A DNA stretch of 34,495 nt from Bacteroidota bacterium (lineage in GTDB: Bacteria > Bacteroidota > Bacteroidia > Chitinophagales > Saprospiraceae), in contig JACRAN010000274.1 of the NCBI GenBank assembly GCA_016234735.1, positions 1 to 34,495 on the forward strand, in the 5' to 3' direction. The notes under the pieces are model-generated. The model was given only the letters and a program-made list of their open reading frames with translations. It was not told the origin of the DNA and did not search any database. Positions 1-34,495 of this stretch are shown here, in pieces. The position numbers and the translations under genes are program-made. Numbering within the stretch: the stretch's first letter is position 1; the number at the start of each line of letters is the position of its first letter.

Positions 1-2
1 AG

Positions 3-125
3 CTTAGGCTCTGGGAAATGGAATACAACCAGACCAGGCCCCACCAGGGCATCCAAAACCAGCCGCCCTCTCAAATGGTGAAAAGCCAGCACCCCCTTTG
101 GGCGTGCGTAACGGGCATAACCTAA
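3..125 (+). CDS. C-terminal end of an insertion-sequence transposase (partial, 5' end outside window)
   Basis: Reading from base 3, an open frame of 40 codons ends at TAA (123-125). It contains WEMEYNQTRPHQGIQNQPPS, which matches the end of DDE integrase-core transposases of the IS3/IS481 kind, where a YN..RPHQ motif follows the catalytic glutamate and precedes the C-terminus. Only the tail is visible, so neither the family nor the intactness of the element can be decided. No terminal inverted repeat could be identified downstream; a 7-bp-period tract follows the stop codon directly. The gene may be complete to the left of the window or may be a remnant. Confidence 0.6.
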   Translation, partial: LRLWEMEYNQTRPHQGIQNQPPSQMVKSQHPLWACVTGIT

Positions 126-167
126 TCAATCTATTCATCTAAAGTCTAATGTCTAATGTCTGCCTTT
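126..167. repeat. 7-bp-period tract after the transposase stop codon
   Basis: The bases right after the TAA at 123-125 divide into heptamers TCAATCT, ATTCATC, TAAAGTC, TAATGTC, TAATGTC, TGCCTTT. Two units are identical and the others share the TAAnGTC/TCATC pattern. It is one of a family of such tracts in this window, most of which start next to a stop codon. Confidence 0.6.
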
Positions 168-194
168 CGGGGTATATTTTCACAAAAAAACAAA

Positions 195-223
195 AAAGCC
201 CTGTTTAATAAAAACAGGGCTTT
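195..223 (-). terminator. Rho-independent terminator of the TPR gene
   Basis: A perfect 12-bp stem (AAAGCCCTGTTT at 195-206 with AAACAGGGCTTT at 212-223) encloses a 5-base loop. On the minus strand it is followed by a run of Ts (complement of the A-rich stretch at 181-197). It lies 37 bases past the stop codon of the minus-strand TPR gene and ends the minus-strand gene block. Confidence 0.85.
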
Positions 224-259
224 CGTAAATGTTCAATTCTTGCTTGCCCGCAGGCAAAA

Positions 260-1645
260 TCACTTCAATCGTACCCGCACCGTTTCGCCGATCCAGCAAG
301 GCACGGTCATGGAGTCACCTTCGTTCACCTTGCGCATGAACGCTTCCTCCTTCGCTGGGTAGTAGGCGCTGTAGCGCCCGATTTTGTTGCTCGCCTCGCC
401 GGCCACATCGCTGTCGATAGACTTGGCGTAGGCATATTTGTCAACGGCGGCCAACACGGCCAGCGAAGCCTCGAAGGCATCGCTGCCGCAGGAGTTGCTT
501 GTGGAGGCGTACATGTCGCCGATGAGCATGTAGGGCTGTCCCCAGCCGGGTTTGTAGTTGGCGGCAGTGCGGGCATGTTCCCTGGCAGCCGAGTAGCGGT
601 TCAACTGGCGGAACTCGATGGAGGCCATGTAGAAATAGTAGTTGGCTAACTTCTCTTTGTCTTTTGCACCTGCTTTTTCTTTATCGATGCCTGCATCGAA
701 TTTTTGCAATGCTTCACTGTATTTGCCTTCTTTGAAGAGCGTAATACCATGGTCGCCGGGGTTTTCGGCGTAGTAAGCAGCCATTTTGGCAGCGTTCTCC
801 TCCGTCACGATTTTTTCATAGCGGCTTTTCAATTCCGCTACGAAGGGGTCGTCTTCCGGGCAGCCCTGTTGCACGAGCTTGTTGTAGATGTACTTCAGCA
901 CCTCCGTGTCGTCCGGGTGGGCACGGTAGTCCGGTTCGAGTTTGCCCTTGAAGTAAGCACAGTCGAAGATTTCGCCTTCAATCTGGGCAAAAGTGCCGTT
1001 CATGGCATCTTTGGCCTGTTGGTAGGAATCCGCGTATTTTGCGTTGTTGGCGATGTTGAAGTCAGCGATTTCATTCAGCTTGTTGACGATATTCCTCGCT
1101 TCCGCTGCGTCCATTTGCTTGTTTTGGTACTCCCAAACGGCAATCGAAGCGTAGGGCTGGAAGACAACGTAGCTCGTGTTGTTACCACCTGCCTCAACAG
1201 CTTCCTGACACACTTTTTTGTTGTCGGGGTAAGTCGAGTTCAGCGTGTAGAACATTTCATACGCCTTCAGGCCCATCGCCAGTGCTTTCTCGTTCGGGTA
1301 GCATTGCGCCTGCTGGTCGAACAGCTTGAGCACCATGTTGGCATATTCTTTTTTCTGGGCTGCGTCAGTGGTGTTTTTGAATTTGTGGAGGTAAATTTTC
1401 CGCCCGTCCGCATAGTGCGTTGAACGCTGGCCATCGGCAGCGGGGGCACCTTCATAGGCTTTTTTCCAATAGTCGAAAGCTTTGTCATACTCTTCCGTTT
1501 TTATAAATTGGCGGTAGAGCACGTGTGCTTCTTCCAGTGCATCTTTCTGGGGCGACTTCATCCAGTTTTCGCACTGGCCGAACGCAGGCACCGACCAGGA
1601 ACCTGCAACAAGAACAAAAACGAAAAACTTCATTACGTTCTTCAT
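260..1645 (-). CDS. Exported tetratricopeptide-repeat protein
   Basis: This 461-residue protein begins with a signal peptide (MKNVMKFFVFVLVAGSWSVP, probable cleavage after AFG near residue 23), so it is exported to the periplasm or outer membrane. The body is alpha-helical with tetratricopeptide-like repeats; the clearest are at about residues 305-385, where EGKYSEALQKFDAGI and a second helical pair with RQLNRYSAAREHARTAANYK follow each other. TPR proteins act as protein-binding scaffolds; no catalytic motif is seen. In Bacteroidota a TPR gene often follows coaX and an outer-membrane protein gene and precedes lptC; here the first two neighbours match but no lptC follows, only a terminator and a transposase end. 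It is probably co-transcribed with the upstream beta-barrel gene (84-base gap). A second in-frame ATG at codon 5 is an alternative start. The specific role is unknown. Confidence 0.85.
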   Translation of the reverse strand: MKNVMKFFVFVLVAGSWSVPAFGQCENWMKSPQKDALEEAHVLYRQFIKTEEYDKAFDYWKKAYEGAPAADGQRSTHYADGRKIYLHKFKNTTDAAQKKEYANMVLKLFDQQAQCYPNEKALAMGLKAYEMFYTLNSTYPDNKKVCQEAVEAGGNNTSYVVFQPYASIAVWEYQNKQMDAAEARNIVNKLNEIADFNIANNAKYADSYQQAKDAMNGTFAQIEGEIFDCAYFKGKLEPDYRAHPDDTEVLKYIYNKLVQQGCPEDDPFVAELKSRYEKIVTEENAAKMAAYYAENPGDHGITLFKEGKYSEALQKFDAGIDKEKAGAKDKEKLANYYFYMASIEFRQLNRYSAAREHARTAANYKPGWGQPYMLIGDMYASTSNSCGSDAFEASLAVLAAVDKYAYAKSIDSDVAGEASNKIGRYSAYYPAKEEAFMRKVNEGDSMTVPCWIGETVRVRLK

Positions 1646-1676
1646 AATCAGTGGTTTACGATTGAATTTTTGAACT

Positions 1677-1725
1677 ATTGACTGTGAACCGCCGACTGCC
1701 GACTGCTGGCTGCCAACCGCTCAAC
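1677..1725. repeat. 7-bp-period tract between the beta-barrel and TPR genes
   Basis: The plus strand reads as seven consecutive heptamers: ATTGACT, GTGAACC, GCCGACT, GCCGACT, GCTGGCT, GCCAACC, GCTCAAC. The tract fills most of the 84-base gap and begins four bases past the TAA of the minus-strand beta-barrel gene (1730-1732). Positions 1702-1720 match 18 of 19 bases of the tract before coaX (3782-3800), in inverted orientation. Confidence 0.7.
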
Positions 1726-1729
1726 GAGA

Positions 1730-3058
1730 TTATCCGAATTTGCGTTTAAAGAACCAGGAGTTGTCGTTAAGAGTGAAGCCGAGGGCTATTTTCACAAAGG
1801 ATTCCTTGATGGCATCGGAGGTGTTGTACTGTCCCAATTCCACTGCGACGTTCACAAATGAGGTCTTCTGACGGGCCAGGATCACCGGCAGCCCGACCCC
1901 CAACGTGAAGGCAGTTTGTGTCAGGTCATCCAGCCGGGGGTCAGTGCGATGATAAAAACCGGCCCGGTACCTGATGCGCTTGAGGTAGTTGTTGTACGAT
2001 GAAATATCCGGGATGTACTCAGCCCCCACAGCTACCCGGTAACTGTCGTACAGCGTTTCCTCCTTGGCTTCGTTTTCGTACTTGCTCCAGCCTGCGAAAT
2101 TGTACTCGGCACCCACCCTCAACTTGCCTGGGTTTTGGTACATGAAGCCCAGCGTCCATTCGGCAGGTAGTTTGCCGTTCCCCTCATCGTCTTCCAAAAA
2201 TTGAAGGGTGTCCGATTGGTTGTAGGTTGGGTTGTCGCGGATGCGCAGCACGGTGCTGCGGGTATTGAAATTGGTAGCCGTGTTGCCGTAGGCACCCACA
2301 ATCAGGCTCTTGCCAGTGTAAACCTCCTCCTCTGTTTTCTTTTTTTCAAGATTAAATTGATACTGTGCCCCCGCTGACCAGAGCAGGCCCCGCACGGAAA
2401 TATTGTCCTTGAAAATATCCTGGTACGACACCGGCAGGTTCGGAAAACTCACCGCCCGGGTGCTCTCCAACTGGCCAAACAGGTAGCCGATGTTCACTCC
2501 GCCCGAAAAATTCTTGTAGCGGACGGCGTTGCCCCACAGCAATTTGTTGGTGCCGCCGGTGCCCTGGTAAATATTGACGGTGGTGTCCACTTCGGGTATT
2601 GCTTCGGTGGTTTCAATGTCGTAGCCGACCGAGGTGTTTGGCAGCAGGGCCAGGTTCATTCCCCAAAAAACTTTGCGTTTTTTCTTCGATAAAACGTCGT
2701 TGAGGGCATTCCGCATGGGGAAGGCCAGCGCCAGATGGCTCGCGTTGCCCGTCCAGATGGATGCTTTTTCGCCTTTGAATTCCAGGTTGGCGTGTTCGGC
2801 GTACATACCCACCTCAAAAGTGGCTGCATTCAGCCAGGCGTAGGAAGCCGGGTTTTGTAAATTGATGTGCAACGGGTCAATGTAAGCTGCGGACAGTCCG
2901 GCAAAGCCGACGGAAGAAAGCGAGTGGTTGGCCAGTTCCCCCAGTCCGATGCGGGAGTAGGGCGCATTGTCTTTCGGCTGCGCCGAAAGGATGAGCGTGA
3001 AAAACAAAAAAGGCAACGTGGTCAAACCGCCCCTAAAAACCTTCTGAAAGTTCAGCAT
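1730..3058 (-). CDS. Outer-membrane beta-barrel protein, conserved in Bacteroidota beside coaX
   Basis: A 442-residue protein with a signal peptide (residues 1-26, hydrophobic core FLFFTLILSA) and then alternating hydrophobic and polar strands typical of a beta-barrel, ending in aromatic-rich WFFKRKFG. The motifs NAPYSRIGLGEL (about residue 31) and NLQNPASYAW (about residue 70) are characteristic of an uncharacterised outer-membrane family found next to type III pantothenate kinase genes in Bacteroidota. The fold is probably FadL/PorV-like, but transport or T9SS function cannot be assigned from sequence alone. Its start codon overlaps the end of coaX by 26 bases, which implies translational coupling and one transcript with coaX and the TPR gene. 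Confidence 0.8.
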   Translation of the reverse strand: MLNFQKVFRGGLTTLPFLFFTLILSAQPKDNAPYSRIGLGELANHSLSSVGFAGLSAAYIDPLHINLQNPASYAWLNAATFEVGMYAEHANLEFKGEKASIWTGNASHLALAFPMRNALNDVLSKKKRKVFWGMNLALLPNTSVGYDIETTEAIPEVDTTVNIYQGTGGTNKLLWGNAVRYKNFSGGVNIGYLFGQLESTRAVSFPNLPVSYQDIFKDNISVRGLLWSAGAQYQFNLEKKKTEEEVYTGKSLIVGAYGNTATNFNTRSTVLRIRDNPTYNQSDTLQFLEDDEGNGKLPAEWTLGFMYQNPGKLRVGAEYNFAGWSKYENEAKEETLYDSYRVAVGAEYIPDISSYNNYLKRIRYRAGFYHRTDPRLDDLTQTAFTLGVGLPVILARQKTSFVNVAVELGQYNTSDAIKESFVKIALGFTLNDNSWFFKRKFG

Positions 3059-3773
3059 TATGTTGTAAAATTTTATTCAGCCCAAGCAGGACTAAATTTT
3101 GGTGCGCGAATATCTTGGTTTTGGTGTTTTTAGCAAAGAAATCGGTGTCCCCACCCGTTAAAATCACCCGAAGTGGCCGAAATTCTTTCCTGCACCACCC
3201 AATGAAGCCCTCCATTTCCAGCAATGCCCCCAATTCGCCGCCATTTCGGACGGCATTTTCCGTGCTGTCGCCGAGCCTGGGAGCCATTTCGAGGCCCTGC
3301 GACACCAGCGGCAGCCTCGCCGTGAAGTGGTGCATGGCCTTCAAACGCATCTCCACGCCGGGCGAAATATTGCCGCCCAAAAACTCGCCCGCCGCACTCA
3401 GCACATCCATCGTGATGCAGGTGCCGGTATCTATCACGAGGCAATTTTCACCGGGAAACAAGTGAAAAGCGCCCGCCGCCGCCGCGATGCGGTCTTTGCC
3501 GAGCGTGTGCGGTGTCTGGTATCGAATGGCGATTGGCAAGGGCGTTTGCGCGGTGAGTTCAAGGTAAAAGAAGTTTTTTTTCAAAAAACCTTCTACCCCC
3601 TCCGGTATTTGGGACACACTGGAAAGGATGATTTTTTCAACGTTTTGGTTGTATGCCAGCGATTTCAATGCCTCCATCCCCAGCGTTTCCCACACTTCTT
3701 TGCGCACCAGTTCGTCGCCCTGAAAAACGGCGACTTTCGTGCGGGTATTTCCGATGTCGATGGCGAGGTTCAT
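3033..3773 (-). CDS. coaX: Type III pantothenate kinase
   Basis: CoaX phosphorylates pantothenate with ATP, the first step of coenzyme A synthesis, in the cytoplasm. The 246-residue length is normal for the family. Visible hallmarks are the N-terminal phosphate-binding DIGNTRTKVAVF (D6), the central VIDTGTCITMD with the catalytic-site aspartate, GGNISPG, and ILTGGD near the C-terminus, all in the order expected for the ASKHA fold. The start is ATG at 3773, one residue pair before the conserved LAIDIGNT. The 3' end overlaps the beta-barrel gene. The spacer upstream, to the moaA stop, consists almost wholly of 7-bp-period sequence. Confidence 0.95.
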   Translation of the reverse strand: MNLAIDIGNTRTKVAVFQGDELVRKEVWETLGMEALKSLAYNQNVEKIILSSVSQIPEGVEGFLKKNFFYLELTAQTPLPIAIRYQTPHTLGKDRIAAAAGAFHLFPGENCLVIDTGTCITMDVLSAAGEFLGGNISPGVEMRLKAMHHFTARLPLVSQGLEMAPRLGDSTENAVRNGGELGALLEMEGFIGWCRKEFRPLRVILTGGDTDFFAKNTKTKIFAHQNLVLLGLNKILQHNAELSEGF

Positions 3774-3780
3774 GTCCGTG

Positions 3781-3836
3781 TGCGGTTGGCAGTCAGCAGT
3801 TTTGAATATCCCGATTTCTCAATTTCCAATTTCATC
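3781..3836. repeat. 7-bp-period tract between moaA and coaX
   Basis: The tract occupies nearly the entire 58-base spacer between the coaX start and the moaA stop codon (3832-3834), which it overlaps. Heptamers on the plus strand are TGCGGTT, GGCAGTC, AGCAGTT, TTGAATA, TCCCGAT, TTCTCAA, TTTCCAA, TTTCATC. Two unit types are joined: a GGCAGTC type (shared with 1702-1720, inverted) on the coaX side and a CCAATTT type (as after ruvA) on the moaA side. Any coaX promoter or ribosome-binding site must lie in or right beside this sequence. Confidence 0.65.
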
Positions 3837-4821
3837 CACCGATGGTTGCCATCGACTCCGACACCGGCGATCCAAAGCGACGGTTGGCTTCTGCCTCGAA
3901 GCCGTCTTTGGCGCGGTGGCCAAGTGCTTCGAGGAAGGCCGTGCGCACCTGTTCGTCGGTCGCACCTGCCCGCACTAAGTTTTTGATATTGAAAACGCCG
4001 TCGTCGTAGAGGCAGGTTTTCAACATGCCCTGCGGTGTCAGGCGGATGCGGTTGCAGGTGCCGCAGAAGGTACGGCTGTAGGCGGCGATGATGCCGACCG
4101 TGCCCTGATGCCCCGGGATCCGATAGTTGGCGGAGGTGGAAAACGGCGGGTCGGGTATTTTTTCGATGCCTGGAAAATGTGCCTGCAACGCCTCCAAAAT
4201 GCGCTGGTGGCTCCACCAAAGTTGGTCGAAGTGGGCTGCCCCGCCGTTGAACGGCATCTCCTCGATGAACCGCACGCCCACCGGATGGTCTTTCGCCAGC
4301 AGGGCCAGCGGCGGCAGGTCGTTGTCGTTTTTGCCCTCCATCATCACGGCGTTGATTTTGGTGGGAATGCCGTGCGAGAGCAACGCCTCGAAGGTGGCCA
4401 TCACAGCGTCGAAGGCATCCCGCCGGGTGATTTGAAAAAACAAATCCCGGTCGAGCGTGTCCAAACTGAGGTTGACGGAGCGGATGCCCATTTTTTTCAG
4501 GGCGGGTACCAGCGGTGCCGTCACGACGCCGTTGGTGGTGATGTGGATTTGGCGCAGCCCGTCCAGGCGGCTGATTTCACCCAAAAAATCCATCATGTCG
4601 CGCCGGATGAACGGCTCGCCGCCAGTGATGCGGATTTTCTCGATGCCCATGCCCGCCATCAGCCCCACGATGCGCAGCATTTCCTCGTAGGTCATCAATT
4701 CCTCCTTCGGCATGTACTGGATGCCTTCCTCCGGCATGCAATAAAAACAGCGGAGGTTGCAGCGGTCGGTGACGGCCAGCCTCAGGTAATTTATTGGCCG
4801 GTGGTGGTTGTCGAAAAGCAA
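3832..4821 (-). CDS. moaA: GTP 3',8-cyclase (molybdenum cofactor synthesis)
   Basis: MoaA is a radical SAM enzyme that, with MoaC, converts GTP to cyclic pyranopterin phosphate, the first step of molybdopterin synthesis. The N-terminal radical-SAM cluster motif CNLRCFYC, the SAM-binding GGEPFIR, the C-terminal cluster CGTCNRIRL...CLY and the essential terminal GG (MATIGG) are all present. The frame is open to an ATG at 4932, but that start would put the coding region across the sprA terminator and a 7-bp repeat. The family normally begins just before FDNHHRPINYLRL, so I place the start at a TTG (4819-4821), giving 330 residues, a typical length. No other molybdenum cofactor gene is in the window. 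The start choice is inference. Confidence 0.93.
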   Translation of the reverse strand: MLFDNHHRPINYLRLAVTDRCNLRCFYCMPEEGIQYMPKEELMTYEEMLRIVGLMAGMGIEKIRITGGEPFIRRDMMDFLGEISRLDGLRQIHITTNGVVTAPLVPALKKMGIRSVNLSLDTLDRDLFFQITRRDAFDAVMATFEALLSHGIPTKINAVMMEGKNDNDLPPLALLAKDHPVGVRFIEEMPFNGGAAHFDQLWWSHQRILEALQAHFPGIEKIPDPPFSTSANYRIPGHQGTVGIIAAYSRTFCGTCNRIRLTPQGMLKTCLYDDGVFNIKNLVRAGATDEQVRTAFLEALGHRAKDGFEAEANRRFGSPVSESMATIGG

Positions 4822-4855
4822 TTGCGGATTTCGGATTTCGGATTTCGGATTGGGG
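4821..4855. repeat. 7-bp-period tract abutting the moaA 5' end
   Basis: Plus-strand heptamers are ATTGCGG, ATTTCGG, ATTTCGG, ATTTCGG, ATTGGGG. The unit ATTTCGG is the exact reverse complement of CCGAAAT, the unit of the tract at 4963-4999, so the two form an inverted pair around the sprA terminator. The tract sits where the ribosome-binding site of moaA would be if the TTG at 4819-4821 is the start, or encodes an N-terminal extension (PNPKSEIRNP) if translation starts upstream. Confidence 0.75.
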
Positions 4856-4912
4856 GCGTCCGTATTTCCGGGATTTAGAGTCTTTTTGCAAAGTTGCGAT
4901 TTTTTAAACAGA

Positions 4913-4943
4913 AAAAGCCCTGAACTTGACATTCAAGGCTTTT
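4913..4943 (-). terminator. Rho-independent terminator of sprA
   Basis: A 12-bp stem with one mismatch (4913-4924 with 4932-4943, loop 7 bases) is followed on the minus strand by a T-rich stretch (TTTTTCTGTTT). It lies 55 bases beyond the sprA stop codon and upstream of the preferred moaA start, so sprA and moaA are probably separate transcripts. Confidence 0.75.
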
Positions 4944-4962
4944 CCTTTTGTGTTACCCTACA

Positions 4963-4999
4963 CCCCAATCCGAAATCCGAAATCCCGAAATCCGAAATC
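4963..4999. repeat. 7-bp-period tract after the sprA stop codon
   Basis: Plus-strand units are CCCCAAT, CCGAAAT, CCGAAAT, one extra C, CCGAAAT, CCGAAAT. The last unit overlaps the sprA stop (4998-5000) by one base, so on the coding strand the array starts inside the TGA. It is inverted relative to the tract at 4821-4855. Confidence 0.8.
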
Positions 5000-7900
5000 A
5001 CAACGAGAACCGCACCGTCACACCGCTTCGGATGTTGGTGGTCGGGTAGCCCTGCGAGGTCTTCGGCACGTTGCGGGTGTAGTCGAAGAAGAAACGCAGG
5101 GAAAGCTGCTTGTTCAACTGGTAGGTGACCGCTGGGGCGATGGACACCCTGCGGCTGCCGCGGCTCTCCTCTTCCGTGTCGGTCACGAGTTCGTGGATGG
5201 TCGTGATGTCGTCCCGGATGGAGAAGTCGAAGTTGAAGTCGAGGTCGCCTGCATTGTTTTGGCTGTTGCGGCTGCCGGGGCGGTTAGGCACTGCCGGCTT
5301 GGCATCTTTTTTCGGAGTGCGGCCTTTCTTCTTTTTCGGGGCGAGGAATCCGATTTTTGCCTCCTTGATTTTGTACCCGAAATTGATGGTGAAATCCTCC
5401 GCTTTCGTTTCGTGCAGGCGGCCGGTGCCGAGCAATTCGAGGCGAAGGGTACGGCTGCTTTTGTACTCTACTTTGAACGACATGTCGTTTTTCAAGCGAA
5501 CATCCACCCCGATGAGCGGGTTGAACTGCTCGTCGATTTGCAGGTCGGGGATTTCAAATCGGGAGTAATAATCGAGGTTCGGCTCGTTCAGTTTCGTCGG
5601 GTCGAACTGGTCGTACTGGCGGTCCGTGTCGAACGTGTTCACTGCCAGTTTGCCCACGTAACCGTGCGTGATGGAGATGTTCTGGAAAATATTTTCCAGT
5701 GCGCCCAACTTCGCCAGGCCGTTGTAAGTCAACCGCCAGTTGGGCCGGGGGATGGTTTTGATGATCACATCGCCGACGTAGTTGTTGCTGACTTTCATCG
5801 TGTTGGCATCCTGGCCGGTGTAGGCGGCGATGAAGGCAGGCAGCAGCACGTTCTGCTGGAACGGCCCGTAGCCTTTCGGGAAATCCTCAAATGCAGGATC
5901 CGGGTTGTCGTGCTGACCGATGCCAAGACGGTTGGCGATGATTTCCCGGTTCGTGTCAAATTCTTTGAACAAGCCCGTCAGATCATCCTCGAACAGTGTT
6001 TTCAACGCAGAGTAGGACACGTCGAACCGGCCGAAGTCCGTGATGTTGGCGTGCTTCCACTCATTCTGGAAATACTGGCCGGGCACGCCCGAATCTTCGT
6101 AGCGGCGGAACTCCTCGGCATGGTTCTTCGACTTGGAGCGCTTGGCCTCCACGTCCACCCGGAAATCGCTGAACGGCTCCAGCGTCAGTTTCCCTTCCAT
6201 GTTCTGCTGGTAATTTTGCGTCACGGTTTTCGGCAGGGCATATTCGAGGTCTGGCGTTATCCACTGCCAGTTTTTGTAGAGCCAATCTTCGCTGCTGTAA
6301 TAATCTTCGGGCCGGATGTTCGGCTGGCCACCTGCCACAAAACCCCAACCCGGCGACGTGAATTTGTTCATCCCGAACAATTTGCTGTCCGGCAGGTAGC
6401 CGGGCACCACCGTACCGTAGTCTTCCGAGTATTTCACACGGAGCTTGCGCACCACCATGAGCGGACGGATGAGCACCCGTTCGATGGTGCCCGGATTGCC
6501 GTCTCTGTCTTTTTTGTCCTTGCCTTTTTTGCCGTCGGCGTCCGTACCCTGGGCATCGCCGCCAGTGTCGCCAGTGTTGCGGCGGTTTTTGGCGGGGCCG
6601 TCCTTGCTGTTGCCCTTGTCCTTCGAGTCGCTCTTGCTGTCCTTGCCTCCGCTGTCGCCTCCGGGGCGCTGTTTGGAGTTGATTTTTTTCAGGTACTTCG
6701 AGTAGTTGTACAGTTTTTCAAAATCCAGGTCTGCTTCCGCCTGGCGGGCCTGGCCGTTGGTGATGACGTTGCCGAGGGCACGGGCGTTCGGTGCCTGGCT
6801 GGCGGCATCCCAGGTATATTCGGCGTCCCAGGAAAGTTTGACGCTCGTCCAATCCAGGAACGGCAGGTTTTTCAACGGAACGCTGTAGGCCACGGTGTAC
6901 TGATGGCGGTAGCCTTTCGTGCGCCCGAAATCCCGGACATTGTTCCAGATGGAATCCCGGCGGTACTGCCCGATGTCGGCGATGTATTTCGGGTCGTTCG
7001 GGTCGAGTTGGTTGCGTTCCAGCATCTTGATTTCATCGGGTTCGTCGATGACACCGACATTGTCGGCGTTGAACTTGAACTTGAGGTTTTTGGTAAAATC
7101 CCACTGCAAATCGTACCGGCGGTTCCATAGGAATTGCTTGTTGTAAAATGTGTTGTACAGCGGGTTGTCGCCTGCGAAGCGGTACTTCGTGGTGTTGAAA
7201 CGTCGGTCGAGGTCGGTGGTGAAACTGAACGAATTGGGCAGCGGATTGAAGTTCATTTCTTTGACAAACTTCAGGTATTTGTCGTTTTTGATGGCCTTTT
7301 TGAACGGTTCGATGTACTTCACGGTTCGCTGGAACGAGTAGTCGATGGCACCCCGGCGGCGGGTCAGCACGTCGTTTTCGATGATGGGGTCACGTCGGGT
7401 GGTTTCATCGAAACCATACGTGAAACTGAAATTCGAGATGTCCCAGGGCATCGGTTTCCGCTCTGTGTTCTTGCGCTCCTTGCGGACGTTGGTGAAGTTG
7501 TAGCTCTTGATTTTCGTGACGATTTGCGCAGCTTTCCGAATGGACTCCCGGTCGGCAGGGTCGGAGTTTTTCAGCTTGTCTTTCAGTTCAATGTCCAGGT
7601 CGTAGGGGTCGTACTGCGGGTTGCGGGTTTCGTTGGAGAACTGGAAGTAGAACGGCACTTGCAGCCCGATTTTTTCCGGCAGGAATTTGTCTAATTTTAT
7701 CTGTGCCGCCACGTCGTACTGGATGATTTGCTCCCGGCTGCGTTCGGCCAACTGCTGGTCGAGGGCACCGAACCCGATGGTGCTCGTTTTGCCCGACAGG
7801 GTCAGCGAGCCGAGGTCGGCCAACTGGATGTCGGCACGGGCAGTGGCAGCGATGCCGCCCCGCTCGTCGAGGCCGAATGCCCGAAGTTCGTTCACCCAGA

Positions 7901-10900
7901 TTTCCACGCTTTTTTTATCGCTGGGGTCGCAGTCGTCGCCTTCCTTTGGGTTGCGGATGCCCACCATCACCGCCTTCACGAGGCCGAGGTTGGGGTTGCC
8001 TTTGATGCGAAGCCGGGCACCCGGCACGTTGGGGTCGCCACCCGGGAATTCGTAAATCTGGCCCAGCGGGAAGTCGCTGGCATTGCGCTCGATTTTCATT
8101 TTCTTCAACAACTCGAAATCGACGCTCAAATCATTCTCCTCCGGCCACACAACCCGCTGATAATCAGGGTTATTTGGCTTTACTTGGGTGTCTTCGTCGG
8201 ACAACGTGAGCGGGATTTCGTACTCGTAAAAGTTGTTCTTGAAGTCGCTGCCCAACCGCACGAACACCCGCAGGTCGCCACTTTCCAGCGGCTCATCGCC
8301 CATGCCGCAGTCCGTTTGTTCAGCGTGTACGAACATTTTCAGCTTGCTGTAATACCGCATGTCGAGGTTCATGTTTTTGAACATGGCCCTGGAGTCGCCA
8401 TCTTCCAGTTCGCAGGCCCGCAGCGTGAGCGCCTGCTCATTTTGGTAGGCTTGGGGGTTCACACCGCCGAGCGCCTGTTCCCGACTGATGCCGGGAGGCA
8501 GCACGTAGTTGAACGGTGTGCGCTGGCTGTTTTCTTCGATGTTGACTTTGTTCAGTTCAAACAAGGTCTGGTTTTCAAAATCGGAAGGGTCGATGGCGAA
8601 GCAGGCATCGCCGAGGTCCTGCTTGTAGCGCCGCCACTGGTTGCGCACGAGGTCGAGCGTTGCGAAGCGGAACTGCACCGGCGCTTTGAAGTCTTTGAAA
8701 TACATCCGCATGAAACGGATGGATCGGAAGTCGCTGATGCCGCCCACTTTGCTGAAATTTTCGTCGGTCGCGGGCAGATCCAGCGGCACCCGGAAGCGGT
8801 ACCAGATGCGGCTGCCGCCACCGCTGATGGTGTCGGTGATGAACGGGTTGTCGAGGTCGATGCCCCGGCTGCCGTCGTATTTGATGGGGATTCGGTACTG
8901 GAAGTAGCCCTCCGTTTCGTTCAGTGTGCGGTCGCCGTCGAGGTCTTCGCCGTCGGGCAGCAGGGTAGATGCTGGCGAGGTGTTTTGGCCTTGCGTGATG
9001 GGGGTGTTGCCCTCCGTGCCGAAGTGCCGGTCGAATCGGTCGAGCAGTTTGGTGCCGCTGGGGTAGCCGTAGCGGAAGTGCTTGAAGTCGTCGTTCGAGG
9101 GGTCATCCATGATGGCTTTCCGGGCATCGGAGTCGAAGTTTGGGCCTGAAATGGCATTCAGGAAGTAGTCGAACTGTACCCGTTCCAGCGAATCCTGCAA
9201 GCCGTCGAGGCCCACGTCCTGGTACTGCCGGTTGTCGGGGTCGATGTCGAAGGCGTTGGTGATTTGTTGCGTGAGCGGCACACGGCCCCAGCCGGTGCGG
9301 GTGGCCCGTCGGCCCTTGGTGTTGGGGCCGGGGAGGCCGTTTTCAAAAAACTTCCGGGAGTCCGGCATGATGTCCTCCGAAATATTCCCGAAATTCAGGT
9401 AAATGTAGCCGTCCATGTCGCCGTTGGCGGCGGCGGGGTTGCCCTGGTCAAGCCCCGTGGTGTCCAGGAAGGGACTGAGCATCCAGAACTCCACGTACTC
9501 GATGTTGGCCGTCTGGAAATCGTTGGTGGTCAACTGCCGCATGATGCCTGCCCACCGCGTATCCGGTTCGAGCAGCTTGCCAAAGTTGTTCAAACCTGCC
9601 GAGTAGATGGTGCCGCCCGGCGGGTCGAAGTTGTAAGGCCCGCGGCGGTTGGGGTCGTACCGGACATCGAGAATCTGGGTGTAGGAGTTGAACTGGTTAG
9701 TAGTGGGCGTGAAGTTGGGGAAAATCTCCTGCTGGTTGATGTTCTGCGTGTACGGGTTCACGTTGTCGCCATCGCCGCGCAGCGAGCCGTCGGACTCGAT
9801 GCGGAACCAACTCAGGTGCGCCCGGTTCACCCCGGCCAGCGTCGTGTCCTTGAGTTGGGCTTCGGGGAACATCTCGTTTTGAGGCACACTGGCCATCACC
9901 CAGCCATTGTTCCCGATGATAGGTGCCTGGATGTTGAGTGGTTGGGCACTGCCCTCGAAGTCGTCGATGTACACCACGCCGCCTTTTTCATCGCCGACGG
10001 AATTTTCGTTGATGGCACGGGCGTGGCCGGGCTTGAGGGCTGCCGTTTCGGCAGCGAACGTGATGTTGGACGGTGCTTTCGTTGAAATGAACGGCAGTTT
10101 GTCCACCATCTTCGTGATCCACGGCACCTCGTTGCTGTAATTCATGTCGAGGCCGAAGATGCGGTTGTTGATGGGGTCGTCGCCGATGTTCACCTTCTTC
10201 GTGTAGGGCCGCTCGAAGAGGCGCAGGTAGGTACCGCCCAGCGTCAGGTGTTTGTTTACTTCGTAATCGGCACGAAGGCCGAGCATGGTTTTCGTCTGGA
10301 AGCCAAACAGCGAGTTGTCCTCAAAACCAACCTTGATGGGCGTACCGGAGTTGAGGTAGGCATCGTTCAAAATGCGCACTTTTCCGATGTTGTAGTCCAC
10401 TTCGAAATCCTGGCCCTCCTTGAGCGGGATGCCTCCGGCTGTTACCTTCACCGAGCCTTGCGGGATGTTGAAGGCCCCCAGCGAAATCTCGTTCGAGACG
10501 CTCGATTTGTACGAGCCTTCGATGGTGAAACGGTTGAATTCGGCGTACTCACGGGCGTTGAAAAGCGTCTGGGTGTAAAGTTGTTTGTACACAAACTTGG
10601 CGGCATCGGCAGGGTCGGTGAACTGCTTTTCCAGCGCACTGCCGAACGGCTCCAACACCGGGAACATGATGCGCCCGTTGCGGGATTGGATGGTCAGGCC
10701 GTCCACGTAGTCGAACACCCCGTCGGGCTGGGGGTCGTTCTGCACGTTGAGCTGGTCGAGGTTGAACACCCGCAGCAGCGGTACCCCGGCGAGGTTGGTG
10801 GAGGGTAAAAACCGTTTTTTGCCCTGGCCCGGGTCTTCGTAAAAAATATCGAGTTTGAAATCCTCCCTCGACACGTTGTACGCCCCGATGTTGTACACGT

Positions 10901-12557
10901 TTTTCATCATCAGGTCCCAGGTCGGGAGGTCCACCGGCTGGATGGTACTCTTCAACATCTTGACAAACAGCACGTTCTGCGTGGTGGTGTCCGAGTTTTG
11001 GGGCACGTCTTCGGCAATCTGGCCGATCTGGTAAATCGAGTCACGGTAGGTGTACTCGAAGGCCACACCCACCACCTGGTCGGGCTGGATGTTGATGTTG
11101 AGCGAAACAAAACCAAGCTCCGGGTGGAAGGTGTACTCGGTCGGCGACAGCAGGCGGGCAGTCACTTTTTCAAAATCACGGCCCTGCTGGAAGTTGAACG
11201 GCGGCGTTTTCAGCACGTTCACCACCCGTTCGACCTGCTTGGTGCGGGGGTCGTTGAGCAGCGCCCCGAAAATCGGGTTTGCATGGTTGTCGGGCAGTGC
11301 CTCGCCCTTGTTGTCGCGGAAAACCGGCACACTCGGCGGCTGCATGTCGGGCGAGGTGTTGGTCATGCGGGTCGTTTCACCCAGGTCGGCGATGGCGACG
11401 ATGTCGCGGATGTTCTCCGTCGCATTGCGGGTGTCGGTGACCCAAACCTGTATTTTCTGGATTTTGAAAAGCGACTTGATGACCGGCAGGTCGGAGAGCG
11501 CGCTCTCGAAGTTGTTGCGGTTGTAGTGGGTGAGCAGGAAGTGGCGGTTTTCATCGTAGGCATCGGCGAACACTTCGTACTCCTGGAACTGGCTGCCGCC
11601 TTGCAGGGTAATGCTTTCCTGCTCCGACTTCTGTTGCGAGGCCACGCCGGTGAGGCGCAGCTTGCCCCACTGGGTTTCCATTTTCAAACCAAACAAACTC
11701 TGGCTCCCCTGGATGAGGGTGCTTTTCAATGGCAGGCTCACGTTGCCCGCTTCGATTTTTTTGATGATGTCGTCTTCGCCGAAAGCATCGGTGTTGTAGT
11801 CGAGCTTCATGGTGTTGTCGAAGTCGAAAGTCGCCTGGGTGTTGTAGTTGGTGCTGAGTTTGAGCTTTTCGCCGATGGAGCCTTCCACGTTCATCTGGAT
11901 GTCCATGTCGAAGTCGAAACCGCCCTGGCGCTGTTGCCGTCGGGTGAAGCTGGGGTTTTGGATGTTGGAGAAATCCACCCCGAAGGTGAGGTCGATGTTG
12001 CCCTGCGGCTGGATGTCCACTTTGTTGCCGCCGAAGAGCCGTTCGATGAGCTGGTTTTTCACGTCCACTTTCCCGATGGGGTCGAGCCTGCCGGAGGCGC
12101 TGCGGCCCCCGCTGCTGCCGTTGAGTTGGTTGAAGTAATCCCGCTCCTGTTGCCGGGCCTGGTACTCCATGTATTCCTCGAAAGTCATGTAGGTGGGGGG
12201 GCGGAAGTAGTCGTCGCCGAGGCGCTCGGTGATGATGTACTGCCCGCTGACGGGGTCGTATTCTACGGTTTGTACTACGGAGGCAGGGTCCCTGAGGTCG
12301 AAAGGATTTGGGTTCGGGTTGTTGAGGAAGTCACCTGTACGGTCTTTGAGTGGTATCGTGTCCTGTGTTACGGAGAAAGGATGGGCGGTCAGGAGCGGTT
12401 CCCGGTCTGTGCCCGCAGGGGTGGCATTTTCATCTGCCAGGATATATTCGGGGGTGTAGGGGTTTTCAGGGAGGTTGTTGCTTCCCTGCACAGGAACGGT
12501 GAAAGTGCTCAGTCCGAATACCATCCAAAAACCTGGTAGTAAATTTCTCTTCTTCAT
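4998..12557 (-). CDS. sprA: T9SS outer-membrane translocon protein SprA (Sov)
   Basis: SprA is the giant outer-membrane beta-barrel through which folded T9SS substrates reach the cell surface, working with the PorV shuttle and plug proteins. At 2519 residues the length is in the usual range (about 2300-2500). It has a signal peptide (MKKRNLLPGFWMVFGLSTFT, probable cleavage near residue 25), family motifs such as FDYVDGLTIQSRNGRIMFPV, VYIDDFEGS (residue 862 on) and the late block NFNPLPNSFSFTTDLDRRFN, and ends in a typical strand, SGVTVRFSL. The position next to ruvA is the common Bacteroidota arrangement. Two charged, low-complexity stretches stand out: about residues 1960-2020 (rich in G, D, K, S) and about 2405-2440 (KKKKGRTPKKDAKP), probably loops outside the conserved barrel. 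A terminator follows. Confidence 0.97.
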   Translation of the reverse strand: MKKRNLLPGFWMVFGLSTFTVPVQGSNNLPENPYTPEYILADENATPAGTDREPLLTAHPFSVTQDTIPLKDRTGDFLNNPNPNPFDLRDPASVVQTVEYDPVSGQYIITERLGDDYFRPPTYMTFEEYMEYQARQQERDYFNQLNGSSGGRSASGRLDPIGKVDVKNQLIERLFGGNKVDIQPQGNIDLTFGVDFSNIQNPSFTRRQQRQGGFDFDMDIQMNVEGSIGEKLKLSTNYNTQATFDFDNTMKLDYNTDAFGEDDIIKKIEAGNVSLPLKSTLIQGSQSLFGLKMETQWGKLRLTGVASQQKSEQESITLQGGSQFQEYEVFADAYDENRHFLLTHYNRNNFESALSDLPVIKSLFKIQKIQVWVTDTRNATENIRDIVAIADLGETTRMTNTSPDMQPPSVPVFRDNKGEALPDNHANPIFGALLNDPRTKQVERVVNVLKTPPFNFQQGRDFEKVTARLLSPTEYTFHPELGFVSLNINIQPDQVVGVAFEYTYRDSIYQIGQIAEDVPQNSDTTTQNVLFVKMLKSTIQPVDLPTWDLMMKNVYNIGAYNVSREDFKLDIFYEDPGQGKKRFLPSTNLAGVPLLRVFNLDQLNVQNDPQPDGVFDYVDGLTIQSRNGRIMFPVLEPFGSALEKQFTDPADAAKFVYKQLYTQTLFNAREYAEFNRFTIEGSYKSSVSNEISLGAFNIPQGSVKVTAGGIPLKEGQDFEVDYNIGKVRILNDAYLNSGTPIKVGFEDNSLFGFQTKTMLGLRADYEVNKHLTLGGTYLRLFERPYTKKVNIGDDPINNRIFGLDMNYSNEVPWITKMVDKLPFISTKAPSNITFAAETAALKPGHARAINENSVGDEKGGVVYIDDFEGSAQPLNIQAPIIGNNGWVMASVPQNEMFPEAQLKDTTLAGVNRAHLSWFRIESDGSLRGDGDNVNPYTQNINQQEIFPNFTPTTNQFNSYTQILDVRYDPNRRGPYNFDPPGGTIYSAGLNNFGKLLEPDTRWAGIMRQLTTNDFQTANIEYVEFWMLSPFLDTTGLDQGNPAAANGDMDGYIYLNFGNISEDIMPDSRKFFENGLPGPNTKGRRATRTGWGRVPLTQQITNAFDIDPDNRQYQDVGLDGLQDSLERVQFDYFLNAISGPNFDSDARKAIMDDPSNDDFKHFRYGYPSGTKLLDRFDRHFGTEGNTPITQGQNTSPASTLLPDGEDLDGDRTLNETEGYFQYRIPIKYDGSRGIDLDNPFITDTISGGGSRIWYRFRVPLDLPATDENFSKVGGISDFRSIRFMRMYFKDFKAPVQFRFATLDLVRNQWRRYKQDLGDACFAIDPSDFENQTLFELNKVNIEENSQRTPFNYVLPPGISREQALGGVNPQAYQNEQALTLRACELEDGDSRAMFKNMNLDMRYYSKLKMFVHAEQTDCGMGDEPLESGDLRVFVRLGSDFKNNFYEYEIPLTLSDEDTQVKPNNPDYQRVVWPEENDLSVDFELLKKMKIERNASDFPLGQIYEFPGGDPNVPGARLRIKGNPNLGLVKAVMVGIRNPKEGDDCDPSDKKSVEIWVNELRAFGLDERGGIAATARADIQLADLGSLTLSGKTSTIGFGALDQQLAERSREQIIQYDVAAQIKLDKFLPEKIGLQVPFYFQFSNETRNPQYDPYDLDIELKDKLKNSDPADRESIRKAAQIVTKIKSYNFTNVRKERKNTERKPMPWDISNFSFTYGFDETTRRDPIIENDVLTRRRGAIDYSFQRTVKYIEPFKKAIKNDKYLKFVKEMNFNPLPNSFSFTTDLDRRFNTTKYRFAGDNPLYNTFYNKQFLWNRRYDLQWDFTKNLKFKFNADNVGVIDEPDEIKMLERNQLDPNDPKYIADIGQYRRDSIWNNVRDFGRTKGYRHQYTVAYSVPLKNLPFLDWTSVKLSWDAEYTWDAASQAPNARALGNVITNGQARQAEADLDFEKLYNYSKYLKKINSKQRPGGDSGGKDSKSDSKDKGNSKDGPAKNRRNTGDTGGDAQGTDADGKKGKDKKDRDGNPGTIERVLIRPLMVVRKLRVKYSEDYGTVVPGYLPDSKLFGMNKFTSPGWGFVAGGQPNIRPEDYYSSEDWLYKNWQWITPDLEYALPKTVTQNYQQNMEGKLTLEPFSDFRVDVEAKRSKSKNHAEEFRRYEDSGVPGQYFQNEWKHANITDFGRFDVSYSALKTLFEDDLTGLFKEFDTNREIIANRLGIGQHDNPDPAFEDFPKGYGPFQQNVLLPAFIAAYTGQDANTMKVSNNYVGDVIIKTIPRPNWRLTYNGLAKLGALENIFQNISITHGYVGKLAVNTFDTDRQYDQFDPTKLNEPNLDYYSRFEIPDLQIDEQFNPLIGVDVRLKNDMSFKVEYKSSRTLRLELLGTGRLHETKAEDFTINFGYKIKEAKIGFLAPKKKKGRTPKKDAKPAVPNRPGSRNSQNNAGDLDFNFDFSIRDDITTIHELVTDTEEESRGSRRVSIAPAVTYQLNKQLSLRFFFDYTRNVPKTSQGYPTTNIRSGVTVRFSL

Positions 12558-12880
12558 ATTTTATCAAAGAAAGTTGTGCGTAACGAACGTCCTACAAGTT
12601 TCAAAAGAAGTTCGGAAAGCTGAAAAGTTGCAGCAAATACAGGCTGTTTCGGCTTTCTTCCTTCAGGTGGAAACGCAGTCATGGAAAACAAGGGAGAACC
12701 GGGGCAGGCCGCCGGTACCGGAAGCAGGTTTTACGAGATGGGAACAGATAAGTTGGGAATCGTGGTAAATTTTGCTGATAGTCCATTCGTAAGGTCTAAA
12801 ATTCCGTGTTTTTCAAACTGATTTACCGCAAAAACGCTGAACGTGGCTTTGATTTTTCCGGCCACTGATATTTAACAGTT
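12558..12880. other. Intergenic region upstream of sprA with no gene seen
   Basis: The 411-base gap between sprA and ruvA contains no convincing coding region. Its ruvA side (12881-12969) is repeat sequence; this remaining part should carry the sprA promoter if sprA is transcribed separately. I found no TAnnTTTG box on the minus strand here. A 10-bp palindrome, CCGGTACCGG, lies at 12712-12721; its significance is unknown. Confidence 0.5.
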
Positions 12881-12969
12881 ATTGGGTGATTGAGATATTG
12901 GAGATTTGAGATTGGATATTCCGGCAGCCAAATTCAAATCTCTAATACCCAATATCCAATCTCCAATTT
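12881..12969. repeat. Paired inverted 7-bp-period tracts after the ruvA stop codon
   Basis: The left arm (12881-12922) reads ATTGGGT, GATTGAG, ATATTGG, AGATTTG, AGATTGG, ATATTCC. The right arm (12928-12969) reads CCAAATT, CAAATCT, CTAATAC, CCAATAT, CCAATCT, CCAATTT. The right arm ends on the first base of the ruvA stop (12969-12971). The arms are reverse complements of one another if shifted by one heptamer, and only 5 bases separate them, so the transcript could fold into a long imperfect hairpin. Confidence 0.8.
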
Positions 12970-13559
12970 CACGAAAGCTGCTTCAACGCCAGCCTGACCA
13001 ATTCTTCTACGGTTTTCACGCCGGGTTGTTCCTCCAGGACTTTGTTCAGGGCCTTTTGCGCCTGAATTTTGTTGACCTGCAACGACAGGAGCGCAGATAA
13101 CGCTTCCTGCCGGATGGTATTGTCCGCCGGGAGGAGCGAAAGTGGCATGTCGCCGCCAGATTTCACCATTTTGCTTTTCAGGTCGAGGATGATTTGCTTG
13201 GCGGTTTTTTGGCCTACGCCCTTCACTTTGCGCAGCGCCGCTTCGTTTTCGCCGATGATGGCCACCCTGATTTCGTCGGGGTTCATTTGCGAGAGCATCA
13301 CCTGCGCCGTCGTCGGCCCGATGCCCGACACGGAAATCAGGTGTGCGAACAGCACCCGTTCCTCCTCCTCGGCGAAGCCGTAGAGCGTGTGCGCATCTTC
13401 CTTGACGTGGTAGTAGGTCAAGATTTTCACGTGCTCCAGCTTTTCCACTTTCGCATACGTGAACAGGCTGATGTTGATGTGGTAGCCAATGCCCCCGGCC
13501 TCGACGACGATGTAGGTCGGCGATTTGAAATTGATGCTGCCTTTGATGTAGGTAATCAA
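12969..13559 (-). CDS. ruvA: Holliday junction branch migration protein RuvA
   Basis: RuvA binds Holliday junctions as a tetramer and loads the RuvB helicase for branch migration. The 196 residues match the family: N-terminal OB fold starting MITYIKGSINF, two helix-hairpin-helix motifs (LISVSGIGPTTAQVML and LRKVKGVGQKTAKQIILDL, about residues 74-125), and a C-terminal RuvB-binding helical domain ending EELVRLALKQLS. The start codon is TTG (13557-13559); no in-frame ATG lies upstream and the N-terminus fits the family exactly. It lies upstream of sprA on the same strand with a 411-base gap, and is divergent from the toxin-antitoxin pair. Confidence 0.96.
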   Translation of the reverse strand: MITYIKGSINFKSPTYIVVEAGGIGYHINISLFTYAKVEKLEHVKILTYYHVKEDAHTLYGFAEEEERVLFAHLISVSGIGPTTAQVMLSQMNPDEIRVAIIGENEAALRKVKGVGQKTAKQIILDLKSKMVKSGGDMPLSLLPADNTIRQEALSALLSLQVNKIQAQKALNKVLEEQPGVKTVEELVRLALKQLS

Positions 13560-13637
13560 TGGATACGGGATGTTTGATGAAATCAGGCAGCGAAGGTAGG
13601 AATTTTGGACGGGTTAGGGATGTTGCTGGTTTTGTGC

Positions 13638-13645
13638 TATTTTTG
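13638..13645 (+). promoter_or_regulatory. Candidate -7 promoter box of the toxin-antitoxin pair
   Basis: TATTTTTG fits the Bacteroidota -7 consensus TAnnTTTG and lies 20 bases before the antitoxin ATG. No clear TTTG sits at the expected -33 spacing; the nearest is TTAG at 13614-13617, so promoter strength is uncertain. Confidence 0.4.
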
Positions 13646-13665
13646 ACCATAAAATTGCTTTTGCG

Positions 13666-13980
13666 ATGGAAACCCTGCTAATAAAATATGAGTCACTTGA
13701 CCAATTTTCACAAAAATTGGTGTTGGACTTTGTGGATTTGCTCCTCAAAAGGCAAAATCCAAAGCCGTCGGCCTCTTCGCCCAAACTTAGGCCACGGGAC
13801 AAAAGAAAGTCTTCGGGCCTTGCCGTTGGAGACAACCAAGCCGAGCCTGGCAATACCCCTTTTGATTACCAGGCTTACCGCAAACAACTGCTTGCCTTGC
13901 GCCCGTGGTCAATCGAGGAGGTGAAGGAATTTGACGAAAACCTGGCTGCTTTCAAAAACATGACCTTCAAGGAATGGTAA
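13666..13980 (+). CDS. Antitoxin of a VapBC-type pair (DUF2281-like)
   Basis: This 104-residue acidic and basic mixed protein starts METLLIKYESLDQFSQKLVLDFVDLLL, a helical N-terminal segment like that of small DUF2281-type antitoxins found before PIN toxins. A disordered, proline- and lysine-rich middle (about residues 30-65) is followed by a C-terminal segment, PWSIEEVKEFDENLAAFKNM, which could wrap the toxin. Its last codons overlap the next gene by 7 bases (13974-13980), the usual coupling of antitoxin to toxin. Such antitoxins neutralise the toxin and often repress their own promoter. The family call rests on size, position and partner rather than on a diagnostic motif. Confidence 0.7.
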   Translation: METLLIKYESLDQFSQKLVLDFVDLLLKRQNPKPSASSPKLRPRDKRKSSGLAVGDNQAEPGNTPFDYQAYRKQLLALRPWSIEEVKEFDENLAAFKNMTFKEW

Positions 13981-14345
13981 TTGACAGCGCCATATTTATC
14001 GAATATCTGAGGTCAAGGAACAGGGAGCAAACAGCCCTGCTTAACCTGCCCATCGCACCCGCCTACTATGTTTCGGACGTTACTGTTTTTGAGTTGTTCA
14101 TGGGGGCAAAGGACGAGGCAAAATGGAAAGAAGTCGAGGTCGTGCTTGGCCCAATGATAAGGCTTCCTTTTAATTATGCCGCTGCCGTGGAGGCGGCCAA
14201 AATTTACCAAATACTTCAGAAACAGGGCAATATCATCGAGTTCAGGGATATTTTCATTGCAGCAACTGCGCTCGTCAACCAACTGCCCGTCAGAACCCTG
14301 AACGTCAAGGATTTTTCCCGCATACCTGGCCTCGAACTGGCCTAA
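13974..14345 (+). CDS. VapC-like PIN-domain ribonuclease toxin
   Basis: A 123-residue protein with the PIN-domain acidic residues in the right order: D4 in MVIDSAIFIEYL, E40 in VTVFELFMGA, D92 in FRDIFIAATAL, plus the closing segment TLNVKDFSRIPGLEL with N110/D113. These residues bind the metal ions used to cut RNA. VapC toxins commonly cleave tRNA or rRNA when freed from their antitoxin; the target here is unknown. Length is slightly below the usual 130 residues but the domain looks whole. AAGGA just before the ATG gives a usable ribosome-binding site inside the antitoxin gene. Confidence 0.88.
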   Translation: MVIDSAIFIEYLRSRNREQTALLNLPIAPAYYVSDVTVFELFMGAKDEAKWKEVEVVLGPMIRLPFNYAAAVEAAKIYQILQKQGNIIEFRDIFIAATALVNQLPVRTLNVKDFSRIPGLELA

Positions 14346-14378
14346 ACTCAGCCAGCTTCCCTCCCCAAAAAAATCATT

Positions 14379-14386
14379 TACTTTTG
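14379..14386 (+). promoter_or_regulatory. Candidate -7 promoter box of murF-alr
   Basis: TACTTTTG matches TAnnTTTG exactly and ends 7 bases before the murF-alr ATG (14394), so the transcript would have a very short leader. No TTTG is seen at the -33 distance. It lies in the 48-base gap after vapC, which would give murF-alr its own transcript. Confidence 0.5.
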
Positions 14387-14393
14387 GCGCACG

Positions 14394-16931
14394 ATGCGTT
14401 ACTCCATCCAACAAATCGCCGAAATCACCGGAGGCAGCTTCCTCGCCCCGCCCAGCGAAGCCGTCATCGAGCACCTGCTGCTCGACAGCCGACAGGTCAT
14501 TTTTCCGGCCAGTACCTTGTTCATTGCGCTGCAAGGCAGGCGGCACGACGGGCACGAGTTCCTGCGGGAACTTTACGACAGCGGTGTGCGCAATTTCATC
14601 GTTTCAAAGCCACCAAAAAACAACCAACAACCAACAGCCAACAGCCAACAACCCTTCCCTTCCGCCAATTTTATTTTGGTCAAAAATGCCCACGCCGCCT
14701 TCCACCAGTTGGCGGCGTGGCACCGCCACCAGTTCGGTTTGCCGGTCGTGGGCATCACGGGAAGCAACGGCAAAACCATCGTGAAGGAGTGGCTCTTCCA
14801 ATTGCTGCACGAGGACTACCACATCGTGCGCAGCCCCAAAAGTTTCAATTCGCAGACGGGGGTGCCGCTCTCCGTGCTGCAAATCACGCCGGAACACACC
14901 CTCGGCATCTTCGAGGCAGGCATCTCGAAGCCCGACGAGATGGGAAAACTCGCCCCGATTCTTGACCCTGACATCGGCATTTTCACCAACATTGGCGAAG
15001 CCCACAGCGAGGGCTTCCCCGACATCGAAACCAAGCTCCGGGAGAAACTGATTTTGTTCAAAAATGCCAAAACGGTCATCTACTGCGTTGACAATCAGTT
15101 GATTGATGATGAGATGAAAAAACTGACCGGCATAACATTTTTCACCTGGTCAGCTACCGGCAAGGAGGCGGGTTTGCAAATCGAAAGCATCCGGCAGCAC
15201 TCCAACGGAACTACCCTCACGTCTCGTCCCTCATCCCTCGTCCCTCATCCCTCATCCCTCGAAATCCCGTTCACCGATGCCGCTTCCGTTGAAAATGCCA
15301 TCCACTGTTGGGCGCTGATGCTGCACCTCGGCTACGCCGACCAGACCATCGCCGACCGCATGGCCCGCCTGGAACCGGTGGCCATGCGCCTCGAACTGAA
15401 GGAGGGGCAGAACGGCTGCACCGTCATCAACGACAGCTACAATTCCGACCTCACCTCGCTGACCATCGCCCTGAATTTTCTGGAGCAGCACGGCAAATCG
15501 CTCCGCCGGACGCTCATCCTCTCCGACATTTTGCAGAGCGGGCAACCGCAGGCGCAGCTCTACGGCACGGTGGCGCGGCTGCTCCTCGAAAAACGCCTCG
15601 ACCGTCTCATCGGCATCGGCAGGCAGGTGGCATTTTTGAAAAAACTGCTGCCCGACGGCTTCGATGCACGGTTTTACGCAGGCACGGCTGCTTTTCTGGA
15701 AGATTTTCCGCAGTTGGTTTTCCGGGACGAAATCATTTTGCTGAAAGGTGCCCGGCATTTCGAGTTCGAGCGCATTGCCAACCAGTTGGTGACGAAATTT
15801 CACAAAACCGTGCTGGAAGTGAACCTCAGCGCGCTGCTGAACAACCTGCGGGTGTACCAGAGCCGCCTGCTCCCCGGCACGAAAATGATGGTGATGGTGA
15901 AGGCCGGGGCCTACGGCAGCGGCAGCGTGGAAGTGGCCAAACTGCTTGAATTTCAGCACGTTGACTACCTCGGCGTGGCCTACGCCGACGAGGGGGTGGC
16001 GCTGCGCAAGGCGGGCATCCAACTCCCCATCCTGGTGATGAACCCGGAGGAGGCCACCTTCGAGGCGCTCGTGCGCTACCGGCTGGAGCCGGAGATTTAC
16101 AGCCGGAGTTTGCTGGAAAATTTCACGAAATTTCTGGAAAATCATTTTGCCCAAAAAACGGCAGACAGCGACTCCGTCACTTCCCTCAACCAGCCGATTC
16201 ACCTCAAACTCGACACGGGGATGCACCGCCTCGGTTTTGAGGAAAAAGATTTGGACAGCGTCATCGAAATGGTGGCCCGCTCACCCGTCACCGTTCAGAC
16301 CATCTTCACGCACTTAGCTGCCAGCGAGGCCCCTGCACACGACGGTTTCACGCACGAGCAGGCTGCCCGTTTTGAAAAAATGTATGAAAAATTGGCGGTG
16401 GGACTCGGCTACCGGCCCATGCGCCACATCCTCAATTCTGGCGGCATCGTGCGCTTCCCGCAGCACCAGATGGAGATGGTACGGCTCGGTATCGGGTTGT
16501 ACGGCATCGATAGCAGCGGGCTGTTGCAGGACAGGCTCCAGACGGTAAACACGCTGAAGGCGACCATTTCGCAGGTGAAAACGCTGGAGCCGGGCGAGAC
16601 GGTCGGATACGGCAGGATGGGCAAGGCGCAGCGGCCCATGCGCATCGCCACCCTCAGCCTCGGCTACGCCGACGGCCTGCTGCGGCGGGCGGGCAATGGG
16701 CAGTACAGCGTTTTGATAAACGGAAAAAAAGCGCCCCTCGTCGGCAACGTCTGCATGGACATGACGATGGCCGACGTGACCGGCATCTCCGATGCAGCGG
16801 AGGGCGATGCCGTCATCATTTTTGGAAAAGAACTGCCGGTGCAGGAACTGGCGGCCTCCCTCGGCACGATTCCCTACGAGATTTTCACCACCATTTCGGA
16901 GCGGGTGAAGCGGGTGTACGTGCAGGAGTGA
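14394..16931 (+). CDS. Bifunctional MurF ligase / alanine racemase
   Basis: An 845-residue fusion of two cell-wall enzymes, an arrangement common in Bacteroidota. The N-terminal half (about residues 1-455) is MurF, which adds D-Ala-D-Ala to the UDP-MurNAc-tripeptide; its ATP-binding loop GITGSNGKT is at residues 120-128 and the substrate-binding NDSYNSDL follows later. The C-terminal half (about 465-845) is a PLP-dependent alanine racemase: MVMVKAGAYGSG holds the PLP lysine K503, and VGYGRMG carries the second catalytic tyrosine. The fusion couples D-alanine supply with its use. Two 7-bp-period tracts lie inside the MurF half and encode PKNNQQPTANSQQPFPS (about 74-90) and TLTSRPSSLVPHPSSLE (about 275-291), apparently as surface loops that keep the frame open. 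Confidence 0.95.
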   Translation: MRYSIQQIAEITGGSFLAPPSEAVIEHLLLDSRQVIFPASTLFIALQGRRHDGHEFLRELYDSGVRNFIVSKPPKNNQQPTANSQQPFPSANFILVKNAHAAFHQLAAWHRHQFGLPVVGITGSNGKTIVKEWLFQLLHEDYHIVRSPKSFNSQTGVPLSVLQITPEHTLGIFEAGISKPDEMGKLAPILDPDIGIFTNIGEAHSEGFPDIETKLREKLILFKNAKTVIYCVDNQLIDDEMKKLTGITFFTWSATGKEAGLQIESIRQHSNGTTLTSRPSSLVPHPSSLEIPFTDAASVENAIHCWALMLHLGYADQTIADRMARLEPVAMRLELKEGQNGCTVINDSYNSDLTSLTIALNFLEQHGKSLRRTLILSDILQSGQPQAQLYGTVARLLLEKRLDRLIGIGRQVAFLKKLLPDGFDARFYAGTAAFLEDFPQLVFRDEIILLKGARHFEFERIANQLVTKFHKTVLEVNLSALLNNLRVYQSRLLPGTKMMVMVKAGAYGSGSVEVAKLLEFQHVDYLGVAYADEGVALRKAGIQLPILVMNPEEATFEALVRYRLEPEIYSRSLLENFTKFLENHFAQKTADSDSVTSLNQPIHLKLDTGMHRLGFEEKDLDSVIEMVARSPVTVQTIFTHLAASEAPAHDGFTHEQAARFEKMYEKLAVGLGYRPMRHILNSGGIVRFPQHQMEMVRLGIGLYGIDSSGLLQDRLQTVNTLKATISQVKTLEPGETVGYGRMGKAQRPMRIATLSLGYADGLLRRAGNGQYSVLINGKKAPLVGNVCMDMTMADVTGISDAAEGDAVIIFGKELPVQELAASLGTIPYEIFTTISERVKRVYVQE
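14617..14658. repeat. 7-bp-period tract inside murF-alr (first)
   Basis: Heptamers AAAACAA, CCAACAA, CCAACAG, CCAACAG, CCAACAA, CCCTTCC fall within the MurF N-terminal region, between the substrate-binding domain and the ATP-binding domain. Base composition is sharply C/A biased on the plus strand compared with the flanking code. The stretch has no stop codon in the gene's frame. Confidence 0.75.
15215..15263. repeat. 7-bp-period tract inside murF-alr (second)
   Basis: Seven heptamers, CCTCACG, TCTCGTC, CCTCATC, CCTCGTC, CCTCATC, CCTCATC, CCTCGAA, lie between the central and C-terminal parts of the MurF half. The unit CCTCATC is repeated almost exactly. Reading in frame gives a Ser/Pro-rich loop (RPSSLVPHPSSL). 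Confidence 0.8.
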
Positions 16932-17150
16932 GGCGTTTTTTCTATTTTGAAACTTGGCAACCTATTGTTTTTCATCAAGTTCTCTTATCTTTATGCCGAA
17001 TCTCGTTTTGGCAAAACTCACCTTTACTGCTCATTTATTTTTTCCAAAAAAACAAACCTTTGAAAACAGAAGGACGATAGCTGGCGAACATCGCCTCGCG
17101 GGTCAAAACGTACGTTTTTTAATCATTTTTTTCACACTAACCACCTGATT

Positions 17151-20100
17151 ATGAAGCGAAATTTATCACTCATTGCATTGTGTTCCCTTGCGGTGCAAGT
17201 TGCATTTGCCCAGTTGCCGGATGGAAGTACGGCCCCCAACTGGACGATGAACGACATCCTCAACCAGCCCCATACCCTCTACAACTACCTGGACCAGAAC
17301 AAAGTGGTGTTCCTCGATTTTTCCGCCACCTGGTGCGGGCCTTGCTGGAACTACCACAACACAGGTTCGCTGGAAAACCTTTACACTTTGTATGGCCCGG
17401 CACCGGGCACCAACAACGTCCGGGTTTTTATGATAGAGGATGACCCGGCGACTAACACGGCCTGCCTCTACGGACCTGCCGGATGCGTTGGCGGCACACA
17501 AGGCAACTGGGTGGCTGGCACACCTTACCCGATCATTGACGATGCTTCGCAAAGCAATGCCTACAACATCAATTATTATCCGACGATTTATTGCGTTTGC
17601 CCCGACCGTAAGATTTATGAAACGGGGCAAGTTGGCACAAACTCGCTGTGGAACTACGCCAAGTTCTGTTCCGCACCAACGCTTACGGTGACTTCGGTGA
17701 CGGACGTTGCCTGCTATGGCGGGAGCAATGGTGCCATCAATATCGGAGTGACGGGAGGCATGCCGCCTTTCACTTTTTTATGGAGCAATGGCGCTACGAC
17801 CGAGGACATCTCCAACCTCACGGCGGGCAACTACTCGCTGACCGTTACAGGTTCTTTGGGCGGTACGAAGACCCTGGGGCCTGTTGTAGTTTCGCAGCCC
17901 GCAGCCCCGGTGCAGATAACCGTCAACGAAGTGGTGGATGAGGGATGTGGCGGCTTGGGCGGCTCCATCGATGTCAGTGCCTACGGTGGTACGCCCGGCT
18001 ATGATTATTTATGGAGCAATGGTGGGACAACGCCGCTTATTTCAGACCTGTCGGCAGGCAGCTACTCCCTCACGGTGACGGATGACCACAGTTGCACGAA
18101 GACCCTGCTGAACGTCATCGTTGACCCGCCGACCTTGCCGGTAGCGTTCGCAACGGCACCTTCCACCCTCACCTGCACCAACCCATTGATGACGTTGAGC
18201 GGGGCTGGCTCCTCCACCGGCCCTGACATGAATTACGTTTGGTCCACTAGCAATGGGCATATCGTGTCGGGGGCCACCACACTCAACAATTGTGTGGTGG
18301 ACGAAGCGGGGAGCTACGAACTTTTTGTTTACAACACGTCCAACAATTGTGCAGCATATGCAAATGCGACCGTGACGGCCAATCAGGTCGAGCCGATGGC
18401 AATTGCCGGCCCGCCCGGTACGCTGACTTGCACAGCATCCCAAATACAATTGGCGGGGGTCGGCTCAACGGGCAACAATTTCAGCATCCTCTGGACCACG
18501 CAGGGCGGCAACATTGTATCCGGTGCCACCACCCTCAACCCGACCGTGAACGCCGGTGGCACTTACACATTGACGATTACGAACACCACCAACGGTTGCA
18601 CCCAGGCATCTTCCACTACGGTTACATCCAACACAGCCCCACCAAACGTTACGGCGAACGGCGGCCAAATCACCTGCACCAATTCCACCGTCCAACTCTC
18701 CGGCAACTCGACCACTCCTGGCGTCACGTATGCCTGGACGGGGCCGAATGGCTACACCTCGACTGCCCAAAATCCGGTTGTTTCGGCACAGGGTACTTAC
18801 TTCCTGACTGTGACAAAAAGCAGCAACGGCTGCACGGCCACGGACGATGCCGAAGTGACACAAAACACGACCGCACCGCAAGCCTCCGCCCAGGGCGGCA
18901 CTATCAACTGCACGAACGCTTCCGTCACGCTGAACGGAAGTTCGGGCACTCCCGGCGTCACGTATGCCTGGACGGGGCCGAATGGCTACACCTCGCCTGC
19001 CCAAAACCCGGTGGTCAACACGCAGGGAAATTACGTCCTGACCGTCACCGCTCCCAACGGTTGTACGCAGACTGCAACGGGGATTGTCAACCAAAACACC
19101 ACACCGCCAACGGCCAGCGCAGGCCCCAACGGGCTGTTGAATTGCAACGCAAGCGAGGTGTTGCTCAACGGCACGGCATCCAGTTCGGGCAATCAGTACA
19201 GCTACCTCTGGACGACCACTGGCGGCCACATTGTTTCGGGAGGAACCACCCTCACGCCAACGGTTGATGAGGCTGGCAGCTACTCGCTCACGGTCTCCAA
19301 CAGCAACAACGGCTGCACCAGCACTGCCAGTACCCAGGTGATGGAGAGTGCTCCGGTGACGGTTGGAATTGCATCGCAAACCAACGTGCTCTGCAACGGA
19401 AACTCGACGGGAACGGCAACCGTGTTGGCGGGAGGTGGCAGTGGTTCGTTTACCTACGCCTGGTCGAACGGGGCCACCACCTCAACGGTATCTGCCCTCA
19501 GCGCCGGTTCCTACTCCGTCACGGCGACCGACGGCGAAGGCTGCGACGAAACAGCCACGGTCATCATCACGGAACCTTCCGAAGTGAGTGTCAATGCGGC
19601 CACGGTTGCGCAATCTGCACCCGGTGTGAACGACGGCATTGCGTCAGCCAACCCGACAGGTGGCGCTGGCAATTATTCCTACCAGTGGAGCAACGGCGAA
19701 ACGACGCAGACCATTTCCAACCTTGTCCCCGGCAACTACACCGTGAGCGTGACGGATGGGAACGGCTGTTTGAAAATGCAAACCATCACGGTGAATGAAT
19801 TCGGTTGTGCCGTGTCCGCTTCGGCAGAAGGTTACGACGCTTCCTGCCACGGTGCCAGTGACGGTGCGGCAAGCATCATTTTGACCAACGCCGCTTCCCC
19901 ACAGGTTTTCCTTTGGTCAAATGGTGCCACTTTTCCCAACATCTCCGGCCTCGCTCCCGGTGCCTACACGGTATCCGCTACGGACGGTAACGGTTGCGAA
20001 GTCGTCGCTTCCGTCGAAGTCGGAGAGCCGGGAGTTCTGTTTGCCAATACCACCGCCACTGGCGTGACTGCCTCCGGCGTGGACGATGGCACCGCCACTG

Positions 20101-22169
20101 CCAACCCCACGGGTGGCACTGGCCCCTTCACCTACCTTTGGAGCAATGGCGGGACCACCCAAACCATCACGGGCCTCGTCTCTGCCAACTACACGGTCAG
20201 TGTGACGGATGCCAATGGTTGCGAAGCGGCACAAACGGTTCCGGTGGCTCCTTTTGCTTGCGCAATGCTTGCCACCATCACGGCCAACGACATTTCCTGC
20301 GCCGGTGCTGGCGACGGTCAGGCAACGGTGACTCTGAGCGGCGGGCTTTCGCCATTCAGTTATGATTGGTCAAACGATGAAACCACGGCCACCATCACCA
20401 ACCTCGGCCCCGGCACTTACTCCGTGACCGTCGGCGACGCGGTGAACTGCCCGGCCATTGTCGAAGTGACCATCCTCGAACCGGTCACATTGGATGTTGA
20501 GTTGAGTGAATTTGCCAACACGGATTGCGGCACCGCCAATGGCCTCGCCACTGCATTAGCGATGGGTGGCACACCGAATCCTGACTATCATTTCACCTGG
20601 TCGAATGGGGAAACAACTGCTTCCATCACCGGCCTCGATGCCGGCACTTACACAGTTTCCGTCAGCGATGCGAATGATTGTTTGGCCACTTTGGAGGTTG
20701 AAATCAGCGTGAACGATGCGGAAGCGCCGGTCGTTGCTACGCAGGACTTGACCATCGCCCTCAATGCCAGTGGACTTGCCAGCCTCACCGCTTCGCAAAT
20801 CGACAATGGCAGCACCGACAACTGCGATATTGCCAGCATGGCGATTGACTTCAACAGTTTCACCTGCAACGACCTCGGTACGCACGAGGTCACACTCACC
20901 GTCACCGATGTAGCGGGCAACAGCAGCACTGGCACAGCCAACATCACCGTTGTTGACAACACGTTGCCCACCATCATCGTGGAGGATTTGGTGGTTTCAT
21001 TGGATGCCAACGGAACGGCCACCATCACGCCCCAGATGCTCAACAACGGCAGTGCCGACAACTGCGGCATCGTGGAAATGACGGTGGATGTTTCGACTTT
21101 CACCTGCGACGACCTCGGTGCAAATGCCGTCGTGCTGACCGTCAAAGATGCCAGCGGCAATGCCGCCTCCGGCACGGCCATCGTCACCATTCAGGACAAC
21201 ATCGCACCCGCCATCACCTGCCCGGACAACGCAGTGCTGCCCTACTGCGACCCTGTCACCGAATTTGAAATACCGACCAACGATAACTGCGCACAGGCGT
21301 TGGTGCCTTCGCAAACCAGCGGCCTGCCCAGCGGTTCCAGCTTCCCTGCCGGTGTGACCGTGATGACTTTCGAAGTCAACGACGGCAACGGCAACCACAA
21401 CACTTGCTCGTTTACTATCGAAGTTCCGATGGAAATGACGGTTGGTTTGAACGCTGACCACGTTTCCTGCTTTGGTGAAACAGACGGCAGCATCGTCGCC
21501 CAGGTATCCGGTGGGGCCGGAGGTTACACCTATGTCTGGAGCAACGGCGCTGCTACAGCTTCCATCGAAAACCTCGGCGCTGGCAGTTACAGCGTGAGCG
21601 TGACCGACGAAGCGGGTTGTGAGGAAGTTCAAACCGCAAACATTGCAGAGCCTACCGCCATCGTCTCCACGCCCGACAACATCACACCGGAAACCACTGG
21701 CCAGCAAAACGGAGCCATCGAAGTGACGGTGACTGGTGGCACACAGCCTTACGACTACGAATGGACGGATGAAAACGGCAATGTTATTTCCAATCAGGAA
21801 GACGTGAGCGGCCTGTCGGCGGGGAATTACACGCTAAAAATCAAGGATGACAATGGCTGCATTTCCCTCCATGTTTTCACCATTCAGTCCGTGTCGGGCA
21901 TTGCGCAGCGAAAACTCGAACAGAGCATCAGCCTCTTTCCGAACCCGACCAGCGGGTTTGTGACGGTGGCATTCGAGGATGCCAACGCCACCGAGGCGAA
22001 TATCCGGGTATTCGACATCACTGGCAAATTAGCGGCTGATTTTCCAAATGCCAGCCTGTTGTCCGGGCGGTTCCAGATGGATGTTTCCGGCCACGCAGAC
22101 GGCATATACTTGGTGAGGATTATGATTGAAAATCAAGTAGTTACGAAGCGATTGGTGGTCAACAGGTAG
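17151..22169 (+). CDS. T9SS-secreted thioredoxin-like protein with SprB-type repeats
   Basis: A 1672-residue secreted protein. In order: signal peptide (1-20, MKRNLSLIALCSLAVQVAFA); a thioredoxin-like domain (about 22-180) with the redox motif WCGPCW, cysteines C62 and C65; many SprB-type repeats (about 185-1150) with the recurring pattern WSNG.TT..I..L..G.Y.V.VTD..GC; two segments with a NGS.DNC motif (about 1190-1350); an HYR-like domain (about 1354-1427) starting ITCPDNAVLPYC; one more SprB repeat pair; and a C-terminal T9SS sorting domain (about 1594-1672), SLFPNPTSGFVTV to TKRLVVNR. It should be exported through SprA and anchored or released at the surface. The redox role is inferred from CGPC only. 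A 219-base gap separates it from murF-alr, and a strong terminator follows. Confidence 0.92.
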   Translation: MKRNLSLIALCSLAVQVAFAQLPDGSTAPNWTMNDILNQPHTLYNYLDQNKVVFLDFSATWCGPCWNYHNTGSLENLYTLYGPAPGTNNVRVFMIEDDPATNTACLYGPAGCVGGTQGNWVAGTPYPIIDDASQSNAYNINYYPTIYCVCPDRKIYETGQVGTNSLWNYAKFCSAPTLTVTSVTDVACYGGSNGAINIGVTGGMPPFTFLWSNGATTEDISNLTAGNYSLTVTGSLGGTKTLGPVVVSQPAAPVQITVNEVVDEGCGGLGGSIDVSAYGGTPGYDYLWSNGGTTPLISDLSAGSYSLTVTDDHSCTKTLLNVIVDPPTLPVAFATAPSTLTCTNPLMTLSGAGSSTGPDMNYVWSTSNGHIVSGATTLNNCVVDEAGSYELFVYNTSNNCAAYANATVTANQVEPMAIAGPPGTLTCTASQIQLAGVGSTGNNFSILWTTQGGNIVSGATTLNPTVNAGGTYTLTITNTTNGCTQASSTTVTSNTAPPNVTANGGQITCTNSTVQLSGNSTTPGVTYAWTGPNGYTSTAQNPVVSAQGTYFLTVTKSSNGCTATDDAEVTQNTTAPQASAQGGTINCTNASVTLNGSSGTPGVTYAWTGPNGYTSPAQNPVVNTQGNYVLTVTAPNGCTQTATGIVNQNTTPPTASAGPNGLLNCNASEVLLNGTASSSGNQYSYLWTTTGGHIVSGGTTLTPTVDEAGSYSLTVSNSNNGCTSTASTQVMESAPVTVGIASQTNVLCNGNSTGTATVLAGGGSGSFTYAWSNGATTSTVSALSAGSYSVTATDGEGCDETATVIITEPSEVSVNAATVAQSAPGVNDGIASANPTGGAGNYSYQWSNGETTQTISNLVPGNYTVSVTDGNGCLKMQTITVNEFGCAVSASAEGYDASCHGASDGAASIILTNAASPQVFLWSNGATFPNISGLAPGAYTVSATDGNGCEVVASVEVGEPGVLFANTTATGVTASGVDDGTATANPTGGTGPFTYLWSNGGTTQTITGLVSANYTVSVTDANGCEAAQTVPVAPFACAMLATITANDISCAGAGDGQATVTLSGGLSPFSYDWSNDETTATITNLGPGTYSVTVGDAVNCPAIVEVTILEPVTLDVELSEFANTDCGTANGLATALAMGGTPNPDYHFTWSNGETTASITGLDAGTYTVSVSDANDCLATLEVEISVNDAEAPVVATQDLTIALNASGLASLTASQIDNGSTDNCDIASMAIDFNSFTCNDLGTHEVTLTVTDVAGNSSTGTANITVVDNTLPTIIVEDLVVSLDANGTATITPQMLNNGSADNCGIVEMTVDVSTFTCDDLGANAVVLTVKDASGNAASGTAIVTIQDNIAPAITCPDNAVLPYCDPVTEFEIPTNDNCAQALVPSQTSGLPSGSSFPAGVTVMTFEVNDGNGNHNTCSFTIEVPMEMTVGLNADHVSCFGETDGSIVAQVSGGAGGYTYVWSNGAATASIENLGAGSYSVSVTDEAGCEEVQTANIAEPTAIVSTPDNITPETTGQQNGAIEVTVTGGTQPYDYEWTDENGNVISNQEDVSGLSAGNYTLKIKDDNGCISLHVFTIQSVSGIAQRKLEQSISLFPNPTSGFVTVAFEDANATEANIRVFDITGKLAADFPNASLLSGRFQMDVSGHADGIYLVRIMIENQVVTKRLVVNR
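18714..19030 (+). repeat. Near-identical 78-codon repeat inside the thioredoxin/SprB gene
   Basis: Two adjacent units of 234 bases carry almost the same DNA around 18720-18785 and 18954-19019, encoding GVTYAWTGPNGYTS twice with differences mostly at third codon positions. The high nucleotide identity compared with the other, diverged repeats of this protein points to recent duplication or gene conversion. Confidence 0.75.
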
Positions 22170-22193
22170 GAAGAACCTTGCTTGATTTTTTGC

Positions 22194-22225
22194 AAAAAGG
22201 GCACCTGTTTACGGGTGCCCTTTTT
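22194..22225. terminator. Bidirectional terminator between convergent genes
   Basis: A perfect 12-bp stem (AAAAAGGGCACC at 22194-22205 with GGTGCCCTTTTT at 22214-22225) encloses an 8-base loop. It has a T-run on either strand, so it can end both the plus-strand T9SS gene (stop at 22169) and the minus-strand Fic gene (stop at 22229). Confidence 0.9.
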
Positions 22226-22228
22226 GGT

Positions 22229-23305
22229 TCAAACAAGCGCCAGGTGCGCCTTCAGCGAAGCCTGCGCCGCATCTGCCACGATGAGGTAAAATGCTTCCGG
22301 TTCATTGTCCACCTGCACTTTTTCCAGCGCCCGGTAGTATGCCAACCGGGAAGCGTTATCGCCTTTCAGGTTGGCGATGGTGTAGCCATTGCGCAGCAAA
22401 ATGAGGTTCATCACCAGCCTCGACGTGCGCCCGTTGCCATCGATGAACGGGTGGATGCTCACTAACCGCTCGTGCATCTCCGCCGCCAAAATGACCGGGT
22501 GCATGCTGCCCCGCTGTTTTTGATAGTGGAAAAAATAATCCTCCATCAACTTGTCGAGCAGGTAAGGCTGTGGCGGCTCGTGTTGGCTGCCCGAAATGCG
22601 CACCGGCACCGTGCGCCACCTTCCTGCATTTTCCCGGTCGATGCTTTTCAGGATGAGCGCATGGAGTTCCAGCAACGTGCGTTTGCTCATGTCTTCCCGC
22701 CGGGTGGCCAGTTCGGCGATGAAGTCGGCTGCTTCCGCATGGTTGATGGCTTCCAGGTGCTCCCGCATGGACTTGCTGCCGATGGTCAGCCCTTCGTTGA
22801 CGACAAGGCTGGTTTCCTGCAACGTCAGCGTGTTGCCCTCGATTCGGTTGCTCTCGAAGGTGTATTCGATGTGAAAATACGCCCGCATCCGCCGCAACTG
22901 TGCCGGGTCGAGCGGTTTTTTGCGCTGCCAGGCAGCCTTCAATTGGTCGATTTCGGCCAATCTCTCTGCCAATTCGCCCAGCACTGGCGGCACTTCGAGC
23001 GCCCGTTTGCCGGTGAGGTATTCCACCCGGCTCTCGGCGGCCATCATGATTTCCGGTATGTCCTCTTGGTACTCGTATTGGATGACGTTCACCACTTTTT
23101 CGGCCACCCAAAGTATGCGCAACTCCTTGATTTCCAAGCCGTAAGCCTCAGCCAAAAGCGACAAGTGGGCTTCGGTTGGCAGCCTGTTGCCATTTTCGTA
23201 TTTACTGAGCAGTGCCTGGTCGATGCTGGTCGCAGCAGCGATGTCTTTGAACTTGAGTTGTTTTTCCTGGCGGGTTTCTTTGAGGAGGTTGTGCAATGTT
23301 TTCAT
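22229..23305 (-). CDS. Fic-domain protein with N-terminal XRE-type DNA-binding domain
   Basis: A 358-residue cytoplasmic protein. Residues 1-65 form an XRE-like helix-turn-helix (LKFKDIAAATSIDQALLSKY, with ENGNRLP following). The middle carries the Fic N-terminal region with the autoinhibitory motif (S/T)xxxE(G/N) seen as S152-N-R-I-E156-G157. The Fic core HPFIDGNGRTSR spans 285-296, with catalytic H285 and the phosphate-binding GNGR loop intact. Fic enzymes usually transfer AMP from ATP to hydroxyl side chains of target proteins; the intact motif argues for activity, and the inhibitory helix places it among self-inhibited class II Fic proteins. The target is unknown. DNA binding suggests self-regulation, supported by an inverted repeat over its promoter. 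It is monocistronic between two terminators. Confidence 0.93.
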   Translation of the reverse strand: MKTLHNLLKETRQEKQLKFKDIAAATSIDQALLSKYENGNRLPTEAHLSLLAEAYGLEIKELRILWVAEKVVNVIQYEYQEDIPEIMMAAESRVEYLTGKRALEVPPVLGELAERLAEIDQLKAAWQRKKPLDPAQLRRMRAYFHIEYTFESNRIEGNTLTLQETSLVVNEGLTIGSKSMREHLEAINHAEAADFIAELATRREDMSKRTLLELHALILKSIDRENAGRWRTVPVRISGSQHEPPQPYLLDKLMEDYFFHYQKQRGSMHPVILAAEMHERLVSIHPFIDGNGRTSRLVMNLILLRNGYTIANLKGDNASRLAYYRALEKVQVDNEPEAFYLIVADAAQASLKAHLALV

Positions 23306-23308
23306 TTT

Positions 23309-23340
23309 ATGACTATTTTTTTCTTGACAAATTTAGTCAT
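23309..23340 (-). promoter_or_regulatory. Inverted repeat over the fic promoter, candidate operator
   Basis: ATGACTA (23309-23315) and TAGTCAT (23334-23340) are perfect reverse complements separated by 18 bases. The upstream half overlaps the -7 promoter box, and the downstream half is just before the fic start codon. The spacing suits a dimeric repressor such as the gene's own XRE domain. Binding is inference. Confidence 0.45.
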
Positions 23341-23357
23341 TTTTTTTGGTTTTCAAA
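23328..23357 (-). promoter_or_regulatory. Promoter of the fic gene
   Basis: On the minus strand, TTTG (23354-23357) is followed after 18 bases by TAAATTTG (23328-23335), close to the Bacteroidota promoter pattern TTTG-N19-TAnnTTTG. The -7 box ends 22 bases before the ATG. It is the best two-part promoter match in the window. Confidence 0.65.
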
Positions 23358-23371
23358 ATTTTACACAAAAA

Positions 23372-23409
23372 AAAAGTGCAGCACGTCATTTTTTACGCAC
23401 TGCACTTTT
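23372..23409 (-). terminator. Terminator of the dockerin/cohesin-like T9SS gene
   Basis: A perfect 10-bp stem (AAAAGTGCAG at 23372-23381 with CTGCACTTTT at 23400-23409) has an 18-base loop and a run of nine Ts after it on the minus strand. It begins 18 bases beyond the stop codon of the minus-strand gene and separates it from fic. Confidence 0.8.
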
Positions 23410-23427
23410 GGGTCTGATTACCAGTGG

Positions 23428-26400
23428 CTATCGCAGCTTCATCATTTTCCCGACAGCGGAACCGCTTGCAGTTTCCATTTTGTAGAAAATAAGGCCGGTG
23501 CCTGACAATCCTTCCCTGTTGACAGTCAGTTCATTGCGCCCTTTTTCAAAATACCCCCCTCGGTTGAGCAGCATGTTGCCGGAGGCATCAAAAAACGAAA
23601 ACTGCACGTCACCGGCTTCCGGCAGGCTGAATGCAATCGCCGTTTTTTCCGTGAACGGGTTGGGTTGGCAGCCATGCAAAACAACTTCTGCTACCTCGTC
23701 GCCAGTGAATTCAAGGTGTACTTCCAACCGTTCGTCGTTGTGGTTCCAAGCGAGGGCAGGCGTGATTTCGGAAGTGATTTTCAGCACCTCAGCGAGGTTC
23801 GTATTTTCCAAAACTTTGAATTTCAGCGTAAAATGTGTGACCGGCACCTTGCCGTACCACAGCGCCGTGATGATGCCCTCCTCGCTGCGGGAAATATTGA
23901 AAACGGGGTTTTCAGTGTCGTCTGATTTTTTTACAAAATCCTGAAATTCAATCGCTTGCGGGTCTAATTCCAGTGTAAACTGCCAGGCTGCCGCCTCATC
24001 CGTTTCAAAAACAACCTCCACCTCATCGCCCTTACGCAGTACCAGATTTTTGGTTTTCAAAGTGAAAACACCACCACTGCGCCCCTCTGCCCACGGCTCA
24101 CTGCCGACTGCGGACTGCCCACTGCCCACTGCAAAAGCCGGATCCGCATTTCCGCTCACATCGCCGGTTTTGATGGCGGTGAAATGGGCGTTCAGGTCAT
24201 TCTGCGTCAGGTTGTTCATCGAAATGCTCTGCGGGAATGGCCACGGGCTGGCCGGGTTGGTGAAGACATGGCTCCCCGGCACGAACTGCCACGATGGGGT
24301 GCCATTCGGAAAATCCTGTGTCATCGAAAGTATCAGGCTTTGAATAGCAATCAGGTCAGCGACCGTCACGGAGCCAGTGCTGTTCGCATCGGCAGCGATG
24401 AGTTGCCACGGCTGTGTGAATGGGTTCACGCCGAGGATGTGGTCGTTGATTTTTGCCAAATCGAAAGCCGTCACCCCGTTGACCGGGGCGATGTTTTTCG
24501 ACGGGGCAATGGTGAAGTCGCCACCGTGCGGCAAGTCCTGGAAGTTAAAATTACCATTGCCCGCCTGCGTCACCACTGGCGGCACGAACGCCCCGGAGAG
24601 GCTCACCGTCACTTGCCCGACCGGCTGACCGGCTGGCGTTTGAATCATGCCGCCGATGGCCACGTCCGGCACGCAAACCACCGGGTTGTTTTGCACCGTC
24701 ACGATGGTTTCACAAAAATCGGCATTGCCGCCGGGGTCGGTGACCCAAAGCTGCACGAGGTTCGGCCCGGCATCGTCGCAGGTGAAAAGCTGCACGTTGT
24801 CAGCCGTGTTTTGTGAAAAACTGAACTGCAAACTGGCTGCCGGGGCGCAGTTGTCGAAACTGCCGAGGTTGAGTTGCGAAGCACCCACCGAAGCCTGACC
24901 GAGCGCATTGAGCGTCACCGTGAGGCCAATGGCGCAGTAGGCCGTTGGTGCCTGGCTGTCGCCCACCGTCACGGTGAAGCTGTGCTGTGACACGTTCCCG
25001 CAGCCGTCGCTGGCCGTGAACATCATCGGGTACACACCTGCGGGCACGTTTTGGAAACTGAACCCGTTGCCCAGCGACCCGGAGGCCGTGATGGTCACGT
25101 GGTTGCTGCAATCGCTCATTTGCGGCAGTGGGAGCGTCACGTTTCCATTGCACCCGACAGCGCTGGTGGCAGCGATGTTTGCAGGCGGGTTGACGAACAC
25201 AGGTGCCTGATTGTCAACCACTTCGAGCAGTTGCGTATGCGTCCAGATGCCCGTGCCGTTGCCTGAATTCGGCTGGTACTGGCACCAGTCGATGATGGTC
25301 CATGTCCTGAAAACCTTGTAGCAGGCAGGCTCCGCAATCCAGAAAATATCGTCCTCAAAGTTGACGGCAACCGACTCGCAGCCGTTTTGCCCCAGCAAAG
25401 TCGGGCCGTTGTGGGGCCAGGGCAGGTCGAACGGCTCCAGCGACACGCCGCTGCAAGCCTCCGTCGTGAAGTTTTCCGGCCAGATGATTTGGCTGCCGCT
25501 GGTGTTCCAGGGGCTTTGGTTCACGAGGTGGATGACCTGCTGCGCAATGGCCGTGTTGCCCGCAGGGTCTGTGGCGGTGAAGGTGCGGGTCAGTGTGCCC
25601 TGGCCGCAGTTGGTGAAATTGGGCGTGGAAGTTTCCGTGAGGATGAAGCTGCAATTGTCCGTGACCACCGGCTGCCCGAACACCGAGAGGTCGCTCAGGT
25701 CGGTGTTGCAATCGACCACCACATCGGCAGGCGGGGCGATGGCAGGCGGCAGTTCGTCGTGAACGATGACCTCCACGTTGCAAATGTTGAAGTTGCCGTT
25801 GCAATCCGTCACCCGCAGGCTGACCATCACCGTGCCGGTGAGGTCGGCGCAATCGACCGGCAGGGTGGGGGCGTAGGCAGCGTTGGGCTGGCCCTGCCGC
25901 TTGATTTCGTAGCTGGCGATGCAGCACCAGTCGTAGCTGCCGTCATCGACGGAGGTGGCGTAAACGAACGCCTCGCCGTTGTTCGTCAGCGAGGCAACGG
26001 TGAAGCCATCGCAAACCACCGTCGGTGCCACGTTGTCCTGCACGGTAACGGTGGTGGAGCAACTCGACGTGTTTCCGCAGGCATCGGTAGCCTGGTAGGT
26101 GACGGTGTGCGTGCCTTGCGGTACGTTCCCGAAGGGGCCAAACCCATTGCCGAAGTTCCACGTCGGCGTGATGGTGATGGTGGAGGAACAGTCGTCCACC
26201 GCATTTGCCGGAGGCAGGTTGATGGTGCCGAAGCAGCCAAAATCGTCGGTGCCCAGCACGGCCGGAGCAGGGCAGGTGAGCATCGGCGGTGTCACGTCGA
26301 ACAGTTTGATGAGCTGCGTGTGCTCAACCAACTGGCTGGTGCAGTCGTCGATGACCGTCCATTTCCGCAAAATCAACTCGCTGCCCTCGCAGGTTGGGAT

Positions 26401-27648
26401 GACCTGGTCGGCGTGGGTGAGGCTGAAAAAACAGTCGCCGTTTTCCACCGGAAACTGGTCTGCGGTGGTGTTCAGGTTGCCGTCTTCGTCGATGAAGGGT
26501 TGGCCGGTGACGCTGAGGTTGGCGGCTGCGCCGCAAGCCAGCATCGGGGCCTGAACGCCGTCACGGTTGGGGGGGAAAAATACTTGTGAAAGCTGCGTCC
26601 GGTTCAGCGTGATGACCTGCGTTTTCACCGCCACATTGCCCCACTCGTCGATGGCCGTCCACTTGCGCTGGATGACTTTCCAGGCCAGCGTGTGGAAGTG
26701 GAAGTTGGAAATGAGCGTGTTGATGGCGTTGGCATCGCCGTTGGAAACCTGCTCGAACGACAGCACATCGCCGGGGTGCAGCAGTCCGGTGGTGTACGAG
26801 CCGGATTGCGTGCTGTCATTCGAGAGTTGGATGCACCAATTGTTGATGGTGAGGTAGAATGCGTCAGAATTAAAAGAGGAGCCCCCAAAACTACTCCAGT
26901 CAAAGCTCACGTAACCCTCCGTCGGAATGACGACTTTGAATTTCGTCCCGTACGAAGACATGGTGCTTATCGGGGAGCTGTTGGCCCCTTCGACCAACAC
27001 CGAATTGGGAGCTCCAGTGACATCTACCCCACCATCCCCATTATTCGTTAAGCAAATTTGCCAGTTACTTGGGTCAAAATATCCTGCGAAGCCTGTGTAG
27101 CCGCAGCCGAAATCCAGCACCGTGTCCTGGTGCGTGAGGCTGACGTTGCTGGCCGGGCTGCAATTGTCGGAGACCGAGGGTGCGTCGAGCGCAGCCGGGC
27201 TGGGGTCTTCCGTGCAGTTCAGGGTTACGTTGTTGGCAGTGATGACGGGCTTTTTTTTGTCCAGCACCATCACCGTGCCCCAGCAGGTCAGGTTCGTCCA
27301 GTTGTGTTTCACATGCACGCTCACGGTCTGGCCAAGATTCGCACTCGTCAACGTGCTGCCGATGGGGTTGCCGGCAGTATCGTAGTAGGTCATAACCATC
27401 GGCCCCTGGCACGACCAGTTGTTCTGGATCATGAAGTAGGGATTGACCGAGCCGGTGCAGTCGTTGCTCAGCGAGAATTGCACGTTTTGGTTGCAAATCA
27501 GCGTGGTGCATTGTCCTTTAATCAATTGCGGGAGCAGCAGCAAAAGAAATGCTGTTGCGAAAGGGAAAAAGGTGGTGAGTACCGGCGAAAGGTTGCGAAA
27601 ATCAACCTGCTGCCGGACGCGGCGATTGGTGTAAACTAATCGATCCAT
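23428..27648 (-). CDS. T9SS-secreted HYR-domain protein with dockerin-like and cohesin-like modules
   Basis: A 1406-residue secreted protein. A long n-region precedes the hydrophobic signal core (FFPFATAFLLLLLPQLIKG, about residues 27-46). The body has several HYR/Ig-like domains rich in paired cysteines (for example LTCPAPAVLGTDDFGCFGTI near residue 458 and VFVNPPANIAATSAVGCNG near 817). At about 1010-1120 a carboxypeptidase-regulatory-like strand segment leads into a dockerin-like pair: NGVTAFDLAKINDHILG, then ADANSTGSVTVADLIAIQ; only the second has a full set of calcium ligands. Residues about 1197-1317 resemble a cohesin fold, and 1325-1406 form the T9SS sorting domain (GCQPNPFTEKTAIAFSL). 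A 7-bp-period tract encodes the linker between dockerin-like and cohesin-like parts. No enzymatic domain is seen; an adhesive or structural surface role is plausible. Confidence 0.88.
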   Translation of the reverse strand: MDRLVYTNRRVRQQVDFRNLSPVLTTFFPFATAFLLLLLPQLIKGQCTTLICNQNVQFSLSNDCTGSVNPYFMIQNNWSCQGPMVMTYYDTAGNPIGSTLTSANLGQTVSVHVKHNWTNLTCWGTVMVLDKKKPVITANNVTLNCTEDPSPAALDAPSVSDNCSPASNVSLTHQDTVLDFGCGYTGFAGYFDPSNWQICLTNNGDGGVDVTGAPNSVLVEGANSSPISTMSSYGTKFKVVIPTEGYVSFDWSSFGGSSFNSDAFYLTINNWCIQLSNDSTQSGSYTTGLLHPGDVLSFEQVSNGDANAINTLISNFHFHTLAWKVIQRKWTAIDEWGNVAVKTQVITLNRTQLSQVFFPPNRDGVQAPMLACGAAANLSVTGQPFIDEDGNLNTTADQFPVENGDCFFSLTHADQVIPTCEGSELILRKWTVIDDCTSQLVEHTQLIKLFDVTPPMLTCPAPAVLGTDDFGCFGTINLPPANAVDDCSSTITITPTWNFGNGFGPFGNVPQGTHTVTYQATDACGNTSSCSTTVTVQDNVAPTVVCDGFTVASLTNNGEAFVYATSVDDGSYDWCCIASYEIKRQGQPNAAYAPTLPVDCADLTGTVMVSLRVTDCNGNFNICNVEVIVHDELPPAIAPPADVVVDCNTDLSDLSVFGQPVVTDNCSFILTETSTPNFTNCGQGTLTRTFTATDPAGNTAIAQQVIHLVNQSPWNTSGSQIIWPENFTTEACSGVSLEPFDLPWPHNGPTLLGQNGCESVAVNFEDDIFWIAEPACYKVFRTWTIIDWCQYQPNSGNGTGIWTHTQLLEVVDNQAPVFVNPPANIAATSAVGCNGNVTLPLPQMSDCSNHVTITASGSLGNGFSFQNVPAGVYPMMFTASDGCGNVSQHSFTVTVGDSQAPTAYCAIGLTVTLNALGQASVGASQLNLGSFDNCAPAASLQFSFSQNTADNVQLFTCDDAGPNLVQLWVTDPGGNADFCETIVTVQNNPVVCVPDVAIGGMIQTPAGQPVGQVTVSLSGAFVPPVVTQAGNGNFNFQDLPHGGDFTIAPSKNIAPVNGVTAFDLAKINDHILGVNPFTQPWQLIAADANSTGSVTVADLIAIQSLILSMTQDFPNGTPSWQFVPGSHVFTNPASPWPFPQSISMNNLTQNDLNAHFTAIKTGDVSGNADPAFAVGSGQSAVGSEPWAEGRSGGVFTLKTKNLVLRKGDEVEVVFETDEAAAWQFTLELDPQAIEFQDFVKKSDDTENPVFNISRSEEGIITALWYGKVPVTHFTLKFKVLENTNLAEVLKITSEITPALAWNHNDERLEVHLEFTGDEVAEVVLHGCQPNPFTEKTAIAFSLPEAGDVQFSFFDASGNMLLNRGGYFEKGRNELTVNREGLSGTGLIFYKMETASGSAVGKMMKLR
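24085..24133. repeat. 7-bp-period tract inside the dockerin/cohesin-like gene
   Basis: Plus-strand heptamers CTCTGCC, CACGGCT, CACTGCC, GACTGCG, GACTGCC, CACTGCC, CACTGCA lie in the coding region of the minus-strand gene and encode about residues 1172-1188 (AVGSGQSAVGSEPWAEG). The unit resembles that of the tract at 1677-1725 (GCCGACT). Confidence 0.75.
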
Positions 27649-28356
27649 GGGATGAGTATTATCGGTTTTTGAATAAAATCGGTCCGAGTGTGTGGTGATT
27701 TTTGTCTTTACCTGCTGGGCTATCGGCTTGCAACAAATCGGAACTTACAGACGTGCATACGTCCCCAGGTCACACAAAAGTGTGGGGCAACCTGCAACGG
27801 TCAGGTCGGGTTGATTTTAAATGTCCTTAAAGTCCTTTGAAAAAACACAGGAGGGGCAGTCAGACGTAGCGAGATACTCGGTTTTGGTAAATTCTTTTTC
27901 ATGGGACACAGTTTTTGGAAAAAAGGCATCAGCTATTTCGCTGAAAAAATTGCCTCGGAATAATTTCTTATTGCGAAGATAGCGCATATCACTTTTGGTT
28001 GTACCATTCATCAGGGGCGATTTTTACATTTTCTTTTTGCTAAAGTAATTCAGGGTTGAACATGTGCTTGTGCCGATACCCCAACATTACTACGTTAAGG
28101 TGTACTGATATTTTGAAAGAACAGGTGCCGCCAGTGGTTGTACCGGCCTCACACGCCGTGGTTGTAATGATGCAAATGGATTTTGAAAAACCAGCGCCTG
28201 CCACGTTGCAGCTTGCTGACAAATATCATAATTGCGATACAATGAAAGTCATTTGATTTCCGGCTGGTTCCACCAAAATTTGTCATAGCCAATTCATTGA
28301 AGTATCGGGATTGTTTTATCTGCTTTCAATATTTGTTCATCACAAAAAATGGAGCC
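27649..28356. other. Long intergenic region between divergent T9SS genes, no gene supported
   Basis: About 700 bases separate the divergent starts. Short open frames exist on both strands (27817-28011 minus, 28056-28256 plus) but none has a recognisable domain, ribosome-binding site or family resemblance. Small dyads are present: CACAC-AAAA-GTGTG near 27775 and GACGT-GCAT-ACGTC near 27752. Promoters for both flanking genes should lie here, yet no exact TAnnTTTG was found in either direction. Decayed genes or a small RNA are possible. Confidence 0.4.
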
Positions 28357-31300
28357 ATGAAGTATCTACTTTCCCTTCTCATTTTTCTCTTGCCCTTTAT
28401 TCAAGAATCGAAAGGCGAAACCGAACCCAACGATAACGCTGCTCAGGCCAATATGCTCGCCGTTAACGGCAGCCAGACCGGCACATTGATTGGCAGCGAC
28501 CAATACGACTGGTTCTTGTTGAGCCTGCCGCAAGGCGGAATACTGGCACTGACGCTCCAAAAAACGGGCGGCGGCAGTGGTTGGATGTACCTTCGGGATG
28601 CCGAGAAAACCGGCTTTCCTGAACTCACGAATATTTACATCAGTTCCGGGGACTCGCCGCTTGAGGGCTGGACACTGACTTACCCATTGCTTGCGGGGAA
28701 TTACTACGTGCAATTATTCAAGAATACAGACGCAATTAATTACACGGTCATTTCGTCCCTGACCCCACCGGGTTTTGCGGAAGATGCAGAACCGAACGAC
28801 ACGTTCATCCAAGCCCTGGACATGCCGGTAAACGGCTCCATCAGCGGCACATTCCAATACTACGGAGCGGGTGAGGGGCAGGATTTGGAAGACTGGTACA
28901 AACTGACCGTTCCGCAAGGCGGCACCCTCCAATTGGCCATTCATAAAAAAAGCGGAAACAATGGCTGGCTTTATTTCCGGGATGGCGAAATGGCAGGCTT
29001 GCCGAAGATTTACGACATTTACCTCGGATGGGGCGACACGCCACCGGAAGGCATTAGCTGGAGCTACCCGGTGTTGGCGGGCACGTACTATTTCCAGGTT
29101 TACCGTGGCGATTACGGGCTGCCCGCTTCCACCGACTATAAAATTGATGTTTCCCTGGCACCGCCGGGCTGGGGCGAGGATGCCGAACCGAACGACTCGG
29201 TTGCCATTGCCCAGAATTTTCCGCTCAACGACTCCATCGGCGGCTTGCTGGGCTACTACCATCCCGGCTTGGGCTATGACGATTGGGACTGGTTCAAAAT
29301 GACCACCCCGGAAAATGGCCTCCTGTCCTTCAACATCACCAAAATCGGCGACAACAATGGCAATGTTCGCCTGCGCAACGCAACTGCTGAAATTGCCACG
29401 CATTACCTCGGCTTTGGCGACCAGAACACCATTTTCAGCAAAATCGTACCTGTTGGCATTTATTACCTCGGCTTTGAAAAATATGTCGGCGATTTCCGCT
29501 ACAAAGTCAGGTCGAGCCTGCTGCCTACGCCCGTCGCTGGTTTCACATACGCCCAAACGGGCAATGTTTTCACCTTTGAAAACACGGCCCTGTACGCCGC
29601 CACCTACCTCTGGAAGTTCGACGACGGCACGACCGCAACGAGCGTCAACGCCTACCACGAGTACGCCGAGCCAGGCAACTTCGACGTGTGCCTGATTGCC
29701 ACCAACCCGGCTGGGAGCGATACTTCCTGTCAGGTCATCGTGATGCCCGGCGTGGCGAGGGCTTTGCCTGCCGAGGGCGGCAATATCGGCGATGTAACCG
29801 TACAGGTTTTTGGCGGCGGCTTGGACACGTTTTATATTGGAAAAATCATGAGCGGTAGCACGGCGATAGCCACTTCCTCCTTCACGGACTTTGGCGGGAA
29901 AAGCTCCATCAACGTGCAGTTCGACCTGCGAAACAAACCTGTCGGCACCTTCGACCTCCGCATCGAAAAACCGGGTGGGCCTGCTTACACCCTCCCCGGC
30001 GGCTTCAAAATTGTGCCCGGTGTGGCAGCCAACCCATGGGTGCGCATCTCCGGTCGCAACCGCATTTTGTTCAACACCTGGACGACCTACACGCTCGATT
30101 ATGGCAACTACGGCAACGTGGATGCCAGCTTCGTACCCATCTGGCTGACGTTTTCCAACAACCCCGGCTTGGATGTCAAGTTCGAGAAGGTGAATTTCAT
30201 TGACCCCGACGAGACCAACCCGGCCCCGCTTCCGAATGAGGTTTATGTGGAACTGGATTCCCTGTTCGGGAAGCCCGAACCCTCAAGGGTTTATCCGCTA
30301 TACATGCGCAAAATCCCAGGCAACACATCGGGCACCTTGACCATCAAGGTAAAAACGGGCGGTGACCTGAAAATCAAAGCTTGGACGGAAACGCCTTGGT
30401 TCCAATCTCCAGTTGACGAAGGAAAAGTGGGCTGCCTTGGCGAAGCTTTGTCGGAGGCACCGCCGGAATTGGGCCTGAATGAAGACAAGGTGAATTGTAC
30501 GAAGCTCTTATTTGTTCTCTTCGCCGAAGAGTTCATTGGCAATCAGGAATATGAAAAACCTGACGACCCACTCGGGTTTTTCCCTTTAATCGCTTTAATC
30601 AAGAGTGCCACCAAAGCTTGTGGTGTTACCAACCCTGAAGACCGAAAGAAAATTTCCAAATGGGTGACCAATATTATCATCAACGGATGGCTCGACAAGA
30701 TTAAAACACCCGCACTTACCTCGTCAAACAGCGACGAACGCAGCGGCGAAACATGCCCTGTCGAGTTCGAGCCGCAGAACCCCACCTCGAACACCCTGAC
30801 CGCCGTCAACTCCCTCGACCCCAACGAGAAGAGCGGGCCTGCTGGTTTTGGCGCTGAAAACTACCTCACGGACACCCGCAGCTTCCCGTACGCCATCCAT
30901 TTTGAAAACATGGCAACCGCCAGTGCCCCGGCGCACACCGTCACCGTCACCGACCAGTTGGATTTGGCGAAGTTCGACCTCGCCACGTTCAGCTTCGGCA
31001 GCGTCTTCATCGGCGACAGTGTGCTTTACGTGGAGCCGGGCCTTCGTGAGTTTGTTTTGGATAAAAAGCTGAACGCACTCGGCGTGACGGCAAGGGTGCA
31101 TGGCAAACTCGACATGCAGACGGGTCTCGTCACCTGGACTTTCCGCAGCCTCGACGCTCTGACCCTGGAAGAAATCGAAGACCCCGACACCGGCTTCCTG
31201 CCGCCCAACGTCAACTCGCCGGAAGGACAAGGCGCCGTCATGTTTTTTGTGAAACTGAAAAATGCACCGCTGAACAACGAGCAGATTAAGAACTCAGCGA

Positions 31301-31920
31301 GCATCGTCTTCGACGCCAACCCGGCCATCGTCACCAACGAGCATAAAGTGACCTTCGATTTAGTTGCACCGCAAAGCACCGTAGCGCCACTGGGCACCGT
31401 GACCAACACGGCACAGTTTGACCTCAATTGGTCGGGCAGCGACGTCGGCTCCGGCATACAGGGCTACAATATCTTCTACATCCAGAACGGCACGGACACC
31501 CTGCTGTGGCTTGGCGGCACGACCGAAACGACGGCCATCTTCACCGGCGAAGGCGCCAGTCATTACGAGTTTTTCTCCATCGCCGTTGACAACGTGGGCA
31601 ATACGGAAGAAGCGCCCGCCCTACCCGATGCCGAAACGACGGTACTCACTGGCACGGATGAACCACAGAACGGGGAGTTCAGGATGAAAATGTTCCCGAA
31701 CCCCGCAACCGATGAGTTGATGATTTTGCTGGAAGAACCTGGTCAGTTTGTGCTTCGCATTTACAACGTGGATGGGAAGCGCCTGCTGGAAACGCAACTT
31801 AGTGGCAACAACACGAACCGCCTCGGCATTGTCTCAATTCCAAGTGGCATGTGCTACTGGCAGGTGTTGAACGGAAACATGGAAATTGTGAAGAACGGCA
31901 AACTGGCGGTACAGCGATAG
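28357..31920 (+). CDS. T9SS-secreted protein with three PPC-like domains and a PKD domain
   Basis: I place the start at ATG 28357, where MKYLLSLLIFLLPFIQESKG is a clear signal peptide; the frame extends 20 codons further upstream but that part would bury the signal. The 1187 residues hold three PPC-like domains (about 20-135, 140-265, 266-390), each opening with an EPND motif; a PKD domain (about 391-465) with YLWKFDDGTTATS; an IPT/TIG-like segment (about 466-560); an unassigned stretch with WFQSPVDEGKVG; a conserved surface-protein domain (about 810-1005) opening NSLDPNEKSGP and with YAIHFENMATASAP; a FnIII-like part; and the T9SS sorting domain (about 1108-1187, KMFPNPATDELMILL). No catalytic domain is visible, so an adhesin or matrix role is likeliest. 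A hairpin follows the gene. Confidence 0.88.
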   Translation: MKYLLSLLIFLLPFIQESKGETEPNDNAAQANMLAVNGSQTGTLIGSDQYDWFLLSLPQGGILALTLQKTGGGSGWMYLRDAEKTGFPELTNIYISSGDSPLEGWTLTYPLLAGNYYVQLFKNTDAINYTVISSLTPPGFAEDAEPNDTFIQALDMPVNGSISGTFQYYGAGEGQDLEDWYKLTVPQGGTLQLAIHKKSGNNGWLYFRDGEMAGLPKIYDIYLGWGDTPPEGISWSYPVLAGTYYFQVYRGDYGLPASTDYKIDVSLAPPGWGEDAEPNDSVAIAQNFPLNDSIGGLLGYYHPGLGYDDWDWFKMTTPENGLLSFNITKIGDNNGNVRLRNATAEIATHYLGFGDQNTIFSKIVPVGIYYLGFEKYVGDFRYKVRSSLLPTPVAGFTYAQTGNVFTFENTALYAATYLWKFDDGTTATSVNAYHEYAEPGNFDVCLIATNPAGSDTSCQVIVMPGVARALPAEGGNIGDVTVQVFGGGLDTFYIGKIMSGSTAIATSSFTDFGGKSSINVQFDLRNKPVGTFDLRIEKPGGPAYTLPGGFKIVPGVAANPWVRISGRNRILFNTWTTYTLDYGNYGNVDASFVPIWLTFSNNPGLDVKFEKVNFIDPDETNPAPLPNEVYVELDSLFGKPEPSRVYPLYMRKIPGNTSGTLTIKVKTGGDLKIKAWTETPWFQSPVDEGKVGCLGEALSEAPPELGLNEDKVNCTKLLFVLFAEEFIGNQEYEKPDDPLGFFPLIALIKSATKACGVTNPEDRKKISKWVTNIIINGWLDKIKTPALTSSNSDERSGETCPVEFEPQNPTSNTLTAVNSLDPNEKSGPAGFGAENYLTDTRSFPYAIHFENMATASAPAHTVTVTDQLDLAKFDLATFSFGSVFIGDSVLYVEPGLREFVLDKKLNALGVTARVHGKLDMQTGLVTWTFRSLDALTLEEIEDPDTGFLPPNVNSPEGQGAVMFFVKLKNAPLNNEQIKNSASIVFDANPAIVTNEHKVTFDLVAPQSTVAPLGTVTNTAQFDLNWSGSDVGSGIQGYNIFYIQNGTDTLLWLGGTTETTAIFTGEGASHYEFFSIAVDNVGNTEEAPALPDAETTVLTGTDEPQNGEFRMKMFPNPATDELMILLEEPGQFVLRIYNVDGKRLLETQLSGNNTNRLGIVSIPSGMCYWQVLNGNMEIVKNGKLAVQR

Positions 31921-31950
31921 AGGGGGGGCATTTTACCGTTTGTAAAAGCG

Positions 31951-32000
31951 TGAGTGAGCGGGTATTTCTCGAAAGTGAGGGGTGTCCGCTCGCTCATTTT
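31951..32000 (+). terminator. Possible terminator after the PPC/PKD T9SS gene
   Basis: TGAGTGAGCGG (31951-31961) pairs with CCGCTCGCTCA (31986-31996) with one mismatch, followed by TTTT. The 24-base loop is long but contains a small inner stem (CTC/GAG). It starts 30 bases after the stop codon at 31920. Confidence 0.5.
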
Positions 32001-32065
32001 CAGAATCTAAGTACTTCCTGTAAATTAGTTTAGATTTTGACTTTATTACAACTTGTTCAAAATCA

Positions 32066-32089
32066 ACGATTTGTGTTGTCGTAAATCGT
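32066..32089 (-). terminator. Weak hairpin after the membrane iron-sulfur gene
   Basis: ACGATTT (32066-32072) and AAATCGT (32083-32089) form a 7-bp stem with a 10-base loop, 19 bases past the stop codon of the minus-strand gene. The stem is AT-rich and the following T-run is poor (TGATTTTG), so termination here is only a possibility. Confidence 0.3.
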
Positions 32090-32107
32090 AAATGTACTTA
32101 TCGTTGT

Positions 32108-33151
32108 TTACTTCTTGGCAAAAGGAGGCCGCACCTGCCACGCCTGCGGTTCCGGCCTGCGGACGACGAGCCACCAGCCGAAGAAAGCAACGGCAACTAC
32201 CTGCATGAGTACCACAAACTGAAATGGAAGCACGCCCGTCAAATCGACCAACAAGCCATCGGAAGGGAAAAGCCCATAGCCCACCAGCGCCGGGATGCGG
32301 TACCAGTAATAACACGAAACCGAAAACGCTGCAAAAATGCTGAGTATCAGGGTTTCATGTTTTTTAGGTAAAAATCGCCGAAGTGCCCAAAACAGCGCCA
32401 GGCTGACGGCCAGCGATGCCCAGGGCAACCCGAAGGCCATGATGCACTCCTGCCAGGCGGCCTCGCCCCGGCAATCGGGCACATGAAACCAACCCCAAAT
32501 GAACCCCGGTAGCCCGCCTGCAAGCAGCAGGGAAGCTATTCGTTGGTTGGTGTGCAGTCTGTTCATGCCTGAGGTGGTGTCGGGGCATGGGATACAACAG
32601 TTTTGGCAGGCACCGCAATGGGCATTTGGTGCCGAAACGAGCACTTTTTCGCCGTAAAGTTTTTCCACCGGATGCACAGGGCACAGCCCGCTGCACCAGC
32701 CGCTTTTCCACTCAAAAAAAACGCCGCTGAGGAAAGCTGCCGATGCCACCACTGCCAGTATCAAGGCAGTTGCTGTTCCGTCATTGTTCAGCATCAAATG
32801 TCGCAGTGGAACGACGAGAAAGAGCAAAACCACGCCTCCGAGGTGCAGCCTGCCCTGCCACTTGAGCGGAAGTCGGCGGCTTTTGGAAAGCCCGATATGC
32901 CGGGGCAGCAACGACACGGTGCCCAACGGGCAGATGTTTCGCCAGACACCCGCAGCCAACACGAACAATGCCGGAGCGATGGGGATGAGGACGTCCCAGA
33001 ATGCGGTCAAGCCTATGTTTGGAAAAAACAGGAGCGCCAGAAAAATTCCGGCACCTGCCACGGTGAGTACAACCTGAGCGATGCGCCATAAAATCAAGGG
33101 CCTTCCATCCAATGGCCTGCTCATTTGTTGGCGGGTACTTTCTTTATTCAT
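32108..33151 (-). CDS. Polytopic membrane iron-sulfur protein (NapH/NosR-like)
   Basis: A 347-residue inner-membrane protein with about seven or eight hydrophobic segments. It carries RNICPLGTVSLL (C74), WCSGLCPVHPVEKLYG (C153, C157) and one ferredoxin-type cluster motif C179-x2-C182-x2-C185-x3-C189-P, with an extra C186. This is the plan of membrane polyferredoxins of the NapH/NosR/CcoG kind, which pass electrons from the quinone pool or serve in metalloenzyme assembly; here only one complete 4Fe-4S motif is present. No nap, nos or cytochrome oxidase genes are next to it, so the partner is unknown. The start is ATG 33151 because AAGGA lies 6 bases upstream; the frame continues to an ATG at 33214 without such support. 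Confidence 0.75.
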   Translation of the reverse strand: MNKESTRQQMSRPLDGRPLILWRIAQVVLTVAGAGIFLALLFFPNIGLTAFWDVLIPIAPALFVLAAGVWRNICPLGTVSLLPRHIGLSKSRRLPLKWQGRLHLGGVVLLFLVVPLRHLMLNNDGTATALILAVVASAAFLSGVFFEWKSGWCSGLCPVHPVEKLYGEKVLVSAPNAHCGACQNCCIPCPDTTSGMNRLHTNQRIASLLLAGGLPGFIWGWFHVPDCRGEAAWQECIMAFGLPWASLAVSLALFWALRRFLPKKHETLILSIFAAFSVSCYYWYRIPALVGYGLFPSDGLLVDLTGVLPFQFVVLMQVVAVAFFGWWLVVRRPEPQAWQVRPPFAKK

Positions 33152-33233
33152 GGAATTCCTTGATTGACGAATATTTATAAGGCAAAAAAGTAGGCAACAT
33201 GTTTCAATGCTCAACTTCTTTTTTTCTCCCCTA

Positions 33234-33241
33234 CAAATTTA
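33234..33241 (-). promoter_or_regulatory. Candidate -7 promoter box of the membrane iron-sulfur gene
   Basis: On the minus strand TAAATTTG matches TAnnTTTG, 82 bases before the preferred ATG. No TTTG is found at the -33 distance, which instead borders a palindrome (33266-33283), so the promoter may depend on an activator. Confidence 0.4.
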
Positions 33242-33265
33242 CGATAGTGAAGCAATTAAAATGCA

Positions 33266-33300
33266 GGTAGTAAAATTACTGCCAAACTATTTTGATGGCA
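33266..33300. promoter_or_regulatory. Overlapping dyads upstream of the iron-sulfur gene, possible regulator sites
   Basis: GGTAGTAA (33266-33273) and TTACTGCC (33276-33283) form a near-palindrome with one mismatch, and TGCCA-N11-TGGCA (33280-33300) overlaps it. Both lie just upstream of the candidate -7 box. The second has the T-N11-A form of LysR-type sites, but no regulator gene is adjacent. Confidence 0.3.
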
Positions 33301-33360
33301 GGGTGATTTTTGTCAATTAGTCAACGGAAAACGAGTCAACGTTTGCTTTTCATCCAAGGG

Positions 33361-33807
33361 TCACAGTTCTCGAAAATGTATGGCTGAGTTTTTCGCCCGC
33401 TTTCCAGGCGGGTCAAAAAAAGAACGAAGGTACTTCAAAGCGTAGCTACGGGAGTAGTTGCTGAAATGCGGAAACTGCTCGCAGTAATCCAGCAACGCCG
33501 CTTTTTTGCCCAAAAACAGCCGGATGGTTTGCCCCGTCTCCACCTCCGGTCGGCAGAGAGCCTGGCAGAAGCGTTCCCTCACATTTTCGCGACCGGGTTT
33601 CTTGCTCGCTACCGCATACGGTGCCTCGACGGATCCCGCGTAATCAAAATCGTGGGGAATGGGAATCGGCACGGCAGCGTTGTCGGCAGGCCTGAAAATG
33701 TCGAGGTTGTGCGTATTCGTGGCCCACCAGTCGGTGTTGTAATCTGTGTTGGCGACTTCAATCGCCGTTGCTTCGGCGACTGAAGTAGCCAACACAGGTG
33801 GTGCATC
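33361..33807 (-). pseudogene. 5'-truncated remnant of an uncharacterised Bacteroidota protein family
   Basis: The frame from 33807 to the TGA at 33361-33363 encodes about 148 residues without an ATG start; the best initiator is a GTG at 33795, and an in-frame TAA stands at 33808-33810. The sequence VANTDYNTDWWATNTHNLDI, then PIPHDFDYAGSVEAPYAV, then NVRERFCQALC and LRSFFDPP, resembles the C-terminal half of a family of roughly 300-residue exported proteins I recall from Bacteroidota, which have a GNTDW motif followed by PYDFDYAG. The N-terminal half and signal peptide are absent, and only 100 bases remain before the next gene. A near-perfect inverted repeat marks the break. Family function is unknown to me. 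Confidence 0.6.
33744..33797. repeat. 23-bp inverted repeat at the break of the truncated gene
   Basis: Arms 33744-33766 and 33775-33797 are reverse complements with two mismatches, around an 8-base loop (GTTGCTTC). One arm codes for the first family-like residues (IEVANT); the other continues the frame into non-homologous sequence. This looks like an inverted duplication rather than a terminator, as no T-run follows. Confidence 0.8.
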
Positions 33808-33835
33808 TTATTTTGAACCCGTTGCTTATTTTGAA
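33807..33835. repeat. Short direct repeat upstream of the MopE-type gene
   Basis: CTTATTTTGAA occurs at 33807-33817 and again at 33825-33835, an 18-base spacing. It sits about 75-100 bases before the ATG of the following plus-strand gene and could be a regulator site or chance. Confidence 0.35.
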
Positions 33836-33907
33836 ACTTTTATTCTGAAATTGCAGCCCAATTGCTCCATCTGGGGTTAGGAAGCATTGACCAAAATATA
33901 ATTTGAA

Positions 33908-34495
33908 ATGAAACGAGACACACACAACACCATGCTTTTTCATAAAAAAATGCTCCTGCCATGCCTCGTGGCCCTGCTTTCAGCGGCCATTTTCACGGCT
34001 TTTTTGCCGGGTGAATTAAACGCACAATCCGCCATCCCGCAGCAGCAGGTGGTGCTTGGCGATGCGGACGGTGACGGCTTTAGCCCGCCGGAGGACTGCG
34101 ACGACAACAACCCACTGGTATTTCCCGGCGCACCCGAACTCTGCGACGGCCTCGACAACGACTGCAACGGCGTGGTGCCTGCCACCGAAAACGACCTGGA
34201 CGGCGATGGCTTCATGGTGTGCGAAGGCGATTGCAACGACAGCAACGTCACGGTGTACCCCGGTGCGCCGGAACTCTGCGACGGCCTCGACAACAACTGC
34301 GACGGCACCATCCCTGCTACCGAAAACGATGCGGACGGCGACGGCTTCATGGTCTGCGAAGGCGATTGCGATGACTCCAACCCCACCGTGTTCCCCAATG
34401 CGCCGGAACTCTGCGATGGCCTCGACAACGACTGCAATGGCGTGGTACCTGCCGACGAAAATGATGCGGACGGCGATGGCTTCATGGTTTGCGAG
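33908..34495 (+). CDS. Secreted protein with MopE-type metal-binding repeats (partial, 3' end outside window)
   Basis: An open frame of 196 codons runs to the window end without a stop. The start region has in-frame ATGs at 33908, 33932 and 33950; the signal peptide (LLPCLVALLSAAIFTAFLPG, ending near LNAQ at residue 41) works with any of them. After it come repeats of the type DADGDGF..ED CDD....FPGAPELCDGLDNDCNG, the putative metal-binding motif named after the copper-binding MopE protein, with acidic calcium-like loops and paired cysteines. Repeat length is 45 residues. Proteins with these repeats in Bacteroidota often end in a T9SS sorting domain, but the end is not visible here. It is surface or secreted; metal specificity cannot be told. 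Confidence 0.88.
   Translation, partial: MKRDTHNTMLFHKKMLLPCLVALLSAAIFTAFLPGELNAQSAIPQQQVVLGDADGDGFSPPEDCDDNNPLVFPGAPELCDGLDNDCNGVVPATENDLDGDGFMVCEGDCNDSNVTVYPGAPELCDGLDNNCDGTIPATENDADGDGFMVCEGDCDDSNPTVFPNAPELCDGLDNDCNGVVPADENDADGDGFMVCE
34136..34495 (+). repeat. 135-bp tandem coding repeats of the MopE-type gene
   Basis: The sequence GAACTCTGCGAYGGCCTCGA recurs at 34136, 34271 and 34406, exactly 135 bases (45 codons) apart, with high identity across the rest of the unit. The array continues past the window. Confidence 0.9.

Follow-up and report, generated by a model that had tools for sequence, protein, structure and literature searches.

Heptamer repeats were described in cyanobacteria around 1990, and we know of no accepted origin for those of cyanobacteria, Xanthomonas or Bacteroidota. 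The closest account concerns the GGGAATC and GGGGA(C/T)T heptamers of Xanthomonas and Nostoc. In the parts of that paper available to us, these have a period of 7, prefer four units and overlap stop codons, and their G-rich strand is the coding strand downstream of stops and the non-coding strand upstream of starts (PMC4692102). The same parts report 70 and 75 inverted pairs in two Xanthomonas genomes and few in Nostoc, few repeats between divergent genes, intragenic shares of 11% and 7%, and generally no association with mobile elements (PMC4692102). The TAACTGA repeats of Beggiatoaceae, cyanobacteria and Bacteroidetes are likewise intergenic heptamer arrays by starts and stops. They consist of one unit and, in the main organism, lie mostly near starts; the portion of the paper at hand reads them as regulatory and does not link them to IVP (PMC4679880).

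Two further systems combine repeats with a partner gene. In the IVS of 23S rRNA, an S23/IVP gene is enclosed by complementary ends, which pair into a long stem; the available text calls these elements selfish, with hypothetical mobility, and S23/IVP proteins of no known function (PMC4990558). REPINs are palindromes with many gene-less copies, and each of their RAYT partner genes is found beside its own palindrome family, as far as the accessible part of the source describes them (PMC3116915).

Here we examine heptamer tracts in a member of the Saprospiraceae (Bacteroidota). Judging from sequence comparison, we consider it probable that they are arms of selfish IVP/S23 (PF05635, TIGR02436) elements, and mostly of gene-less hairpin derivatives of such elements. 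The basis of this account is linkage, geometry, and presence or absence at orthologous sites. As far as the parts seen of the two sources go, placement, orientation, four-unit length and inverted pairs are already known for Xanthomonas and partly for Nostoc (PMC4692102), and a selfish IVS with an S23 ORF is known in 23S rRNA (PMC4990558). Among the literature matches listed (titles and abstract beginnings), none connects IVP/S23 with heptamer repeats, which is not proof of absence in print.

Heptamer Tracts in the Window

The window, the whole stretch of DNA analysed (34,495 nt), is the entire contig G000:C204 of a 4.88-Mb genome in 359 contigs. The original prediction was that heptamer tracts begin at stop codons, five genes being followed at once by a tract. 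The relevant features are as follows.

126–161, + strand: C-type heptamer tract past the TAA (123–125) of a transposase fragment; clean lag-7 signal from 138 only
1688–1713, − strand: beta-barrel tract, GCAGCCAGCAGTCGG on the − strand; called by the detector
3782–3834, no strand assigned: degenerate pair in the coaX-moaA spacer, G-type 3782–3805 and C-type 3811–3834; by eye
about 4821–4855, + strand: G-type arm (ATTTCGG)n adjoining the moaA start codon; TRF array 4821–4851, arm 4822–4855
4856–4962, no strand assigned: native spacer between the sprA and moaA arms, with a terminator-like hairpin (by eye)
4963–4999, + strand: C-type arm at the sprA stop; TRF
12884–12970, no strand assigned: heptamer hairpin of the GATATTG/GAGATTG family at the ruvA stop; called from 12894
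14619–14653, + strand: C-type heptamer tract within ORF 14394–16931; TRF
15214–15260, + strand: second C-type heptamer tract within the same ORF; TRF
24083–24132, + strand: heptamer tract within the − strand ORF 23428–27648; TRF
32079–32093, + strand: short tract 14 nt from the stop of the − strand gene at 32108; loosest setting only

All five stops are followed by a tract in some form, the moaA, transposase and beta-barrel sites being weaker. The overlap foreseen at ruvA is present (stop 12969–12971, tract to 12970), and this hairpin folds as RNA at −28.5 kcal/mol (z −3.4). At sprA the tract also overlaps the TGA, by two bases and not one (stop 4998–5000, tract to 4999). The tract said to overlap the moaA TGA (3832–3834) can be read by eye at about 3811–3834 but was missed by the strict detector. 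It is part of a degenerate pair that occupies most of the coaX-moaA spacer and whose arms come from different families; folded as RNA, this pair does no better than shuffled sequences (z +0.93) and does not pair. A tract does follow the transposase TAA, as claimed from the very next base, but its lag-7 signal is clean only from 138; its orientation is opposite to the usual rule. The beta-barrel tract had been placed 4 nt past the stop (1730–1732); the called tract starts 16 nt downstream, and degenerate units, by eye, reach 4 nt. No tract was called in the corresponding gap of five relatives (125–139 nt as printed; own 96).

TRF reports five heptamer arrays in the window: three inside ORFs, one at the moaA start codon (TTG, 4821–4819 on the − strand) and one at the sprA stop. 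Because arrays also lie inside ORFs and at the moaA start, the rule that tracts begin at stop codons is incomplete. The reading frame of ORF 14394–16931 is unbroken across its tract at 14619–14653. By eye, this 845-aa ORF encodes MurF followed by alanine racemase, with both tracts in the MurF part, and a small gene pair at 13666–14345, between ruvA and this ORF, reads, again by eye, as an antitoxin and a PIN-domain toxin. We found no IVP gene in the window and no Rfam match there above the gathering score. At 34124–34494 a 135-bp tandem repeat (2.7 copies, 82% matches), by eye encoding a D/N/G/C-rich repeat, reaches the contig end.

Tracts Lie at Gene Ends with a Fixed Orientation

We extended the analysis to a genome sample of 60 stretches plus the window (732,035 bases, GC 53%), with genes called by our own gene finder, whose starts can be wrong. 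Eight of the sampled own-genome stretches, and six of 20 stretches from relatives, were picked for visible tracts; tract densities are inflated by this preselection, and within-gap placement should not be affected. The sample holds 106 tracts of period 7 and 21 of period 8, against 0–4 each for periods 4, 5, 6, 9, 10, 11 and 13. The unit GATTTCG occurs at 29 places.

The gaps contain 50 strict tracts: for 26 the closest gene end is a stop, always within 23 nt, and for 24 it is a start, within 9 nt in 15 cases. Where at least 60 nt of free room was available, 15 of 28 strict tracts come no farther than 10 nt from a start or stop codon (null mean 4.5, maximum 10 in 1000 draws). The 20 stretches from relatives (13 other genomes of the genus and one family member) give 15/25 within 10 nt (null 2.5, maximum 7 in 500). 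The predicted enrichment near stops is seen in this sample of the genome, in which the distance check did not refute it; since starts are adjoined too and many tracts lie within ORFs, the enrichment at stops is strong but the statement that tracts begin there is only part of the picture.

Orientation follows a simple rule. The + strand is G-rich at the left gap edge in 32/35 cases and C-rich at the right edge in 32/33, together 64/68; relatives obey it at 12/12 left and 7/7 right edges. In a separate set of 80 Bacteroidota loci chosen by moaA, a strict tract occurs in six. Of ten tracts there with at least 60 nt of room, eight lie within 10 nt of stops (null 1.3), and orientation is kept in 19/24. 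No IVP gene was found among these 80 loci, so this set is uninformative on the IVP link discussed below.

As described in the available parts of the Xanthomonas and Nostoc account, the heptamers there share with ours the outward G-rich strand, four units, inverted pairs and stop overlap; unlike them, our tracts comprise dozens of unit families in one genome, many ORF copies and an IVP partner gene (PMC4692102). The TAACTGA arrays resemble ours as intergenic heptamers at gene ends, in overlapping phyla, and differ, by the accessible description, in being a single unit, where we see many units and an IVP link (PMC4679880).

Tracts Pair into Hairpins That Probably Replace Spacers

The usual form is a G-rich arm, a loop of 10–12 nt and a C-rich arm, about 72 nt in total. 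The G-rich arm comes first in 60 pairs and second in one; a single right arm is counted in two of the 60 rows. Median length is 72.5–73 nt, alike in gaps (38 hairpins) and ORFs (22). The two arms of a pair agree at six or more of seven unit positions in 49/60 and at five or fewer in 11/60; consensus units in two-armed gaps agree at six or more of seven positions in 23/26 (3.4 expected). Loops vary among loci by eye, with the exception of one tandem pair: at 948–1105 of L016, two near-identical hairpins of the TTAGA family, with identical loops, stand in direct tandem 82 nt apart.

Hairpins fit tightly between genes. The median distance from hairpin edge to stop is 1.5 nt, and among edges within 15 nt of gene ends a greater distance is kept at starts (p 2e-5). 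We compared the spacer left outside the hairpin with element-free gaps, excluding 47 single-arm gaps and gaps above 1500 nt: a median of 4.5 nt is left in eight convergent hairpin gaps, compared with 85 nt in their 56 element-free counterparts (p 6e-4), and 25 tandem gaps retain 11 nt versus 134 nt in 224, with at most 15 nt left in 15 of the 25. Tandem genes flank 25 of 35 hairpin gaps. Divergent hairpin gaps are rare (2/80 gaps; 145 and 690 nt remain).

The near-filling of convergent gaps and the scarcity of divergent ones would suit hairpins kept by the host as transcription terminators or stabilizers of mRNA 3′ ends, which would explain their position at stops. Five of seven stretches folded as RNA, chosen by us, reach z ≤ −5, and in Xanthomonas, according to the part of the paper available, transcript starts or ends are more frequent at repeats able to form G4 (PMC4692102). 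Nevertheless, we regard this explanation as improbable. Intrinsic terminators are G+C-rich hairpins followed by a T run; a T-rich run adjoins 8/38 gap hairpins and is absent from 30/38. Furthermore, 22/60 hairpins lie within ORFs, the 25/35 tandem gaps often place the right arm a few nucleotides before a start codon, and the moaA pair does not fold. Nor does any of the 35 terminator-like sites at 1–20000 of the window coincide with a tract. The suggested link to transcript 3′ ends is thus weakly supported at best, and the notion of a link specific to stop codons is not supported, because arms are also found 2–9 nt from start codons as well as within ORFs.

Slippage of chance heptamers, possibly favored by quadruplexes with four G-runs, the reading given in the available part of the Xanthomonas paper (PMC4692102), has in our estimate a very small chance of being the origin. 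Unit variants do expand within tracts (for example, at 6905–6985 of L009), and 54/120 arms have four or more GG runs, making a two-layer quadruplex possible. Arms without any GG are, however, equally long (median 4.4 units, n = 28, versus 4.3, n = 92), and identical units recur at many places, as the 29 copies of GATTTCG illustrate. The GGG runs needed for a three-layer quadruplex, in contrast to the Xanthomonas and Nostoc heptamers as far as described, are rare here: only 7/120 arms have four (PMC4692102).

Hairpins Are Absent from Some Orthologous Gaps

The prediction had offered, as another possibility, an insertion process. This idea gains support from relatives, where tracts look like the arms of inserts that are missing from some orthologous gaps. 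In GatC→LolD, our genome has 84 nt including a hairpin, with only about 3 nt outside it, and eight relatives have 23–37 nt without one; three further relatives have 65, 96 and 148 nt, the 96 nt of G011 being, by eye, a hairpin of another period. In LolD→CobAT, where the second gene is missing in three genomes, the own gap is 89 nt, compared with 19–61 nt in four apparently hairpin-free relatives; the others (G008 70, G003 443, G011 237 and G010 29 nt) include some with repeats.

In two of the five gaps compared, the relatives do not simply show an empty site. Comparable in 12 of 14 genomes, the gap before FBPase contains heptamer hairpins in our genome, G013 and G012, and octamer-like ones, by eye, in G001 and G009. 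Five others have 42–267 nt, with a called tract in one (G011), and G004 and G007 carry a longer insert in which heptamer arms surround a four-helix-bundle ORF. Behind YidC (12 of 13 comparable), the own gap is 66 nt and those elsewhere 44–178 nt, several with hairpins of other units or periods.

The GlmS→DUF4290 gap (13 genomes) bears out the statement that placement is independent of unit sequence, holding different units in different species. GATGAGG-like hairpins occur in our genome, G007, G009 and G012, AATGATG in G001, GAGTTAT in G013 and a degenerate GATT type, by eye, in G006. At least one tract is called in G004, G010 and G011, and none in G008, G002 and G003.

An orthologous gene without the tract, as proposed in the prediction, is provided by sprA, which ends identically in G009, G001 and G004 with no tract called at the stop (by eye). 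We also considered that stop codons might be made by the tracts, through ORFs running into them, and rejected this idea: the sprA and moaA proteins end identically in tract-free relatives (sprA by eye). Behind moaA, G007/G012 and G005 have called tracts of different units, our own is degenerate, and G009 and G004 have none.

On the start side of moaA, the arm is shared with G006, G007 and G012, with other unit variants. Because this arm recurs in three relatives, two of which have a different upstream gene, arms can be independent. The sprA/moaA pair was not inserted as one hairpin, because the spacer between its arms is native and contains an equally native terminator-like hairpin; a counterpart of this spacer is present in relatives without the sprA-side arm. 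These arms around a native spacer, together with pairs made of different families, are the main facts that the IVP account does not cover.

Insertion also affects a protein. A loop of AroB has a plain 11 residues in five genomes and in-frame, tract-bearing inserts in eight. In our genome and G001 the two arms of the insert belong to different families. Because units, and even families, differ between species at AroB, units turn over and position and period persist. In G009 and G013 (L124 and L125 hold these copies), the insert has a left arm only, along with unrelated-looking coding DNA. Rickettsia palindromic elements are palindromes inserted in frame within protein genes, as the AroB alignment indicates here; we know of no period-7 arms or partner gene for them.

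IVP/S23 Genes Carry Arms of the Same Kind

We obtained 133 PF05635 matches from the 14 genus genomes, 16 of them in our own, and none from 14 control genomes; six of the genus proteins were checked as PF05635/TIGR02436. From the 133 matches, 110 loci were fetched, yielding 104 distinct genes with both flanks present and fewer than 200 residues. Across their flanks, 89/104 reach an inverted-repeat score of at least 14, compared with 11/600 mismatched IVP flanks (1.8%) and 2/98 small genes. Fifteen of the 104 fall below the threshold. In our own genome, 10 of 14 scored genes have inverted flanks; of the four that do not, L375 scored negative because its start was mis-called. An earlier set gave inverted flanks for 71/86 IVP genes versus 5/402 ordinary genes, and a G-type tract upstream with a C-type tract downstream for 42/86 versus 14/402. 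The called arms comprise 56 heptamers and 19 octamers; this period-8 class (19/75) is seen at L286, L295, L319, L373, L377 and L388, among others.

Arm and protein are linked by lineage. The arm unit is shared by 25/31 IVP pairs whose proteins are at least 70% identical and whose flanks differ; agreement falls to 4/29 at 55–70% and 1/76 at 45–55% identity, and is about 1–3% below 55%. Overall, 30 of 136 pairs with at least 45% identity share a unit (shuffled mean 4.0, maximum 12 in 2000). This comparison leaves out 20 pairs with shared flanks, and its pairs are not independent, falling by eye into about ten clades.

The elements with an IVP gene also sit where the solitary hairpins sit. In 46/63, the stop of the upstream ORF lies within 10 nt of the element start (null 3.7%), and elements examined singly end, like solitary hairpins, a few bases before start codons. 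In our genome, L375 has GATTGCG/GATTTCG arms, the same family as the sprA/moaA arms of the window; by eye, its left arm overlaps a TGA and its right arm ends beside the next ATG. L374 extends from a TGA to 7 nt before an ATG, with GATTTAC arms, which L372 has too. The ordered arm GATTTACGANTGACGATTTACGA is common to solitary and IVP copies (12 matches, L374 included), and the main solitary unit families recur in IVP arms (by eye; by exact pattern for GATTTAC). Like the 23S IVS as described in the part of the source seen, these elements place the IVP gene between complementary, stem-forming ends (89/104 genes); unlike it, with its location in 23S rRNA helices, 46/63 of them start at the stop of a long ORF and those on plasmids, where genes are annotated, have protein genes as neighbors; their ends are 7- or 8-nt tandem arrays, and many copies are gene-less (PMC4990558).

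The association with one partner gene recalls REPINs, and the genome has two Y1 matches, so that a Y1 transposase moving the hairpins, by the similar logic of palindromic copies plus one partner, was examined. We give this explanation scarcely any credence. At L116 the Y1 gene lies between CAACGGG...CCCGTTG hairpins of its own and no heptamer tract is called, and at L117 a heptamer hairpin lies about 140 nt downstream of the Y1 ORF and not as a flanking pair. As far as the accessible text on REPIN/RAYT allows comparison, the partner there is a Y1 transposase (PMC3116915); here it is PF05635, and no heptamer pair flanks the Y1 genes. The short hairpins of the Y1 gene on contig G000:C218 (L116) are a separate REP-like family.

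Alternatively, a repair process that makes repeats might build each arm on its own, one at either end of a break or a replaced spacer, which would explain the invariably G-type left arms on the 3′ end and the differing loops. Constant geometry across unrelated units (60 to 1), loops that, by eye, change from locus to locus except in the L016 tandem pair, different-family arms at one site and the sprA/moaA arms around a native spacer all fit this idea. We nonetheless find it quite improbable: it does not account for the link between arm unit and IVP lineage or for ordered unit variants shared among loci, and the genome has no RVT_1 match. The last result (E ≤ 0.001) also led us to reject a telomerase-like reverse transcriptase adding repeats to ends.

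A Possible Route to Flush Placement

If the tracts are arms of IVP elements, the protein would act in trans on the arms, keeping both IVP elements and gene-less hairpins spreading, the latter as passengers. Insertions would survive only where both neighboring genes stay intact, leaving compact spacers and surface loops. The start side would retain some 5–8 nt for translation initiation and the stop side would need none, and the old spacer would often be replaced, not merely enlarged. Flush placement may then result from purifying selection and spacer loss combined.

A different source of flush placement is compatible with the IVP-element explanation: the insertion process itself might recognize gene junctions (a stop in translated mRNA, or a transcribed spacer) in place of selection acting on random insertions. 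Random insertion would prefer long gaps, in contrast to the 15/25 tandem gaps with at most 15 nt left (versus a median of 134 nt in the 224 element-free ones), and 46/63 IVP elements start at a stop codon. We still think it unlikely, as placement near starts and copies in ORF loops indicate that stops are not required, and the same pattern would arise if the old spacer were lost after insertion. Because the preference for empty spacers exceeds random gap insertion, a taste for transcribed gene junctions is possible.

The nearest solved relative of the IVP proteins is 2gsc (XCC0516, E 4e-21), XCC standing for Xanthomonas campestris. Five chains are listed for each of the structures 2gsc and 2rld. 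The proteins bAvd and Avd are matched weakly, below the cut-offs. For PF05635 we know of no catalytic role, and the TRAP ring offers a precedent for a ring that reads its RNA repeats. The accessible part of the IVS source describes X. campestris S23p as a homopentamer (PMC4990558). By analogy, one might tentatively view IVP/S23 elements as a distinct mobile class, although we hold this to be doubtful: a ring protein would read about 4–5 units of 7 or 8 nt, one per subunit, and direct junction insertion with spacer loss, and the 23S IVS, the cyanobacterial and Xanthomonas heptamers and the present tracts would be its products.

Reading the tracts as IVP elements would explain the apparent aiming of heptamer repeats at stop codons and may explain why puzzlingly similar repeats occur in several bacterial groups. 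It also suggests that the repeats remodel spacers and extend the surface loops of enzymes, AroB for example, with additional peptides. With unit, protein lineage and placement linked, protein–repeat matching, binding and movement become testable.

IVP Loci with Arms Occur in Other Phyla

One IVP used as a tblastn query against plasmids gave 30 records, mostly cyanobacterial, from which 18 loci were read. Inverted flanks score at least 14 in 11/18, a value that 20 shuffles per locus at most equal. The arm-bearing loci include Nostoc, Anabaena, one of two Calothrix, Pseudanabaena, Geminocystis, Azospirillum and Gemmatirosa; in six of the remaining seven, a tract is called on at least one side. 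Wherever genes are annotated, the plasmid IVP genes lie between protein genes. On cyanobacterial plasmids (L392, L395 and L396), an armed IVP gene stands inside a CRISPR operon, twice between cas6 and cas4 and once between cas10 and cmr3.
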